This document shows, piece by piece, positions 1 to 64,000 of a stretch of 64,000 nucleotides of DNA. Source of the stretch: Nitrospira sp. (GTDB taxonomy: Bacteria; Nitrospirota; Nitrospiria; Nitrospirales; Nitrospiraceae); assembly GCA_024998685.1 (NCBI GenBank), contig JACOEH010000006.1, forward strand, positions 1 through 64,000, read 5' to 3'. Positions within the stretch are counted from its first letter, which is position 1. Every line of letters starts with the position of its first letter. Below the pieces are notes generated by a model. It did not search any database, had not been told where the DNA came from, and worked only from the letters and a program-made list of their open reading frames with translations. The position numbers were made by a program, and so were the translations under genes.

Positions 1-7
1 TACCCTA

Positions 8-51
8 AACCGGACAGATCATGTGCGACAACAACCGGACAGATCATGTGC
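8..51. repeat. Two 19-bp direct repeats (possible IS terminal repeats)
   Basis: AACCGGACAGATCATGTGC occurs exactly at 8-26 and again at 33-51, a 25-bp period. No gene covers it. Closely spaced direct repeats of this kind are typical of the ends of IS21-like and some IS481-like elements, so an insertion sequence may lie or have lain just left of the window. No transposase is visible, so the IS link is inference. Confidence 0.5.
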
Positions 52-136
52 TAGCTACACCCAGGCATCGCTTGCTTGACAGCGCATCGAGTATTCCACA
101 CAATCAGCGAATCTTGTCTAGATGAAGGGGGCTGTC

Positions 137-1621
137 ATGGGGTATTCACCGAGACTCTTCTTTGGCGGTCTCTCCGTGAAGAAAGGCAGGACGTTGCCGG
201 CTCCTGTCCCGACGCAGATCGTATCCAATGAGGAGTTTCTCCCGATTCGCCAAACGGACGAGCAGGCTTGTGTCGAGCGAGTCACGAGAGAGTTGGTGGA
301 AAAGGCGGCAGCCCGGCGTGGATTGACACGTCGAGATTTCTTGAAGACCACCGGTGGTATGGCGGCTGCGTTACTGGCCATGAACCATGCATTCGGCCGA
401 TTTTTCAACATCGGAGAAATCGAGCTGTTCGAAGCAACGGCGTTTGCCGAGCAGCAGGGGAATCCGTATTTTATCTTCGATGTGCAGACCCACTACGTCA
501 GTTCTCACTACGATCCTTCCGATGCCGAATCCAGTCGGAAGGGCGCCGTTTCCAAACAGGCATTGCTGTCGTTGAGAAAGCGCATTCGCGAGGCTGGGCT
601 CAACCCCAAATTGGCAGGAGATCAAGGCACTCTCGATGATCTATCCTGGAAGAATTTTGTGAAAGAAGTGTTTTTCGATAGTGAAACCGCCGTGGGACTC
701 ATCAGCACACCGCCGGGACCCTATCCACAAGAGGCCGTCGTCCCGCCGAAGGAGATGGCCCACATTCGAGACGAGATCAATAGGTTGGCCGGTTCGCAAC
801 GGATGCTGGCTCACGGTCTGGCGACACCACAGCTGGGTGCGACCGATTTGGAATTCATGGCGATGCAGGCGGAAACCCTCAAGATCGACGCCTGGAAATG
901 CTATACCGGTTCCTGCCCGAAGGGGTTCGATCGAGGCTGGAGGATGGACGATGAGCGCATTGCCTATCCCATGCTGGAACAAGCGCGAAAGCTCAATGTG
1001 AAGCGAATATGCGTCCACAAGGGACTGCCCCTCGGTCCTGTGCCGGACTATAACCATCCGAGAGATCTGATCAAGGCGGCGAAGGATTTTCCCGATCTCG
1101 ACTTTTTGGTATATCACTCCGGGCTCCGAGGCGTCGCATCCATCGATCAAATATTTGCAAAGACCGGTGAGATCCCATGGACCACCGAGTTCTGCCGGAT
1201 GAAGGATGCGGAGCCGAGTATCTCCAATATCTATATGGAGCTGGGTTCGACCTTCGCGCAATTGGTGACGACCTATCCGTTGATCTGTGCGCATCTGCTG
1301 GGACAGATTATCCGCTCGTTCGGCATTGATCACGTACTGTGGGGCACAGACTCCATCTGGTATGGGACACCGCAATGGCAGATCGAAGCATTTCGGCGAT
1401 TCGAGATTCCTCAGGAATTGATCGAGAAACATCAGTATCAGCCCCTGACGAGGCGGGTGAAGGAACGGGTTTTTGGATTAAATTCGGCCAGAGTGTTTGG
1501 AATCGATGTCGAAGCAAGACGGCGCGAGGTTCCGAATGACGTCTTAGGCCGACTCAGAATGAGCTATCTAGAAGAGGGGCCGGAGCCAAGCCGACGAGTG
1601 TACGGATGGGTGGCAGGGTAA
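137..1621 (+). CDS. Tat-exported amidohydrolase-family protein
   Basis: The product resembles the amidohydrolase_2 (TIM-barrel metal-dependent hydrolase) family; the substrate is unknown. A twin-arginine motif RRDFLKTT followed by a hydrophobic stretch lies near residue 65, so export through the Tat system after cofactor loading is expected. The n-region before the twin arginine is unusually long, about 60 residues. Barrel-type motifs follow: FDVQTHY near the N-terminus of the mature part, ICVHKG, FLVYHSG, and a C-terminal HVLWGTDSIWYG carrying the aspartate expected of the family. ATG 137 is preferred over the in-frame ATG at 122 because GAAGGGGG at 124-131 sits five bases before it. It stands alone, with possible IS repeats upstream. 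Confidence 0.75.
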   Translation: MGYSPRLFFGGLSVKKGRTLPAPVPTQIVSNEEFLPIRQTDEQACVERVTRELVEKAAARRGLTRRDFLKTTGGMAAALLAMNHAFGRFFNIGEIELFEATAFAEQQGNPYFIFDVQTHYVSSHYDPSDAESSRKGAVSKQALLSLRKRIREAGLNPKLAGDQGTLDDLSWKNFVKEVFFDSETAVGLISTPPGPYPQEAVVPPKEMAHIRDEINRLAGSQRMLAHGLATPQLGATDLEFMAMQAETLKIDAWKCYTGSCPKGFDRGWRMDDERIAYPMLEQARKLNVKRICVHKGLPLGPVPDYNHPRDLIKAAKDFPDLDFLVYHSGLRGVASIDQIFAKTGEIPWTTEFCRMKDAEPSISNIYMELGSTFAQLVTTYPLICAHLLGQIIRSFGIDHVLWGTDSIWYGTPQWQIEAFRRFEIPQELIEKHQYQPLTRRVKERVFGLNSARVFGIDVEARRREVPNDVLGRLRMSYLEEGPEPSRRVYGWVAG

Positions 1622-1802
1622 TGAGGCGGGTCCTGTCAATGAGCGTTCCACCCGTCCTCGCACCCCGCCCGGTGTAGGGATCCCGCTGCGGGCGATGGGT
1701 CAAGGCCGCGTCTCGGCGCGGTCAGGCGTTTGGGTGGGTGTGATAAAAACCTCAGCTCATTGACACCCGCATCAAGGGAAAAGGAGAGAAAGGACAAAAA
1801 TA

Positions 1803-2486
1803 ATGAAAAGCGAGGTTTTGTATCCCGGTGCGTTTCCGATGGTGCGTGTCGAGCTGGCAGAGGGAGAGCATATCAAAGCTGAGTCGGGTGCGATGGTGGC
1901 GTGCTCGCCGACCATCGACATTGAAAGCAAAATGGAGGGTGGATTTCTCGGAGCGCTGTCACGAAAGTTTCTGACGGGAGAGAAGTTCTTTTTCCAGACG
2001 CTGCGAGCCAGTCGCGGTGCCGGCGAAGTATTGCTTGCGCCGACCGTGCCGGGCGAGATCGTCGTTCTTGAGCTCGATGGCGTCAATGAGTATATGGTGC
2101 AGAAGGATGGATTCCTGGCTGGTGCCGATGGGGTTACGATCAACAGTCAGATGCAAAGTATGAGCCGAGGATTGCTGGGCGGGGAAGGATTCTTCATCCT
2201 TAAAATGAGCGGGAAGGGGATGCTGCTGCTGAACAGCTTCGGTGCCGTTCACAAGATCGAATTGAAACCGGGTCAGGAATATATCGTGGACAATAGCCAT
2301 CTGGTGGCTTGGTCCACTACCACCACATACAACATCGAAAAGGCCACTTCCGGATGGGTGGCCAGCTTCACATCAGGTGAAGGTTTTGTCTGCCGATTCC
2401 GCGGACCGGGTCTTGTGTTCATCCAAAGCCGCAATCCCGGCGGCTTTGGAGCGTGGGTCAGGCAGTTCATTCCTGTCGCTGAATGA
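1803..2486 (+). CDS. AIM24 / TIGR00266 family protein
   Basis: The 227-residue product matches the AIM24/TIGR00266 family: an opening that reads like LYPGAFPMVRVELAEGE, then ESGAMVACSP, glycine-rich turns (GGFLGALSRKFLTGE) and a C-terminal SGEGFVCRFRGPG. These proteins form a beta-prism-like fold; yeast AIM24 is mitochondrial, while the bacterial role is not established. There is no signal peptide, so it is probably cytoplasmic. A purine-rich AAAAGGAGAGAAAGG precedes the ATG. The M48 protease gene begins 16 bases after the stop, so the two are probably cotranscribed. Confidence 0.85.
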   Translation: MKSEVLYPGAFPMVRVELAEGEHIKAESGAMVACSPTIDIESKMEGGFLGALSRKFLTGEKFFFQTLRASRGAGEVLLAPTVPGEIVVLELDGVNEYMVQKDGFLAGADGVTINSQMQSMSRGLLGGEGFFILKMSGKGMLLLNSFGAVHKIELKPGQEYIVDNSHLVAWSTTTTYNIEKATSGWVASFTSGEGFVCRFRGPGLVFIQSRNPGGFGAWVRQFIPVAE

Positions 2487-2502
2487 ACGTGACCATCCTG
2501 TC

Positions 2503-3648
2503 ATGACTTCGCCTCCTAATGCGCTCTGCTTCGGTGATGAATTTCCTGCCAATGGTGCGCCGTGCCTTGTCCATGTCGAAGCCCACGGGCTCACGATGAT
2601 TGTTCTCTCGGATCAGGATGCAGGCGAGCGCCGTTCGGAATCTGTGCCTTTTTCAGAACTAACCGTCTCGGCAGGCGGGTTGGATCATGACCAACTCGTC
2701 GCAACCTGGAAAGGGGCGACGGGGGAGCGGACACTGTATCTCAAAAACCCCCATGTGATTCGTGCCTTCCGGCAAGCGGCACCGGATCACTTGACGATAT
2801 CGCTTGAACGAGCGGCGGAACAGGTTCGTCAGGTCCGGCAACGACATCGAATCGTATGGAGCATTGTGGGAGGGATGCTTTTGATTGTGGTGCTGGGGCT
2901 TTGGTTTGGGAGCGACTTGCTGGTGGAACTTGCCGTCGATCGAATTCCAATCGAATGGGAGCAGAAGTTGGGTGAGTCCGCGTATCACGATTTTCTTGCT
3001 CGCCAGGAGATCATGAATGAAGGTCTCGCCGTGGCAGCGGTCAAAGAGATGACTCATCGCCTGACCGCGGCAATCCCGGAGAACCCCTACACATTCGAGA
3101 TCACCGTCGTGAAAAGCGATGTGGTCAATGCCTTTGCCCTCCCCGGTGGGTATATCGTCGTCTTCACAGGATTGATGAAAAAGGCGGAAAGCCCGGAAGA
3201 AGTGTCAGGTGTGTTGGCCCATGAGCTGAACCATGTGCTCCAGCGGCATGGACTCGAACGGATCGTCAAGCAGTTGGGCTTTACGGCCGTCGTGTCGATC
3301 GTGTTGGGAAACCAGCAGGGGCTGGGTGGCGTCATGAAGCAGCTCGGTGTGGAGCTGATGACGTTGAAGTTCGGGCGAGCACAGGAGACGGAGGCGGATT
3401 TGACCGGTCTTCAACTGCTCTACCGTGCGAAGATCAATCCCAATGGCATGATCACCTTCTTCCAACGGTTAGCGAAGAAGGATGAAGGACGAGTGGAATG
3501 GCTCTCCACCCATCCGATGAGCAGCTCCAGGGCCGATCGTCTGGAAGCTGAGATCGCAGGCATGCCGAAGCAACCCCCTGAGCCGTTTACATTCGATTGG
3601 ACCAAAGTCCGAGCCTCGCTTGGTGCTCACAGCGGTGGTAGCCCGTGA
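2503..3648 (+). CDS. M48-family zinc metalloprotease with membrane anchor
   Basis: The product is a 381-residue membrane-bound peptidase of the M48 (HtpX/Ste24/Oma1) superfamily. The zinc site is visible: HELNH at about residues 240-244 and the downstream ETEAD glutamate at about 295. The N-terminal ~115 residues are soluble and of unknown function; one transmembrane helix (about 117-140, rich in I, V and L) follows, which places the catalytic domain probably outside the cytoplasm. The ORF extends upstream to 2377, but that would overlap the AIM24 gene by over 100 bases, so ATG 2503 is chosen. Such proteases usually act in envelope quality control. Its stop overlaps the next start (GTGA), which indicates translational coupling. 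Confidence 0.85.
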   Translation: MTSPPNALCFGDEFPANGAPCLVHVEAHGLTMIVLSDQDAGERRSESVPFSELTVSAGGLDHDQLVATWKGATGERTLYLKNPHVIRAFRQAAPDHLTISLERAAEQVRQVRQRHRIVWSIVGGMLLIVVLGLWFGSDLLVELAVDRIPIEWEQKLGESAYHDFLARQEIMNEGLAVAAVKEMTHRLTAAIPENPYTFEITVVKSDVVNAFALPGGYIVVFTGLMKKAESPEEVSGVLAHELNHVLQRHGLERIVKQLGFTAVVSIVLGNQQGLGGVMKQLGVELMTLKFGRAQETEADLTGLQLLYRAKINPNGMITFFQRLAKKDEGRVEWLSTHPMSSSRADRLEAEIAGMPKQPPEPFTFDWTKVRASLGAHSGGSP

Positions 3649-4145
3649 ATCGCTCGGGGCCGATCCGAATCGGAATCATTGCCGATACCCATGGCCTCTT
3701 CGACTCGACGATTGTGCGACATTTTCATGGCGTGAATCATATTCTCCATGCCGGCGACATCGGTAAACAATCGATCATCGAACAGCTTGAGACAATCGCC
3801 CCTGTGACGGCCGTCTCAGGCAATGTCGATGAATACGAAGAGAGCGGCTTCCCGAGAGAGGCCATCATCCAACTGAATGGCGTCCGCACCGCTATTCGGC
3901 ATGTGGTATTTGAAGCTGGAAAACTGACCAAAGAAGGAAGAGCGTTTCTCGATCGTACCAGACCAGACATCTGCATCTTCGGTCATACCCATCAACCGAA
4001 GAATGAATGGCTAAAAGGCACGCTGTTATTTAACCCGGGATCGGCCGGTCCGAAGCGGTTCAAGCTGTCACGAAGGCTGGGATTTCTCACGATCAGTGAA
4101 GGCAAAGTAAGCGCGTATCATGTCACACTTGCCGACCGTGCATGA
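3645..4145 (+). CDS. YfcE/MJ0936-type metallophosphoesterase
   Basis: This is a 166-residue calcineurin-like phosphoesterase of the YfcE/MJ0936 class. The metal-site motifs are in order: D-x-H in IADTHG, GD in LHAGDIG, GN(V)D in VSGNVDE, and GHTHQP with the following NPGS. Relatives hydrolyse phosphodiesters in vitro with divalent metals; the physiological substrate is generally unknown. The GTG start overlaps the protease stop by four bases, so it is the last gene of a three-gene unit with the AIM24 and M48 genes. Confidence 0.9.
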   Translation: MNRSGPIRIGIIADTHGLFDSTIVRHFHGVNHILHAGDIGKQSIIEQLETIAPVTAVSGNVDEYEESGFPREAIIQLNGVRTAIRHVVFEAGKLTKEGRAFLDRTRPDICIFGHTHQPKNEWLKGTLLFNPGSAGPKRFKLSRRLGFLTISEGKVSAYHVTLADRA

Positions 4146-4268
4146 AGTCTCATCCGGGAGGTAACTTCTTACATATCCGGTCGAATAGCCGGCAAGGGCC
4201 GTGAAGATGTGGAGACAAGGCTTGCATTGAAGCCATCCGAATCGAAGTGCTAGACTTGACCGGGTAAG

Positions 4269-4490
4269 ATGAGCATGTCTGGGAAGTCTGATCATAGAGA
4301 GACGATTGAGCAGAACGGCGAGACAGGGCTTCAGCCTGACCCCGTGATTGAAGCGTATAAGCGGGACATCGATCGTTCATTACTCCGGGAAAACTTAAAG
4401 CTCACGGTCGAGCAACGATTTCTTAAGCTGTCCGAGCTTCAACGGCTGGCAACCGAGCTGAGGAAGGCTGGTTCGGTCAGCTCCTCATGA
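4269..4490 (+). CDS. Small helical protein paired with a nucleotidyltransferase
   Basis: This 73-residue acidic protein is predicted to be mostly helical (PVIEAYKRDIDRSLLRENLKL, then an EQRFLKLSELQRLATELRK helix). I recognise no named family. Its stop overlaps the start of the downstream nucleotidyltransferase gene (ATGA at 4487-4490), so the two are translationally coupled. Size, charge and order resemble the antitoxin half of a toxin-antitoxin pair, but it could equally be a substrate-recruiting partner. The toxin-antitoxin reading is inference. Confidence 0.6.
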   Translation: MSMSGKSDHRETIEQNGETGLQPDPVIEAYKRDIDRSLLRENLKLTVEQRFLKLSELQRLATELRKAGSVSSS

Positions 4491-4984
4491 CAGATTTCGC
4501 GACGCTCATCAGACTCCTCGTCAAACACGACATCGACTTCATCATTATCGGAGGAGCTGCTGCGACCACCCATGGATCGGCTCGGCTGACCCAAGACCTT
4601 GATATCGTCTATGGCCGCACGCCCCAGAACATGGCTCGGTTGGCAGCCTGTCTGGTTCCCTACAAACCGTATCTTCGAGGAGTGCCGCCAGGGTTGCCCT
4701 TCCAGTTTGATGCCTCGACGATCCAACGCGGCCTGAATTTTACACTCACGACTGAACTCGGGGACCTTGACCTCTTTGGCGAGATTCCTGAGGGAGGTCG
4801 CTACGAGGATTTGATTCCTCATACCATCACAATCACCGTGTTCGGCGCGACATGCCGATGTCTCGGTCTCAAGCGCTTGATCGAAGTGAAGCGCGCAGCC
4901 GGACGGCCGCGCGATCTCGAAGCGGTGGCCGAGTTGGAAGCACTTCTCGAGGAACGCGAAGACCGATCCGCCACCGATAGCTGA
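4487..4984 (+). CDS. Nucleotidyltransferase-fold protein (MNT/AbiEii-like)
   Basis: This 165-residue protein has a minimal nucleotidyltransferase core: a GGAAATTHGS loop followed by the DLD motif in TQDLDIVYG (about residues 37-41), and a third acidic position in ELGDLDLFGE. The C-terminal GLKRLIEVKRAAGRPRDLEAV region is typical of stand-alone nucleotidyltransferases annotated as AbiEii-like toxins or MNT antitoxins. It is coupled to the 73-residue gene upstream. Family knowledge suggests AMP or NMP transfer to tRNA or to a partner protein; which of these applies cannot be seen here. Confidence 0.75.
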   Translation: MTDFATLIRLLVKHDIDFIIIGGAAATTHGSARLTQDLDIVYGRTPQNMARLAACLVPYKPYLRGVPPGLPFQFDASTIQRGLNFTLTTELGDLDLFGEIPEGGRYEDLIPHTITITVFGATCRCLGLKRLIEVKRAAGRPRDLEAVAELEALLEEREDRSATDS

Positions 4985-5076
4985 ATCGCTCTCTAGAGTC
5001 TGGATGCGCAATAGAAGCGCATGATACTCAGAAGAAATAGCTGAATGTGTCTACCGTTTAAGGAGGGAAGAAGATC

Positions 5077-5640
5077 ATGAACTATTCCATGCGCCGAATT
5101 GTGGCCGCAGCCGCGGTGCTAGGTGTTATGACGGTCAGCACTGGATGCTACGGCCCGTTCAATCTCACGAAGAATGTCTATCACTGGAACAGCAACGTCA
5201 AAGGCAGCGGTGAAGTGAACAGTAAATGGATGAGGGAATTCGTGTTTTTCGGCATGTTTATCATACCGGTGTATGAATTTTCGCTATTGTTGGATACCTT
5301 CATTTTCAACTCGATCCATTTTTGGACCGGCGATAGCCCGATCAAATCTTCTGATCTACAGAACGACGGCACGAGAGTGGCCACTCTCGGAGAGACCACG
5401 ATCCGATGGACTTCTTTAAAGGATGGTGCAACCGTGACCTATGAACGCGATGGGGTTGCCGAACGCCAGGCCACGATCGAGCCCAATGCGACGGGCTATC
5501 GGCTCATCGATGAGAATGGAAGCCTTTTGTCGGAGGCGGAGTACGGAACCGATGGGAGTGTTCGTCTTCTCGATGGCGAGTGCCGGGTAGTCAATCGATG
5601 GAGCAAGGAGCAACTGCAATCCATCGCTCAGCGGCAATAG
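5077..5640 (+). CDS. DUF3332-family lipoprotein
   Basis: The 187-residue product has an N-terminal signal with a lipobox-like STGC (cysteine near residue 24), then GPFNLTKNVYHWN and a hydrophobic segment FVFFGMFIIPVYEFSLLLD. This matches DUF3332, a family of small envelope proteins of unknown function. The C-terminal half is polar and beta-rich. AAGGAGGG lies upstream of the ATG. Its neighbours are other envelope proteins; no operon partner is evident. Confidence 0.8.
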   Translation: MNYSMRRIVAAAAVLGVMTVSTGCYGPFNLTKNVYHWNSNVKGSGEVNSKWMREFVFFGMFIIPVYEFSLLLDTFIFNSIHFWTGDSPIKSSDLQNDGTRVATLGETTIRWTSLKDGATVTYERDGVAERQATIEPNATGYRLIDENGSLLSEAEYGTDGSVRLLDGECRVVNRWSKEQLQSIAQRQ

Positions 5641-5715
5641 TCCAATGCCCGGGGAAGCGGTTGTCTTGAAAAGTTGTAGGATATTGAAAGAGTTTGTCGA
5701 ACCGACCGTCGAGGA

Positions 5716-6399
5716 TCAAAAGCGCAGTCCTACGCCCAGCAACCCATAGTGGGTGCGGAAATCAATGGCCAGTCCCTCCCAATGATAGTCGGACGAGAGA
5801 TACCGGTATTCGCCGTACAGAAAGACCGCAACAGTTCGCTGCGTATTGAACAGTGGAACGTGGGGGCTAAGAACCACTTGTGCTCCGCCGAGAAATTGAT
5901 GGGTAAAGGCGCGGGCTGAGTCAAAGTCTTTATCATCTCTCCCCGCAATGTTTGGATTGAGCAGTGTACCGTGAGACCATCCGATGCCGGCTCCGATGTA
6001 CGGGCGGATCCTTTCCCCCGGATAGCGTAGGATCAGGTTGAACGTAGTATTGATAATGAGCAGGTCCGAGCGACCGGTTCCATGGTTCTGCCCATTGGCA
6101 ACGTTGGGAAAGGAGACAGCCGTGCCGTGCACGTTGGAATCCAGTTCAAGCCCCACCATTCGACGTAGTGCGGAAGGAAAGAGCCCGACCTTGAACCCAG
6201 CACCGAATCCGTCTTGAATCGAGCTGGGAACAGTTGTTTCTTGGTTGAAAATATTCATATCACGGGGCCACGAGCCCAACGCATACGCGCTCAATTCCAC
6301 ATCGCCGAATTCGCCCGCTATAGCCACATCTCGTAAGCACAAGCAGCAGAGCAGCAGAATGGGTGGAATAATCAGGCGTGCGAGGGAAGCAAGTCCCAC
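5716..6399 (-). CDS. Outer-membrane beta-barrel protein
   Basis: This is a 227-residue protein with a cleavable signal (a long hydrophobic LLLCCLCLRDVAIAG) followed by alternating hydrophobic and polar strands and a C-terminal aromatic residue (GLLGVGLRF), the signature of a small outer-membrane barrel. RPYIGAGIGWSHG is a typical barrel strand-turn. It resembles OmpW/Opa-like porin-family barrels, but I cannot assign a specific family. It lies downstream of the TRL gene on the same strand and is separated from it by a terminator-like hairpin. Confidence 0.75.
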   Translation of the reverse strand: MGLASLARLIIPPILLLCCLCLRDVAIAGEFGDVELSAYALGSWPRDMNIFNQETTVPSSIQDGFGAGFKVGLFPSALRRMVGLELDSNVHGTAVSFPNVANGQNHGTGRSDLLIINTTFNLILRYPGERIRPYIGAGIGWSHGTLLNPNIAGRDDKDFDSARAFTHQFLGGAQVVLSPHVPLFNTQRTVAVFLYGEYRYLSSDYHWEGLAIDFRTHYGLLGVGLRF

Positions 6400-6425
6400 A
6401 GTTGTACGGAAGGATGAAAACGAAA

Positions 6426-6466
6426 GTGAAAGGGCCTTCCGGCAGTTGCTCCGGAGACCCTTTCAC
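6426..6466 (-). terminator. Rho-independent terminator after the TRL gene
   Basis: GTGAAAGGG (6426-6434) pairs perfectly with CCCTTTCAC (6458-6466), and an inner TCCGG/CCGGA stem continues the hairpin. On the minus strand a T-rich tail (TTTCGTTTT) follows. It lies just past the TRL gene stop at 6485 and so separates that gene from the barrel gene. Confidence 0.75.
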
Positions 6467-6484
6467 AGCGTGTGCTAGAGTGGA

Positions 6485-6808
6485 TCAGCTACCCCGAACA
6501 ATCGTGCACCATTCGCCCAAAATGCCTAGAATATTCTTGGCAGAGTGGTCGACGACGGCGACGGTGGTGATGCCACCGGCCGCCTTGGCGGCTGTAATGC
6601 TTGCATCACCGGTGGCAACCCAACCGAGAATCGATTGGCCGCATGCCTTGCCCTCTTTGGTGGCTGCTGACGCGTCGGTTGCGACGGTGCCATACTTCAC
6701 TTCAGTGTAGATTCCGCCCAACATCGGAGTGGCGACGATTTGACAGCCGCTCAAACCGAGGCCCACTAGGGCAATGACTGCGAGGGAAAGGCGGGATGCG
6801 TGCTTCAT
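6485..6808 (-). CDS. TRL-domain lipoprotein
   Basis: The 107-residue product has a lipoprotein signal (lipobox LSGC, cysteine near residue 22) followed by the pattern of TRL (tRNA-associated locus protein) domains: PMLGGIYTEVKYG, then SATKEGKACGQSILGWVATGD and repeated short A/G segments. The family consists of small exported proteins of unknown function. An AGGAGG-type site (cctcct on the plus strand at about 6812-6817) precedes the ATG. It is probably monocistronic because a terminator follows. Confidence 0.85.
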   Translation of the reverse strand: MKHASRLSLAVIALVGLGLSGCQIVATPMLGGIYTEVKYGTVATDASAATKEGKACGQSILGWVATGDASITAAKAAGGITTVAVVDHSAKNILGILGEWCTIVRGS

Positions 6809-6994
6809 AGGTCCTCCTTAATAGAAGTTAAATAGTTTGACTGCCTAGGTAACGGAGGCAATCATCGATTGCGGAGTATAGTCGCACGCATGACGTTCGT
6901 CAATTTTAAATTGGGCCGGGCGAGCAAGTGAATTATGGCATTTGGTCTTGCCTCTGAGCCGGTGATTAAGTAAGAATACTGGAGCTAAGAAAAG

Positions 6995-7025
6995 TTGTTG
7001 CGCTGCGCTTCGATTCGTCTATAAT
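6995..7025 (+). promoter_or_regulatory. Candidate sigma-70 promoter for the DUF3015 gene
   Basis: TATAAT at 7020-7025 is a perfect -10 box. Upstream, TTGCGC (6998-7003) is 16 bp away and TTGTTG (6995-7000) is 19 bp away, so the -35 is weak. The site lies about 140 bp before the DUF3015 start, within the 358-bp gene-free gap 6809-7166, where I see nothing else except the divergent promoter region of the TRL gene. Confidence 0.5.
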
Positions 7026-7166
7026 TGCCGTCCAGCAGGAGTAGACCTAGTCACTTCCCTAGTGGGCAGCTTTTTTATAAACATCGATAGTCAGTTTGGG
7101 TATACTTCGTCTCAGTGTTTTTGCAGTAGCGATGGGTGCTTAACTAATTCTAACGGAGGAGGACTT

Positions 7167-7676
7167 ATGTTGAAGAAAGTGCTCTTATTGTCTGTCGCCG
7201 TGCTGTTGGGCGCTCAAGTGGGGCTGGCAATGGCGTCAAATCCAGACACCGGTCCTGGCTGTGGTCTAGGAAAGCTGGCCTGGGGAGAATACAAGGGCCA
7301 GAAGGAAATCGCTCCACAAGTGCTGCAGGCGACCACGAACGGTACTTTTGGTAGCCAAACGTTCGGGATCAGCTTTGGGACTTCCGGCTGCACCAACGAC
7401 GGCAAGATCATGAGCGAGCAGAAGACAACCATGTTCGCATCGTTGAACTTCGAGGCGCTCACTGCGGAGATGGCTCAGGGACAAGGTGAACACCTTGCTT
7501 CGTTGGCTTCTTTGATGGGTGTCCCTACTGAGCAGCACCCAGCTTTCTTCGCCATGACCCAGGAGCGGTATACGTCCTTGGTTCAAGCCGGGGAAGCTTC
7601 TCCGGTGGCATTGGTGAAGTCCCTGAACGATGTGATCGCGGGCCATCCGGTCCTGGCACAAGCCTCGGGACACTGA
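7167..7676 (+). CDS. DUF3015-family secreted protein
   Basis: The 169-residue product has a signal peptide (MLKKVLLLSVAVLLGAQVGL, cleavage after AMA). The mature part begins with the PGCGLGKLAWGE pattern of DUF3015 and contains SFGTSGCTNDGKI with paired cysteines. The function is unknown; members are periplasmic. ATG 7167 is chosen because TAACGGAGGAGG lies just before it; the longer reading frame from 7062 lacks a site. A strong terminator follows the stop. Confidence 0.85.
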   Translation: MLKKVLLLSVAVLLGAQVGLAMASNPDTGPGCGLGKLAWGEYKGQKEIAPQVLQATTNGTFGSQTFGISFGTSGCTNDGKIMSEQKTTMFASLNFEALTAEMAQGQGEHLASLASLMGVPTEQHPAFFAMTQERYTSLVQAGEASPVALVKSLNDVIAGHPVLAQASGH

Positions 7677-7685
7677 GGTATTATA

Positions 7686-7713
7686 GGGGCCCTGACAGGG
7701 TTGTCAGGGCCCC
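7686..7713 (+). terminator. Strong hairpin terminator after the DUF3015 gene
   Basis: GGGGCCCTGACA (7686-7697) and TGTCAGGGCCCC (7702-7713) form a perfect 12-bp stem with a 4-base loop, followed by a pyrimidine-rich TTGCTGTCTCTTGTC. The earliest possible start of the next gene (TTG 7701) falls inside this hairpin. Confidence 0.75.
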
Positions 7714-7733
7714 TTGCTGTCTCTTGTCAAACC

Positions 7734-9638
7734 GTGCTAGTTCCACTTGTTTTTGTAACTTGTTTCTTTGTGTCAATCATCTCTCATGCGCAACAACCCA
7801 ATCATGAGGCCTATCTTCAGCATCTGATCACTCAGGCTCAGCAAAAACACCTCTCAGATGAACGCGAATGGCATCTCTTGCTGCACTACCGGAAGGGGCT
7901 TTTCGGCGGATATGAGAGCGAGCAGGACGATCCCGGTTTTTTCTTGTCTCCCAATGGGAAGACGGATCCGGTTGACGAACTCAATGCAACCCTTGCAAAA
8001 TTGTTTTCAGACGAATTAGTCGGTCGCTCTCGACAGCCGGCGCAATGCGCCTTCATCGCTCGGTATCACTGGCTCAAGCAACAACTGAATTTTGATCCCA
8101 CCCGTCTCCCACCTCTCACCTGCGAACGGTTTCATCGGTGGTATGAGGATTTCGAGGTCCAATCTATCTCCCTGATCTTTCCATCAGCCTTTCTGAACAA
8201 CCCGGCTTCCATGTTCGGCCATACCTTGTTCCGCGTCGATCAAAAAGGGCAGACCGAACAGACCCGCATCCTCGCCTATACCATCAATTATGCGGCCGAC
8301 GTGCCGCCAGGCGCCGGTCTTGCCTATCCCATACGCGGCATCTTCGGAAGCTATAAGGGATACTTTTCGACGATTCCATACTATCTCAAGGTGCAGCAGT
8401 ATCGAGACATCGAAAACCGGGATATTTGGGAATATCGCCTGAATCTCACGGAAAACCAATTGCGACGATTTCTGATGCATGCCTGGGAACTGGGGAATGC
8501 CTACTTTGACTATTTTTTCTTCAAGGAAAATTGCTCGTACCATCTTCTTGCGCTCTTGGATTACGCCGACCCGAATTTGCACTTGACCGACGAATTCGTT
8601 TTTTGGACCGTCCCGGCCGATACCGTTCGATTGATTGTCTCAAAGCCAGGCCTGGTTTCTGATATCACCTATCGCCCTTCACGTAGTACCGTCATCAAGC
8701 GAAAGCGAGAATCTTTACCTGCCGCCGAGCGAGATCTGGCTCATCGGATTACACAAGATGCAAAGGAACTGACCTCTTCGACATTCACGCAATTGATTCC
8801 AGCTAAACAAGCCTTTGTACTGGATTTAGCCTCCGATTATCTGCGCTACCGTATTGAGACGACCGATTCTCCGAAACAGGAATGGAAGGAGCGTAACAGG
8901 GCGGTACTGACGGCTCGCAGCCGGCTCCGCATCCCCTCCGAGGAGTTTACCGTGCGCCCTTTCGCGAAACAGCCTGAACTCGGCCACAAGATGCACCGAG
9001 TTGCGATCGGGGGAGGCTGGCGCAATAACGATACATTTGAAGAAGCGACTTTTCGGGGCGGCTATCACGATTTGCTTGATCCCGAGGTCGGGTATACTCC
9101 CGATGCGCAGATCGAAATGGCCGCTATCACGGTACGGCACTACAATCGAGCGGATCAGACGAGGGTAGAACGGGCCACGCTGTTGAATCTTCTCTCGCTC
9201 TCACCGATCGATTCTGTCTTTCACGCCCCCTCCTGGAAGCTCAACATTGGGATGAACACCATCCGACATAACGATTGTCAGCTTTGCAGCAACGGTTTCA
9301 TCGACGCCGGGATCGGAGGAGCGAAGGAATTCCGTTTGCTCAAGCGGGAAGTCCTGTTTGCCTTCGCGGAAACCGAAGCGAATGTCAGCAAGGCTTATGA
9401 TGAGATGCACCGAGTCGGCGGCGGCGGAACGGTCGGGATGTTGGCCGATATCACCGAGCGTTGGAAAGTTATGGCGACGGGAACGTATCTAAGGTTTCCC
9501 CTGGGCGACAAATCCGACGATTTCCGGTGGTACGTCGGCTCGCGCGTCACACTCGCCAGAAATTGGACGGTCCGATTGGAATACAACCATCGCGATCGCG
9601 ACAACGATGTCCTGTTCAGCGTACAGGCGTTTTTCTAA
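7734..9638 (+). CDS. DUF4105 (Lnb N-terminal domain) outer-envelope protein
   Basis: This large protein (634 residues from GTG 7734) has a hydrophobic signal and then the DUF4105 core: FPSAFLNNPASMFGHTLFR, GIFGSYKGYFS, and FFFKENCSYHLLALLDYA with the conserved cysteine. DUF4105 is also called the Lnb N-terminal periplasmic domain, from the lipoprotein N-acyltransferase Lnb. The C-terminal ~230 residues alternate in barrel fashion and end in VLFSVQAFF, which suggests an outer-membrane barrel. GTG 7734 is preferred because TTG 7701 lies in the preceding terminator and neither has a good ribosome site; the start is uncertain. Confidence 0.75.
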   Translation: MLVPLVFVTCFFVSIISHAQQPNHEAYLQHLITQAQQKHLSDEREWHLLLHYRKGLFGGYESEQDDPGFFLSPNGKTDPVDELNATLAKLFSDELVGRSRQPAQCAFIARYHWLKQQLNFDPTRLPPLTCERFHRWYEDFEVQSISLIFPSAFLNNPASMFGHTLFRVDQKGQTEQTRILAYTINYAADVPPGAGLAYPIRGIFGSYKGYFSTIPYYLKVQQYRDIENRDIWEYRLNLTENQLRRFLMHAWELGNAYFDYFFFKENCSYHLLALLDYADPNLHLTDEFVFWTVPADTVRLIVSKPGLVSDITYRPSRSTVIKRKRESLPAAERDLAHRITQDAKELTSSTFTQLIPAKQAFVLDLASDYLRYRIETTDSPKQEWKERNRAVLTARSRLRIPSEEFTVRPFAKQPELGHKMHRVAIGGGWRNNDTFEEATFRGGYHDLLDPEVGYTPDAQIEMAAITVRHYNRADQTRVERATLLNLLSLSPIDSVFHAPSWKLNIGMNTIRHNDCQLCSNGFIDAGIGGAKEFRLLKREVLFAFAETEANVSKAYDEMHRVGGGGTVGMLADITERWKVMATGTYLRFPLGDKSDDFRWYVGSRVTLARNWTVRLEYNHRDRDNDVLFSVQAFF

Positions 9639-9678
9639 GCCTCTTCCTTCTTTAAACCGGTTCCGCTATCCTCCCTCG

Positions 9679-10446
9679 GTGAGTTTTCTCGACCAATTCT
9701 TCGTTTATCATCCGGAACCTTGGCAAGAACGAGACTGGGCAAGGCTGAGTGGCTTGCCGCTTGAAGATGTGTGGTTTCAGGCTTCTGATGGCGTCGGTTT
9801 GTTCGGCTGGTATGTCGAGACAGCGGCTGATCGTCCGGTCGCCCTGTGGTGCCATGGCAATGCGGGCAATATCATCAGCCGTCTCGACAATCTCAAGTTC
9901 CTGTATCAGATGGGACTGTCGATTTTTTTGTTCGACTATCGTGGATATGGAAAGAGCCAGAGTATCCGTCCTAGTGAGAAGGGACTCTACCAAGATGCAT
10001 ACGGGGCCTATGACTACCTCACACGAATCAGAAAGGTTCGCTCGGAACGGATCGTGTTTTTCGGGCGATCGCTCGGAGCTTCCGTGGCGGGTGAACTGGC
10101 GGTGCAACGACCTGCCGCGGCTCTGATTCTTGAATCGTCGTTTCCTTCCATTGAGGCAGTCGCCAAATTGCATTACGGCGGCTTTCCGGCCCATTGGCTC
10201 CTTGGAGCAGAGTTTCGATTGATCGATCGTCTGCCGAACCTTTCGCTCCCAAAACTGATCATTCATGGAGACAAGGACAGCATTATCCCAATCGAATTGG
10301 GACGCCAAGTTTTCGATGCGGCCAAATCGCCGAAGGAATGGTATGTGATCCAAGGCGCGGACCATAACGACACGTATGTAGTAGGTGGTGGCGCCTATTT
10401 CCGGCGGCTCGGAGAGTTCATGCGGAAGGCGCTCGCCGCATACTGA
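9679..10446 (+). CDS. Alpha/beta hydrolase (BEM46/YfhR-like)
   Basis: This 255-residue serine hydrolase shows the complete triad: serine in GRSLGAS, aspartate in HGDKDSIIP, and histidine in GADHNDTY. The oxyanion region LWCHGNAGN and FLFDYRGYGKS are typical of the BEM46/YfhR-like group, whose natural substrates are mostly unknown. GTG 9679 is chosen over 9607 because the longer form would overlap the DUF4105 gene and has a poor N-terminus. The gene closely follows the DUF4105 gene and may be cotranscribed with it. Confidence 0.8.
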   Translation: MSFLDQFFVYHPEPWQERDWARLSGLPLEDVWFQASDGVGLFGWYVETAADRPVALWCHGNAGNIISRLDNLKFLYQMGLSIFLFDYRGYGKSQSIRPSEKGLYQDAYGAYDYLTRIRKVRSERIVFFGRSLGASVAGELAVQRPAAALILESSFPSIEAVAKLHYGGFPAHWLLGAEFRLIDRLPNLSLPKLIIHGDKDSIIPIELGRQVFDAAKSPKEWYVIQGADHNDTYVVGGGAYFRRLGEFMRKALAAY

Positions 10447-10481
10447 AAGTCAAGGTACGGATGGTCGACCGTCTCGTCGAA

Positions 10482-10886
10482 TCACCGCTTCGCTTCCGGT
10501 GGCGGCCAGTTCATTTCCGTGTGCCGGCCGCAGTAGTAGCACAGGAGGCGGTAGCGGGCTTTGCGACGGGGATTGGGCAAGGAGATGAAGGTAATGGGCG
10601 TCTCGTCGTATGGACAGGTCGGCTGTTCGTGGAGGAGATGCGTCTCCGCCATCAAGGTGATGGAGGCTACATCCCAAGAAGGCTGGTGTTCCTCCTTACC
10701 GGTAATCTTCTCGACAGCGTGACAACGTTCGCAGGCAGCTTCATAAGACTTGATGCGGGCGCTATGCAGAGTATGATCGGTCACGGCCATCGCTCCGCCG
10801 CAGCCCGGTTTCAGGCAAGTCAGATGCTCATGCTGAAGGGCTTTGACGAATCGAAGATGAGCTTCTCGTTCATGTTCCGATTTCAT
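10482..10886 (-). CDS. Zinc-ribbon protein of unknown function
   Basis: This 134-residue protein is rich in paired cysteines: CLKPGCGG, CERCH, CPYDE and CYYCGRH, which together suggest two zinc ribbons. The family is not recognised. GGGAGGAG sits a few bases before the ATG at 10886, which supports this start over the upstream in-frame ATG at 10955. It converges with the alpha/beta hydrolase gene, with only 35 bp between the two stops. No membrane or signal segment is present, so it is cytoplasmic. Confidence 0.65.
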   Translation of the reverse strand: MKSEHEREAHLRFVKALQHEHLTCLKPGCGGAMAVTDHTLHSARIKSYEAACERCHAVEKITGKEEHQPSWDVASITLMAETHLLHEQPTCPYDETPITFISLPNPRRKARYRLLCYYCGRHTEMNWPPPEAKR

Positions 10887-11072
10887 CGGCACTCCTCCCT
10901 TTCCTGAACTCTCTTTTCTCCAAAGAACGGTATCCAGATTGGTTCCCCTGCGCACATGGAGCGAGCACAGTGTGTTTCATGCTCTTCCCTCTCCTCTCTG
11001 GTGAGTGGATTGGGCTAGTTTCGAACTGCGCGCGGGCAGCGAGCACTGAAACTAGCCTAATCCGCTCACTCT

Positions 11073-11816
11073 TCATATTCCCCATCCTCCGCTGATTTGG
11101 ATATTGGCTCCGTTCACGTACCGGGCGTCTTCACTCAGCAGATAACGAACAGCAGCAACGGTATCGTCGACCGTTCCAATGTATCCCGCGGGAATACGTT
11201 TGGTCACGGCGGCGAGTTCGTGCGGCGGCGCGCTGCCTGAATCGATGAAGCCGGGTGAAATCGCGTTCACGGTGATGCCGTACGGCGCCAAAAGCTTGGC
11301 TAATGTGCGTGTCAAGATGAGCACTCCGGCCTTGGCGATATAGTGTGCGGTCACATCCGGCTGCGCCTCCATCTGATCCGCATTGGCCATGCTGAAGCTG
11401 ATGATGCGACCGGTCTTGCGGGACTTCATGCCGGGCGCGACGGCGTGAGCGAGATAGAAAATAGGGTGTAAGTTGCCGTCGAACATTTCGTTCCAGCCCT
11501 CGGCGGTTTCATCGAACAGGTTGGCGCGATGATAGGGGCCGGCGCCATTGATCAGGACATCGATTCGCCCCCAGTCTTTTTCAACCTGTGTGACCATGTG
11601 CTTGGCTGCCACGGGGTCGGATACATCGCATTGGAGCGCCAGCGCTCGTCCGCCTCGCTGCGCGATGTCCTGCGCGGTGGTCTTGGCCTCGGTTGCGCTG
11701 GTTCTGTAGCAGAAGGCAATGTTCCACTGCCGCGACGCAAGGTCGAGCGCAATTCCTCGTCCGATGCCTTTCGCTCCGCCGGTGATCAGTGCGACTTGTT
11801 CTGTCATATGGTCCAT
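11073..11816 (-). CDS. SDR-family oxidoreductase (FabG-like)
   Basis: This 247-residue classical short-chain dehydrogenase/reductase has the NAD(P) motif TGGAKGIG near the N-terminus, NGAG in the middle, catalytic Ser in IISFSMAN, and Tyr-x3-Lys in HYIAKAG. The C-terminus (VNGANIQISGGWGI) is FabG-like. The substrate cannot be read from sequence. It follows the TIGR04282 gene on the same strand (23 bp between them) and is likely the last gene of that unit. Confidence 0.85.
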   Translation of the reverse strand: MDHMTEQVALITGGAKGIGRGIALDLASRQWNIAFCYRTSATEAKTTAQDIAQRGGRALALQCDVSDPVAAKHMVTQVEKDWGRIDVLINGAGPYHRANLFDETAEGWNEMFDGNLHPIFYLAHAVAPGMKSRKTGRIISFSMANADQMEAQPDVTAHYIAKAGVLILTRTLAKLLAPYGITVNAISPGFIDSGSAPPHELAAVTKRIPAGYIGTVDDTVAAVRYLLSEDARYVNGANIQISGGWGI

Positions 11817-11839
11817 GTGGTTGAACGATTACTGGCGCA

Positions 11840-12592
11840 TTATGCTCTCGTTCGCAATCGCTTAGCGAGGGTGTCCAGCACGCCGGCCGTGCGACTTGAG
11901 AATAGCCGATCGTTCTTAGACTTCTTTGCCTCGGTGTTGCACGCTTCAATGAGGGCTTCAAGATCGGCCAAGGTATCGATGTCCCGCCACGATTGAATCA
12001 AGGAAACCGTGAGACCGATCCGGGCTGCTTTCTCCTGTGTGAGTGTAAGCACCTGGTCCGTTGACCATGGAATGTCGGCGAAGAGTTCCGGCGCCGTTCG
12101 CTTGAGGCCGATCAGATAATAACCTCCATCACAAGCCGGTCCGAGCACAAGATCATGGTTCTCCAGCGAGACGAGGGCCTGTTTGAAATGATCGAAGGGA
12201 AGCGTCGGCACATCCGTCCCCATGAGTAAGACTTGCCGGTATCTTCGCGCGAACAGTGTGGTACACACGTGGTTCATACGCGCGCCGAGGTCGTCGCCGA
12301 TTTGATCCATCAGCTTCACGCCCTGCCGCTCTTCCATGATCTTGAAGAAAACATGTGTGGCTGACGGGGCGCAGGCCAGATATCGATCGAGCGGCGGTTT
12401 CAGTCTCGTGGCCGCCACCTTCGTTCTCTCTACAATATCGAGTACGAAGCTTCCATGGAGCGTGGCCGCTTCGTCGGGAGTCAACGGCGGGCAGAGACGT
12501 GTCTTCACCTGACCCGGGATCGGCGCTTTGGCGAAGATCACCAACGCAGTGCTGAGTGCTGAGTGTTGAGGGCTGTGGTTTGAGTCGTCCAT
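11840..12592 (-). CDS. TIGR04282-family glycosyltransferase-like protein
   Basis: This 250-residue protein matches TIGR04282 (DUF2064), named from arsenosugar biosynthesis clusters. Motifs include LVIFAKAPIPGQVKTRLCP at the nucleotide-binding N-terminus, LMGTDVPTLP, and GPACDGGYYLIGL. It has the GT-A-like sugar-nucleotide binding fold. The usual partner, a TIGR04283 family-2 glycosyltransferase, is present only as a remnant immediately upstream, so the pathway is probably incomplete at this locus. Confidence 0.85.
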   Translation of the reverse strand: MDDSNHSPQHSALSTALVIFAKAPIPGQVKTRLCPPLTPDEAATLHGSFVLDIVERTKVAATRLKPPLDRYLACAPSATHVFFKIMEERQGVKLMDQIGDDLGARMNHVCTTLFARRYRQVLLMGTDVPTLPFDHFKQALVSLENHDLVLGPACDGGYYLIGLKRTAPELFADIPWSTDQVLTLTQEKAARIGLTVSLIQSWRDIDTLADLEALIEACNTEAKKSKNDRLFSSRTAGVLDTLAKRLRTRA

Positions 12593-12595
12593 TTC

Positions 12596-12803
12596 CTATT
12601 GTACGGCCGTATAGAAATCCTTGAAACGATGGGGGCGCTCACCCCGATCCAGGGCAAAAATCGCAGACTCCACATCACGAGGATGGTCTGCAAGGGGCTT
12701 CGAGGATTTCAGACATCGACAGGCATGAGCGTGTATGCCCAATGATCTTCTCTTCATTCAGCGTCGGGATGATGACGGAGATTGTCGTCATCGAAGCGGT
12801 CAT
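12596..12803 (-). pseudogene. Remnant of a family-2 glycosyltransferase (TIGR04283-like)
   Basis: The minus strand encodes a start-like MTTISVIIPTLNEEKIIGHT (from 12791; upstream in-frame ATG at 12803), which is the N-terminus of a GT2 enzyme of the TIGR04283 type. Homology then stops and the frame closes near 12675. A second frame stays open to a TAG at 12596 and could be the old C-terminus. A full gene would need about 650 bp, so most has been deleted. It lies directly upstream of the TIGR04282 gene, where an intact partner would be expected. Confidence 0.65.
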
Positions 12804-13216
12804 GTTGTGGGTTTCTTGGGTTTCTTGGGTTCGACAAACATGAAATACATGACAATGATGATGGTGACCCAGAAGAGGACTTGCTTGTGCCAAAAAAGGA
12901 CGTCTCCATATTGAAAGAGGCCTAAGGCCAAGGCGATCGCCATGGCCATGACGCCATAGCGGAGAATCGGATTTTCAATGGCGGCATTGGCCCAGATCGC
13001 AAGGCCGGCGAAGTAAATGAGAAACGGCACGACATTGATTTCGAAGCCGCCGCTGATGGACAGAAACACATTGAGAAAGCCGATAAACATCAACACCGTT
13101 CCCACCATCAAACCGACGACATGTATCTGATGCTCGTTCCCGCCCCCCTGCTCTCCCGGTTTGGGAGAACGTGACGGGTGTAGAGATTCGTCTTGCGGCA
13201 GATCGGACGGAGCCAT
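12800..13216 (-). CDS. Small multi-pass membrane protein
   Basis: This 138-residue protein has a polar N-terminus (about 30 residues) followed by three or four transmembrane helices: VVGLMVGTVLMFIGFLNVF, VVPFLIYFAGLAIWA, GVMAMAIALALGLF and FWVTIIIVMYFMF. The tail is lysine-proline rich (EPKKPKKPTT). No family is recognised. The ATG follows the dcd stop by two bases, so it belongs to the kamA-dcd operon. Confidence 0.7.
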   Translation of the reverse strand: MAPSDLPQDESLHPSRSPKPGEQGGGNEHQIHVVGLMVGTVLMFIGFLNVFLSISGGFEINVVPFLIYFAGLAIWANAAIENPILRYGVMAMAIALALGLFQYGDVLFWHKQVLFWVTIIIVMYFMFVEPKKPKKPTT

Positions 13217-13218
13217 GG

Positions 13219-14376
13219 CTAGACTTTAAAATGTTTACTGAGCGTCAAGGTTTGTTGCTGATAGGATGATCCCAGCACGGACCCATAGAGTTGCCTCGGC
13301 ATCCCGCTCATCTTGTCATAGACCACCTTGAAAAAGGTCTGTCCATCATGAATCAAGAATGGCACGTCATGCGGCCGAACTTCCAGTACAACCTGTGTGC
13401 CTTTGATCTCTCCCTTCGATCCATAGCCGAATCCGGGGTCGAAAAAGCCGGCATAGTGAGTTCGTAGCTCTCCGCAGGCTGCTTCGTAGGCCACCATTTC
13501 GGCGGCATAGCCGGCCGGCACACGAATGCGCTCCTTCGAGGCCAGGATATAAAACTCTTCCGGCTCCAATAACAAGCTATCGTGGCGATGGCGATGGAGC
13601 GGTTCCCAAAAATCGGCTGCAGCATAATGGCCGACTTTTTCGAGGTCGATGACGTGGCTGTTTTTCTTTGCGCGGTAACCGATCACACGAGAATCGCTCT
13701 GATCCGCGCCGATGAGATCGATGCGGAGGAATAATCCGCGATCGACACGAAAGTCTCGGTTCCCTACGATCTTATGGGATGCCGTATTGTGATACAGCAC
13801 CGGCGTGTTTCGATGCAGCCTCTGAAGCGCGTGGTCCGGCACCGTGGCCTCGCCGCACACAAACCGGATTTGGTTCAGCGACTGCCCCGTGCGCACTTTG
13901 ACGGCAAACGAGCGCGGGACGACCTCCAGGAAGAGCCGGCCTCGATAGCCGGCGCGGATTTCGTCGAATCCGGCTGTAAGATCCGTCACCACGCGGGTGA
14001 AGACATCCAGACGGCCTGTCGTGCTCTTTGGATTCGCCCGTGCGCGGATCGTCTTTGGAAGGGCGAGCTGTTCCAGCAATGGAACGAGATACACATGGCC
14101 CTTCTCCAGAATCGCCCCGTCGGTCAGATCTATCTCGTACATCACGAGATCCGACTGGTAAAAATCCAGCACGTTCAATCGTGAGGAGATGGCCGACAGT
14201 TCCGGCAAGAAGCTGCTGATCAGCCGATAGGCCTTGTGGCCTAGACGGAGGTCGAGACTGGCCGGCTGAATCTGCCGCTCTTCGACTGTCGGCGAGGCAC
14301 TGATGGCTCGGCCTGCGATCAGGCGCTTGATGTCCTGATAAGGCAGAATGCCGGATCGGGGCGAATGAGTGGTCAC
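13219..14376 (-). CDS. dcd: dCTP deaminase-family protein, tandem-domain form
   Basis: At 385 residues it is about twice the usual Dcd length, with two dUTPase/Dcd-fold halves. The first has QPASLDLRLGHKAYR, RARANPKSTTGRLDV, TAGFDEIRAGYRGRLFLEV and TGQSLNQIRF; the second has YAGFFDPGFGYGSKGE, VVLEVRPHDVPFLI and DGQTFFKVVY. This is the long dCTP deaminase seen in various Gram-negative bacteria, which converts dCTP to dUTP for dTMP synthesis. It overlaps the kamA stop by four bases and precedes a membrane protein gene by two bases, so it is tightly operonic. Confidence 0.85.
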   Translation of the reverse strand: MTTHSPRSGILPYQDIKRLIAGRAISASPTVEERQIQPASLDLRLGHKAYRLISSFLPELSAISSRLNVLDFYQSDLVMYEIDLTDGAILEKGHVYLVPLLEQLALPKTIRARANPKSTTGRLDVFTRVVTDLTAGFDEIRAGYRGRLFLEVVPRSFAVKVRTGQSLNQIRFVCGEATVPDHALQRLHRNTPVLYHNTASHKIVGNRDFRVDRGLFLRIDLIGADQSDSRVIGYRAKKNSHVIDLEKVGHYAAADFWEPLHRHRHDSLLLEPEEFYILASKERIRVPAGYAAEMVAYEAACGELRTHYAGFFDPGFGYGSKGEIKGTQVVLEVRPHDVPFLIHDGQTFFKVVYDKMSGMPRQLYGSVLGSSYQQQTLTLSKHFKV

Positions 14377-15566
14377 AGGTCGTCCGCGTCTCCGCCGCAG
14401 CTGTTACCCCAGGCGGCATAGCCGTCGCGATCAGGATAGCTGTCGCTGCAAGCCGCATAGGCTTCTTCGGAATCATCCGGCGAGGAGAGTCCCCCGATCA
14501 TCGGAAGCTCCCGCCGATTATCGGACTTCGGCTGAGGATAATGGAATGTCTTGTCCTCATAATTCCGGAGGACCGCGCCGTCCTCGTCCAGATGGATCAC
14601 GTAGTTGTCGGGCAGCAAGGGGATCTTGCCGCCGCCGCCCGGCGCATCGATCACGAAATGGGGCACAGCCATTCCACTCGTATGGCCCTGGAGCGCTTTG
14701 ATGATGTTCAGGCCCGTTTCGACGGTCGTCCGGAAATGATTCGTCCCCTTGGTCAAGTCGGCCTGATACAGATAATAGGGCTTCACCCGCGCGAGGAGCA
14801 ACTGATGGACGAGGCGTTTCATGACTTCCGGATCGTCGTTGACGCCTTTGAGGAGGACCGTCTGGGCGCCTAGTGGAATACCGGCATCCGCGAGCATGCC
14901 GCAGGCGGCTTTCACCTCCGGTGTCAGCTCGTCCGGGTGATTGAAATGCAGGTTCATGTAAATGGGATGGTACTGTTTCACCATGTCGCAGAGTTTGGAC
15001 GTGATGCGTTGCGGCAACGACCCGGGGACCCGCGAGCCGATCCGTATGAGTTCCAAGTGTGGGATCGTTCGAAGCGCCTTCAATACACGTTCGAGGAGAT
15101 GATCAGGAAGCAGCAGCGGGTCGCCTCCCGAGAGGATGACATCGCGCACTTCTTTGTGCTCGCGAAGGTACTGAATGGCTCGGTCCAGCTCGCCTTTCTT
15201 GAGGAAGCCGGGCTTTCCCACCAGTCGCTTCCTGGTACAAAACCGACAATAGATCGGACATTGATTCGTCACCATGAGCAGCACCCGGTCCGGATACCGG
15301 TGAACGAGGTGAGGCACCGGGCTCATGAGATCTTCTTCAAGGGGATCCTCGTCGGCCGCAATGTCGTCCAATTCTGCGGTATCGGGGACCACCTGTTTCC
15401 AGATCGCGTCATCCTTCGATTTGATCGTCTCAAGGACCGTCGGGGTGATCCGCATGGGGTAAGGGCCGACGATCGCTTCAATCTCTTTCTCATCGAGGCC
15501 GAATCGTTCGGCCAAATCCTTGGGCTTCACGATGCTCTGAGCCAGGACTTGTCTCCAGTCTTCCAT
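14373..15566 (-). CDS. kamA: KamA-family radical SAM aminomutase
   Basis: This 397-residue protein is lysine 2,3-aminomutase-like. The radical SAM cluster motif is CPIYCRFC (C103, C107, C110). The PLP lysine is K314 in PGGGGKIPLLP. The two aspartates that hold the substrate amine in lysine 2,3-aminomutase are matched by D270 (YQADLTKG) and D307 (FVIDAPGG). Lysine to beta-lysine conversion is therefore plausible; an EpmB-type role on elongation factor P is the alternative. The C-terminal tail carries an acidic, cysteine-containing extension. It is followed by dcd (4-bp overlap) and preceded by a thioredoxin-fold gene 17 bp away. Confidence 0.88.
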   Translation of the reverse strand: MEDWRQVLAQSIVKPKDLAERFGLDEKEIEAIVGPYPMRITPTVLETIKSKDDAIWKQVVPDTAELDDIAADEDPLEEDLMSPVPHLVHRYPDRVLLMVTNQCPIYCRFCTRKRLVGKPGFLKKGELDRAIQYLREHKEVRDVILSGGDPLLLPDHLLERVLKALRTIPHLELIRIGSRVPGSLPQRITSKLCDMVKQYHPIYMNLHFNHPDELTPEVKAACGMLADAGIPLGAQTVLLKGVNDDPEVMKRLVHQLLLARVKPYYLYQADLTKGTNHFRTTVETGLNIIKALQGHTSGMAVPHFVIDAPGGGGKIPLLPDNYVIHLDEDGAVLRNYEDKTFHYPQPKSDNRRELPMIGGLSSPDDSEEAYAACSDSYPDRDGYAAWGNSCGGDADDL

Positions 15567-15583
15567 GAATCGTCCTTCGTTGT

Positions 15584-15922
15584 TCAGTTAATTCGGCAAG
15601 AAGGGTGCTCGTCGTCTTGGCCCAAAACCTCGGGCGTCGTACGGGCTTGCGACTGAAACTCGGTTGCCGCCGGCGTTCCGGAGCGGTCGGCACTATAACG
15701 CTCGTCCAGATAGGCCAGAATGTCGGCGGTTTCCGTCAGAACGAGATCGCCGTCTTTGATGACCGGCACGTAATATTGGCCGGATACTTCGTACACCTGC
15801 GTACGCATCCGTCTACTGTCGGGTACGACGACAGATTCATAGGTCAGTCCCAAATCAGCCAGTTTTCGGCGGACCACGTGACAGTCAGGACACCAGTCGA
15901 CATGGAAAAGAGTCACAGCCAC
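15584..15922 (-). CDS. Glutaredoxin / GST N-terminal-like protein
   Basis: This 112-residue thioredoxin-fold protein has an N-terminal redox motif, HVDWCPDCHVVRRKL (CxxC), then YVPVIKDGDLVLTETADILAYLDERY, the glutathione-binding pattern of GST N-terminal domains and glutaredoxins. No GST C-terminal helical domain follows; the last ~30 residues are polar. It is the first gene of the run grx-like, kamA, dcd, membrane protein and may supply thiol reduction, but its partner is unknown. Confidence 0.78.
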   Translation of the reverse strand: MAVTLFHVDWCPDCHVVRRKLADLGLTYESVVVPDSRRMRTQVYEVSGQYYVPVIKDGDLVLTETADILAYLDERYSADRSGTPAATEFQSQARTTPEVLGQDDEHPSCRIN

Positions 15923-15993
15923 GATGGTATAAGGCTACCAGGAAATGGAAGAAAGTGGAACGCCCATTTTATGGCTTATTGGAAAGGTGCGCA

Positions 15994-17424
15994 TCAGGTC
16001 GGTCGTAGGGCGCAAGGAACCATGATTGCGTCCTTCATGCCGTGCAGGATCTTCTTGTCGGCCGGGCAGAGCGTCGCCAGAATGCCGGTGAGTTCCGCTT
16101 TATCGTCCGACACGATGTAATAGGGAGACAATCGCGCCCGCCCGGACATGCCCACGATCGTCTGCATGCCTTCATCCAGGTAGTCCATGTCGAACAACCG
16201 GCCCTTATGGAACTCTTGTAAGATATAGGGTGTCGTCGGGAAGGATGCAAGCGCGTTCCGGAGCGCCTCATCCCATGCGTTCTGAGGCATGTCATGTCCG
16301 ATCGACACGCCGCGACTTCCCCACGCGAGTGCGGAAAAGCCGGAAGGCTTGATGACGAAACGGCGCTCCTTCTGCGTGGCCCTTTCGAGATCGGACCAAT
16401 TTGCAACCGCTCGTTCTCCGATCCGTAGGCCGGGAATCGTCGCAATCGCAGGAAGCGGTGCCGGATCGAGCAACCAGGTTTTCGGCATGATTGCCCTCAA
16501 ATGGAGCATGCAGTCCGGTCCGAGTTCCTTTTCCCAGAAAGGGCGAAGCATCGGATGGTGGAGCAGCGCGAAGGCGGATTTTTCCTCAAGAGCGGGCTTG
16601 TAGGGAGGAGTAATGGAAACCCAGGCTTTTTTCGCGGCATACTGGACGAGCTCGGCTTTTGGAATGTTCAATAAATCGAAGAGTTCATAAAAGCGATAGA
16701 TCACACTGATCGGCTGTTCACCGTCATGAATATGGAGGTGAAGCCCGTTCTCTGTAAACCGAATCTCGCGTGGCTCGACGCACCAAACGGGCATCCCCTC
16801 TTCGCGGAGTTGAGCGGCCAACCAGGACATTTCCGGCCGATAGTCTTTGGATTCTTCTGAGACCAAGATCGCCATACCTCCTTCATGCTCGCCTTGCGCG
16901 GATCGCAGCATGCGGGCAAACCCGCGTACCATTCCGTCTCGTCCTCCGATGAGGCGTGAATCACCGCTATCAAGGTCGTGATAGACGTGCGAGAGGCAGG
17001 CGGTGAGCCCGATGCCGCCTGGAACTGAATCCAGTTCGGTGATGACTACGCCGTCCTGTGTGGGGATCACATCGGGCCTGATGACGGCGGGCAGGGCATC
17101 GCGAAACCGTTTCATCCGGCTGTACTGCACCAAGGTGTCCGGTTTGCCTCGATCGAGGTATCCGGCAACCCAAGCGGGCTGAATGCCTTTGACGCTCTCG
17201 TTGTAGAGCCGATTCAGCGCTCGATAGAACGAGAGCAGTTGCGGTCCCAAATTGATGAAGAACTGCAGCTGATCGGAAGACAGGTAAAACGGGCAGGGGC
17301 TGACTCGCCACGACGCAGGCATGCCGAACAGACCGGCGCTCTGGAGCCGTGTCCGAACGGCTATGCAACGATCACGCGCTGCTTCAGGAGAGAGAGTCCG
17401 CCAGGCGGTTTGGGTCCGGGGCAC
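15994..17424 (-). CDS. ATP-grasp-like protein of unknown function
   Basis: This 476-residue soluble protein is most similar in pattern to the glutathionylspermidine-synthase/ATP-grasp fold: VVITELDSVPGGIGLTACL in the N-terminal half, RFVIKPSGFSALAWGSRGV as a likely nucleotide lysine loop, and PYILQEFHKG later. I cannot name a specific family. It is divergent from the Cys-cluster fusion gene at 17642, across a 217-bp shared upstream region. Ligation of an amine or amino acid is only an inference from the fold. Confidence 0.6.
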   Translation of the reverse strand: MPRTQTAWRTLSPEAARDRCIAVRTRLQSAGLFGMPASWRVSPCPFYLSSDQLQFFINLGPQLLSFYRALNRLYNESVKGIQPAWVAGYLDRGKPDTLVQYSRMKRFRDALPAVIRPDVIPTQDGVVITELDSVPGGIGLTACLSHVYHDLDSGDSRLIGGRDGMVRGFARMLRSAQGEHEGGMAILVSEESKDYRPEMSWLAAQLREEGMPVWCVEPREIRFTENGLHLHIHDGEQPISVIYRFYELFDLLNIPKAELVQYAAKKAWVSITPPYKPALEEKSAFALLHHPMLRPFWEKELGPDCMLHLRAIMPKTWLLDPAPLPAIATIPGLRIGERAVANWSDLERATQKERRFVIKPSGFSALAWGSRGVSIGHDMPQNAWDEALRNALASFPTTPYILQEFHKGRLFDMDYLDEGMQTIVGMSGRARLSPYYIVSDDKAELTGILATLCPADKKILHGMKDAIMVPCALRPT

Positions 17425-17641
17425 GTAAAACCTTTAGTTCTGTTTCGACATGTCGGAAATGCCGTATCAAATAGTGCAAGCCCCCGATGCTAGCACGCCC
17501 ATCATGGACCGACAAGAGGACGGCGGACTGCCTGATGAATGGACGGTAAGGGCAGAGCAATGCGGACCGTCGGCGCGGTGAGATGATGAGAAGCGAACCT
17601 TCCTTGCTACCGTCCGGCATGCATCGTATGATTGGATCGCG

Positions 17642-19132
17642 ATGGACCTCATGACAGTGGATTCCAAACAGACAATCAGAGTGCTCCCTCAGTTGGTTCC
17701 TGAAACAGCGTGTGCCCGTTGTGATGTGTGTTGTCGTTTTCCGGAAGCCGACAGTTTTCTCCGCCCATACTTTACGGGTCCGGAAATCAGCGATGCCGTG
17801 GCGCACGGAGTCACCGAGTCGTTCTTTCCCGACAAGTCCGGCTCGCAGGTTGAGCTTGTCAAGAACCCCGTCGGCGAGGGGTACTTCTGTCCGGCTTTTG
17901 ATTCGAAGTCAGGGCGGTGCGGCATGTACGACGTTCGCCCCTTGGATTGTCGGCTGTACCCGCTGGCGTTGATGTGGGACGCGTCGGGTCGAGAAGTCCT
18001 GCTTGGTTGGGATTCCAAATGCCCGTTCATGCCCGATGCGCCCTCACATGCGGTTCGCGAGTATGGTGAACGTGTCGCGGCCTCCCTTGCGGATGAAACG
18101 ATCTTGGAAGCGATTGCGGCTCATCCCCGCCTCATCGGCCGCTTTCAGGAGGATGTGGTCGTTCTCAAGACACTCCCGCATCTGACGGTTCGGCTTGTAC
18201 CCGAGCGAGTTGATTCTCGTCTCCGCCCGCTGACGTTGTCCGACGCGCCGGGTCTCGCGAAGGCGCTCGAGCGTGCTCAGGTGATTCGCCATGACGCGCC
18301 GGCCGCCTTTGCATTTCCCTACCATTATATGTGGACGGCGCTGCTTCCCTACCGGTGGATGGAGGCCGATCACACGCTGTTTCTTTTTGCCGAATCTCCG
18401 GACGGATGGTTTATGCCGCTCCCACCGCTCGGAACGGAGCCTTTGGATCAGGCGGTGGAGCAGGCGTTCGCGCTCATGCGGGCGTGGAACGGGCCGTCGC
18501 CGGTGAGTCGAATCGAGAATGTGATGGAGTCACAAAGACAACGGTTGGAGTGCGACGAAATCCTCTTCCGTCCGAAAGAAGGAGACTACCTTTATTCCGT
18601 CGAAGCGTTGGCTGCTTTGACGGGAGATCGTTATAAATCTCAGCGGGCACTCTGCAATCGCGCGGCTCGAGAACAGGCGGTCACGATCGAGCCGTATCGT
18701 GCCGACTATCGAGCCGACTGCGCGCGTCTCTATCGGCGATGGGCGGAGCAGAAGCGGAACGGCCGTCTTGACCAGATGGGGAAGCTGCTTTTGGAAGACG
18801 CAGAACCGGCCCATGCGCTCGTCTTTCAAGAGTACGAGCGGATCGGCTTGTCGGGCACCGTCGTGAGAGTCAACGATGACATCGTCGCCTACACCTTCGG
18901 CTACTGGTTGACTCCTCAAACCTGGTGCATCTTATTGGAGGTCGCGAACCGTTCCATCCCCGGTCTGGCTCAGTGGGTCTTCCGCGAAACCTGTCGAACG
19001 GCCATGGCGCAAGGGGCAGTCTATGTCAATGCCATGGATGATGCAGGTCTTCCGGGGCTCCGTGCGGCCAAGTCGGCCTATCGCCCCTCCATGGTTCTGA
19101 ACACCTGGGTGATCACAAGGACGACCACATGA
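17642..19132 (+). CDS. YkgJ-type Cys-cluster domain fused to a DUF2156/GNAT-like domain
   Basis: The 496-residue product begins with a YkgJ/CxxCxxCC cluster (CARCDVCC, then YFCPAF, RCGMYD and PLDCRLYPL, residues ~20-120), a probable metal- or FeS-binding module. The C-terminal half (about 290-490) resembles the DUF2156/LPG-synthase C-terminal acyltransferase fold: YLYSVEALAALTGDRYKSQR, ARLYRRWAEQK, TVVRVNDDIVAYTFGYWL, NAMDDAGLPGLRAAKSAY. Such domains transfer aminoacyl groups from tRNA or acyl groups from acyl-CoA. Its stop overlaps the histidine kinase start (ATGA), so output and sensing may be linked. Confidence 0.7.
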   Translation: MDLMTVDSKQTIRVLPQLVPETACARCDVCCRFPEADSFLRPYFTGPEISDAVAHGVTESFFPDKSGSQVELVKNPVGEGYFCPAFDSKSGRCGMYDVRPLDCRLYPLALMWDASGREVLLGWDSKCPFMPDAPSHAVREYGERVAASLADETILEAIAAHPRLIGRFQEDVVVLKTLPHLTVRLVPERVDSRLRPLTLSDAPGLAKALERAQVIRHDAPAAFAFPYHYMWTALLPYRWMEADHTLFLFAESPDGWFMPLPPLGTEPLDQAVEQAFALMRAWNGPSPVSRIENVMESQRQRLECDEILFRPKEGDYLYSVEALAALTGDRYKSQRALCNRAAREQAVTIEPYRADYRADCARLYRRWAEQKRNGRLDQMGKLLLEDAEPAHALVFQEYERIGLSGTVVRVNDDIVAYTFGYWLTPQTWCILLEVANRSIPGLAQWVFRETCRTAMAQGAVYVNAMDDAGLPGLRAAKSAYRPSMVLNTWVITRTTT

Positions 19133-21441
19133 CCCATCTGGAAGAGCGAACCGCTTCAACGGCTCGCCGTTATGAGTGGTTGATGTTCGTGATGGTCTTG
19201 ATCACGCTGTTTACTCTGGGCGTGGGGACCTTCCTGCTCGGTCATGTTGAGCGCAGTATCGTGGCCGCCGTCTGGCTCCCTCTGTTGGTGTTGCTGTTAT
19301 GGTCCACGATTCGATTGCGGGCGGAATATCGTCAAGCCCAGCAGGAAAGCGCCTGGGCGCGAGCCGCTGAGGCGGCCTTACTGCAAAGTCAGGAACGCAA
19401 TCGAGCGATTGTCGATACGGCGCTCGATGGAGTCATCACCATCGATGCAGCCGGAATCGTGACCGAATGGAATGCCCAGGCGACGGCGATCTTCGGATGG
19501 ACCCGCGAAGAGGCGATGGGGAAGTTGCTCTCAGACACGATCATCCCCGAGCGGGATCGTGAATCGCACGCACGGGGGATTCGAGAGTATCTCAAGACCG
19601 GAGTGGGCCCGGTGTTGAACCGCCGGATCGAGATCGCTGCGCGACATAAGGAAGGCCACGAGTTTCCTGTCGAGCTCGCCGTCTCGCCGGCGCGTATCGG
19701 TGAAGCGTATATCTTCAGCGCGTTCCTGCGGGACATTACGGATCGTCGTCAGGCCGAACGACGGCTGGCGTCCCAATATGCGGTGACGCGGGTTCTATCC
19801 GAGGCCCTGACACTGGAGGAAGCGGTACCAAGGATCACTCAGGCAGTCGGTGAAAGTCTTGAATGGGACCTCGGTATATTTTGGCGAGTGGACAAGCAAG
19901 CTGGTATATTGCGGTGTCTCCATCGTTGGCAAGCAGAGACGGTCCGCGCCGATGAATTCATTGCAGCGAAGCAGCTCCGGAGCTTCAAGATCGGGGTGGG
20001 GCTGCCGGGTCGAATTTGGGAAAACGGGCGGCCGATGTGGATCAGCGATGTGACGTGTGATCCCACTTTTGTGGGAGCGGATTTAGCTGCCAAAGCCGGG
20101 CTTCACGGAGCCTTCGGGTTTCCGATTCGTATCGGCGGTGAAGTCGAGGGGGTCATCGAATTCTTCAGCCATCAGGTCCACGAGCCGGACCGCGAGCTGC
20201 TCAGTATGATCACCGATGTCGGCCTCAAAATAGGGCAATTCGGCGAACGCACGAGAGCCGAAGAGGCGTTGCGCCTGACGGAGGCGCAACTGCGCCAAGC
20301 GCAGAAGATGGAGGCCGTGGGGCGGCTCGCCGGTGGTGTCGCCCATGATTTCAATAATTTGCTGACGGTGATTCGTGGATACAGCGAGTTGATTCTGAGT
20401 CGCTTGGCGCCGACGGATCCCGCGCGACGTGAGATGGAAGAAGTCAAAAAAGCCGCTGATCGAGCCGCCGGCCTGACCAGCCAACTGCTGGCATTCAGCC
20501 GCCGACAATTTGTCGCGACCAAGATCGTGGATTTGAACGCGATCGTCATGAACATGGACGGGATGCTGCGGCGGCTGTTAGGCGAGGACATCATTGATCT
20601 CTGTGCCGACCTCGAGCCGCATTTGGGATCGATCAAGGCCGATCCGGGGCAGATCGAGCAAGTGATCATGAATCTGGCCGTGAATGCTCGGGACGCCATG
20701 CCGACGGGCGGCCAGCTGACGATTCAGACTCGGAATGTCGCCATCGGGAAAGACCCTCGACGTGAAACCATGATACTCGACAAGGGAACGTACGTGCTCC
20801 TTGCAATCAGGGATACGGGTCATGGGATGAGCGAAGAAACCCAATCGCATTTGTTCGAGCCGTTCTTTACCACCAAAGAAAAAGGGAAGGGAACGGGCCT
20901 TGGGTTGTCCACTGTATACGGTATCGTGAAGCAAAGCGGTGGAACGATTGGGATCGAAAGCACGCCGGGACTGGGAACCACGTGCAAGATCTTCTTCCCG
21001 AAAGTAGATGAGATCGCACAAGCCGCGCCGGTCACCAATGGAGCAGTGGGCAGAGCGATCGGGCGCGAAACTATCCTCGTCGTCGAGGACGACCCGTCGG
21101 TGCGCGGACTCGTGCAAGAAGCCCTTCGCCTCAGTGGATACGAGGTATTGATCGCGCGTCACGGCATCGAAGCGCTTCTGACCGGCGCGAAGCATCCGGG
21201 CCCTATCCATTTATTGCTGACGGACGTCGCGATGCCGCAGATGAGTGGGCCGGAGGTCGCAGAAAAACTAACGGTGGTGAGGCCGGAAATCAAGATCTTG
21301 TACATGTCCGGCTACCCCGATCATCCGGTATTCGAGCAGGGCGGGATCAAACGAGACACGGCCTTTCTCCAGAAGCCCTTTACGCCGAATCTGCTGACCC
21401 AAAAAGTTCGTGAAGTGCTCGATGGGAAGAAGGTGGCCTAG
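19129..21441 (+). CDS. Hybrid sensor histidine kinase (2 TM, PAS, GAF, HisKA, HATPase, REC)
   Basis: The 770 residues run in order: two transmembrane helices with almost no periplasmic loop (~18-62), PAS (~85-205, TIDAAGIVTEWNAQATAIFG), GAF (~215-370), HisKA with H406 in GGVAHDFNNLL, a HATPase (DTGHGMSEETQSHLFEPFF, GTGLGLSTVYG) and a receiver domain (ILVVEDDPSVRG, acceptor D699 in LLTDVAMP). The lack of a periplasmic sensor suggests that it senses through PAS/GAF in the cytoplasm. It is coupled by overlap to the Cys-cluster fusion gene. No separate response regulator adjoins it. Confidence 0.9.
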   Translation: MTHLEERTASTARRYEWLMFVMVLITLFTLGVGTFLLGHVERSIVAAVWLPLLVLLLWSTIRLRAEYRQAQQESAWARAAEAALLQSQERNRAIVDTALDGVITIDAAGIVTEWNAQATAIFGWTREEAMGKLLSDTIIPERDRESHARGIREYLKTGVGPVLNRRIEIAARHKEGHEFPVELAVSPARIGEAYIFSAFLRDITDRRQAERRLASQYAVTRVLSEALTLEEAVPRITQAVGESLEWDLGIFWRVDKQAGILRCLHRWQAETVRADEFIAAKQLRSFKIGVGLPGRIWENGRPMWISDVTCDPTFVGADLAAKAGLHGAFGFPIRIGGEVEGVIEFFSHQVHEPDRELLSMITDVGLKIGQFGERTRAEEALRLTEAQLRQAQKMEAVGRLAGGVAHDFNNLLTVIRGYSELILSRLAPTDPARREMEEVKKAADRAAGLTSQLLAFSRRQFVATKIVDLNAIVMNMDGMLRRLLGEDIIDLCADLEPHLGSIKADPGQIEQVIMNLAVNARDAMPTGGQLTIQTRNVAIGKDPRRETMILDKGTYVLLAIRDTGHGMSEETQSHLFEPFFTTKEKGKGTGLGLSTVYGIVKQSGGTIGIESTPGLGTTCKIFFPKVDEIAQAAPVTNGAVGRAIGRETILVVEDDPSVRGLVQEALRLSGYEVLIARHGIEALLTGAKHPGPIHLLLTDVAMPQMSGPEVAEKLTVVRPEIKILYMSGYPDHPVFEQGGIKRDTAFLQKPFTPNLLTQKVREVLDGKKVA

Positions 21442-21609
21442 AAGGCTGTTGAAAAAACTATTCTGAAGGAGGAAGAAGCCTCGTCTTCAGGAAAGGTCTC
21501 TTACTCCGACTTCCCGCGGTCCCTGTCTTTACGATCTCGTGTCCTGCGCCAGCCCGGTCTTGTTCGCCCTACGTCATCGGATCCGTGATAGGCATCCTTC
21601 CGTTACGCC

Positions 21610-22119
21610 TCATGGCCTTCCGTTGCGCAATTCCGACAGGGCTTCGAGAATGTCCGCCGGGCGTGGTGGACAGCCCGGGATACGGACGTCGACCGGAATG
21701 TGTCGTTCAACCGGCCCGGTCACTGCATAGCAGCCTTTGAACATGCCGCAGTGGATCGCACAGTCGCCGAGCGCAATGACGAGTTTTGGGTCAGGAGTTT
21801 GCTTGTGCGCATCTTTCAATGCCCGCTCCATGTTGACGGTGACCGGCCCCGTCACGATCAATGCGTCTGCATGGCGCGGAGAAGCTGCGATGTGAATGCC
21901 GAATTGTTCCGCGTCGTACACGGGATTCATGAGCGCATTCATTTCCATCTCACAGGCGTTGCACGAGCCGGTATCCACTTCACGGATCGCGAACGACCGT
22001 TTGAAGAGTCCGGCTTTCTTCTTAACTTCCGGGACGACGGGCACCGCAGCCGGCTCTCCTTTTTGATACTGGCCCGTCACGACCCCGATCTTCAGACTTT
22101 TTTTGATGATACGGAACAT
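21610..22119 (-). CDS. Hyf/Ehr-complex small subunit (NuoB-like FeS protein)
   Basis: This 169-residue homologue of HycG/HyfI and NuoB would carry the [4Fe-4S] cluster nearest the active site or quinone. The ligand cysteines are C53 and C56 (TGSCNACEME), C120 (GDCAIHCG) and C150 (PGCPPRP), all retained; C124 and C130 are extra. The CxxC spacing at the first pair is hydrogenase-like rather than the adjacent CC of NuoB. It is the last gene of the six-gene minus-strand operon, 11 bp after the large subunit. Confidence 0.88.
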   Translation of the reverse strand: MFRIIKKSLKIGVVTGQYQKGEPAAVPVVPEVKKKAGLFKRSFAIREVDTGSCNACEMEMNALMNPVYDAEQFGIHIAASPRHADALIVTGPVTVNMERALKDAHKQTPDPKLVIALGDCAIHCGMFKGCYAVTGPVERHIPVDVRIPGCPPRPADILEALSELRNGRP

Positions 22120-22130
22120 GTTCGGCCTCC

Positions 22131-23729
22131 CTACAGATCATTCCCCGCGTATGAGAGGTTAAAGCTCTTGTTGATGAGTGGAAAGTCCGGGATGATATTC
22201 CCCAGTACCGCCCATTGAATGGCAGGCCAATTCACGAATGACGGGTCACGGACCTTGCACCGATGAATCCGGCCGCCTTCCCCCGCCATCACCATATAGA
22301 GAATTTCCCCTCGCCACCCTTCAACCGCTGATAACGTCCAGTCGCCAGGGTCCGGTGACCGACTCGGTTCATTGGCGATCGGACCATCCGGGATCTTGCC
22401 GCGCAACTCGCGAATGAGCCGAATGGATTCGTGAATCTCATCGCCACGAACGCGCAATCTGGCCCTCACATCACCATAGCGATACAGGGCCACGTTCACG
22501 GGTAATGCGTCATACGCGGCGAATGGGCGATCACGCCTCAGGTCGCAATCCATGCCCGATGCCCGGCCCACGACGCCCATCACCGCATGATCCCATGCCG
22601 TTCGCTCGTGGAGAATTCCCGTCGTCTCCAGTCGATCGGTGAGCGAGGCATTCGCAAAAATGATGGCTCCCACTTCTGAGAAGTCCAGCTGGATTCGGTT
22701 CAGTTCCTCGACGATCTCGGTGAGTCGGCCGTTGTCTATATCCCGCGTCACCCCCCCGACCCGGATGGCGCCTCGCAGGAACCGTGACCCTGTCAGCCGG
22801 TCATTGAGCTGCATAATCCGCTCTTTCATCCGACCGCAATGCGCATGGGCCAGCGCATAGGCCGTGTCATTGCACATGGCGCCGATGTCGCCGAGATGAT
22901 TGGACAGCCGTTCCAGCTCCAGAAAGAGAGTGCGCAGATACGTGGCGCGCCGAGGCACTTCGAGATGCAGAAGCGTTTCAACCGCCTGGCAATAGGCGAG
23001 ACCGTGCCCCACCGTCGTATCTCCGGACACGCGCTCCGCCAGCGGCAACGCGTCGATCAGCGTCTGTTGTTCGAACAGCTTTTCTACACCACGGTGTTTC
23101 CAAAAATGGCGCAGCTCGAGTTGCATAATCGGTTCACCGGCCACAGAAAACCGAAAATGTCCCGACTCGATAATCCCGGCATGGATAGGCCCCACCGGTA
23201 CTATGAATACCCCTTCTCCTTCAATATGGCGGAAGTGATGTTCGCCCTGCTGCCGACCGAGCACACGGTCCCAGGGAAAATCCTTCCGAAGGGGGTGCAT
23301 CCCTTTCGGCCAGTGCTCGTGTCGGACGAGACGTCGCAAGTCCGGGTGCCCTTGAGGAATCAAGCCGAACATGTCGCGAATCTCGCGCTCATACCAATGA
23401 GCGGCATGAATGTGCGGGGTAATGGAAGGAAACAGCCGATCGTTGCCGATGAGTTCAGTGGACAACATCACCCAGTGGTGAGAGCCCTCCAGCGTAAACA
23501 AGTAGTAGAGTCCGTAGGTGTCGCGAACGGGGCGATGATCACAAGCCCATAAGAGCGTCAGCCTGCCGCGAAAATTCGGTTGGGTATGGAGATAGTGAGT
23601 GATCGCCGGCAGAAGATCCTTGGGGACCACGAAATGTGAAGACTTCGCACAGACCGGGGCATTCTGCCGAATGGCCGGGAACGCGACTTTGAGCACATCG
23701 TCACAGAGCCTTGCCTCCGGCATGATCAT
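22131..23729 (-). CDS. Hyf/Ehr-complex large subunit (NuoC-NuoD fusion) lacking Ni ligands
   Basis: In this 532-residue protein, residues ~1-170 are NuoC-like (HWYEREIRDMFGLIPQGHPD) and the rest is NuoD/HycE-like (VGPIHAGIIESGHFRF, HRGVEKLFE). In [NiFe] enzymes of this group the metal is held by two CxxC pairs. Here the first reads ERVSGDTT (S235, T238) and the C-terminal one reads SFNLSYAG (S526, G529). All four ligands are therefore replaced, and no C-terminal maturation peptide is seen. It cannot be a normal hydrogenase; it fits the energy-converting hydrogenase-related (Ehr) group or a quinone-reactive relative. Confidence 0.88.
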   Translation of the reverse strand: MIMPEARLCDDVLKVAFPAIRQNAPVCAKSSHFVVPKDLLPAITHYLHTQPNFRGRLTLLWACDHRPVRDTYGLYYLFTLEGSHHWVMLSTELIGNDRLFPSITPHIHAAHWYEREIRDMFGLIPQGHPDLRRLVRHEHWPKGMHPLRKDFPWDRVLGRQQGEHHFRHIEGEGVFIVPVGPIHAGIIESGHFRFSVAGEPIMQLELRHFWKHRGVEKLFEQQTLIDALPLAERVSGDTTVGHGLAYCQAVETLLHLEVPRRATYLRTLFLELERLSNHLGDIGAMCNDTAYALAHAHCGRMKERIMQLNDRLTGSRFLRGAIRVGGVTRDIDNGRLTEIVEELNRIQLDFSEVGAIIFANASLTDRLETTGILHERTAWDHAVMGVVGRASGMDCDLRRDRPFAAYDALPVNVALYRYGDVRARLRVRGDEIHESIRLIRELRGKIPDGPIANEPSRSPDPGDWTLSAVEGWRGEILYMVMAGEGGRIHRCKVRDPSFVNWPAIQWAVLGNIIPDFPLINKSFNLSYAGNDL

Positions 23730-23735
23730 CCTCTC

Positions 23736-25274
23736 CTATTGAATCACCAGAATTGCGGCTGCCCGTTCTAAAAGCTGTTGTATGGGCTGTGGTAGAAACA
23801 AGCTGAATCCCACCAGCGCTCCGGCAAGAAGAATGATCGGTAAATGACCGAGTGTCCAGACTTCTCCCCGCACAATACCCTCCGGAGGCGTTCCCCACAC
23901 CATCCCGGTCATGCGATACAGCAGTCCGCCGAACGAAAGAACCGCAGAGACCAGAAATACTGAAGCCAGTGCGACCCGGCCGAATTGGTCCGATAATGTC
24001 ACCGTCACCATGCCCTCGGTACCGGTAAACTCTATTCCTGGAACCCCTTGCGAAGCCAAGGCCGTGAGAATCTGGACTTCGCTGGCAAATGCCGCAAACG
24101 GAGGAAGCGCCGATAAAGCCAACCCCGAGATCATCAGGGCCGTTGCTGTCCAAGGTTGCGCCATGGCCACCCCTTGCACATCACCGATTTCCACCGTGTG
24201 AAAGCGACGGTGAATGTTGCCTGCAGCAAAAAACGCCATCGATTTAGCCAACGCATGGTTCAAGAGATGAAACAGGCCGCCGAAAGTTCCCAGTGGACCG
24301 CCGACTCCAAATCCGATCATGGCGATCCCCATGTGCTCGATGCTGGAATAAGCAAACAGCCGCTTATAGTTGTGCTGGATGAGGAGAAAGAACGCCGCCG
24401 TCACGAAGGAGGCAAAGCCGAGCAGCGCCAACAGCCCACCGGCGAAGGCAAACGGAACGGCGTGATCAACGATCATCCTCACCCTTAGGATCGCATAGGC
24501 CGCGACCACTTCGAGGACACCTGCGAGCATGGCGACTACCGGAGCCGGGGCCTCCATATACGCATCCGGCAACCAGGTGTGCATCGGGACGAGCCCTACC
24601 TTAGTGCCATACCCCACCAGGATGAAGATGAAGGCCAACTTGAGGACATGCGGATTCAACCGATCGGCCACGGGGAGCAGCTGTGTCACGTTTAATCCTT
24701 GACTGGCATCACTCAGTACATGCAGTGACGAGTAATACAGCAGTACGACACCGAACAATGCGAGCGAGATTCCCACCGAACATAAAATGAGGTATTTCCA
24801 CCCGGCCTCCAGCGACTCTCGTCGTCTCCAAAAAGCGATGAGAAAGGTGGTGGCGAGCGTCGTCGCCTCGATGGCTACCCATTGCACCCCGACACTATTC
24901 GCAACGGTCGCGACCACCATGGCGAGCAGAAACATATGAAAGAGAAAAAAGAACAAGTTGAGGCGTGAAGGTGCGATCGCGCCCCGTGCCACTTGTTCGT
25001 CCATGTACGAACGCATGTAGAACGAACATGCCGATCCGACCACTCCGATAATGAACAGAATGAAGGTCGACAACGCGTCGAGGTACACCAACTGGTCCAA
25101 CGTCGTGAATGAGCCGTCTCTCAGCACGGTCCGGGTGATCGCGATTTCGGCCGTCACGATGGTGCCCATACTGGCCAAGTTGATCGCGTGGAGCAGTGCG
25201 GAGCGGCGGACGACCAGGCTCAGCCATCCCGCGAGAAGCGGCGCGACCAGCAAGACCACGACTGTGATCGTCAA
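23736..25274 (-). CDS. Hyf/Ehr-complex antiporter-like membrane subunit (HyfF/NuoN-like)
   Basis: This 512-residue multi-helix protein belongs to the Mrp/NuoL-M-N ion-translocating family. Diagnostic segments are VGLVPMHTWLPDAYMEAPAP and QHNYKRLFAYSSIEHMGIAM, the lysine-histidine region of these subunits. The start is a TTG at 25274 with GGAGGG just before it, 11 bp after the HyfE-like gene. It probably moves protons or sodium ions across the inner membrane as part of the complex. Confidence 0.88.
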   Translation of the reverse strand: MTITVVVLLVAPLLAGWLSLVVRRSALLHAINLASMGTIVTAEIAITRTVLRDGSFTTLDQLVYLDALSTFILFIIGVVGSACSFYMRSYMDEQVARGAIAPSRLNLFFFLFHMFLLAMVVATVANSVGVQWVAIEATTLATTFLIAFWRRRESLEAGWKYLILCSVGISLALFGVVLLYYSSLHVLSDASQGLNVTQLLPVADRLNPHVLKLAFIFILVGYGTKVGLVPMHTWLPDAYMEAPAPVVAMLAGVLEVVAAYAILRVRMIVDHAVPFAFAGGLLALLGFASFVTAAFFLLIQHNYKRLFAYSSIEHMGIAMIGFGVGGPLGTFGGLFHLLNHALAKSMAFFAAGNIHRRFHTVEIGDVQGVAMAQPWTATALMISGLALSALPPFAAFASEVQILTALASQGVPGIEFTGTEGMVTVTLSDQFGRVALASVFLVSAVLSFGGLLYRMTGMVWGTPPEGIVRGEVWTLGHLPIILLAGALVGFSLFLPQPIQQLLERAAAILVIQ

Positions 25275-25285
25275 GGGGCCCTCCG

Positions 25286-25951
25286 CTATTCCTTCAGTAT
25301 GGTGAGTCGGTCTGTATTCACACTATCGAACGCGTCTTGTAAGCGATTCGTATAGATCCCCGCGATCAATGCCGCAATGAGCACGTCGAAGAACACACCG
25401 AGTTCCACGATCAACGGCATCCCGTGTGTGGCCGCCGTGGCCCCCAGGAACAGCCCGTTTTCCATGACCAGAAAGCCCACCAGTTGCGTGACGGCCTTTT
25501 GCCTCGCAATCATCGTGAACAATCCGATGAGCACGATCGCGAGGGCGATGGCTAAAGAATCCCGCGTGAGGAGAGAGCCCAACGGAATGATCGGCTGCGC
25601 GATGAAGAAGGCCAGCATGACCAGCCCGCCGCAGATCAACAGCCCGGCCGGCACGTTGACGTACATCACCAGCTCCCGCTTGACGTTGAGGCGATCAATG
25701 ATTTTCTTAAGGACCCGCGGAATGATGATCACTTTGATGACACCGGTCAGTGCCGCAGCGATATAGATGTGCTGGTTCCCGGTCAAATAGGCCACCAGCG
25801 TTGCAGTCAGGACGAGAAAGGCCGACTGCAGGGCGAACAGGTCGACGCAGGCCGAGAGCCGCCGTTGCGCCACAATCGCGAAACAGGTCAACAAGAGCAA
25901 GGCCGAGCATAAGTTGACGAGTTGTGATCCAATGGAAGAAAGCACCGGCAT
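25286..25951 (-). CDS. Hyf/Ehr-complex membrane subunit (HyfE-like)
   Basis: This 221-residue protein with about six to seven helices resembles hydrogenase-4 component E. Markers are VIIIPRVLKKIIDRLNVKREL in a cytoplasmic loop and LVGFLVMENGLFLGA near the C-terminus, where a membrane glutamate is expected by analogy with NuoK. It lies four bp after the HyfC-like gene and 11 bp before the HyfF-like gene. Confidence 0.85.
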   Translation of the reverse strand: MPVLSSIGSQLVNLCSALLLLTCFAIVAQRRLSACVDLFALQSAFLVLTATLVAYLTGNQHIYIAAALTGVIKVIIIPRVLKKIIDRLNVKRELVMYVNVPAGLLICGGLVMLAFFIAQPIIPLGSLLTRDSLAIALAIVLIGLFTMIARQKAVTQLVGFLVMENGLFLGATAATHGMPLIVELGVFFDVLIAALIAGIYTNRLQDAFDSVNTDRLTILKE

Positions 25952-25955
25952 CCGT

Positions 25956-26906
25956 TCAGCTCCGAAGAATATAAAAGAACAGCAACCCGAGCAGCGCGAG
26001 AATAAATGCCACGCCCAGCAGATCCGTGACCCGGAACAACCGCAATTTTGCGAACATACATTCGATGACCCCGATTGCCACCGCGAGTGCTGCGATTTTC
26101 GCCAAGTACACCAGAAGCCCGATCGCCATAGCAGCGGGTGTCATCGTCGTCGCGATGCCCCAGGGCGCAAAAACGTTGGCGATCAAAGAGAGGAACACCG
26201 CTAGTTTCAGGCCGGCCGCCCATTCGAGTAAGGCAAGGTAGCGCCCAGAGTATTCAAGGACCATGGCTTCATGGATCATGGTCAATTCAAGATGTGTCGC
26301 CGGATTATCGACCGGTACCCGTCCTGTCTCTGCGAGTGCCACGATAAAGAGGGCCGCCAGCGCCATCAGATGCGGCGATGGGTCCGTCATGATACCTTCC
26401 AGCACCGCTGTCTTATGAACCACCGTGCTGAGATTGGTGGATCCCGCAGTCAGCGCGATGGCAAAGATGGATAGGATCATCGCCGGCTCGGTCAGCGACG
26501 CCACGATCGCTTCCCTGCTGCCGCCCATCCCGCCAAAAGCCGATCCGGCATCGAGTCCCGCGAGAATCAAGAAAAACGTGCCCAACGCCAAGAGGTACAC
26601 CAACGCAATGATGTTTCCCGCAAAGTTCATGGGTGTCTGCGAGGTGAACGTGGGGACGAGGAGGCCCGCCGTCAACGTGGAGGCGAATACGATATACGGG
26701 GTCGCTGTGAAGATCCAGGAGGTGGTGGTCGAGATCACCGGTTGCTTTTGGAAGAGTTTGACCAGATCAGCATAGGGTTGGAGGACACTCGCGCCCCGTC
26801 GCAGTTGAAGGCGGGCCTTGACCTTTCGGATCAGGCCCACCAGAAACGGTGAGACGGCCAGTAAGACGGTCGTCTGAGCCACGATGAGAGTGACCGATTC
26901 GAGCAT
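25956..26906 (-). CDS. Hyf/Ehr-complex membrane subunit (HyfC/NuoH-like)
   Basis: This 316-residue protein with about eight helices matches HycD/HyfC and NuoH, the subunit that connects the soluble arm to the membrane arm and frames the quinone site in complex I. Visible markers are RRGASVLQPYADLVKLFQK, AETGRVPVDNPATHLELTMIHE (conserved acidic loop) and EYSGRYLALLEWA. Only three bases separate it from the upstream antiporter-like subunit gene. Confidence 0.88.
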   Translation of the reverse strand: MLESVTLIVAQTTVLLAVSPFLVGLIRKVKARLQLRRGASVLQPYADLVKLFQKQPVISTTTSWIFTATPYIVFASTLTAGLLVPTFTSQTPMNFAGNIIALVYLLALGTFFLILAGLDAGSAFGGMGGSREAIVASLTEPAMILSIFAIALTAGSTNLSTVVHKTAVLEGIMTDPSPHLMALAALFIVALAETGRVPVDNPATHLELTMIHEAMVLEYSGRYLALLEWAAGLKLAVFLSLIANVFAPWGIATTMTPAAMAIGLLVYLAKIAALAVAIGVIECMFAKLRLFRVTDLLGVAFILALLGLLFFYILRS

Positions 26907-26909
26907 CGA

Positions 26910-28937
26910 TTACACCGCGAGCAACAGCAAGGCGATAAGTGTGACGAAAATATAGGTCAGGTAGAGATGTAGACTGCCCGCCTGGATGACCTTTAGGCGG
27001 TCGGCCAAAGCCGCGAAGAACGCCACCAAGGGATCGTAGAGATACTTCTCAAAGATCGGTTCAATGTGAAATTCAAAGTGTCGTCGTTTCGCGAAGTATC
27101 GTGACTCGTCGAGAAACTCCGTCTCGAGTTTGACCGTCGGCTGGTAGATCGTACTGAAGACTCGTTTGATCGGCTGGACAAAACCGGTCGCGGTGTATTC
27201 CATCCTGGGTGAGAGGTTGATCCCACAGCCCCAGGTCTTGTAACGGCGCGGTTTCAGACGACCACCGAGCGTGACGGCTAGTGCCAAGCCTAGCAGCGAC
27301 AGCGCAACCAGCAACAGCGCAAGCACCGGTGTGGAGAGGCTTGAGAATTCGACATTCACCGGTGCCAGCGCCCAACCATCTATCGCCAGAATGTTCCTTG
27401 CGATCGATATCCCTGCCAAAGGAGTGACCACTCGGTCCAACAGCGGCACCACCACCATCGGGGCGATGCCCAAGGCCACGCAGAAGGTGGCTAAAAAACC
27501 CATCGCGATGCGCATGGGAACCGGAGCCTCCTCAGCGTGACGGGCATGTGCGCTCCGTGGCTGCGCGAGAAACGTAATCCCGAACGCTTTGGCGAAGCAG
27601 GCCAAGACCAGCACGCCGGTGAGGGCCAAGATCGCCGCTGCGATCGGCAGCATCAGCTTGAGAAACACCGTCGGAATCTGAAAACTCAGAAAGAGACTTT
27701 GAAACACCAGCCACTCACTCACAAATCCATTGGTAGGAGGCAGAGCGGAAATCGACACGGCCCCGATCAAAAAAAAGAGCCCCGTCCAAGGCATGCGCCG
27801 AAGTAACCCGCCGTACTCCTCCATATTGCGCGTATCTGTCGCATAGAGCAGCGAGCCGGCTCCTAAGAACAGCAGGGCCTTGAACAGGGCGTGATTGATC
27901 GTATGGTAGATCCCGGCCAGCAGTCCGAGCGCAGCGAGTTCCTTCAATCCATAGGACTGAAAAATCATGCCGACCCCGATGCCCAACAGGATGATGCCGA
28001 TGTTTTCCACGCTGTGAAACGCGAGGAGCCTCTTGAGGTCATGTTCCATCAACGCGTACATCACACCCAGTAGCGCAGATGTCGCCCCGAGGAGCAGCAC
28101 CGTGAAGCCCCACCACCAAGGGAACTGTCCACCGAAGAAATCGAAATAGACCCGGATCAAACCATAGATCGCGGTTTTAATCATGACACCGGACATCACG
28201 GCTGAGACATGCGACGGCGCCACCGGATGCGCATAGGGCAACCACACATGGAGCGGTACGATACCCGCCTTCGTGCCGAACCCGATCAACGCCATCAGAA
28301 ATACGAGGGTTTTCATGCCCTCGTGCAAGGGCTGCCCCGGATGCCGAAAGGTTTCAAAGGAAAATGATCCGGTACTCTGGAAGAAAATCAAGAACGCCAC
28401 GACAATGAACGCGGTTCCGACATGCGTCATGATCAAGTAGAACAATCCCGCATACCGCACGTCCGCCTTCTCGTGCTCCGTGACCACCAGAAAATAGGAC
28501 AGGAGCGACATCAGTTCCCAGGCGAGCAGGAAGAAAAACCCGTTGTCCGCAAGGACGACGAACGTCATAGCGAGGAGATACGCGTTGAAGAGCGCTCCGA
28601 GCGTGGCGATCGATGTGCGCCCAGCGAAATGCCGCAGATATCCGATGGCATAGATCGACGCGGCAAGGCCCACAACGGAGATGGTCAAGACGAAGAACGC
28701 CGCGAGTGAATCGAGCCGAATCGCCAAGGTGAGCAGCGGAATTGTGGAGGCGAGGGAGCCCGTGACCGGTTCCGAAGACGTGAGTCCAAGAAGCCCGAGG
28801 ACGACACCAGCGCTGGTCGCCACGATGGCGGGGACGCTGGTCATGAGATTTTGAGCGTTGGGGTCTCGGGGAAGGCAAAAGGGAAGTAGAATCCCGGCCA
28901 CATACCCGCCGAGAAGGACCCACAACAGATTCAGCAT
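26910..28937 (-). CDS. Hyf/Ehr-complex antiporter-like membrane subunit (HyfB/NuoL-like)
   Basis: This 675-residue protein with about fifteen helices is the first gene of the operon proper. Family segments include LPYAHPVAPSHVSAVMSGV followed by MIKTAIYGLIRV (transmembrane lysine), LMEHDLKRLLAFHSVENIG, and a C-terminal RYKTWGCGINLSPRMEYTATG as in HyfB-type proteins. It probably translocates ions. Order and spacing of the whole set (B, C, E, F, G, I) equal a compact hydrogenase-4 operon without the ferredoxin-like subunits A and H and without D. Confidence 0.9.
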   Translation of the reverse strand: MLNLLWVLLGGYVAGILLPFCLPRDPNAQNLMTSVPAIVATSAGVVLGLLGLTSSEPVTGSLASTIPLLTLAIRLDSLAAFFVLTISVVGLAASIYAIGYLRHFAGRTSIATLGALFNAYLLAMTFVVLADNGFFFLLAWELMSLLSYFLVVTEHEKADVRYAGLFYLIMTHVGTAFIVVAFLIFFQSTGSFSFETFRHPGQPLHEGMKTLVFLMALIGFGTKAGIVPLHVWLPYAHPVAPSHVSAVMSGVMIKTAIYGLIRVYFDFFGGQFPWWWGFTVLLLGATSALLGVMYALMEHDLKRLLAFHSVENIGIILLGIGVGMIFQSYGLKELAALGLLAGIYHTINHALFKALLFLGAGSLLYATDTRNMEEYGGLLRRMPWTGLFFLIGAVSISALPPTNGFVSEWLVFQSLFLSFQIPTVFLKLMLPIAAAILALTGVLVLACFAKAFGITFLAQPRSAHARHAEEAPVPMRIAMGFLATFCVALGIAPMVVVPLLDRVVTPLAGISIARNILAIDGWALAPVNVEFSSLSTPVLALLLVALSLLGLALAVTLGGRLKPRRYKTWGCGINLSPRMEYTATGFVQPIKRVFSTIYQPTVKLETEFLDESRYFAKRRHFEFHIEPIFEKYLYDPLVAFFAALADRLKVIQAGSLHLYLTYIFVTLIALLLLAV

Positions 28938-29084
28938 GCGACCACTTGAGGCCCTCGGCTTCTCGTTACATTACCGCAGGGTCGATAGGAGGATGCGGTT
29001 CAGCCCTAACATCGGATGAGATACGGGGATAATTGCACATCTGTTTGCGCATACCACAGGTCACCGGACCACGAATCCTGTATC

Positions 29085-29192
29085 TCAAACCCCCGCAACG
29101 ACATGTACGAAGGTCAACAACAGTGCGATGACCAGCATCGTGTAGCACGTTGTTTTCCAAGCCTGCCATGCTCGCGTTTCATTATCTTTCAC
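29085..29192 (-). CDS. 35-residue single-helix membrane peptide upstream of the Hyf/Ehr operon
   Basis: On the minus strand a GTG (29190-29192) opens a 35-codon frame ending in TGA at 29085-29087. AGGAGG lies six bases before the GTG, an ideal ribosome site. The product has a polar, tryptophan-containing N-terminus (KDNETRAWQAWK) and one transmembrane helix (YTMLVIALLLTFVHVVAGV). It lies about 150 bp upstream of the first Hyf/Ehr gene and may be a small subunit or leader peptide. It is not a recognised family. Confidence 0.5.
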   Translation of the reverse strand: MKDNETRAWQAWKTTCYTMLVIALLLTFVHVVAGV

Positions 29193-29241
29193 GATAAGCC
29201 TCCTGCTTACTGAAATCCGGACTTGAGTGGTGAGTATGTAA

Positions 29242-29260
29242 TGCCGTTCGGCTTACGGCA
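29242..29260 (-). terminator. Possible terminator after the cupredoxin-like gene
   Basis: TGCCGT (29242-29247) and ACGGCA (29255-29260) form a perfect 6-bp stem with a 7-base loop, a short distance past the minus-strand stop at 29278. The tail is only partly T-rich (TTACATACT), so it would be weak. Confidence 0.35.
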
Positions 29261-29277
29261 CTCAACGCGCGGTCCGG

Positions 29278-30210
29278 TCATTCGTGCGCCTGTATGTGGA
29301 CCATCGGCTCAATCTCTTTCTTCTGCTCCTCCGTCACGCTATATTGCATATAGTCGTGTTCTAGTGCTTCATTGACGTAGAGCCGCCCAGTCGGCGCCAA
29401 GACCGCGAAGTCTGCTTCCGTGGTTCTTTTCGGTCCAACCGTGACGGCTTGTTCATTGACTGTTCGGATATAGGGATGCCACACCACCAGCTTGTAGGTG
29501 CCGGGCGGCACATCGGTGATCGTGAAACGGCCCTGCTCATCCGTCTTGGCGAAGTAGGGATTGCTGACGGCCAGACCCCAGCTCTCCATGTAGGCGTGGA
29601 AGCCGCATTGCATGACGAAGACCCGGCGGTCTTTGCTGAGCATGACCAATTCTTTTTTCGGCGCTCCGGCCTTGTGTTTGTGATACAGCGCGGCGTCGCC
29701 GCGGTCTCTGAAGTTTCGTGGATGTTGTGGGTTCATCGGAAGCGGGACGTTGAAGAGGACGCGCGCACCCAAATGTGACGTCTCATAGGCTTGGATGTCG
29801 TGCATGACCGGGTCCATGTTGACGACCGTCACCGATGTGTTGTCACGCACCACCGTCGTGAATGGGAGAAAGAGGCAATCTTTCGCTTCGATCTGTGGAA
29901 CCCCGCCGTCCTCAAAGGGTTTCCCTTTCTTGACTCCCTCGAGATAGACCACTACGTCCTGGAACTTGCCGCCTGGCCCGATGTTGAACGGTTGAAGAAT
30001 GCGCCAGCCTTGCCCATCGGAAATGCGCCCGCAATAGTAAGGATCGGGCAAGGTGGTGAGATTGTAACCCTTTGGCTTCGGGATCTGGCCCTCCAAGTGC
30101 ACCGTGCCTGTGAGCGTTCCTCCGTCGGATACCGCGATGACTTCGTAACACCAGGCTGGCGAGACCGTTCCGATGAGAATGGCGAGCATTGTACTCACGC
30201 AATATCGCAT
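29278..30210 (-). CDS. Periplasmic cupredoxin-like protein with carboxypeptidase-regulatory domain
   Basis: This 310-residue protein has a signal peptide (about 22 residues). A type 1 copper arrangement is visible: histidine in DPVMHDIQAYE and the MQCGFHAYM loop (Cys, His and Met at the cupredoxin spacing). The following DEQGRFTITDVPPGTYKLVVWHP is a carboxypeptidase-regulatory-like (CNA-B type) domain. Relatives are often annotated as methylamine-utilisation or plastocyanin-like proteins and are common near respiratory genes. It may carry electrons in the periplasm or bind copper. Placement upstream of the Hyf/Ehr operon on the same strand is suggestive only. Confidence 0.75.
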   Translation of the reverse strand: MRYCVSTMLAILIGTVSPAWCYEVIAVSDGGTLTGTVHLEGQIPKPKGYNLTTLPDPYYCGRISDGQGWRILQPFNIGPGGKFQDVVVYLEGVKKGKPFEDGGVPQIEAKDCLFLPFTTVVRDNTSVTVVNMDPVMHDIQAYETSHLGARVLFNVPLPMNPQHPRNFRDRGDAALYHKHKAGAPKKELVMLSKDRRVFVMQCGFHAYMESWGLAVSNPYFAKTDEQGRFTITDVPPGTYKLVVWHPYIRTVNEQAVTVGPKRTTEADFAVLAPTGRLYVNEALEHDYMQYSVTEEQKKEIEPMVHIQAHE

Positions 30211-30308
30211 GGCGTTCCCCTTATCATGAGAATAGATTGAAAGGCATGTCTTGATGAGGACGAGCCCGCAGCCACGCTCCGAAGAGAGTCAAGTCGATCC
30301 CTTTCGTA

Positions 30309-30587
30309 CTACACACGATACGTGTTCTGTACGCCTTTCAACCCCGAGACACTGAGCCGATGAACACGATATCCGTTGAGAAAGAAATGGTCATACACAG
30401 CCGAGAGAAAGGCGTGTCCGTCTTGCGGGTGCACGACGTTGCCCGCCCAGTCTCGTAATCCGCGACGCAACGTTTCCCCCAATCCAGCATGAGTCGTTAT
30501 GACCGCCCCCGTGGAGAGATCCAACCAAACCAGCGCCGTGACTTCCTTCGTGTGCTGCACCGCTACGATGTCGGCATGTCCTGACAC
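30309..30587 (-). CDS. Small hypothetical protein
   Basis: This is a 92-residue soluble protein (IVAVQHTKEVTALVWLDLST, then FLSAVYDHFFLNGYRVHRLS). No family is recognised and there is no signal peptide. The GTG start at 30585-30587 has AAGGAG nine bases upstream, which supports translation. It is adjacent to another small gene on the same strand. Confidence 0.5.
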   Translation of the reverse strand: MSGHADIVAVQHTKEVTALVWLDLSTGAVITTHAGLGETLRRGLRDWAGNVVHPQDGHAFLSAVYDHFFLNGYRVHRLSVSGLKGVQNTYRV

Positions 30588-30710
30588 GAGCGCATGCTCC
30601 TTACCTGCCTATGCATCTTCCAGTAAATTCTATGTTGCTTCCGACCTTCTTCACGAGATGCCGATTCCGAGATGCTCCTACGTCCACTAGCGTCCTGCAT
30701 TCCCGACACC

Positions 30711-31001
30711 CTAAGCGGGTGATTGAAAGGACGGTCTCATCCACTGCCTACAGCGGGCCGATCCCTCTCTCGCCGTGAGATTGTTCGGTTCGGACAAGAG
30801 AACAGCGTTCCAATTGACCAAGGCCTCTTCGTGCTGACCAAGTTGTTCGAGCAACGCAGCCAGTTCGCATCGCGTTCCAACATCTGTGGGGCAGAGCACA
30901 AGCGCGTCCGACAGTTGTTGGAGTTGCGCGAACCAGTCTTGATTCGGTGGACGGTTCGTGCCTGACATGCTCTCCGGTGTGCCCTCATTCTTGATGGTCA
31001 T
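30711..31001 (-). CDS. Small TPR-like protein
   Basis: This 96-residue protein contains one to one and a half tetratricopeptide-like helix pairs (WFAQLQQLSDALVLCPTDVG, then ELAALLEQLGQHEEALVNWN and VLLSEPNNLTAREG). It probably serves in protein-protein contact. No signal peptide is present. AAAGGATAGGGAC lies directly before the ATG. Confidence 0.6.
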   Translation of the reverse strand: MTIKNEGTPESMSGTNRPPNQDWFAQLQQLSDALVLCPTDVGTRCELAALLEQLGQHEEALVNWNAVLLSEPNNLTAREGSARCRQWMRPSFQSPA

Positions 31002-31350
31002 GTCCCTATCCTTTACTTTCTTGGCAGCCTCAAGTTGTTCGAAAGTCGGTTGCGCAACAGCCCGTTATCACCATCATGATGGCTACGGTCGAAAGCCGGA
31101 CTTTAGTCAACCCTACTGCAGAGAGAGTGCCACTACTGAACAGACACAGAGAATTAGAAAGGAATGAGATCTATCGCGGACTTACAACGGTCGTAGAGAG
31201 ATGCTGAAATCTAAGGCCTCTAGCCTCCAATTAGCCTGTGCAAGAATTGCACGGTTGAATGGCTCTGGGTCGATTTGGGGTGCATTTCTTGCGGCATGAG
31301 CCACAATTACTTTCGTGTCAGGAAGTAGGAGATGATTCAGGCCGGAACAA
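31002..31350. other. Gene-free gap with a short inverted repeat
   Basis: No convincing gene lies in these 349 bases. GTGCAA-GAA-TTGCAC at 31238-31252 is a 15-bp inverted repeat that could be an operator or part of a weak terminator for the NtrC-type regulator, which ends 99 bases downstream on the plus map. Nothing else is recognised. Confidence 0.35.
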
Positions 31351-32709
31351 TCACTCGCGAATTCCGTATTCCTTGATCTTGTATTGGAGAGTCCGAAGGC
31401 TGATGCCTAACAGTCTTGCGGCATTTTCTCGATGGTTGGTGACTTCCTTCAACGTTCGTTCGATCACTTGTCGTTCAATCTGTTCGATAGACGTTCCCAA
31501 TGTAATCAGCATCGTCCGTGCATCCTCTTTGCAGGCCTGGATTTCCTCAGGCAGATGCGCGGGTTGAATCGTCGTATCTTTTACCGTGACGACCAGCCGC
31601 TCCATGAGATTTCGTAGTTGGCGAACGTTTCCAGGCCACCCATAGAGCCGTAACAACCGCATGGCCTCTCGCGAGACTTCTCTCGGCCCGCGGTGATGCT
31701 GCGCGGAGAACTCGGACAGGTATCGATCCACCAGCAGAGGGATATCGTCCACCCGATCGCGAAGCGGCGGAAGGCGGAGAGGGACGACATTGAGCCGATA
31801 GTAGAGATCTTCGCGAAAATCTCCCTGTTTGACCGCTTCATCCAAATTCCGATTGGTCGCGGCTACGATCCTCGTATCGACTTTGATGAGTTTCGTTCCA
31901 CCCAGACGCCTGAATTCCTTCGTTTCAAGGACACGCAGAAAATCGACTTGCGACTTGAGCGAGAGTTCACCGACTTCATCCAACAACAATGTCCCGCCGT
32001 CCGCCAGTTCGAACCGCCCGACCTTGGTTGCCATGGCACCGGTAAACGCGCCTTTCTCATACCCGAATAACTCGCTCTCAAAGAGATTTTCAGGCAAGGC
32101 ACCGCAATTCAGAGTAATAAACGGCCCGTCGACCTTCGGGCTTTTATGGTGGATCGCGCGCGCGACGAGTTCCTTCCCGGTTCCGCTTTCCCCTGTGAGC
32201 AAGACCGTCACGTCGCTGTCCGCCACCATCTCCACCAGGGTATAGACTCGCTGCATGGCCGTGCTCTCGCCGACCATGTGATCGAAACGTGTTTTCGTTT
32301 CAAGACGGTCACGGAGTTGCTTGTTCTCAAAGGCCAGGGCATGGCGCTCAATCGCCTTCTCCACGATCACCGTAAACCGCTCACGATCGATCGGTTTTGT
32401 CAGATAGTCGTGGGCGCCCAGACGCATCGCTTCCACCGCCGTATCGATCGAGCCAAAGGCGGTCATGACCACGACCTCCGTGTCCGGCCATTTGGCTTTC
32501 AGTCGGCGCAGGAACTCCATCCCATCAATTCCGGGCATTCTCAGATCGGTAATCACCAGATTCAGTCGGGCCTCTTCCAGATGCCGCAGAGCCTCTTCTC
32601 CTGTGCCTGCCCCGCAGACCCGGTAGCCCCTTTTCTCCAACATGGTCACCAGGGCGTTGCGGATATTCACCTCGTCATCGACGACGAGAATGTGAGCAGC
32701 CTTCGTCAT
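31351..32709 (-). CDS. NtrC-family sigma-54-dependent response regulator
   Basis: The 452 residues comprise a receiver (acceptor D55 in LVITDLRMPG), a sigma-54 AAA+ domain with Walker A GESGTGKE, the RNA-polymerase contact loop GAFTGA, Walker B GGTLLLDEVGEL and the arginine-finger region, and a C-terminal Fis-type helix-turn-helix (ENAARLLGISLRTLQYKIKEYG). It is coupled to its histidine kinase by a four-base overlap, kinase first. Its target promoters are not identifiable; no clear sigma-54 site lies directly downstream. Confidence 0.92.
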   Translation of the reverse strand: MTKAAHILVVDDEVNIRNALVTMLEKRGYRVCGAGTGEEALRHLEEARLNLVITDLRMPGIDGMEFLRRLKAKWPDTEVVVMTAFGSIDTAVEAMRLGAHDYLTKPIDRERFTVIVEKAIERHALAFENKQLRDRLETKTRFDHMVGESTAMQRVYTLVEMVADSDVTVLLTGESGTGKELVARAIHHKSPKVDGPFITLNCGALPENLFESELFGYEKGAFTGAMATKVGRFELADGGTLLLDEVGELSLKSQVDFLRVLETKEFRRLGGTKLIKVDTRIVAATNRNLDEAVKQGDFREDLYYRLNVVPLRLPPLRDRVDDIPLLVDRYLSEFSAQHHRGPREVSREAMRLLRLYGWPGNVRQLRNLMERLVVTVKDTTIQPAHLPEEIQACKEDARTMLITLGTSIEQIERQVIERTLKEVTNHRENAARLLGISLRTLQYKIKEYGIRE

Positions 32710-34103
32710 GATCGCACACCGACCTTCTGCGGTTGATCAATCGCCGCGGGAAACTGCGTCACCACCGTCGTTCCGCTTCCAGGCGCGCTCGATACCTGAA
32801 TCGTACCGCCGTGATCCTGCATAATACGGTATGCGATCGCAAGACCAAGCCCGGTGCCGCTCGGCTTGGTCGTGTAGAAGGGCTCAAACAGGCGGGAGAG
32901 CTGCTTCTTCGCGATCCCGACGCCGCTATCCTTCACGGCGATCTCTACCCAGCGTTTCCCTTCAGCTTCCCGTTGCATCGCTGAAATCCGACAGAGTCCG
33001 CCGTTCGGCATGGCATGAAACGCATTAACGACGATGTTGACCAATACCTGGCTGATTTGGGTTTCATCGCCCAGTACAGACGGTAATTCCTCATTCGTAA
33101 CCTGTTCGAGTCGAACCTGACGTTCCTGCGCCTCGAAACGCATCAGCGTCATGATGTGGTCGATGAGCGCCCTTATGTCTACCTCGTGCAAACCAAGAGA
33201 TCCCGGGCGAGCGAATTTCAAAAAGTTATCAAGAATTCCTGAGAAACGGCGGCATTCGGCGTTCAGGACACGGAGGTACCGTGCCCCTGCTTCTGTCCTC
33301 GTTCCGTGCTCCGTGAGTTCCTCTTCCAGAAGATGGAGGTTCAGGTCCATGGCGCTCAAGGGATTTCGTAGTTCGTGCGCCACCCCTGCAGACAGGGTAT
33401 GCAATGCCGCCAACTTCTCCGCGACATGGACACGTCGTTCGAGCCCGAGCCACTCCGTGATGTCCTGCGCCTGCAGGATCACCCCCGCCGGCTTCTTGTC
33501 GTCCCCCCTGAGCTCCGCGGTACTCACGCGAATCGTCCTCGGGTTGAGGTCCCCGCATTCGTAGAGGAAGTCTTTCTGACTCACATGCCGGTGATCTCTC
33601 AACGCCTCGTCGAGAGCCTGTCGAATCGGGTCTGTCTCGGGGAATACAGCATCATACTCTTTGCTCAGTAACCCAGACGAAGTGCGATTCAACACCGCCT
33701 CTGCCGCGGGATTCACCGCGCTGACGATTCCTTCCCGATTGATCGTGAGCACACCCGTGGGAATACTCTGGAGAATGTTCCGTGCCAGTCCCTTCACTTC
33801 TTCCAGGGTTCTGCGGGTGGTATCGTAGTGAAGAAAGGTGACAAGCGCCGCAATCCCGATCGCACTCACCAGGAATACGAGGAGTGTTTCGACGATCAGA
33901 TCGCTGCGTGATTGCCAGAGGGCGTGTAATAGTTCAGTCGGAGCCTTGTTACCTTCGGTGAAACCTCGGAGGAGGAGTTTTTCTCGTTCCAGGCTGAAAA
34001 CCAAAATTACGGAGACGACCAAGGCCACGCTCAGGAGGACGGATGCGATCAATCGATAAGAAATGCTTAGGAAAAGCGTTGTATTTTGAATGGGTCTGAA
34101 CAT
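32706..34103 (-). CDS. Membrane sensor histidine kinase, partner of the NtrC-type regulator
   Basis: This 465-residue protein starts from ATG 34103, chosen because the upstream in-frame ATG at 34151 adds an unlikely N-terminus. Two transmembrane helices (~13-33 and ~70-93) frame a short periplasmic loop. A PAS domain (ILTINREGIVSAVNPAAEAV), HisKA (SAGVAHELRNPLSAMDLNL) and HATPase (VKDSGVGIAKKQLSRLFEPF, GTGLGLAIAYRIM) follow. The layout resembles AtoS/ZraS-type kinases that feed a sigma-54 activator. The periplasmic loop is about 35 residues, so the signal may be membrane stress or a small ligand. Confidence 0.9.
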   Translation of the reverse strand: MFRPIQNTTLFLSISYRLIASVLLSVALVVSVILVFSLEREKLLLRGFTEGNKAPTELLHALWQSRSDLIVETLLVFLVSAIGIAALVTFLHYDTTRRTLEEVKGLARNILQSIPTGVLTINREGIVSAVNPAAEAVLNRTSSGLLSKEYDAVFPETDPIRQALDEALRDHRHVSQKDFLYECGDLNPRTIRVSTAELRGDDKKPAGVILQAQDITEWLGLERRVHVAEKLAALHTLSAGVAHELRNPLSAMDLNLHLLEEELTEHGTRTEAGARYLRVLNAECRRFSGILDNFLKFARPGSLGLHEVDIRALIDHIMTLMRFEAQERQVRLEQVTNEELPSVLGDETQISQVLVNIVVNAFHAMPNGGLCRISAMQREAEGKRWVEIAVKDSGVGIAKKQLSRLFEPFYTTKPSGTGLGLAIAYRIMQDHGGTIQVSSAPGSGTTVVTQFPAAIDQPQKVGVRS

Positions 34104-34311
34104 TGCCGTGTTACATGGAAACGCGCACCGCCGGTATGCTAACACGCACAAGGTCTCTTGTGCAGCGAGTTCAACCGGCAGCGGGATCCATGTTTCGCCT
34201 AAAACGACATGGCTCCTCTTTGCTTGATCTTCAGTCTTTGTTCCGTTTATTGTGGCATGGATTTGGCCGTGCGGTCGGGCCGAGGCAGTGTGATAGATCA
34301 GGAGTGATGCA

Positions 34312-35130
34312 GTGACGCACCAGGCGCGCGAAGTCGATATGACTCAGTATCGCATCCAGCAGGAGCCGTTCTACGCGGAAGTTTGTGGGGAAGTCGGCCT
34401 GTTCACCATCGCCGCCCAGAAAAAACTGCCGGTGATGTTGAAGGGGCCGACCGGCTGCGGGAAAACTCGTTTTGTTCAGTACATGGCGTACAAGCTCGGC
34501 CGACCGTTGATTACGGTCGCCTGTCACGAAGATCTTACGGCATCCGACTTGGTGGGCCGTTACCTCCTGAAAGGGCAGGATACCGTCTGGATGGATGGGC
34601 CGTTGACCGCCGGAGTGAAGCATGGGGCCATTGTCTATCTTGACGAAGTGGTGGAAGCCAGAAAGGACACGACCGTCATTATCCATCCCCTCAGTGACGA
34701 CCGGCGAGTGCTCCCGATCGAGAAAAAAGGCCAGATTGTGGAGGCTGCCGACGAGTTCATGCTGGTGATTTCCTACAACCCCGGCTATCAAAGTGTGCTC
34801 AAAGATCTGAAGCAAAGCACGAAGCAGCGATTCATGGCGATTGAATTCGACTACCCCGCGCCGGACATCGAAACGATGGTGATTCAGCGTGAGGCCGGGG
34901 TGGAGTCTGCGATCGCTGGAAAACTCGTCAAACTCGGCCAAAAGGTCCGTAACCTGAGAAACCACGGGTTAGAAGAAGGAGTCAGCACCAGACTCTTGAT
35001 CTATGCCGGTACCCTGATGAAGCAAGGCGTGACGCCCGAGCGGGCCTGTGATGTGGCCGTCGCTCGTCCGATCACCGATGATTCGGACATGCAACGCGCG
35101 ATACTTGAATTCGTCAAAGCGATCTTTTGA
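34312..35130 (+). CDS. CbbQ/NirQ/NorQ-family AAA+ ATPase
   Basis: This 272-residue MoxR-class ATPase has Walker A GPTGCGKT, Walker [12 protein letters not shown], sensor region [10 protein letters not shown] and a C-terminal CbbQ_C-type helix bundle ([19 protein letters not shown]). Family members remodel rubisco or install metal centres in denitrification enzymes, usually with a VWA-domain partner (CbbO/NorD). No such partner is in this window. The GTG start has AGGAG seven bases upstream. The next gene overlaps its stop. Confidence 0.85.
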
Positions 35131-35471
35131 ATCCCGCGATTCTCGTGGATTCCCTTCCTGCCATCGCCCGGGACAGTGAGCACGGGGCGCTCCTGACCGT
35201 CCATATCCAACCCGGGGCTTCACGTACTGAGTGCGTCGGAATTTATGGCGATGCCATAAAGATTCGCCTGGCGGCTCCTCCGATCGACGGTGCGGCCAAC
35301 GACGAACTGATTCGCTTCATCGCCGATCAATGTGGCGTTCCCCGCGCGAATGTGCGAATCCGTGCAGGGAAACAGGCGCGTCGCAAGCGATTATCCATCA
35401 AGGGGATTATGGCGGAGGCGCTGTTGACCCGGTTATTGCTGCAGAACGCGAACGAAACGGAGAAGACATGA
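35127..35471 (+). CDS. DUF167/YggU-family protein
   Basis: This 114-residue protein of the DUF167 family shows [34 protein letters not shown] with the conserved [16 protein letters not shown] tail. The function is unknown; the fold is a small alpha/beta sandwich. The TTG start overlaps the stop of the ATPase gene (TTGA) and its stop overlaps the next ATG, so three genes are translationally chained. Confidence 0.85.
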
Positions 35472-35902
35472 ACAGACGACGAATAAGCGCGGTCTTTATT
35501 CTGTTGATGCTTTCGGCCTGCTCCGGTGCTCGTCCAGTGCTCTATCCCAATGCACATATGCAGTCGGTGGGAAAAGAAGCCGCAGAACAGGATATCGAGG
35601 CGTGCAAACAGTCGGCCGAGTCAGCCGGTGCAGAGCAGAGTAGCGGAGGGAAGGGAAGTCGTATTGCCACGGGTACTGCGGTCGGTGCCGGCGCAGGGGC
35701 TGCCAGTGGTGCGATAGGAAGCGTGATTTCCGGAGCATCCGCCGGGTTAGGATCGATGATCGGCGCGGCGAGCGGGGCCGTTTGGGGACTGTTGACCAGC
35801 TTGTTCTATGCAGCGACTCCGTCTCAACCCAGCCAAGCCTATACGAACTTCGTCAACCGGTGCTTGCAAGAGAAAGGATATGAAGTGACAGGATGGCAGT
35901 GA
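35468..35902 (+). CDS. Glycine-zipper lipoprotein, copy 1
   Basis: This 144-residue lipoprotein has a signal with lipobox LSAC, a central Gly/Ala-rich zipper of about 60 residues (GTAVGAGAGAASGAIGSVIS) suited to membrane insertion or oligomer packing, and a conserved C-terminal CLQEKGYEVTGWQ. It is a paralogue of the gene at 36196. The ATG overlaps the DUF167 stop by four bases. Glycine-zipper lipoproteins of the OmpA/SlyB kind stabilise the outer membrane, but no specific role is known here. Confidence 0.8.
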   Translation: MNRRRISAVFILLMLSACSGARPVLYPNAHMQSVGKEAAEQDIEACKQSAESAGAEQSSGGKGSRIATGTAVGAGAGAASGAIGSVISGASAGLGSMIGAASGAVWGLLTSLFYAATPSQPSQAYTNFVNRCLQEKGYEVTGWQ

Positions 35903-36195
35903 AGGGAGGAAGGCGAAGCAGGCGTGCCGCGTCGGGGCTTGCCATGATGCGTTGCAGATGGACAGCTACCTTACGTGGTTCGATTGGGCCGTTCGCCTCT
36001 CGCAGATCACCGGATCGGCGCACGGCACAGAATTCCCCTTCGACAGAACTGAGACGCCATGGCAAGCGCGCCGGGCCCGTCTGCTTCAGCCGGATGAAGG
36101 TGATAGAGGAACTGTGCGCAATTGAAAAAGCCTCGACATTTTCTCTAAAGGGTGAGAAGTGAAGACAAGGCAAGGAAACATTCCAGGAAACTTCT

Positions 36196-36630
36196 GTGGC
36201 CAATCGATCATGGCAGCGTCTGATCGGAATCATCCTTCTCCTGGCTGTTCCGGCCTGCGCTGGGCCGCAGCCGATCCTCCGGTCGAATAAGCAACTCCAC
36301 TTGTACGGCAAGCAGATGGCTCAACAGGAGGTTCAATCCTGTCGAAGAAAAGTTGAAGAGAATGGGTTGCAACCTGGCGTGCACCAAAGTGCGAACGCCG
36401 CGACTGGTGCCATACTCGGTCTGACGCTTGGCGGAGCGGTTGGCGCGTCGGCGGGGGTGGTCGGTGGATTAACGGGGGTGGCGATCGGGGCCGCCGCAGG
36501 GAGTGCCATTGGGCTCACAGTTGGAATACTCGGCGGAACATTCAAGCCGCTGGAACCGGAACCGCCATATGCTGATGCCGTTGCGCGTTGCCTAAAGGAA
36601 AAGGGCTATGAAGTGAGCGGTTGGGAGTAG
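36196..36630 (+). CDS. Glycine-zipper lipoprotein, copy 2
   Basis: This second 144-residue copy has a lipobox PAC in the signal, N-terminal QPILRSNKQLHLYGKQM, a zipper (AILGLTLGGAVGASAGVVGG) and C-terminal CLKEKGYEVSGWE matching copy 1 nearly residue for residue. It begins with GTG. The 293-base gap between the copies holds no recognisable gene. The pair looks like a tandem duplication that has diverged in the zipper. Confidence 0.8.
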   Translation: MANRSWQRLIGIILLLAVPACAGPQPILRSNKQLHLYGKQMAQQEVQSCRRKVEENGLQPGVHQSANAATGAILGLTLGGAVGASAGVVGGLTGVAIGAAAGSAIGLTVGILGGTFKPLEPEPPYADAVARCLKEKGYEVSGWE

Positions 36631-36695
36631 TAACGACCTTCGATCGCTTGAAGAGTTTAAAAACAGGAGTGTGCTTCTAAGTTGTTCAGTCGCCG

Positions 36696-36724
36696 TTGAC
36701 AAAGACGTCTAGACGTCTTATTCT
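36696..36724 (+). promoter_or_regulatory. Methyltransferase promoter with palindromic operator in the spacer
   Basis: TTGACA (36696-36701) is a perfect -35, TATTCT (36719-36724) a fair -10, and the spacer is 17 bp. An exact 18-bp palindrome AAGACGTCTAGACGTCTT (36702-36719) fills the spacer and touches the -10. A bound protein would block polymerase. Transcription would begin near 36731, at the GTG of the methyltransferase, so the mRNA is probably leaderless. Confidence 0.65.
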
Positions 36725-36731
36725 CCGCTGC

Positions 36732-37883
36732 GTGTACAAAACACTCACACAACAGAAGCGGCGTCCTGGAGAGGTTCGGGACGCCATTTTTTCGGCTCTC
36801 TCCGCTAGACCAGGCGGCGCTTCCCTTCAAGCGATTGAACAGTATGTTATGGATCTCATTGGAGATGGAGCGCGATCAAGTGTCCGGTCTTATCTAAGGT
36901 TAAATACGCCGTCGGTCTTTGTGCGGACTGCGCGGGGTCAGTATGGATTGAAGACTGCCTCACAATCGCGGGCAGTTAAGATTGCTGAGAGTTGTCCTGA
37001 GTACCATCGGAGGTTTTCCTTTGGAAACGCCGAGATTTTCGAGGCTGACTGCCTAAGTTGGTTGCGTCAGCAGCAGCCTAACACTATCCATGGCGTGGTC
37101 ACGGATCCCCCGTACGGATTGTTCGAATATACAGAGGAACAGCAGAAAAAGTTGAGAAACGGCAAGGGTGGTGTCTGGCGTATACCGCCATCTTTTGATG
37201 GGGTGCAACGGGCGCCTCTTCCACGATTCACCGTGCTATCGTCGCAGGATCTATGTGCTCTAGAGTTGTTCTTCTTTGAGTGGGCACGGACACTCATCCC
37301 GGTCTTAGTTCCCGGTGCTAATGTAGTGGTTGCCACGAATCCCTTGCTCTCGTATTTAGTTTCAGGTGCTTTGGCGAGGGCTGGTCTCGAAAGACGTGGA
37401 GAAATCGTTCGCCTTGTGATGACGATGAGAGGAGGAGATAGGCCCAAAGCGGCACATGAAGAATTTCCTGATGTCAGCGTCATGCCACGTTCCATGTGGG
37501 AACCGTGGCTGATATTCCGTAAGCCACTAGAAGGAAGAGTTCAGGATAATCTGAGAAAGTGGGGAACCGGGGGATTTAGAAGGCCATCTCCAGATAAACC
37601 CTTCGGCGACGTTATTGCATCTTCGCCAACGCACAAATCAGAAAGGCAACTAGCACCTCATCCAAGCTTAAAACCTCAGCAATTCTTACGGACGCTGGTA
37701 AGAGGTGTTCTTCCGCTTGGATGCGGGATTGTGCTCGATCCATTCTGTGGAACCGGCTCAACTCTTGCCGCTGCTGAGGCTGTTGGATATTCAAGCATGG
37801 GAATCGAAAAAGATCCGCACTATTTTGAGATTGCGAAAAAGGCTCTGCCGCGATTGGCTCAGTATAAGAACAGCAATCTTTAG
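36732..37883 (+). CDS. Type II DNA methyltransferase with N-terminal HTH-like domain
   Basis: This 383-residue protein starts from GTG 36732. It is an amino-methyltransferase of the beta-type motif order: DPPYG (catalytic motif IV, D125) comes first, DPFCGTG (SAM-binding motif I, D336) last. DPPY indicates N6-adenine or N4-cytosine methylation. The ~70 N-terminal residues (EVRDAIFSALSARPGGASLQ, then SSVRSYLRLN and RTARGQYGL) look like a winged helix and could bind the promoter palindrome. The TTG at 36696 is rejected as start because it is the -35 box. Base composition is richer in A and T than that of neighbouring genes, a sign of transfer. It converges on the nuclease gene with four overlapping bases. 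Confidence 0.82.
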   Translation: MYKTLTQQKRRPGEVRDAIFSALSARPGGASLQAIEQYVMDLIGDGARSSVRSYLRLNTPSVFVRTARGQYGLKTASQSRAVKIAESCPEYHRRFSFGNAEIFEADCLSWLRQQQPNTIHGVVTDPPYGLFEYTEEQQKKLRNGKGGVWRIPPSFDGVQRAPLPRFTVLSSQDLCALELFFFEWARTLIPVLVPGANVVVATNPLLSYLVSGALARAGLERRGEIVRLVMTMRGGDRPKAAHEEFPDVSVMPRSMWEPWLIFRKPLEGRVQDNLRKWGTGGFRRPSPDKPFGDVIASSPTHKSERQLAPHPSLKPQQFLRTLVRGVLPLGCGIVLDPFCGTGSTLAAAEAVGYSSMGIEKDPHYFEIAKKALPRLAQYKNSNL

Positions 37884-38488
37884 TCTGTGACCATATAGAC
37901 CCAGTTCTTTCGAAGCTTTTCGATGCCGGATTTATGGAGTGTCGCGGTGCGGGTCCCTAATTCACCCCTCGCGTTTTTTCGAAAATCCTCCAGTATCACC
38001 TTACCGAGATAAACCTCGCTGAAAGTCATTGGTGCGCGGTCCTTTGCCGGTTCAGTCAAGCAGTCAACTTCGTACACAAAGACGCACATCCATTGGTTGC
38101 GAGCTCCATGAGTATCTACCGCGCCGCCTGACTTCCTTGTGGTTTTTATTTCTACCCCTTGTTCTCCGGCTTTGATTCTATTGCCCGGATAGACTCCGTT
38201 GACAATTAAATCTGGATGGCCATTGTGATAGCAATTTACCGTGAGGCTCCGCGAGTGTTTTGATAAGCTTGCGGTCAGCATATCCGAGAGAAGGCCAGAC
38301 ATGATAGCGGGACGCAATATGTCGTCCAGCCTGAGAAGCCCACGCCGAATAAGCCCTTTGTTGATGTCATAGAAGAAATCGTAAATATCCTGCATTGCCA
38401 TTTCGAAATCTTTTAATCGCAAGGCATACGGCAGGGTGACACCTGCGTTGAAACAATCTTCTCTGACAGTATTCCGAGTCACTGGCAT
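37880..38488 (-). CDS. Type II restriction endonuclease (PD-(D/E)xK fold)
   Basis: The 202-residue product carries HPDLIVNG (D93) and, 20 residues on, GVEIKTTRK (E113, K115), the PD...ExK active site of restriction nucleases. It lies tail to tail with the methyltransferase gene, their stop codons overlapping, as in many restriction-modification pairs. No named nuclease family or recognition site can be assigned. GAGGG precedes the ATG by six bases. It has its own promoter upstream. The low-GC composition matches the methyltransferase. Confidence 0.75.
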   Translation of the reverse strand: MPVTRNTVREDCFNAGVTLPYALRLKDFEMAMQDIYDFFYDINKGLIRRGLLRLDDILRPAIMSGLLSDMLTASLSKHSRSLTVNCYHNGHPDLIVNGVYPGNRIKAGEQGVEIKTTRKSGGAVDTHGARNQWMCVFVYEVDCLTEPAKDRAPMTFSEVYLGKVILEDFRKNARGELGTRTATLHKSGIEKLRKNWVYMVTD

Positions 38489-38523
38489 GTCAAACCCTCA
38501 GATGTGCTTTCTGGACGGGCGAG

Positions 38524-38552
38524 AGTCTAGATAGCGGCTCGCTGCAAGTCAA
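38524..38552 (-). promoter_or_regulatory. Restriction endonuclease promoter sharing the TCTAGAC core
   Basis: On the minus strand TTGACT (38547-38552) and TAGACT (38524-38529) are 17 bp apart, 35-64 bp before the nuclease start. The -10 is embedded in TCTAGAC, the same seven bases that form the centre of the methyltransferase operator. The rest of the 387-base gap 38489-38875 holds no gene; GTGAAG-ATTT-CTTCAC near 38721-38736 is a small hairpin. Confidence 0.5.
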
Positions 38553-38875
38553 CCGGCGTGAACATCCGTCAGAGATTCTGTTGTGCAACTCTAGCGCATG
38601 ATTCACGAACGCTTCCGCAGTAATCACGGATTCGCCGCCATGACAAGCCGGGACTCGATTTAGAACGTCCAGGCAGACGCTTCTTCGCTCGTTCGCTGAG
38701 CTGATTGCGTACAGATGTACGGTGAAGATTTCTTCACGATCTCATCATGGACGATTCATATTCGAGCGATATGATCATTTACAGATCAAAGGAATTGAAG
38801 GCGAATGATGTCGATGTTCGGTGCATTCTCACTGACCGTTGTTTTGGAATGCTGGATACAAGGAGAAGATTCACC

Positions 38876-39487
38876 ATGCGCATGATCGGATTGTTTGCGA
38901 TGTGTGTATTGTTGGAAGCCTGCACGACTGCGCCGATATTTTCTCCCGAGATCATGAAAAACGTCGAAACGAATACCTTCGATGTCGAGGCTTGGCGGAA
39001 GCAAACTTATGAGCCGTCGAACGCTAATTTTGTCCCGCACAAAGTGGAATTGGGAGGAGAAATCGTAGAGGTTATTCGAAAACCGGAAGGCATCATTCTT
39101 CTTGTCGAGAAGCAGCCCATCAAGAACTATACGGCAGATAGTTCGAAGGGCGCCAAGCGAGGAGACTCATCATTCTGGTACGCCGTTACCTTCAACGGCG
39201 TACCAGAGCCCAGCATGTTGCAGAGAGGCAACAAACTCGTCGTGGTCGGAATGACCGCCGGAGCAGGCACGGAAATGATCGGTGGAGCTGCGAGAGTGTT
39301 GCCGCACCTGACGGCGCAGTGTCTGCACATTTGGAATACCCGAGAATCTGAAATGGCGGACTTTTCTTATTATGGAGGCGCCATGGGACATCACCCTCCG
39401 GAAGAACAAACATTCTGCCTGGGAGATGACAACGAGAAATCTTTTCCAGTAGCACTAGCCCAGGTGATACGCATGTTCGCTCTGTAG
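38876..39487 (+). CDS. Slp-family outer-membrane lipoprotein
   Basis: This 203-residue lipoprotein starts from ATG 38876, where AAGGAG lies upstream; the longer frame from 38747 has a non-signal N-terminus. The lipobox is LEAC. The body has the Slp-type strand VELGGEIVEVIRKPEGIILLVEKQPI with the conserved GG-x-I turn and GNKLVVVGMTAG, as in starvation-inducible Slp proteins. The cargo and role are unknown in most bacteria. Confidence 0.75.
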   Translation: MRMIGLFAMCVLLEACTTAPIFSPEIMKNVETNTFDVEAWRKQTYEPSNANFVPHKVELGGEIVEVIRKPEGIILLVEKQPIKNYTADSSKGAKRGDSSFWYAVTFNGVPEPSMLQRGNKLVVVGMTAGAGTEMIGGAARVLPHLTAQCLHIWNTRESEMADFSYYGGAMGHHPPEEQTFCLGDDNEKSFPVALAQVIRMFAL

Positions 39488-39599
39488 TGTAACCCTGTTT
39501 GACACAGTTGTGCCGGTCGGTATTGAATGACGAGCCAATCAAATCGTACGGTAAGTCGACCGCTATCGGAAGCTGAGCCGGTGTGAGCGTGACCGCAAA

Positions 39600-40937
39600 T
39601 CAGAAGATATACACCACATCGAGTGAAAGGGTCGGTTGATAGCTCGTCGCTCGTCCGCCGACCTGGAAAACATTATGGTCGGACTTGTCATAGCGGTATT
39701 CGAGCCGAGTCTTCAGCGACGGAAACGGTCTATACTCAAGCGTGGCGGTCACTTCCCACAGGGTCTGCGCGACGGCCGGCGCAGGTTCTGTTGATTTGGC
39801 GCCGAAGCAGACGTTGGCCTTCGGTTGATAGGCCGTCGTTCCCTGACAGGTCACCAAACCTCCCTTGTCTTCGAAAATCTCCCCGCGTAAGCGGACGCCC
39901 CATTCTTTCGTGAAGTCATGAAACAGATAGGCTGCCACTCCGTCCCAGCGCGCATCTTTTCCAGGACTGATCAGGCTGCTGTTGGCCTGATTGGCATAGT
40001 ATGCCTCAACGACCGCCCATGTCTGTGCGCCGAACTGCCAACTCGCGTACCCGCCGGCCAGCAGGAGCATCCCTTCCGGCGTGCCGGGTGTGCCGGCATT
40101 CTGCCCCGCCGGCAGCGTCGTCCCTCCAGGCGTGCCGGGCGCACCAGCCCTCGGCCCGGCTAACCCATAGAGCATGACTCTCACCGTTTCAGATGGAAAG
40201 AGCATCAGCAGCGTCTCTACCAATGGCTCGTGATGTGTATTCGCTTGAGCCGCGTTGACATAGGAAATCGCCCTGATCGACAGCGTGACTTGTTCGTTGA
40301 ACTCGTACGTCGCGGAGATGCCGCCCATCGTGAAGGGCTGCCCCAGATACAGATAGGACCGTGAATAGTTCGGGCTGTATGGATTCCCCACCTGTTCATA
40401 GCCGACCAGGGCGTTAAACTGCCCGACTTGCAGGTCAAGCCCACGACCCACTGGAGCGAGATATTGGACATAGAATTCCTGGAAGGTCGCGAATGGATTC
40501 AGATTCAGCCCACCGATGAAATCTGAATCTTGCCCCGCATTAAATTTAACGCGAAAGCCGAGTCGATCGAGAGCGGAACCACCGGCCTTCGCTTGTCGCT
40601 CTATCGCAGCCTGGATCACGTTTGCCCGAAACTGATTGGAGTTGACGTCGAAAATGCGGAGTTCATTGATATCGTTGGACGGGCGGTTGAAGTTCTGCGT
40701 ATACGAAACTTGGGAGTAGCCGTTGAACCTCACCCTCAGCACTTCCGACAGCAGCCGCCGCACGGTCATCTTCTCCGCGACTCTGGGAATAGGCTCGAAC
40801 TGATAAGCAAAAGGACTTGGCTTTTTGTCTTCGGCCAGTGCGTCTGTCGGGAGAACGCATCCAAAGGCGAGAATCACACCAACGAAGACTAGGCCCGCGC
40901 AACTGAGGACGCGGGAGTTCCTGGATTCATGCAGCAC
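39600..40937 (-). CDS. Outer-membrane porin (beta-barrel porin-2 type)
   Basis: This 445-residue protein has a signal peptide (cleavage near ALA-EDK) and a continuous series of amphipathic strands ending in SYQPTLSLDVVYIF. FNGYSQVSYTQNFNRP and FQEFYVQYLAPVGRGLDLQVGQF are typical of the OmpL-like BBP2 porins. A loop near residue 265-290 is low-complexity, with repeated GTPG/GAPG units, and probably projects outside the cell. No operon partner is evident; solute specificity is unknown. Confidence 0.75.
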   Translation of the reverse strand: MLHESRNSRVLSCAGLVFVGVILAFGCVLPTDALAEDKKPSPFAYQFEPIPRVAEKMTVRRLLSEVLRVRFNGYSQVSYTQNFNRPSNDINELRIFDVNSNQFRANVIQAAIERQAKAGGSALDRLGFRVKFNAGQDSDFIGGLNLNPFATFQEFYVQYLAPVGRGLDLQVGQFNALVGYEQVGNPYSPNYSRSYLYLGQPFTMGGISATYEFNEQVTLSIRAISYVNAAQANTHHEPLVETLLMLFPSETVRVMLYGLAGPRAGAPGTPGGTTLPAGQNAGTPGTPEGMLLLAGGYASWQFGAQTWAVVEAYYANQANSSLISPGKDARWDGVAAYLFHDFTKEWGVRLRGEIFEDKGGLVTCQGTTAYQPKANVCFGAKSTEPAPAVAQTLWEVTATLEYRPFPSLKTRLEYRYDKSDHNVFQVGGRATSYQPTLSLDVVYIF

Positions 40938-41200
40938 AATGCGCTTCTGCCTTTACATCAATAGCCATTCTGACAGAACCGTCGGAGTACTCCAAACCGG
41001 GTTCAAATGGATAAAAGAGAGAATTCAGCAGGCCGTATAGCGGATCAATCAGGCAGCCGCCATGCTCCGCCCCCTCCAGGCGGCCTATCCTAAAAGAAGA
41101 GCCGGACAATCGCCTCTCGAATGTGACCCGGCCGCTTGGTAGAGCTACCGGGGTGAGTCATCTTTTTCGTGACATTCTTTGCGGCGATATCGAGCCGATA

Positions 41201-42130
41201 TCACTGCGACGAGGCAAAATGCTGGCGCCTGGCTCTTTGCAGGGCGACTTGCTTGGTAAAGGGCGGCAACTTGTCGGTTGTAAGTCCCTGTTTACTGGCG
41301 AGCCGAATATCGCACCCTTTGAAGTTTGGGCCATCAATGAAGCCTCTCCAACCCTTCCCTTCCGAATCTCGTGCAATGTCGAATCGGAACGGAACAAGCT
41401 CGGCTTTGGCGGCGACGACCTTTGCCGCATAGGCTTCTGCCTGTGCTTTTTGCCGGAGAGCCTCCCGCGTCTCAAGTTCCTCCAGCGCCTTCCTGTTCCG
41501 TTCCGCTTGCTCGATATTTTCTATGCCCCAAGGTCCACGTGGGCCGTATGTCACCTCATTCGAGGCAAGTTCTATATCCACGGCTGCATTGTCACGTAGT
41601 CGGTATTCTTCTTCTATCTCCTCTCTCGTGGGAATAACGGGCCTCGGGGTGGCTTCCATGCTAAGAACTCCCTCGTGATAGGTGAAAGCCCCCTTTAGTC
41701 CAGTCTCGATTATTCGAGGTTGTGACGGTGTTGAGTGATCCTCGGCTCTGAAAATTCCGACGACATCACCCGGCTCAACATATCTGCTGAAAGGAGCTTC
41801 GTGATTGGCGGTGGCAAGTTCGACTTCAATGAGGACTCGATCATTGCAGGCGCTGCCTGCCCACGAACCTTGGAGGAGTGCCTGCCCGTACAGTTGCGGA
41901 ATGATTTCGCCTGCCCGAATAGATGTCTGAGTCGCAAGCGCTTCTTGTTCCCTCACCATGATCTCAGCTAAAGTCTTTTCGCGTTGTTCCTGTGCCGCTA
42001 TACGTTCGTGTCTCTCCAGCTCAAGGAGGACCGTCCGATGTAATCCGCAGGCATCAAGAGCCAATGTGAACCCAGTCAATAGGATCAAACAGCACAAGCG
42101 GAGACCGTAGGCCTTATGTAACGACATCAT
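41201..42130 (-). CDS. Lipoprotein with coiled-coil segments, function unknown
   Basis: This 309-residue protein starts from ATG 42130, preceded by AAAGGTGATC (anti-16S complementarity); the upstream ATG at 42163 lacks this. The signal has lipobox LDAC, then a charged helix (LLELERHERIAAQEQREKTLA) that may form a coiled coil. After a middle beta-type domain with two cysteines comes a second charged helix (EQAERNRKALEELETREALRQ). No family is recognised. A set of direct repeats lies 55 bases upstream of the start and may regulate it. Confidence 0.65.
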   Translation of the reverse strand: MMSLHKAYGLRLCCLILLTGFTLALDACGLHRTVLLELERHERIAAQEQREKTLAEIMVREQEALATQTSIRAGEIIPQLYGQALLQGSWAGSACNDRVLIEVELATANHEAPFSRYVEPGDVVGIFRAEDHSTPSQPRIIETGLKGAFTYHEGVLSMEATPRPVIPTREEIEEEYRLRDNAAVDIELASNEVTYGPRGPWGIENIEQAERNRKALEELETREALRQKAQAEAYAAKVVAAKAELVPFRFDIARDSEGKGWRGFIDGPNFKGCDIRLASKQGLTTDKLPPFTKQVALQRARRQHFASSQ

Positions 42131-42184
42131 GGAGTGATCACCTTTCACGTCTGGATTGAGCATGCGAACGTATGATACCTTAAA

Positions 42185-42270
42185 TTATGAACAGATCATC
42201 ATGAAGAGTTCGTAATGAAGAAATTATAACGATGGAATCATGAAGAGGTCATGAAAAGATAATGAAACGT
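42185..42270. promoter_or_regulatory. Array of six T-N-ATGAA direct repeats at 14- and 11-bp spacing
   Basis: Related 11-base units begin at 42185, 42199 and 42213 (14 bp apart) and at 42238, 42249 and 42260 (11 bp apart): TTATGAACAGA, TCATGAAGAGT, TAATGAAGAAA, TCATGAAGAGG, TCATGAAAAGA, TAATGAAACGT. Tandem 11-bp units resemble binding sites of OmpR/PhoB-type regulators. They lie between the lipoprotein gene on the minus strand and the plus-strand cluster that begins at 42613. Confidence 0.5.
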
Positions 42271-42612
42271 TTTTCATGTCGTAGGGAATAAAATCCAAAT
42301 GAGTGCCCTTTATAGCTCACCTTGTAGGAGCCGACCATTCGGCACCGTGCCGTTCATTCGACTCTGACCTAAGTTTTTCTTCTTCCTCATCAGCAATTTC
42401 ACTCCGGGGAATCCCTTTGAGTTACAGAAGATTAGGGGGGCCATGCCGACGAGGCCTGTCTGGAATACGAGTTGCCAATGGAGAATTCCTAGGTGCAGGT
42501 TGCAGACAGGATTGTGAAGTGCTTTACAACCACTGACTGTGGCAACATCATCCTTTCAGCCGTGCGCATTGATTGTTCTGTGTGTCGGTAAGAATAATAA
42601 GGAGGACTCACG
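42271..42612. other. Gene-free stretch before the NmrA-like gene
   Basis: No ORF here has a ribosome site or family similarity. Near 42601-42605 AAGGAGG provides the ribosome site of the NmrA-like gene. Otherwise I see nothing specific. Confidence 0.4.
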
Positions 42613-43470
42613 ATGTTCGTTGTTGTAGGAGCGACAGGAAATACCGGGGCTTCGGTCGCAGAGACTTTACTCGGCAACAAACAGACGGTCAGGGTCGTCG
42701 TCCGTTCAACGGAGAAGGGTACCGGTTGGAAAGCCAAAGGCGCGGAGGCGGCCGTCGCATCGCTTGACGATGTATCCGCCTTAACCAAGGCTTTCGAAGG
42801 TGCGAAAGGAATCTATGTGTTGGTGCCGCCGAATTATGGCGCTGAGGCCTGGTTGACCGATCAGCGAGCGCGGATGGATCGGGCTGCAGAAGCCGTTCAG
42901 AAGAGCGGGGCGGAGCATGTGGTCTTTCTGTCGTCGGTCGGCGGACATATGGCCGGAGGGACGGGCCCGATCCGAGCCGCGAGTTATGGCGAGCATGCGC
43001 TTGAAGCTGTGGCCAAGAACATCACGATTCTTCGCCCCAGCTACTTCATGGAAAACTGGGCACCGGTTATCGGGGCGGCGAAGGCGCAGGGAGTGCTTCC
43101 GACATTCATCGCGCCTCAAGCTAAGATTCCGATGACTTCGACCAAGGATATCGGACGGATTGGAGCAGAGCATCTGATGGCCGGTGGATCGGGCAAGCAG
43201 ATCGTGGAAATGGCGGGTCCGTCAGAGTACAGTCCGGATGAGGTCGCTTCCGCGCTCAGTCAGATCTTGGGGAAGACGGTAACGGCCCAACTTGCCCCTC
43301 TAAGCGCCGTGGTTCCGACATTCAGATCGTTTGGCTTTTCCGACGAAGCGGCAAAACTGTTCGAGGAAATGTATACCGCTTTCTCAAAAGGCGCAATCGG
43401 GTACGAGCATCCGGCCAAGCTGGTGCGGGGTACGATCAGGCTGCATGAGGCGTTACGGAAGATGGTGTGA
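42613..43470 (+). CDS. NmrA-like NAD(P)-binding protein
   Basis: This 285-residue atypical short-chain dehydrogenase of the NmrA/QOR2 type has VVVGATGNTG at the nucleotide site, VVVRSTEKG with an arginine suited to NADPH, and VVFLSSVGG in place of a catalytic tyrosine triad. Relatives act as redox sensors or as quinone/NADPH oxidoreductases. It is the first gene of a plus-strand run in which genes are only 7-40 bp apart, so it probably leads an operon. Confidence 0.85.
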   Translation: MFVVVGATGNTGASVAETLLGNKQTVRVVVRSTEKGTGWKAKGAEAAVASLDDVSALTKAFEGAKGIYVLVPPNYGAEAWLTDQRARMDRAAEAVQKSGAEHVVFLSSVGGHMAGGTGPIRAASYGEHALEAVAKNITILRPSYFMENWAPVIGAAKAQGVLPTFIAPQAKIPMTSTKDIGRIGAEHLMAGGSGKQIVEMAGPSEYSPDEVASALSQILGKTVTAQLAPLSAVVPTFRSFGFSDEAAKLFEEMYTAFSKGAIGYEHPAKLVRGTIRLHEALRKMV

Positions 43471-43477
43471 GAAGAAT

Positions 43478-44146
43478 ATGAATCGATTGCAATCGGCTGC
43501 TGAATTCAGCATCGAAGTGTACTCGGACGTCGTCTGTCCCTGGTGTTATGTCGGCAAGCGGCGGTTTGAACGTGCGTTACAGCAAGTGGGCAAAACAGCG
43601 AAGACCCATGTCGCATGGAGACCGTTCCAATTGAATCCGACTATGCCCAAGAACGGGATGGATCGAACGGCGTATCTCGCGGCCAAGTTCGGCGGTCTGG
43701 ATAGGTTTAAGGAAATGGAACAGCGCTTGTCGGACGCCGGAAGGGCCGAGCAGATACCGTTTGCCTTTGAGAAGATTGCTAGAACACCGAACACCTTCCT
43801 GGCCCATCGGCTGATTTGGTATTCCGGGATCCACGGTCACCAAGATGCGGTCGTCGATCGGCTATTTAAAGGGTATTTCGAAGAAGGTCTCGATATCGGT
43901 TCTCCGGCGATATTGGTGGAGGTGGCCGATCAAGCAGGATTGAGAGCGAGCGAGTTCCTCACGAGCGAAGAGGGAGCCGCAGAGGTCGAGGCCGAAGAGT
44001 CGGTCGGTCATACGTTGGGCATTCGAGGAGTGCCGTACTTCATCTTCGGCAACAGGTATGGGATCTCCGGTGCGCAGCCGGTTGAGGTGTTCGTGTCCGC
44101 CATAGAAAAGGCTCGAACCGGTCCATCCACTGCCGATGGATCGTGA
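43478..44146 (+). CDS. DsbA-family oxidoreductase (FrnE-like)
   Basis: This 222-residue DsbA/2-hydroxychromene-2-carboxylate isomerase-type protein carries CPWC in DVVCPWCYVGKRRFE, the FrnE form of the active site, and the cis-proline loop GIRGVPYFIFG. No signal peptide is present, so it is cytoplasmic, as for FrnE, which is linked to oxidative-stress tolerance. ATG 43478, seven bases after the previous stop, is chosen over in-frame starts inside the NmrA-like gene. Confidence 0.88.
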   Translation: MNRLQSAAEFSIEVYSDVVCPWCYVGKRRFERALQQVGKTAKTHVAWRPFQLNPTMPKNGMDRTAYLAAKFGGLDRFKEMEQRLSDAGRAEQIPFAFEKIARTPNTFLAHRLIWYSGIHGHQDAVVDRLFKGYFEEGLDIGSPAILVEVADQAGLRASEFLTSEEGAAEVEAEESVGHTLGIRGVPYFIFGNRYGISGAQPVEVFVSAIEKARTGPSTADGS

Positions 44147-44163
44147 AAGGCAAGAGGTGACAC

Positions 44164-44583
44164 ATGTCGGTCCAAGTATACGGTTGCAACCATGTGGTGA
44201 TCGAAGTCACCGACGCGAAGAAAGCGGTGAAGTTCTATCAGGACGTGTTCGGGCTGAAGATGTTGCGCGGCGGCGAGGGAGCGGCCTGGTGCAAGCTCGG
44301 CGAGCATCAATTCATGGCGATTTTTGAAGTCGAGCAATTGCAGCCGGATCGTACGAAACACTTCGGACTCATGGTCCGCGATGCGAAGCAGATTCAGGAA
44401 GTCCGTAAGAAACTGACGAAGAAGTATAAACTGAAGCTTCATCCTGATTTTCGCTGCGACTTTCGCGATCCGTGGGGCAATCGGATGCAAGTCGGCGACC
44501 TCAGTGATGAATCGTTGATCTGGCTTCTGCCCTATCAGGAGGTGCGGAACGCCGGGATTGTGTTCTCCTCTAAAAACAAATGA
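44164..44583 (+). CDS. VOC-family (glyoxalase-like) protein
   Basis: This 139-residue single VOC module has GCNHVVIEVTDAKKAVKFYQ at the N-terminus with the first metal histidine, HQFMAIFEVEQL, and DFRDPWGNRMQVGD with the closing metal region. VOC proteins are metal-dependent lyases, isomerases or dioxygenases, or antibiotic-binding proteins; the substrate is not readable. It is followed by a SnoaL-like gene 11 bp on. Confidence 0.85.
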   Translation: MSVQVYGCNHVVIEVTDAKKAVKFYQDVFGLKMLRGGEGAAWCKLGEHQFMAIFEVEQLQPDRTKHFGLMVRDAKQIQEVRKKLTKKYKLKLHPDFRCDFRDPWGNRMQVGDLSDESLIWLLPYQEVRNAGIVFSSKNK

Positions 44584-44594
44584 AAGGAGTGGGT

Positions 44595-44966
44595 ATGAGC
44601 ACACAAAATCTTCAGCAACGGTTACAGGACATGTTCGGTTATGTTCGCCAAGGCAAGATCATCGAAGCCATGAACGAGTTCTACGACCAGGACACGGCCA
44701 TGCAAGAGAACGCGAATCCGCCGACGAAAGGGTTGGCTGCGAACATCGAAAGAGAGAAGCAGTTCTTGAACGGCGTCAAAGAGTGGAAAGGCTTCAATGT
44801 GACCGCCTCGGCCGTGGGTGACAACGTCACGTTCTACGAATGTACGATAGATTTCATCGCGACGACCGGACAGCCGGTCCATATGGAGCAAGTGTCCGTC
44901 GCCAAGTGGAAGAACGGCAAGATCGTCCATGAGCGATATTATTACGATACCGGGAAAAAGGCTTGA
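44595..44966 (+). CDS. SnoaL / nuclear transport factor 2-like protein
   Basis: The 123-residue product has an NTF2-like cone fold: YVRQGKIIEAMNEFYDQDTAMQEN, then ECTIDFIATTGQPVHMEQVS and GKIVHERYYYDTGKKA. Such proteins are small isomerases, hydratases or binding proteins. AAAGGAG six bases upstream selects ATG 44595 over the ATG at 44580, which overlaps the VOC gene. Confidence 0.85.
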   Translation: MSTQNLQQRLQDMFGYVRQGKIIEAMNEFYDQDTAMQENANPPTKGLAANIEREKQFLNGVKEWKGFNVTASAVGDNVTFYECTIDFIATTGQPVHMEQVSVAKWKNGKIVHERYYYDTGKKA

Positions 44967-45001
44967 GCGGATCTGACGGTCACTCAGCGAGGAGGAGCGG
45001 G

Positions 45002-45709
45002 ATGAGCGTCACAGGAAAAGTCGTGTTGATCGCCGGAGGCTCCGGGGGATTGGGCCGCACGATTGTCCCGGCTTTCCTCGCTGCAGGATCCCGCGTCGTC
45101 ACGGCCGACCGGAATCCGTCCGTTGACCACGACGACGGACGCCTGACCCTGAAGGCGGACGTAACGGATGAAGCCGATGTCCGACGTCTCGTCGATGAAG
45201 TCACCGGAAAATTCGGGCGTCTCGATGTGCTGGTGAACTTGGTCGGCGGCTTTGCGACGGGGCGAGTTATGGATACCGATGTGTCGCTTTGGCAGCGGAT
45301 GTTGACGGTAAACGTGACGTCCGCATTCCTGCTGTCGAAAGCCGTCCTGCCCCATATGGTGGAGCGCGGAACCGGTCGCATTCTACACATGGCGGCCTGG
45401 GCGGCGGGCGATCCGTTTCCCGGCGCCGCCGCCTACCTCGTCGCCAAGTCGGGGCTGCTCGCGTTGATCAACGTGCTGGCGCTCGAACTGAAAGGATCGG
45501 GCGTCACCGTCAATGGGGTGTTGCCTACGACCATTGATACGCCGGCCAACCGTGCAAGTATGCCTCACACTGATCCATCGACGTGGACGAAGCCGGAATC
45601 CATCGCCGAGACTCTTCTCTTTCTCGCCTCCGATGAGGCTGCTCAGATCAACGGAGCCGCTGTTCCAATCGGCAGAGGCGCCGGCACGAAGCAGGCCGAG
45701 GAATCGTAG
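45002..45709 (+). CDS. SDR-family protein lacking the catalytic serine, copy 1
   Basis: The 235-residue short-chain dehydrogenase has AGGSGGLGR at the nucleotide site, NLVGG in the middle and YLVAK with Tyr and Lys. The position 13 residues before the tyrosine, normally serine, is alanine (ILHMAAWAAGDP). It ends VPIGRGAGTKQ. It is a close paralogue of the gene at 60107, sharing VNGVLPTTIDTPANR and the same serine loss. GAGGAGG precedes ATG 45002. It may be a reductase with altered chemistry or a binding protein. Confidence 0.85.
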   Translation: MSVTGKVVLIAGGSGGLGRTIVPAFLAAGSRVVTADRNPSVDHDDGRLTLKADVTDEADVRRLVDEVTGKFGRLDVLVNLVGGFATGRVMDTDVSLWQRMLTVNVTSAFLLSKAVLPHMVERGTGRILHMAAWAAGDPFPGAAAYLVAKSGLLALINVLALELKGSGVTVNGVLPTTIDTPANRASMPHTDPSTWTKPESIAETLLFLASDEAAQINGAAVPIGRGAGTKQAEES

Positions 45710-45730
45710 GTACAGAGAGAGGAGGGACTC

Positions 45731-46129
45731 ATGCAGGGGCATGATCAGGCACGCGCGAGATTGGACGACTTGTCCCGTGCGCTGCTTCGCCTCCATAAAG
45801 CATTGCTGGATGCAGAGCGACTGTCGTACGAGCGGGTGCACGGCCGCATCGCATCCAATGGAGCATTTCTTCAATTGGTGCTGGGGGATTCCTGGTTTGC
45901 CTGGTTGCGACCGCTGTCTCACTCCATGACCAGACTCGACGAACTGGCCGAAGAAGATCGGACCGCATCCGGCGCTGAGATCGCCGCGCTGCTCGCCTCA
46001 TTGCGAAGTCTGCTGACCCCGTCGGAAACGGGTGAAGGATTCGGCCGGCACTATTACGAGGCGTTGCAGCGAGCGCCTGAAGTGGGGTTGGCCCACGCTC
46101 AAGTGAAGCCGTTGCTCGGTTCACGATGA
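45731..46129 (+). CDS. Small helical protein of unknown function
   Basis: This 132-residue, all-helical soluble protein (LDDLSRALLRLHKALLDAER, then FLQLVLGDSWFAWLRPLSH and FGRHYYEALQRAPEVGLAHA) has no recognised family. A decayed copy of its C-terminal part lies at 55952-56038. It is cotranscribed with its neighbours by spacing (21 bp before, 18 bp after). AGGAGGG precedes the ATG. Confidence 0.7.
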   Translation: MQGHDQARARLDDLSRALLRLHKALLDAERLSYERVHGRIASNGAFLQLVLGDSWFAWLRPLSHSMTRLDELAEEDRTASGAEIAALLASLRSLLTPSETGEGFGRHYYEALQRAPEVGLAHAQVKPLLGSR

Positions 46130-46147
46130 GACATATAGGGAGAGACC

Positions 46148-46612
46148 ATGATGAGCAGTGATCTCGAGAAAGTCAAACAATTAGCCAAGGATCTCCGGAA
46201 GACGTACCCACGCAGTCCTCGAGAAAAACTCGGCGGCTACGTGATTGCGGCGCGGTGCGTCGATAAGTGCAGGGCGTTCCTCGTGAATATGAACGGTGAG
46301 TACAACTATTGGCCTTGCTCCCTGGCGAGTCAATGGTTTGCATTTACGGGAATCACACCGGACCAATTCCAGCAAGTCGTCGCCACCGGGACCGCAGACG
46401 ACGACATTGCTCGGTGGATCACTGAACACTCCAAGGTGAAGGATCCGGACGAGGTGCTGAAATGGAATAACCGGCTGCGTGACATGAGAGTCAGCGACAT
46501 GAGTCTGCAGGCGCAGCAATATCTCGAAGACTACATTCCCAAGTTCGTGCCGAATCATCGGCCGGTCTACGTCTGGTTCGACGTATACGACTTGGAGGAA
46601 AAGCGACTGTAA
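46148..46612 (+). CDS. DUF5069-family protein
   Basis: This 154-residue protein matches DUF5069: AKDLRKTYPRSPREKLGGYVIAARCVDKCRA at the N-terminus and FVPNHRPVYVWFDVYDLEE at the end. The function is unknown. Two consecutive ATG codons open the frame; the first is used here. It ends the tight part of the plus-strand cluster. Confidence 0.85.
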   Translation: MMSSDLEKVKQLAKDLRKTYPRSPREKLGGYVIAARCVDKCRAFLVNMNGEYNYWPCSLASQWFAFTGITPDQFQQVVATGTADDDIARWITEHSKVKDPDEVLKWNNRLRDMRVSDMSLQAQQYLEDYIPKFVPNHRPVYVWFDVYDLEEKRL

Positions 46613-46803
46613 AATCCGTTTGTGAGCAAGCCGTACGACTTCCCCAATGCGAGTCGCGGCAGGGGTACGCCGAGTGGTCCCGGAAAACCTGGAAGGCATG
46701 TATCGGCACCCCGCCCGGAAGCGATCATCGCCGTGAGCGTCTGACCCCGCAAGATTCTTCGGCACCGAGGAAGCAGAGCGGGTTGACCCGCATCGAAGGT
46801 GGC

Positions 46804-47061
46804 ATGGAACCGTTCGATCTCGAAGCCTATTTGAAGAGAATCCGCTATGAAGGGAGCCGAGCCGTTACGGTGCATACGCTTCGGGCGCTGCACCGCGGGC
46901 ACGTCGAAGCGACTCCGTTCGAGAATCTCACCCCGCTCTTCGGACATCCCGTCGCTCTGGATCTCGAATCGCTTCAATGCAAGATGGTGCAAGGGAGGCG
47001 AGGGGGCTATTGCTTCGAGCAAAACCGCGATCCTTTGATGCCGTTTGAGGCGTGGACATGA
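46804..47061 (+). pseudogene. Truncated arylamine N-acetyltransferase
   Basis: The frame starts like an arylamine N-acetyltransferase (EPFDLEAYLKRI, VEATPFENL) and reaches the active-site motif RGGYCFEQN, then diverges at once and stops. A functional enzyme has about 270 residues and also needs the His and Asp of its triad, which are missing here. About 200 bases of unassigned sequence separate it from the next gene. It is a deletion remnant. Confidence 0.8.
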
Positions 47062-47267
47062 GCGCGCACTATCTGGGGCATGTTGTCTTCTCTATGAGAG
47101 AGACTTGGAACCATTCCGTGGCTTCTTCTGTCACTGCTCAAGCCACTACGTCTGTAATCCGGAAGCGGACAAATTGGATTATGCTCAGTCGATATCTGAG
47201 TAGGACAGATCAAACGCTGAACTGCCTTGGTGCCGTCGCGCTCCGCTGCTGAACAACAGGAGACAGA

Positions 47268-48050
47268 ATGACAGAGGGACAACATCAGGCATCCATTATC
47301 GAGCAATTCACCAGGCAAGCCGGCCCCTTCGCGGACATGCCCGAACATTCGCAGGAGTCGGCTTTCCGACTTATGCTTGAATCGACCGGCGTCACGTCGC
47401 GCGATACCGTGCTCGACGTCGCCTGCGGCCCGGGTCTGGTGGCCTGTGCCTTCGCCGCGCGAGCCGCACAGGTCACCGGGATCGACATCACGCCCGCCAT
47501 GATCGACAAGGCGCGGCAGATTCAGAGAGACAAAGGGCTCACGAATATGGAATGGAACAACGCCGATGTCCTGCCGCTGCCCTATGCCGACGAATCCTTT
47601 TCCATGGTGATCACGCGCTATTCCTTTCATCATTTCCTCGACCCCTTCCGCGTGTTCGCCGAAATGCACCGGGTGTGCAAAAACGGCGGAGTATTGATGG
47701 TCGTCGATGTCGCGATTCCGCCGGAAAAAAGAGCAGCCTATGATCACCTGGAGAAACTGCGGGATCCGTCCCACACCGGCGCCTGCACACCGGAAGAATT
47801 GCTCGGCATGGCTGAACGATTGACGCTCGATCACGTCGCAACCCACTGGTACAGGCTCGATATGGAGCTCGAACGACAATTGGCTGCGTCGTTCCCTCGT
47901 CCCGGCGACGACGAGACGATCCGCGCACTCTTTCGCAACGACATCGGGCGGGATCGTCTGGGGATCGGCGCCCATTGGGTCGGTTCGGAAATCCATTTCG
48001 CCTATCCCACGCTCATCCTGGTCGGGAGGAAGGACGCACGTGGTGGATGA
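47268..48050 (+). CDS. UbiE/Coq5-like SAM-dependent methyltransferase
   Basis: The 260-residue class I methyltransferase has SAM motif VLDVACGPGLVACAFA, acidic VTGIDITPAM (motif II), and NADVLPLPYADESF. Its layout resembles UbiE-like and small-molecule methyltransferases. The C-terminal helices (DDETIRALFRNDI) are not family-specific. AGGAGACAG lies before the ATG. The substrate is unknown. Confidence 0.85.
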   Translation: MTEGQHQASIIEQFTRQAGPFADMPEHSQESAFRLMLESTGVTSRDTVLDVACGPGLVACAFAARAAQVTGIDITPAMIDKARQIQRDKGLTNMEWNNADVLPLPYADESFSMVITRYSFHHFLDPFRVFAEMHRVCKNGGVLMVVDVAIPPEKRAAYDHLEKLRDPSHTGACTPEELLGMAERLTLDHVATHWYRLDMELERQLAASFPRPGDDETIRALFRNDIGRDRLGIGAHWVGSEIHFAYPTLILVGRKDARGG

Positions 48051-48107
48051 CTGCAGATGAGCACGATACGAAGACCGGCACGAACGATACAGCCAAGGGA
48101 GGTAACC

Positions 48108-48980
48108 ATGAGTGGATATCGGTGGGTTCTGTCGGTGCTTGCGGTCGGAAGTCTGTTGCTTCTAGGCCCTGGATTGTCGGCGCAACAGCCTCGGCCCGAT
48201 GATGAAATCACTCAGCTGGCCGATGATGTCTACCTGCACCGGCACCAATTTCACCAGGCCATTTTCATCACGACGCCGAAGGGCGTGATCGTGACCGATC
48301 CCATCAGTTCCGAGGCGGCAACCTGGCTCAAGGCCAAGATCAAGACTCTGACCGATCAACCGGTCCGCTATGTGATCTACAGCCACCACCACGACGACCA
48401 CATCACCGGCGGCAGCGTCTTTGCCGACCAGGCAAGCTTCGTCAGCCATGCGGCGGCGCGGGAAAAAATTCTCCATGCGGCGGATCCAACGACCCCCGTC
48501 CCGGACCTCACGTTCACCGATCGGATGTCGATCGATCTCGGCGGAAAACATGTCGAACTGATCTATTCCGGCAAGAACCATTCGGATAACAGCCTCGTCG
48601 TCCTGCTCCCGCAGAACAAACTGCTCTTTGCCGTTGATTTCATTCCGGTCGAGACCGTGGCCTACCGAACGATGCGGAGCGATTATCCCGACGACTGGAT
48701 CGACTCACTCAAACAGATCGAGCAATTAGACTTCGAGATCCTGGTCCCCGGCCATGGCAAGGTCGGCAAGAAAGAACACGTGCGACAATTTCGCGGGTAC
48801 CTCGAAGACCTCCGAGCGGCCGTGGAGGAGCAAGTCCGAAAGGGCGCGAGTATGGAAGAGGCGAAAAAGGCCGTTCAACTTCCCAAGTACGGGCACTGGC
48901 AACGGTACGCGGATTGGTTCCCGGAGAATGTGGAGGGGATGTACCGATATCTCTCTCAGCAGCGGAAGGACAATCGCTGA
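48108..48980 (+). CDS. Periplasmic metallo-beta-lactamase-fold hydrolase
   Basis: This 290-residue protein has a signal peptide (hydrophobic LSVLAVGSLLLLGPGLSAQ) and the MBL zinc motif SHHHDDHITG, with LIYSGKNHSDNSLVVL and VPGHGKVG as further metal-site segments. GGGAGG upstream selects ATG 48108 over 48057. Similar exported MBL proteins include quinoprotein-relay-associated SoxH-like hydrolases. It precedes the large flavoprotein gene by 93 bp. Confidence 0.85.
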   Translation: MSGYRWVLSVLAVGSLLLLGPGLSAQQPRPDDEITQLADDVYLHRHQFHQAIFITTPKGVIVTDPISSEAATWLKAKIKTLTDQPVRYVIYSHHHDDHITGGSVFADQASFVSHAAAREKILHAADPTTPVPDLTFTDRMSIDLGGKHVELIYSGKNHSDNSLVVLLPQNKLLFAVDFIPVETVAYRTMRSDYPDDWIDSLKQIEQLDFEILVPGHGKVGKKEHVRQFRGYLEDLRAAVEEQVRKGASMEEAKKAVQLPKYGHWQRYADWFPENVEGMYRYLSQQRKDNR

Positions 48981-49073
48981 ACGTTATTTCCGCCCCGCGC
49001 CACATCTTCGAGTTCGACAACAGATGAATCAGTGCCGAGTTAACGGGCGTCGGTCCGTCCGACCATCAACATC

Positions 49074-51089
49074 ATGAGCATGACACGGATCATCATTGTA
49101 GGCGGTGGATTTGCCGGCGTGAAATGCGCAAGAACGTTGCGGAAGACGTTGCCGGCGAACACCTGCGAAATCGTGTTGTTCAGCCGGGAAAACAACATGG
49201 TGTTCTATCCATTATTGGCCGAAGTGGCCGGTGCCGCGATCAACCCCGGTGCAGTCACGGTGCCGTTGCGTCAGATGTTGCCCGGCGTCCGCTGTCGAAC
49301 CGAAGAGGTTCGGCACGTCGATGTGGTTACATCCGAGGTGGAATACGAACGATACGACGGTCGTCCGGGTCGTGTGACGTTCGACCATGCCGTGCTTGCC
49401 TGTGGAACTGCGGTCAATCTCAGTCTGGTCCCCGGCATGGCCGACCATGCGTTTCCGCTGAAGTCCGTGGGTGACGCCATGGCCTTACGGTTCCATGTGA
49501 TGGAACAACTGGAAAAAGCCGAAGTCTGCGATGACCCGGAGCGGCGACGATGGTACCTCTCGTTCGTTGTGGTCGGCGGCGGATTTACCGGCGTGGAGGT
49601 GGTCGGCGAGATCAATGACTTGATCAGAGCCAGCACAAGGTTCTACGGCAGCTTCACCGCCGGTGAAGTGACTGTGACGCTGGTGCACAGCTGCGACCAG
49701 ATTCTGCCTGAAGTGAGCCCGACACTGCGGGAGTTTGCCCGAACGAAGATGGAGCAGGCCGGTATCCGCATGATGCTCAACGCGCGTGCGGTGTCGGCGA
49801 CGGCCGAAGGCGTGGAATTGCATGACGGTCGAATGCTCCGGGGCGCCACGGTAGTCTGCACGATCGGCGCTACGGCACCCCTTCTAGTGGACCGGCTCGA
49901 TGTGTCCAAGGAGCGCGGACGACTGCTGATCGAGCCGGATATGCGAGTGCGCGGGACGTCGAACCTTTGGGCGATCGGCGACTGCGCCCGCATCGTGAAT
50001 GCCTATGACGGCCAAGTCTCACCAACGACCGGCCAGTTTGCCGAACGGCAAGGGAGGCAAGCGGCGGAGAACACCATTCGTGCTCTACAGGGTGAATCCA
50101 CCAGACCGTTTTTCTTCAGGCCGCTGGGACAACTCTGCGGGATAGGGGAGAAGAAGGCGGTTGCAGAAATGTTCGGTGTGCGACTTTCAGGTTTTCCGGC
50201 TTGGTGGCTGTGGCGAACCGTGTATCTGTTGAAAACGCCGTCCTGGTCACGCAGGGTCAAGGTTGCGTTTGAGTGGACCTGGGAATTGCTGTTTCCACGC
50301 GATCTGGCCTATCCCAGGATCGATCGAACCGAACGGATTGCGCGGGCGCACTATCGTCCGGGTGACTTTATCTTTATCGAAGGCGAGCCGGCGGTGAACT
50401 TTTACGTAATCGAGCAGGGTGAGGTCGAGGCCATACGGCGTGACCTGACCGGAGAACCCAAACTCATGGCGCGGTTTGGACCGGGAGAGTTTTTCGGCGA
50501 GATCGCACTCCTCGACGGCACGGTGCGCATCGGCAGCATCCGTGCCCGCACAGAGGTTGAGGTGCTCGTGATGAGCAAAGAGGTCTTTTCGCAAATTTCC
50601 GGGGCGCTCGTCCCCTTCCGGAATATCCTGGCCCAGTCCCTGCGATGGCGACGCCCCAGATTGAACCTGCGTTTGACCCAAGCCTGGGCGGTTCTCGAAC
50701 AGAGGCAGCTGTCCGAGTTCATGGAAACGGCTCCAGAGTATCATCTGTCTCCAGACGATACGTTTGAAAATGCCGTCCTCCTGTTTGATCAGCACGCGGT
50801 CGAGTTCCTCTACGTCCTCGACAATAGGGGACTCTTACAAGGGGTCATCACGAGAAACGAGTTGTTCGAAGCCTTTGCGCAAGGGAAGAAACCGTCAACC
50901 AAGGTGCGGGATTTCATGCGTAGTGATCCCATTGCGGTTACGTCGAAGGATATGAGTTTGATGGCGAGCGACTTGATGAACAAGCACGACATCGACCGGC
51001 TTCCCGTGGTCGAGAGCAAGGACAATCGACGTCTGATCGGGCTCGTTCGGTCGGAGAAGATGCTGCGCTGGTTGATGGAGCAATCCTAG
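49074..51089 (+). CDS. NDH-2-like FAD oxidoreductase fused to cNMP-binding and CBS domains
   Basis: The 671 residues fall in three parts. Residues ~1-410 are a type II NADH dehydrogenase-like flavoprotein: FAD motif IIIVGGGFAGVKCART, NAD motif VVVGGGFTGVEVVGE, NLWAIGDCA, and a C-terminal membrane-anchoring stretch (WWLWRTVYLLKTPSW). Residues ~425-535 form a cyclic-nucleotide-binding fold (FFGEIALLDGTVRIGS, with the arginine kept). Residues ~555-671 are two CBS repeats, which bind adenine nucleotides. One polypeptide may thus couple quinone reduction to energy status. Confidence 0.88.
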   Translation: MSMTRIIIVGGGFAGVKCARTLRKTLPANTCEIVLFSRENNMVFYPLLAEVAGAAINPGAVTVPLRQMLPGVRCRTEEVRHVDVVTSEVEYERYDGRPGRVTFDHAVLACGTAVNLSLVPGMADHAFPLKSVGDAMALRFHVMEQLEKAEVCDDPERRRWYLSFVVVGGGFTGVEVVGEINDLIRASTRFYGSFTAGEVTVTLVHSCDQILPEVSPTLREFARTKMEQAGIRMMLNARAVSATAEGVELHDGRMLRGATVVCTIGATAPLLVDRLDVSKERGRLLIEPDMRVRGTSNLWAIGDCARIVNAYDGQVSPTTGQFAERQGRQAAENTIRALQGESTRPFFFRPLGQLCGIGEKKAVAEMFGVRLSGFPAWWLWRTVYLLKTPSWSRRVKVAFEWTWELLFPRDLAYPRIDRTERIARAHYRPGDFIFIEGEPAVNFYVIEQGEVEAIRRDLTGEPKLMARFGPGEFFGEIALLDGTVRIGSIRARTEVEVLVMSKEVFSQISGALVPFRNILAQSLRWRRPRLNLRLTQAWAVLEQRQLSEFMETAPEYHLSPDDTFENAVLLFDQHAVEFLYVLDNRGLLQGVITRNELFEAFAQGKKPSTKVRDFMRSDPIAVTSKDMSLMASDLMNKHDIDRLPVVESKDNRRLIGLVRSEKMLRWLMEQS

Positions 51090-51238
51090 CTCGATTCTCG
51101 GTGCCCTGACCGTTGAAACGGTCATATTATCGATAGCAACGCAACACCAGCTGGATCTCGGAGAATCTGAAAGGCATGCACCGATCTCTTTTGCAGCTCC
51201 AGTGAAGTAACAGCCTCGTCGAGAAGTTTGCCTGCGTC

Positions 51239-51627
51239 TCAGGTAGGGCTAGGCCCGCGCTGCAACTCTTCTCGGACCATCTTGAGCAATTCATCCATCA
51301 GAAACGGCTTCGGGAGGACGCGATCTGCGCCAAAAAAGCGCGCTACTTTTAGATAGTATAAGGTCTCATCGTTCTCGTTCATCGCAATGATCGGAACGTC
51401 GGGAAATTCACGGGTTAGTGCCCAGATGGTTTCAAGTCCATCTCTCTCCGGCATCAAGATATCGTGATCACCAGGTCAGTTGGAGCAAGTCGATACCGGT
51501 GTAATGCCTCTGTTCCATTCCTTGCCTCTTGCACCTGATAGCCGGCTGTCTCCAGCGCGGAACGAATCAGCGTTCTTTCCCTATCATCATCTTCGACAAG
51601 TAGGATGGTTGTCACAATGCAGCTCAT
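51239..51627 (-). pseudogene. Response-regulator receiver broken by a frameshift at its phospho-Asp
   Basis: Two reading frames encode one receiver domain: TTILLVEDDDRERTLIRSAL to DLVIT, then MPERDGLETIWALTREF to LPKPFLMDELLKMV. A full gene would read ITDILMPE; one base is missing in the ACG-ATATC stretch near 51462, just at the aspartate codon. GAGGAG precedes ATG 51627. Either the gene is inactivated or the sequence has an error there. Confidence 0.75.
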
Positions 51628-51696
51628 CTCAACTCCTCGGATGGCCGATTGACGGTGGAATTGTCCATTGTTCATGAAGTGGCGCGCCGAGTGGCG

Positions 51697-52110
51697 TTAC
51701 GGAGCGTCGCGAGACGATATGTCGGACAACTCATTGCCCCCAAGAAAGATGCGGAGACACTGTTCTCTGAGCAGTCGATTATCAAACGGTTTGGTCAAAT
51801 AACCACGAGCACCCACATCAAGAGTCTTCTTGATCTGACTCAGATCCGCAGTAGCCGACATCATAATGACCGGGATTTCGCGGTGATACTTCTGGATCTC
51901 ACGCAGGACCGCCATCCCGTCAAACATCGGCATCTGCAGATCAAGCAGTATGCCCTGAATCGGTACTTGTCGCGCCTCCAAGTCGATACGGGACAGGGCG
52001 GAGTGGCCATTGTTCTCCGTCACCACGTCAAATCCCATCGACAACAGTCGGTCGTGGAGCGCGATACGGGTGTCCTCATCATCATCGACGATCAGAAGCT
52101 TTTTCGGCAT
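51697..52110 (-). CDS. Single-domain response regulator
   Basis: This 137-residue receiver domain has an acidic pocket VDDDEDTR, acceptor D57 in ILLDLQMPMFDG, and conserved Thr/Ser (MMSATAD) and Lys (LTKPFD). No output domain is present, so it must act through protein contact. It starts one base inside the stop of the XRE gene (TGATG), so the two are coupled. The broken receiver lies downstream. Confidence 0.88.
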   Translation of the reverse strand: MPKKLLIVDDDEDTRIALHDRLLSMGFDVVTENNGHSALSRIDLEARQVPIQGILLDLQMPMFDGMAVLREIQKYHREIPVIMMSATADLSQIKKTLDVGARGYLTKPFDNRLLREQCLRIFLGGNELSDISSRDAP

Positions 52111-52562
52111 CAGCTCTTTCCATCACTCATCAGACCTGGCTTGGCGATGAAATGCTTAAAAGTTATGAACGGCTCCCAATTCTTGCAGGCAATCGAAAAA
52201 AAGGTTACGTGGCAGGGGTTGTCTTTCAGGGTTAGAAAACCGTTCAGGTACTTGCAGTTTCCACAGAATGCGGCGAAGAACAATTCCATGCGGGGGTTTC
52301 CCGCGACGATCAGAGACTTCACACCATCGACGCTCCGACCATTCTGTTCATCTTGGAAATCCAGCAAGCTATGCAGGTCCCCCTGCATAGCTCCAGCAAG
52401 TTTGTCGAGGTTGTTGAGCGACAGATTGCGTTCGCCGCGCTCGACCCCGCCGAGATACGTCGGATGCAAGTCCGCTCGCTCGGCAAGTTGCTCCTGGGTC
52501 AACCCTGTCTTGAGGCGCAATTCGCGAATCCGTCGGCCTAGCCGACTCAATACATCCTTCAT
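52110..52562 (-). CDS. XRE-family DNA-binding protein with Cys-containing C-terminal domain
   Basis: Of 150 residues, the N-terminal ~65 are a Cro/C1-type helix-turn-helix (LRLKTGLTQEQLAERADLH, YLGGVERGERNLSLNNL). The rest (ELFFAAFCGNCKYLNGFLTL to ITFKHFIAKPG) has CGNC and further cysteines that might bind metal or sense redox state; no family is recognised. It is cotranscribed with the receiver protein and may interact with it. Confidence 0.82.
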   Translation of the reverse strand: MKDVLSRLGRRIRELRLKTGLTQEQLAERADLHPTYLGGVERGERNLSLNNLDKLAGAMQGDLHSLLDFQDEQNGRSVDGVKSLIVAGNPRMELFFAAFCGNCKYLNGFLTLKDNPCHVTFFSIACKNWEPFITFKHFIAKPGLMSDGKS

Positions 52563-52796
52563 CTGATTTGAGGTGGGAAAGTATAGATTCGTCCACTGGG
52601 ACCTTCCACAGCCAGAGAGTCCTCAGAAAGTGTCTGCTTCAATACTCAAGGGTAGTGTCATCAGTCTAGTCCTGCGCCTCGAGTTATGTATGAATATGGC
52701 CAAATCCATCCCCTGATTAATCGATCGATCCACCGACGAGTGCCGCTGTGGATACAGAGACAGTATCCGAATACAATCTTGGTCAGCCAGATCGCT

Positions 52797-52831
52797 TTTA
52801 AGCCACCTGATTCTGAACCAGGTGGCTTAAA
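52797..52831. promoter_or_regulatory. 13-bp perfect inverted repeat upstream of the luxR-type gene
   Basis: TTTAAGCCACCTG (52797-52809) and CAGGTGGCTTAAA (52819-52831) flank a 9-base loop. It lies 93 bp before the LuxR-type start, between divergent regulators, in the gene-free gap 52563-52923. There is no T-tract, so an operator or mRNA hairpin is likelier than a terminator. Confidence 0.55.
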
Positions 52832-52923
52832 GGACAGGGGGATCAAAAGGAAGACCCGAAACGCTGCTCCGAATGAGAGGAACAACATCAGTTCGGAAAG
52901 CTCAATCATGAGGAGGGATTCCA

Positions 52924-53610
52924 ATGGGAAAGCTGGCCAAGGCGATTCAGCAGTATGCAGCGCGGTGCCGCACACCGCGACAATTTAGACGGTTGTTGGA
53001 GGACCTCCGAGCCGTCATTCCCTATCGCTGTCTAGCCTGTATGTGGGGGAATGCTACAACCCATGTGATCGGAAACATGGTTGATGTCGACTATCCCCGG
53101 CGTTACCTCGGATGGTATCTGGCCCATGGCATGTGCCGGAGGGATCCGGTCCATCAAGAATGGATGCGAACGCAACAACCCCAAATCCGATCCGAGGTGA
53201 TGACCCGCCTCCGCCATCAGTTCGATCCCGAATATATTAAAAAAATAGAGCAATACGATCTTGAGCATGAAATCGAAGGCGGTACGCTAGACCAGCAACG
53301 GATTGGATATTTCTCCTTGGTGTTCAGATCGGAAGGCGAAGCCCATGCGTACATCGGGTCGTTTGGAGAACTTCTCCCGGATCTCTGTCGAGCCCGGATG
53401 ATGTCATATCGATACCCGATCTTGACGCAACGAAAGAGGGAAATCTTGTTATGGCGGGCACAGGGTAAACCTCCCAAAGAGATCGCCCACGAACTGAGTA
53501 TTTCACCTCGCACAGTCAAGATGCACTTAGAAGAAATCCGAAAGAAGCTCTATGCCGAGGATCTCGTGCAAGCCGCCTGGATTGCCGGCCACATTGGAAT
53601 TATTGGGTAG
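52924..53610 (+). CDS. LuxR-family transcriptional regulator
   Basis: This 228-residue protein has a C-terminal LuxR-type helix-turn-helix (LTQRKREILLWRAQGKPPKE, then ISPRTVKMHLEEIRKKL). The N-terminal ~160 residues form a cytoplasmic sensor domain of the autoinducer-binding/GAF-like kind, but no known homoserine-lactone residues can be assigned. GAGGAGGG precedes the ATG. The inverted repeat upstream may be its own site. Confidence 0.85.
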   Translation: MGKLAKAIQQYAARCRTPRQFRRLLEDLRAVIPYRCLACMWGNATTHVIGNMVDVDYPRRYLGWYLAHGMCRRDPVHQEWMRTQQPQIRSEVMTRLRHQFDPEYIKKIEQYDLEHEIEGGTLDQQRIGYFSLVFRSEGEAHAYIGSFGELLPDLCRARMMSYRYPILTQRKREILLWRAQGKPPKEIAHELSISPRTVKMHLEEIRKKLYAEDLVQAAWIAGHIGIIG

Positions 53611-53847
53611 CAACCTAGCCTCGGAGAGGGAAATTGGTGGTTACGGCCGAACACTAGCCTCAAACAGAATGCTCCATCGGCCGGAACAGGAACTGGACAT
53701 GGAAGCTCGGCTACGGGCTCGGCGAACGGCGGGTCCATCCGTAACAATCATGATTAAACTCCTGTGCTATCTCATATCACAAGAAAGGGATTGCAAGGAT
53801 GTTCATTTTGGAGGCATTCTGATCTCCCGCGGAGGTTCACGGGATAG

Positions 53848-55524
53848 ATGACGCCCAGCGAACTTAAACTGTTCGAGTTATTGAGAACCGATGAGGGGGC
53901 TGGCACCATCCATTTCGGGCACCGGCGCATGCTGCTCTTGGACGCGGACGCGATGGGATTCCTGCGCAAGGAACTGATCGAAACTGTGGGAATCGATCGT
54001 GCGCGGCGAATTCTCGCACGCTTCGGCTATGCCTGTGGGTATCGCGATGCGTTGATTACCAAGGACTGGCAGGCCGGCGATGATGTTGCCGACTGGTGGT
54101 CATTTGGTCCCAGGCTGCACACGCTGGAGGGAATGGTGCGCGTTCGTATCCTGAACTCACGAATCGATAGGGTCGGCGGAGTATTCGATGTTGACGCGGA
54201 ATGGATCAACTCCTACGAAGCGGAACAGCATCGAGCCCATCTTGGCTTGGCCGACTCGCCGGTTTGTTGGACGTTGCTCGGTTACGCCAGTGGACACTCT
54301 TCGGCGGTCTTCGGCCGAGAGGTGTGTTATTCCGAGAAGGAATGTGTCGGAAAAGGCGACGCGCGCTGTCTGGTCGTCGCACGCGTACCTCATGAATCGG
54401 GCGAGCAGGTGGAAGCCCTCAAGGCTGATGATGAAGGAGAGAATATCCAAGCTGAACTCGGACGGCTGCTTGAAGCGCTCGACCGGCGTGAAAAAGATCT
54501 GAGGCGTCAAGAAGCGACAGTGAGTACTTTGGAATCGCAACTCATGACGTTGCGCGAGGCCATCAAAGAATCAGCCGGCGCCGAAGAAATCGTCGGAACC
54601 AGTGCCGCGTTCCGAAAAGTGATGAAAGAAGTCGATCGTGTCGCCCTATCAGACGCGACCGTGCTGATTTGCGGCGAAACCGGAACGGGTAAAGACATGA
54701 TCGCCCGCGCGCTCCATGCCCACAGCAGCCGAAGGGGCCAGCCATTCATCACGGTCAATTGCGCGGCGTTACCAGAGAGTCTGGTCGAAAGCGAACTGTT
54801 CGGACATGAAAAGGGTGCTTTCACCGGGGCGTTTAAGCAGAAGCTCGGCCGATTCGAGATCGCGAACGGCGGTACGATTTTTTTAGATGAAGTCGGCGAA
54901 CTCCCGCTGGAGACACAGGCGAAGTTTCTACGATCCTTGCAGCAAAGTGAGTTCGAGCGGGTCGGTGGGACGCGGACCATCACAGTGGATGTTCGGGTGC
55001 TCGCTGCGACCAACCGGCGTCTTGACATGCTGGTGGCCGACGGAAGATTCCGCGAAGATCTCTTTTATCGCTTGAATGTCTTTCCGATACAGGTCCCGCC
55101 GTTGCGCGAACGACCGGACGATATCCTCCTACTCACCCACTACTTCGTCCAGCGATACAGTTCCCGTTTTAAGAAAAAGATCTCTTCGGTCGATCAGCGA
55201 TCTCTGGAAAGCCTTCGGCAATACCACTGGCCGGGCAATGTGAGGGAATTGGAGCATATCGTCGAGCGCGCGGTTCTGTTGGCCGAAACAGAGGTCCTGA
55301 CTGTCGAGGTTCCGTTCACTGGTAGATCACATCGATTGGAGCCGGTCGTTGAACAGTCCGAAACACGATCATTGAAGACGCTCTCAGAGATGGAACGGGC
55401 ATATATTGAAGAAGTCCTTCAGCATACCAACGGTCTCATTGCCGGCAAAGGAGGCGCGGCTGAGATTCTCGACCTGCCGGCCTCCACGCTACGTCATCGC
55501 ATGAAAAAATTGGGTCTCAAGTAA
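53848..55524 (+). CDS. XylR/DmpR-like sigma-54 activator with V4R sensor
   Basis: The 558 residues comprise an XylR_N/V4R sensor (~1-190; IHFGHRRMLLLDADAMGFLR, then CYSEKECVGKGDARCLV with conserved cysteines), a coiled linker (RREKDLRRQEATVSTLESQL), an AAA+ domain with GETGTGKD, GAFTGA near residue 323 and GGTIFLDEVGEL, and a Fis-type C-terminus (AEILDLPASTLRHRMKKLGLK). The sensor type responds to aromatic compounds in XylR and DmpR; the ligand here is unknown. It activates sigma-54 promoters. Confidence 0.9.
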   Translation: MTPSELKLFELLRTDEGAGTIHFGHRRMLLLDADAMGFLRKELIETVGIDRARRILARFGYACGYRDALITKDWQAGDDVADWWSFGPRLHTLEGMVRVRILNSRIDRVGGVFDVDAEWINSYEAEQHRAHLGLADSPVCWTLLGYASGHSSAVFGREVCYSEKECVGKGDARCLVVARVPHESGEQVEALKADDEGENIQAELGRLLEALDRREKDLRRQEATVSTLESQLMTLREAIKESAGAEEIVGTSAAFRKVMKEVDRVALSDATVLICGETGTGKDMIARALHAHSSRRGQPFITVNCAALPESLVESELFGHEKGAFTGAFKQKLGRFEIANGGTIFLDEVGELPLETQAKFLRSLQQSEFERVGGTRTITVDVRVLAATNRRLDMLVADGRFREDLFYRLNVFPIQVPPLRERPDDILLLTHYFVQRYSSRFKKKISSVDQRSLESLRQYHWPGNVRELEHIVERAVLLAETEVLTVEVPFTGRSHRLEPVVEQSETRSLKTLSEMERAYIEEVLQHTNGLIAGKGGAAEILDLPASTLRHRMKKLGLK

Positions 55525-55578
55525 CGCGCAACCTTCCTGTGCTCCTGTTCTTCCCTTTTCCGATGCCATGGGCGGACA

Positions 55579-55607
55579 CCGCATCCGGCGTCGAACGCCG
55601 TATGTGG
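55579..55607. repeat. REP-like imperfect hairpin
   Basis: CCGCAT...ATGTGG and an inner CGGCGT-CGA-ACGCCG form a hairpin with one mismatch. The minus-strand GCCGGATGCGG is the head of enterobacterial REP units. It lies 55 bp after the sigma-54 activator and may protect the mRNA 3' end. The rest of the gap to 56114 holds gene remnants. Confidence 0.4.
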
Positions 55608-55786
55608 CGTTGATCTGTACGCGATCCATCCGCGACTGACAACCAACGTTATCCCATCTTCCTTCTTGATTTCAGGCGCATAGCAGACAGCAGCAGGCAT
55701 CGCGACTCTCTGGCAACCGACTTGCTCTCCTTCACCAATGTCCCACAGTCATGCGGGCATGGCGCGCCCATGAATCCACTCACACG

Positions 55787-55930
55787 TTGGAGCTGTTTAA
55801 GACACGTTGGCATCGGATTAAGGAACTGGAGGAGATGGGAAACCGGTTGGTCACGTTCTTCAGTCGTCCCCCGGCTCGGCCGGAAGGAAGCAAGGAAGAG
55901 ATGACTGTGGCCGGTGACTTGATGGATTAG
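55787..55930 (+). pseudogene. Probable Hsp20 (small heat-shock protein) N-terminal remnant
   Basis: An open frame with no start of its own reads LFKTRWHRIKELEEMGNRLV, then SRPPARPEGSKEEMTVAGD, and stops at 55928. This resembles the N-terminal arm of Hsp20 proteins (RWDP-x-RELEEM, then KE-x-MTVADW); the alpha-crystallin domain is absent. The identification is by pattern only. Confidence 0.5.
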
Positions 55931-55951
55931 AGGCGAAGGCTGCTGCCGATG

Positions 55952-56038
55952 CCCTCAGAGGAGGGAAACGGGTTCGAGAAACATTATTCGACGCATGGCA
56001 GCGCGACCCCGACGCGGGGCTGGCGCATGCGAAGTGTC
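55952..56038 (+). pseudogene. Frameshifted remnant of the 132-residue helical protein family
   Basis: PSEEGNGFEKHY is followed, after a one-base shift at about 55985, by FDAWQRDPDAGLAHAKC. Together these match the C-terminus of the intact gene at 45731 (PSETGEGFGRHYYEALQRAPEVGLAHAQV). Only this end survives, next to the Hsp20-like fragment. Confidence 0.65.
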
Positions 56039-56114
56039 CAAGGTCCTGCGCCGACAGTGAGGGAGACGCAACTCGATAGAAGGCGGTCAAACTAGAAGGT
56101 GAGGTGAGGTCACC

Positions 56115-57230
56115 ATGAAGGCCGTAGCGGTCGTTCCCGGGACGCGGGAAATCCAGATCGTTGATCATCCTGTTCCAAGGCTTTCAACACCGACCGACGT
56201 CAGGCTTCGCGTGCTGGAGGTCGGTGTCTGTGGCACAGATAAAGAGATCAGCACCTTTGAGTATGGCACGCCTCCAAGCGGATCCAACTATCTGGTTCTT
56301 GGCCACGAATCGCTTGCAGAGATCGTTGAAGTCGGGCCTGAGGTTTCACATTATCGGGTTGGGGATCTCGTCGTGGTCATGGTCCGGCGCCCATGCTGGG
56401 ACGACCGGTGCCTTCCATGCCGTTCCGAGCGCCAAGACTTCTGCACGACCGGTGGATTTATGGAACGTGGCATCAAGGAAGCGCATGGGTTCATGACCGA
56501 GTTCGTGGTCGAGCAGGAGCGCTATCTCATTCCGATCCCCCGGGCGCTCCGGCAGGTGGCCGTGTTGATCGAACCCCTCACGATTGCCGAAAAGGCGCTG
56601 GCGCAACTCCGGCAGGTGCAGCAGCGTCTCCCGTGGTCCTGGCCATCATCCGAAAGGAAGCCGAACACAGCGGCACCCAATGCCGTCGTGCTGGGTGCCG
56701 GGCCGGTTGGGCTCCTTGGCGCGATGGCGCTGGTTGCCGCCGGGTTCAGAACCTATGTCTATTCTCGTTCGCGCCTCCCCAATCAGAAGGCGGGCGTGGC
56801 AGAGGCCATCGGGGCGACGTACGTGTCTTCTGAGGCCGAATCGGTCGAGCAACTGGCCAAACGAGTGGGGAACATCGACGTGGTCTTCGAGGCCGTGGGG
56901 TCCTCCGATATTGCATTTGAGCTCGTGAAGGTCCTGGGGACGAACGGTGTCTTCATCTTCACCGGCGTCCCACGTCAAAAGGCACCGGCGCCGGTTGAGA
57001 CGGATCGCATCATGAAAAACCTCGTGCTGAAAAACCAGTTGCTCTTAGGAACGGTGAACGCCGGACGTGACACGTTCGAGGCGGCGGTCCAAGACCTTGA
57101 ACGGTTCACTCAGCGCTGGCCACAGGCGGTCCAGTCTCTCTTGACCGGGCGATATCGGATGGAGGAGTTCCGGGATGTCGTGTTGGGGCGCACGGGGGGG
57201 ATCAAAGAAGTGATCACCGTGGCGGCTTAG
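56115..57230 (+). CDS. Zinc-dependent glucose/alcohol dehydrogenase-like protein (MDR family)
   Basis: This 371-residue medium-chain dehydrogenase has catalytic zinc residues in GVCGTDKEI and VLGHESLAEI, a structural cysteine region PCWDDRCLPCRSERQDFC, and the nucleotide motif VLGAGPVGLLGAMAL. RVLEVGVCGTDKEI, IEPLTIAEKAL and MRLT-like C-terminal traits fit the glucose 1-dehydrogenase group. It would oxidise D-glucose to gluconolactone with NAD(P). It is followed by a glucosidase-like gene 39 bp on. Confidence 0.8.
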   Translation: MKAVAVVPGTREIQIVDHPVPRLSTPTDVRLRVLEVGVCGTDKEISTFEYGTPPSGSNYLVLGHESLAEIVEVGPEVSHYRVGDLVVVMVRRPCWDDRCLPCRSERQDFCTTGGFMERGIKEAHGFMTEFVVEQERYLIPIPRALRQVAVLIEPLTIAEKALAQLRQVQQRLPWSWPSSERKPNTAAPNAVVLGAGPVGLLGAMALVAAGFRTYVYSRSRLPNQKAGVAEAIGATYVSSEAESVEQLAKRVGNIDVVFEAVGSSDIAFELVKVLGTNGVFIFTGVPRQKAPAPVETDRIMKNLVLKNQLLLGTVNAGRDTFEAAVQDLERFTQRWPQAVQSLLTGRYRMEEFRDVVLGRTGGIKEVITVAA

Positions 57231-57269
57231 CTCCGTGCCGCGATGTTTAGGCTGTTGTGACGGACGACC

Positions 57270-59975
<2,706 letters not shown>

Positions 59976-60106
59976 CGGGAAAACGAAATTGTTTAACAAC
60001 AAGTGGTCCGCAGAAGAGGTGGTCTGTCCCGAGTCTTCTCTGCGTGGTTTCACAGAGAACGCTAAGCAAAGGACAGCCGTCATCGGCTGTAAGACTAGGT
60101 GATCCA

Positions 60107-60787
60107 ATGCGGCTAGACGGAAAGATCGTTCTGATTACGGGCGCCACCGGAGGATTGGGACAAGCAGTGACACCTGCCTTTGTCAAGGCCGGCGCGACGA
60201 TCGCTGTGGTCGGTCGCCAAGGGCCGGAAAATGGGATAGATGCTTCGCTCGCGGTGGCCGGTGATGTGACTGATGAAGGTGACGTGCGTCGTACTGTTGC
60301 AGAGGTTCTTGGTAAGACGGGGCGAATTGATTGTTTGGTGAACCTCGTCGGTGCATTTGCCCCGGGTCGGATCACGGACACCGAACTATCGGTATGGCAG
60401 AAGATGTTATCACTGAATGCGACCTCGGCGTTTCTGCTGTCAAAGGCGGTAGCCGCGCACATGGTTGAACAGGGGGCCGGTCGGATCATCCATATTGCCG
60501 CCCGTGCGGCGCTTGATCCCTTTTCCGGGGCAGGCGCGTACATTGTCGCCAAGTCCGCCATGGTGGCCTTGATCAAGGTGTTGGCGCTCGAAGTCGGGGA
60601 TTCCGGCGTCACAGTCAATGGTGTGTTGCCGACGACCATCGATACGCCGGCCAACCGCACCAGCATGCCGACAGCTGATTTCAATAGGTGGGTGAAGCCG
60701 GAATCGATTGCGCAGCTTCTCGTGTTTCTGGCTTCTGAGGAAACCGGCGCGATTAATGGCGCCTTAATTCCAATCGGCTCTCCCTAA
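60107..60787 (+). CDS. SDR-family protein lacking the catalytic serine, copy 2
   Basis: The 226-residue short-chain dehydrogenase is a paralogue of the gene at 45002: TGATGGLGQ, NLVGAFAPGR, YIVAK, and the shared NGVLPTTIDTPANR segment. The serine position before the tyrosine is alanine (IIHIAARAALDP), as in copy 1. AGGTGATC precedes ATG 60107, which selects it over the in-frame 60044. It lies among carbohydrate-oxidation genes. Confidence 0.85.
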   Translation: MRLDGKIVLITGATGGLGQAVTPAFVKAGATIAVVGRQGPENGIDASLAVAGDVTDEGDVRRTVAEVLGKTGRIDCLVNLVGAFAPGRITDTELSVWQKMLSLNATSAFLLSKAVAAHMVEQGAGRIIHIAARAALDPFSGAGAYIVAKSAMVALIKVLALEVGDSGVTVNGVLPTTIDTPANRTSMPTADFNRWVKPESIAQLLVFLASEETGAINGALIPIGSP

Positions 60788-60812
60788 CGACGCACGTTCA
60801 TTCGGTACGGCC

Positions 60813-61487
60813 ATGAATGCACCATCTTCAGATTGGATCGATGTTTCAGTGCCCTTGCGAACCGGCATGGTGCATTGGCCGGACAATCCGCCCGTGCGGA
60901 TCGAACGCATGCAGGACATGGAGCGAGGGGACTCAGCGAACGTATCGATGCTCTCCCTGGGGTCCCATACGGGAACCCATATGGATGCTCCGCTGCATTT
61001 CGTCCGAACAGGGCTCGGCCTCGATGAGATGCCCCTTTCGGCGGTGATCGGTCTAGCGCGGGTAGTTGAGATTCAGGATCCTGAGTCGATTAAGGAGCAG
61101 GAACTCGTGGCCCACGACATTCATCGCGATGAACGCATTCTATTCAAGACCAGAAACTCGACGCGCTGTTGGCAGACCGACGAGTTTCTTGAAGATTTTA
61201 TCTATATCTCACAGGAGGCGGCGCGTTATCTCGTCGCCTGTGGCATCCAAACGGTTGGGGTCGATTATCTGTCGGTCGGTGGATTTAAGAGGGACGGACC
61301 GGAAACCCATCACGCGCTGCTGGAATCCGGTGTCTGGATCATTGAGGGACTCAACCTCGCGGGGTTGGCGCCGGGGCCCTACGATCTGATCTGTCTTCCG
61401 CTTCGCGTGGAACGCAGCGATGGCGCGCCGGCCCGCGCGATCCTACGCCGCCGTGCGGTAGAAGAAGCGAAGGAGGGAATGCCATGA
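60813..61487 (+). CDS. Cyclase/kynurenine formamidase-like hydrolase
   Basis: This 224-residue cyclase-family protein carries the metal motif SHTGTHMDAPLHF (HGTHxDxPxH type), DYLSVGGFKRDGPETHHALL and a C-terminal LICLPLRVERSDGAPARAIL. Family members hydrolyse N-formylkynurenine or cyclise small polyketides; the substrate is not readable. Its stop overlaps the next start (ATGA). Confidence 0.88.
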   Translation: MNAPSSDWIDVSVPLRTGMVHWPDNPPVRIERMQDMERGDSANVSMLSLGSHTGTHMDAPLHFVRTGLGLDEMPLSAVIGLARVVEIQDPESIKEQELVAHDIHRDERILFKTRNSTRCWQTDEFLEDFIYISQEAARYLVACGIQTVGVDYLSVGGFKRDGPETHHALLESGVWIIEGLNLAGLAPGPYDLICLPLRVERSDGAPARAILRRRAVEEAKEGMP

Positions 61488-62473
61488 GCGATGCGACTTA
61501 TGAATTCGGCATGGTCGGCCTCGGTCGAATGGGAGGAGGGCTGGCCCATCAAGCCTTGGAGAAAGGCATGCGCGTCTATGGTTTCGTGCGGAAGCACGCG
61601 TCGGAGGAGCTGCTCAAAGCCGGGCTCGTTGAGCTGCGCGACGTGGCGGATTTTCGGAAAATGCTCCGGCCGCCTCGGTTCATCTTTCTTTATATTCCTG
61701 CGGGACCTGAGGTGGATCAGTTACTCGACAACCTCATCGGACATTTGGAGGAGGGGGACATTGTCATCGATGGCGGCAATTCCTATTGGGGTGATTCGAT
61801 CCGGCGTCAACGACGGCTCAAAGAACGCGGGCTGCATTTCATCGATCTGGGCACCAGCGGAGGCACGGAGGGTGCGCGCCACGGCGCCTGTCTGATGGCC
61901 GGAGGAGAACGGGAGGCGGTGGCGCGGATGGAACCGATTCTCCTTGAGCTGGCGACACCTCAAGGGTATGTCCATGCCGGGCCTCCTGGCGCCGGCCATT
62001 TCACGAAACTGGTTCACAACGGCATTGAGTTCGGCATGCTGCAAGCTATCGCGGAAGGCATGGACCTCCTGCAGCACTATCGCGACGTGCTCAACATCGA
62101 CGAGGTGCTTCGATGCTGGCGTCATGGCTCGGTCATCCGATCCTGGCTGATCGATTTGATGGAAGTGGCCTATCGCGGCGACGGAGGCATGAACAAAGTC
62201 TCGCCCTACGTTGAAGACACCGGTGAAGTGAACTGGCTGGTCGGTGATGCGTTGCGGATGGAAGTGTCTATTCCGGTCATCAGCCAAGCCGTGATGCAAC
62301 TCATGCTCTCCCGCGACAACCAGAAAAATTGGGCGCGTGCCATTGCCATGATGCGTCATGGCTTCGGCGGCCATCCCTACGGAGAATCCGAAGCGGTGCG
62401 CCACGAGCGCCTTGAAGGGCGAGTGGGAGACTATTTCCGCGAACCTACGACCGCAGAGGAGGCCGGGCGCTGA
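61484..62473 (+). CDS. gnd: 6-phosphogluconate dehydrogenase (NAD-type, decarboxylating)
   Basis: The 329-residue protein is the short, NAD-linked form of 6-phosphogluconate dehydrogenase. It has the nucleotide motif GMVGLGRMG, VIDGGNSYWGDSIRR (substrate loop), GTSGGTEGARHGACLMAGG, and GPPGAGHFTKLVHNGIEFGM with the catalytic lysine. The product is ribulose 5-phosphate. It is coupled by overlap to the cyclase-like gene. Together with the glucose dehydrogenase it suggests an oxidative sugar route. Confidence 0.9.
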   Translation: MSDATYEFGMVGLGRMGGGLAHQALEKGMRVYGFVRKHASEELLKAGLVELRDVADFRKMLRPPRFIFLYIPAGPEVDQLLDNLIGHLEEGDIVIDGGNSYWGDSIRRQRRLKERGLHFIDLGTSGGTEGARHGACLMAGGEREAVARMEPILLELATPQGYVHAGPPGAGHFTKLVHNGIEFGMLQAIAEGMDLLQHYRDVLNIDEVLRCWRHGSVIRSWLIDLMEVAYRGDGGMNKVSPYVEDTGEVNWLVGDALRMEVSIPVISQAVMQLMLSRDNQKNWARAIAMMRHGFGGHPYGESEAVRHERLEGRVGDYFREPTTAEEAGR

Positions 62474-62510
62474 TATCTCTGAAGGCGCTCTGCTGAGAAG
62501 GGATGATGCC

Positions 62511-62738
62511 ATGGAAGAATGGAGACAGCAGAATCAGATTCCATCCACAATGCGTACATTCGCCATTGACCGGGTCGGAGAAACTGGGGCGGTCCGGGAA
62601 CTTCCGACACCTGAAATTGGGGCAGCGGACGTTCTCGTGCTGGTGCGGGCCGCCGGCGTCAATCCGCTGGACTGGAAGATTCGTGACGGAAGGCGATCGT
62701 TCGACGATCTGCGCTCGATTTGCAGGCAGCGATCATGA
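62511..62738 (+). pseudogene. N-terminal fragment of a quinone-oxidoreductase-like (MDR) gene
   Basis: MRTFAIDRVGETGAVRELPT, then GAADVLVLVRAAGVNPLDWKIRDG, is the N-terminus of NADP-dependent zinc-free oxidoreductases; it ends at 62690 and the frame then runs into unrelated sequence. About 80% of the gene is missing. The nucleotide-binding domain is absent. Confidence 0.8.
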
Positions 62739-62739
62739 G

Positions 62740-62955
62740 AAGGGACTCACAATTTCGCATCCACGGCTCGTTCTGTTGAGTGATGGCGATGCCATAGAGG
62801 TGATCACGACTGAGGAGTCGGTTCGCTTTCTTTTGGTGTCCGGAAAACCCTTGCACGAGCCGATTGCTCGGCATGGTCCCTTCGTGATGAACATGGAAGA
62901 GGAGATCGAACAGAGTCTGTTGGAACTCCGCGAGGGAACGTTCGTCACGACGTGA
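62740..62955 (+). pseudogene. C-terminal fragment of a pirin-family gene
   Basis: In another frame, LVLLSDGDAIEVITTEESVR, then FLLVSGKPLHEPIARHGPFV and MNMEEEIEQSLLELREGTF, is the C-terminal end of a pirin-family protein. The N-terminal cupin with its metal site is absent and no start is present. It abuts the quinone-oxidoreductase fragment at ~62690-62740, so one deletion probably fused two genes. Confidence 0.75.
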
Positions 62956-63087
62956 GCGGGAGGCCACGGACAAACGCTGAACGCTAAGCGCTGGACGTTT
63001 GGATTCATGCAGATTAGTTTGACTCTTACAGCTCATCGTTCATCGTTTTCTTCGGACGGTATTTTCAGCAACCCGAAAGGAACTCTT

Positions 63088-63639
63088 ATGAGCAAGACGA
63101 GCGGGACTTCTCTTCCGGCTGCGACTGTTGGCCCCGACGACCATGTCATCGGTCCAGCCACAGCAGTCGTCACCTTGATCGCCTACTGTGATTTTGAATG
63201 CCCCTATTGCGGCCGCGCGTATCCGATCATCAAACGACTTCGCGCAAATCGAGAAGACCGATTGCGGTTCGTGTTCCGGCACTTCCCGCTCACCCACAAG
63301 CACCCGCACGCGCAACAGGCTGCTGAGGCGGCGGAGGCCGCCGGAGCGCAAGGCCAGTTTTGGGCCATGCATGATCTGTTGTTTGAGAATCAGGAGGCAT
63401 TAGGGATTGCAGACCTGAGGACCTATGGGGAATTTCTGGGCCTCGATATGGGGCGTTTTGATCAGGCCCTGGCGGCCCATACCTATACCGATCGCGTGCA
63501 GCAGGATGTCAACAGCGGAAAGATGAACGGCGCACGCGGTACGCCGACATTCTTTATTAACGGAGCGCGGCATACCGACGAAGAAACTCTAGAGCGCGTG
63601 GTGCTGGAAGCGGTCGGCCGGATGCAACGTGACACGTGA
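63088..63639 (+). CDS. DsbA-like thioredoxin-domain protein
   Basis: This 183-residue DsbA-family protein has CPYC in YCDFECPYCGRAYP and the cis-proline loop ARGTPTFFINGA. FRHFPLTHKHPHAQQAAEA is typical of the group often called NhaA-C-terminal or DsbA-like. No signal peptide is present after ATG 63088, which has GAAAGGAA upstream, so it is cytoplasmic. It probably transfers disulfides or reduces protein thiols. Confidence 0.85.
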   Translation: MSKTSGTSLPAATVGPDDHVIGPATAVVTLIAYCDFECPYCGRAYPIIKRLRANREDRLRFVFRHFPLTHKHPHAQQAAEAAEAAGAQGQFWAMHDLLFENQEALGIADLRTYGEFLGLDMGRFDQALAAHTYTDRVQQDVNSGKMNGARGTPTFFINGARHTDEETLERVVLEAVGRMQRDT

Positions 63640-63770
63640 CCGGTGAAGGGCATTGAGATGAGCGTTGAAGCAAAATGGGAAGTTGATGAAAACACCCAGT
63701 GACGCATGGAGGACCGAAGGAGCAATCGGTGTCATGCCGACGAACAAGTACATAAACAAGGAGGGATATC

Positions 63771-64000
63771 ATGGCAACAGAGGTGAAGATCAACGATCCA
63801 GCGAAGGCGAGGGAGCATTTCGAGGCGAAGATGGCGTTCACGACCGGTCCGGTGGAACTCGAACGGATGATGAAGAACAACGAGGTCAATCTGGTTGATG
63901 TCCGTGCCGCCGAAGACTATGCCGAAAGTCATATTCCCGGTGCCATCAATTTGCCCAAGGATCAGTGGCACACGCTGAAAGGCTTGCGCAAAGACAAGAC
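63771..64000 (+). CDS. Rhodanese-like domain protein (partial, runs off the window)
   Basis: The frame is open from ATG 63771 (AAGGAGGG upstream) to the window end. VNLVDVRAAEDYAESHIPGAINLP is the first half of a rhodanese domain, a sulfur-carrier fold. The catalytic cysteine loop lies beyond the edge, so activity cannot be judged. The preceding N-terminal ~25 residues are charged and helical. Confidence 0.8.
   Translation, partial: MATEVKINDPAKAREHFEAKMAFTTGPVELERMMKNNEVNLVDVRAAEDYAESHIPGAINLPKDQWHTLKGLRKDK

Follow-up and report, generated by a model that had tools for sequence, protein, structure and literature searches.

A ligand-less energy-converting hydrogenase-related (Ehr) complex encoded by a compact hyfBCEFGI operon in Nitrospira

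The hyfBCEFGI operon was described in the genus by Camejo et al., who reported it in all the NOB-like Nitrospira genomes examined and in some comammox ones (Camejo et al., 2017; PMC5596200). The absence of both CxxC motifs from HyfG was reported in 2020 (PMC7305129), and in 2023 the Nitrospira complexes were named Ehr and placed phylogenetically near group 4f (PMC10284858). In 2025 Ehr was recorded in about half of the Nitrospirales genomes with no function assigned (PMC12342949), in a paper that also cites the result that Ehr expression in N. moscoviensis is not raised by H2. Cysteine-free Ehr has additionally been described in bacteria of the candidate phyla radiation (CPR; PMC7304191) and in ammonia-oxidising archaea (PMC10432482). 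Because ligand-less Nitrospira complexes and the Ehr of Nitrospirales have already been published (PMC7305129, PMC10284858, PMC12342949), the ligand loss that we describe below is not new: our locus adds one more member, with the same hyfBCEFGI genes, the same double CxxC loss, the same genus and no essential difference from the published ones. Our additions are modest, namely tailless relatives that retain all four cysteines, the lack of a tail in members without the cysteines, operon neighbours encoding ATP synthase or 2-oxoacid:ferredoxin oxidoreductase (OFOR), and a retained glutamate (E188); the novelty of each is not established.

The window, i.e. the whole stretch of DNA analysed here, comprises 64,000 nt (positions 1 to 64,000 of contig JACOEH010000006.1) from a Nitrospira sp. 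genome of 4.83 Mb in 105 contigs. On its minus strand, at 21610-28937, family searches identified six ORFs in the order hyfB, hyfC, hyfE, hyfF, hyfG and hyfI, separated by gaps of 3, 4, 11, 6 and 11 nt; this bears out the initial annotation, which had described six genes with the order and tight spacing of a compact hydrogenase-4 operon. HyfB (26910..28937, 675 aa) is an antiporter-like (NuoL/HyfB) subunit scoring 747 bits against NF005086 (hydrogenase 4 subunit B; cut-off 667), and HyfC (25956..26906, 316 aa) is a NuoH-like membrane anchor with the PF00146 (NADHdh/NuoH) domain. The membrane subunit HyfE (25286..25951, 221 aa) has as its sole match NF008556 (hydrogenase 4 membrane subunit; E 1.4e-28), under the curated cut-off. 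A second antiporter-like subunit, HyfF (23736..25274, 512 aa, listed with a TTG start), likewise finds the hydrogenase 4 subunit F model as its top match under the cut-off. HyfG (22131..23729, 532 aa) is the large subunit, a fusion of NuoC and NuoD (30 kDa + 49 kDa) without [NiFe] ligands, and HyfI (21610..22119) is the small (20 kDa) subunit with one four-cysteine [4Fe-4S] site. Among the window ORFs, no HyfA, HyfH or HyfD gene lies inside or adjoining the operon, in agreement with the earlier remark that the ferredoxin-like subunits A and H are missing.

By sequence, the closest solved relative of HyfG is HycE of the E. coli formate hydrogenlyase (E 9e-79). In both pairwise and multiple alignments the HycE CGIC motif falls on S235-G-D-T238 (codons at 23016..23027, minus strand) and its DPCYSC on N-L-S526-Y-A-G529; the latter stretch, S526-Y-A-G529-N-D-L532 (codons at 22134..22154, minus strand), is where HyfG stops, with no maturation tail. 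All four substitutions proposed at the outset, S235/T238 and S526/G529 in place of the two CxxC motifs, are thus upheld by the HycE alignment, which also rules out DPSFVNW (around residue 496) as a candidate for the second motif. Genuine cysteine pairs were not found elsewhere in the large subunit: its eight cysteines (9, 27, 63, 247, 286, 298, 395 and 491) include no CxxC pair. Chance or assembly error can be excluded because both motifs recur in intact Nitrospirales orthologues and in relatives from many phyla. HyfI does retain its four cluster cysteines, as had been claimed: in the multiple alignment C53, C56, C120 and C150 match the ligand positions of the hydrogenase cluster, and its CxxC spacing is of the HycG/HyfI type and not of the NuoB type.

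HyfG therefore has neither the four NiFe-centre cysteines of group 4 [NiFe] hydrogenases nor the C-terminal maturation tail of group 4a. Instead, the operon combines a group 4-hydrogenase-like large subunit devoid of CxxC nickel ligands, a small subunit with proximal [4Fe-4S] ligands, and co-encoded antiporter-like and NuoH-like membrane subunits. Trees group it with the published Nitrospira Ehr family, and its N. moscoviensis orthologue in NZ_CP011801 (locus L100) is 73% identical. The complex is almost certainly an Ehr and no ordinary [NiFe] hydrogenase, and its original filing under that group was right. With HycE/HycG and HyfG/HyfI of E. coli it shares the large-subunit fold (Z 49, 31% identity), the NuoC-NuoD fusion, the HyfI cluster spacing and the gene order; in contrast, only the E. 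coli enzymes have the four nickel cysteines, a 33-residue tail and ferredoxin subunits (HyfA/HyfH or HycB/HycF), their HyfC loop is not the same, and the window operon has neither HyfA/HyfH nor the linked formate dehydrogenase of formate hydrogenlyase/hydrogenase-4. Complex I (NuoCD/NuoB/NuoH) resembles it as a member of the superfamily, in the loss of all four cysteines and in the pump residues, but it also has a tandem CysCys in NuoB, quinone-site residues and an NADH module, all of which are missing from the window operon.

Judging from the alignments, the ligand loss is ancient and family-wide and not peculiar to the window operon. Homologues occur in 21 of the 59 relatives and, at the level of the phylum, in 175 of 296 genomes; the orthologue of Nitrospira sp. 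LS_FP_2_bin.31 is 89% identical in HyfG. Intact Nitrospirales orthologues carry identical SGD(T/S/A) and SYAG motifs in the multiple alignment, and more than 100 homologues from many phyla have the same ligand replacement. A GTDB genome scan supplied 80 loci for comparison, from Acidobacteria, Rokubacteria, Omnitrophota, the CPR, Actinobacteria, Burkholderia, archaea and others, and most of these have the BCEFG plus I operon in the same compact form; in bacteria and archaea alike, HyfA/HyfH mostly do not adjoin it. Among 129 aligned large-subunit rows, a set that includes E. coli NuoCD, 20 have all four cysteines, two have some and the others none. Between Nitrospira orthologues, dN/dS ranges from 0.07 to 0.18 across the six genes; with a value of about 0.1, the operon evolves under purifying selection.

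Departures from the common arrangement are sporadically found. Two tandem HyfF-like antiporter genes occur in order- and class-level relatives (L046, L047, L085, L087 and L101), with Nitrospira having one, and L076 and L077 are tandem Ehr operons on one contig that differ in subtype (SGT(D/S) and SGDT). In one Nitrospira relative (L049, genome G016; about 4950-6300) the locus is a decayed remnant, in which a large deletion joins the start of hyfB to the end of hyfG and one cluster cysteine of HyfI is replaced by tyrosine. An apparent insert in the hyfC of L039 is most likely an assembly artefact, as runs of N stand beside duplicated sequence.

The relatives that keep their cysteines bear on the origin of the family. 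Every one of the 109 rows without four cysteines (E. coli NuoCD, ending ..VDR, counted among them) stops exactly one residue past the second motif; hence, a maturation tail is lacking throughout the Ehr members. The tail is also absent from nine relatives with all four nickel cysteines (L121, L123, L125, L139, L143, L144, L152, L161 and L167), which differ from the window operon in those cysteines while sharing with it the compact operon where the contig allows, the HyfC loop and an NKS...Y..D C-terminus. Since these four-cysteine relatives have both features, tail loss and the change in the HyfC loop are not consequences of nickel loss. They are possible [NiFe] hydrogenases, whose maturation would presumably require no endopeptidase. 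A supported clade (98/93) unites nine Firmicutes-type rows, of which eight have four cysteines and one, from a Desulfosporosinus MAG (L141:4406-5827), retains two (SGIC / ELSYAC); L123, from Planctomycetota, has four as well. The other partly substituted row, from an Omnitrophota MAG (L145:10001-11443), has a single cysteine left (CGDA / DLSYAA). In a careful tree the compact tailless family is split from the E. coli enzymes and from the tailed four-cysteine enzymes of another Nitrospirota family with support 100/100, and the tailless four-cysteine group, mostly Firmicutes, appears to sit near the family base. The number of losses depends on the tree: one quick tree nests the four-cysteine clade inside the family, another has a single cysteine loss (support 86), the careful tree counts three cysteine changes, and a constraint that unites all the non-cysteine rows is not rejected (p-AU 0.48). 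These results fit one to three losses of the cysteines. Together with L141 and L145, the tailless four-cysteine relatives make the transition from hydrogenase to Ehr testable by comparison.

An AlphaFold2 model of HyfG built from 94 family sequences (pLDDT 93, pTM 0.94, with values below 50 only at 182-189) replaced an initial one from 18 sequences, in which pLDDT fell below 50 at 161-213 and at 509-532, the latter containing the second motif. The nearest solved structure is HycE (7z0s_E), which matches the model over its whole length (Z 49.2, rmsd 1.8, 522 residues), and residues 170-532 match the complex I 49-kDa subunit with a Z of about 45. The quinone-binding residues H38 and Y87 of complex I Nqo4 have no counterparts in the aligned HyfG. 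With a near-invariant glycine, G236, at the position of Y87 and a hydrogenase-type beta1-beta2 loop, HyfG has no evident quinone site of the complex I kind. E188 is present in 89 of the 94 rows and, from the GPxH....EPGH motif, is the probable counterpart of MbhL E21, a residue that is key to proton reduction in MBH and missing from MBS (PMC7684303). The predicted ion path is retained as well: E141, K223, K302 and E408 in HyfB, E136, K225, H340 and E399 in HyfF, and E140, D200, E207 and E218 in HyfC are invariant or nearly so among 60-70 relatives, with those of HyfC all invariant. HyfC also has a family-specific loop, PVDNPxTHLELTMxHE. NuoK-type glutamates are absent at the aligned positions of HyfE, where the alignment is weak, and the same is seen in E. 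coli HyfE. The kept pump residues and the low dN/dS support the earlier suggestion that the operon, its pumping subunits intact, is selected for a different reaction.

Hence, the complex is likely to be a redox-driven ion pump that operates through the HyfI cluster. Electrons would enter or leave via this cluster, a second substrate might occupy the emptied active-site chamber where HyfG, HyfI and HyfC meet, and HyfC, HyfE, HyfF and HyfB would carry the ion translocation to which the reaction is coupled. Consistent with an ion pump, F-type ATP synthase genes adjoin the operon in five loci, mostly of the CPR (L103, L105, L113, L130 and L137). The quinone- or ferredoxin-linked pumping suggested at the outset is a hypothesis. 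As for the partners in Nitrospira, a more tentative matter, soluble ferredoxin might dock directly on HyfI, with quinone as the other likely partner; we give about an even chance to such a pump with ferredoxin and quinone as candidate partners, a proposal that draws on neighbour genes in some relatives, the published need for reduced ferredoxin and analogy. Among the neighbours are OFOR-like genes near the operon in four Nitrospirota loci (L085, L094, L097 and L101), which are not independent because they are related to one another, the gene in L094 being diverged. Ehr-carrying CPR bacteria are not known for quinone-based respiration, and quinone is thus unlikely as a family-wide substrate. 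The presence of Ehr in the CPR, along with the missing complex I quinone residues, suggests that the second substrate may differ among lineages.

Reduced ferredoxin is needed in Nitrospira (PMC8407350, PMC6606698) and the route to it has been stated as not known (PMC8407350); Ehr complexes, widespread and apparently energy-conserving, bear on how nitrite oxidisers obtain it. Were the complex to run in reverse, driven by the ion gradient, it could help to provide the reductive TCA cycle with reduced ferredoxin. A more specific form of this idea, which we regard as speculative and on the whole unlikely, is that the Nitrospirota Ehr acts as a gradient-driven quinol:ferredoxin oxidoreductase feeding the 2-oxoacid:ferredoxin oxidoreductases of that cycle, with the hydrogenase chamber as the new substrate site. 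A rival source of reduced ferredoxin is the 2M complex I (PMC12342949, PMC6606698). Also counting against a ferredoxin role, only about half of the Nitrospirales carry Ehr, yet the reductive-TCA autotrophs need reduced ferredoxin.

Among other explanations, the one that survives best, improbable as we consider it, is a hydrogenlyase-like ion-pumping module in which a formate dehydrogenase feeds HyfI and something other than protons is reduced. The Hyf homology of the operon is in keeping with this, complexes of formate dehydrogenase and Ehr have been proposed in Riflemargulisbacteria and Saganbacteria (PMC6349859), Geobacter has higher levels of Ehr subunits on formate (PMC7894505), and Camejo et al. 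connected the operon of NOB Nitrospira with formate (PMC5596200). However, no formate dehydrogenase gene adjoins the window operon, and FdhA scores above the TIGR01591 cut-off, which may miss divergent formate dehydrogenases, in 4 of the 59 relatives (three of them with hyfG) and not in the window genome. Canonical formate dehydrogenase is rare in the Nitrospira relatives whether or not the operon is present.

We attach considerably less weight to the possibility of an enzyme like MBS/MBX that would reduce polysulfide or sulfane sulfur directly at its iron-sulfur cluster. P. furiosus MBS is likewise a group 4-derived ion pump that lost part of its nickel ligands and lacks the Nqo4 H38/Y87 residues, but its proximal-cluster motif is three residues shorter, with three-cysteine ligation that leaves one Fe without a cysteine ligand (PMC7684303), whereas HyfI has the hydrogenase spacing and all four cysteines. 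MBS further keeps two large-subunit cysteines, against none at the ligand positions of HyfG, and has an Mrp-like antiporter module and the MbsN ferredoxin subunit, no equivalent of the latter being encoded in the window operon. Marginally less probable again is a transport or structural module with a vestigial redox part, tied for example to DabA inorganic-carbon uptake: DabA genes adjoin the operon in L086 and L123, but these are just 2 of 118 loci, and conservation is strong both in the cluster cysteines of HyfI and in the core of HyfG. A functional hydrogenase with unusual ligands, or a misassembled true one, is suggested by the group 4 hydrogenase fold and gene order but has a negligible probability, given the absence of cysteine at the ligand positions in the window and nearly all homologues, the missing maturation tail, the location of hypD, which is on a separate contig close to another NiFeSe_Hases (PF00374) match, and the lack of induction by H2 as cited in PMC12342949.

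Further features of the neighbourhood deserve mention. Proteins of the PF02552 type (CO_dh, ACS epsilon-like), like the OFOR-like genes in favour of the redox-driven pump reading, are encoded near the operon in six Nitrospirota-relative loci; their occurrence by OFOR genes may explain the CODH annotation that Camejo et al. reported beside the Ca. N. nitrosa operon (PMC5596200). Convergent with the window operon, a PAS/GAF hybrid histidine kinase (19129..21441, plus strand) adjoins it in many Nitrospira. On the upstream side lie a conserved sigma-54 response regulator (31351-32709, minus strand) and a sensor kinase (32706-34151, minus strand), associated by proximity only; a pattern search upstream of hyfB found no sigma-54 -24/-12 promoter. 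Closer to hyfB, a conserved neighbour in several Nitrospirales (29278..30210, minus strand) is a predicted secreted protein, with a signal-like N-terminus and a carboxypeptidase-regulatory-like domain, whose H, C, H and M residues recall by eye a putative copper-binding (cupredoxin-like) site. Elsewhere in the window, at 49074-51086, a type II NADH dehydrogenase-like protein is fused at its C-terminus to cyclic-nucleotide-binding and CBS domains.
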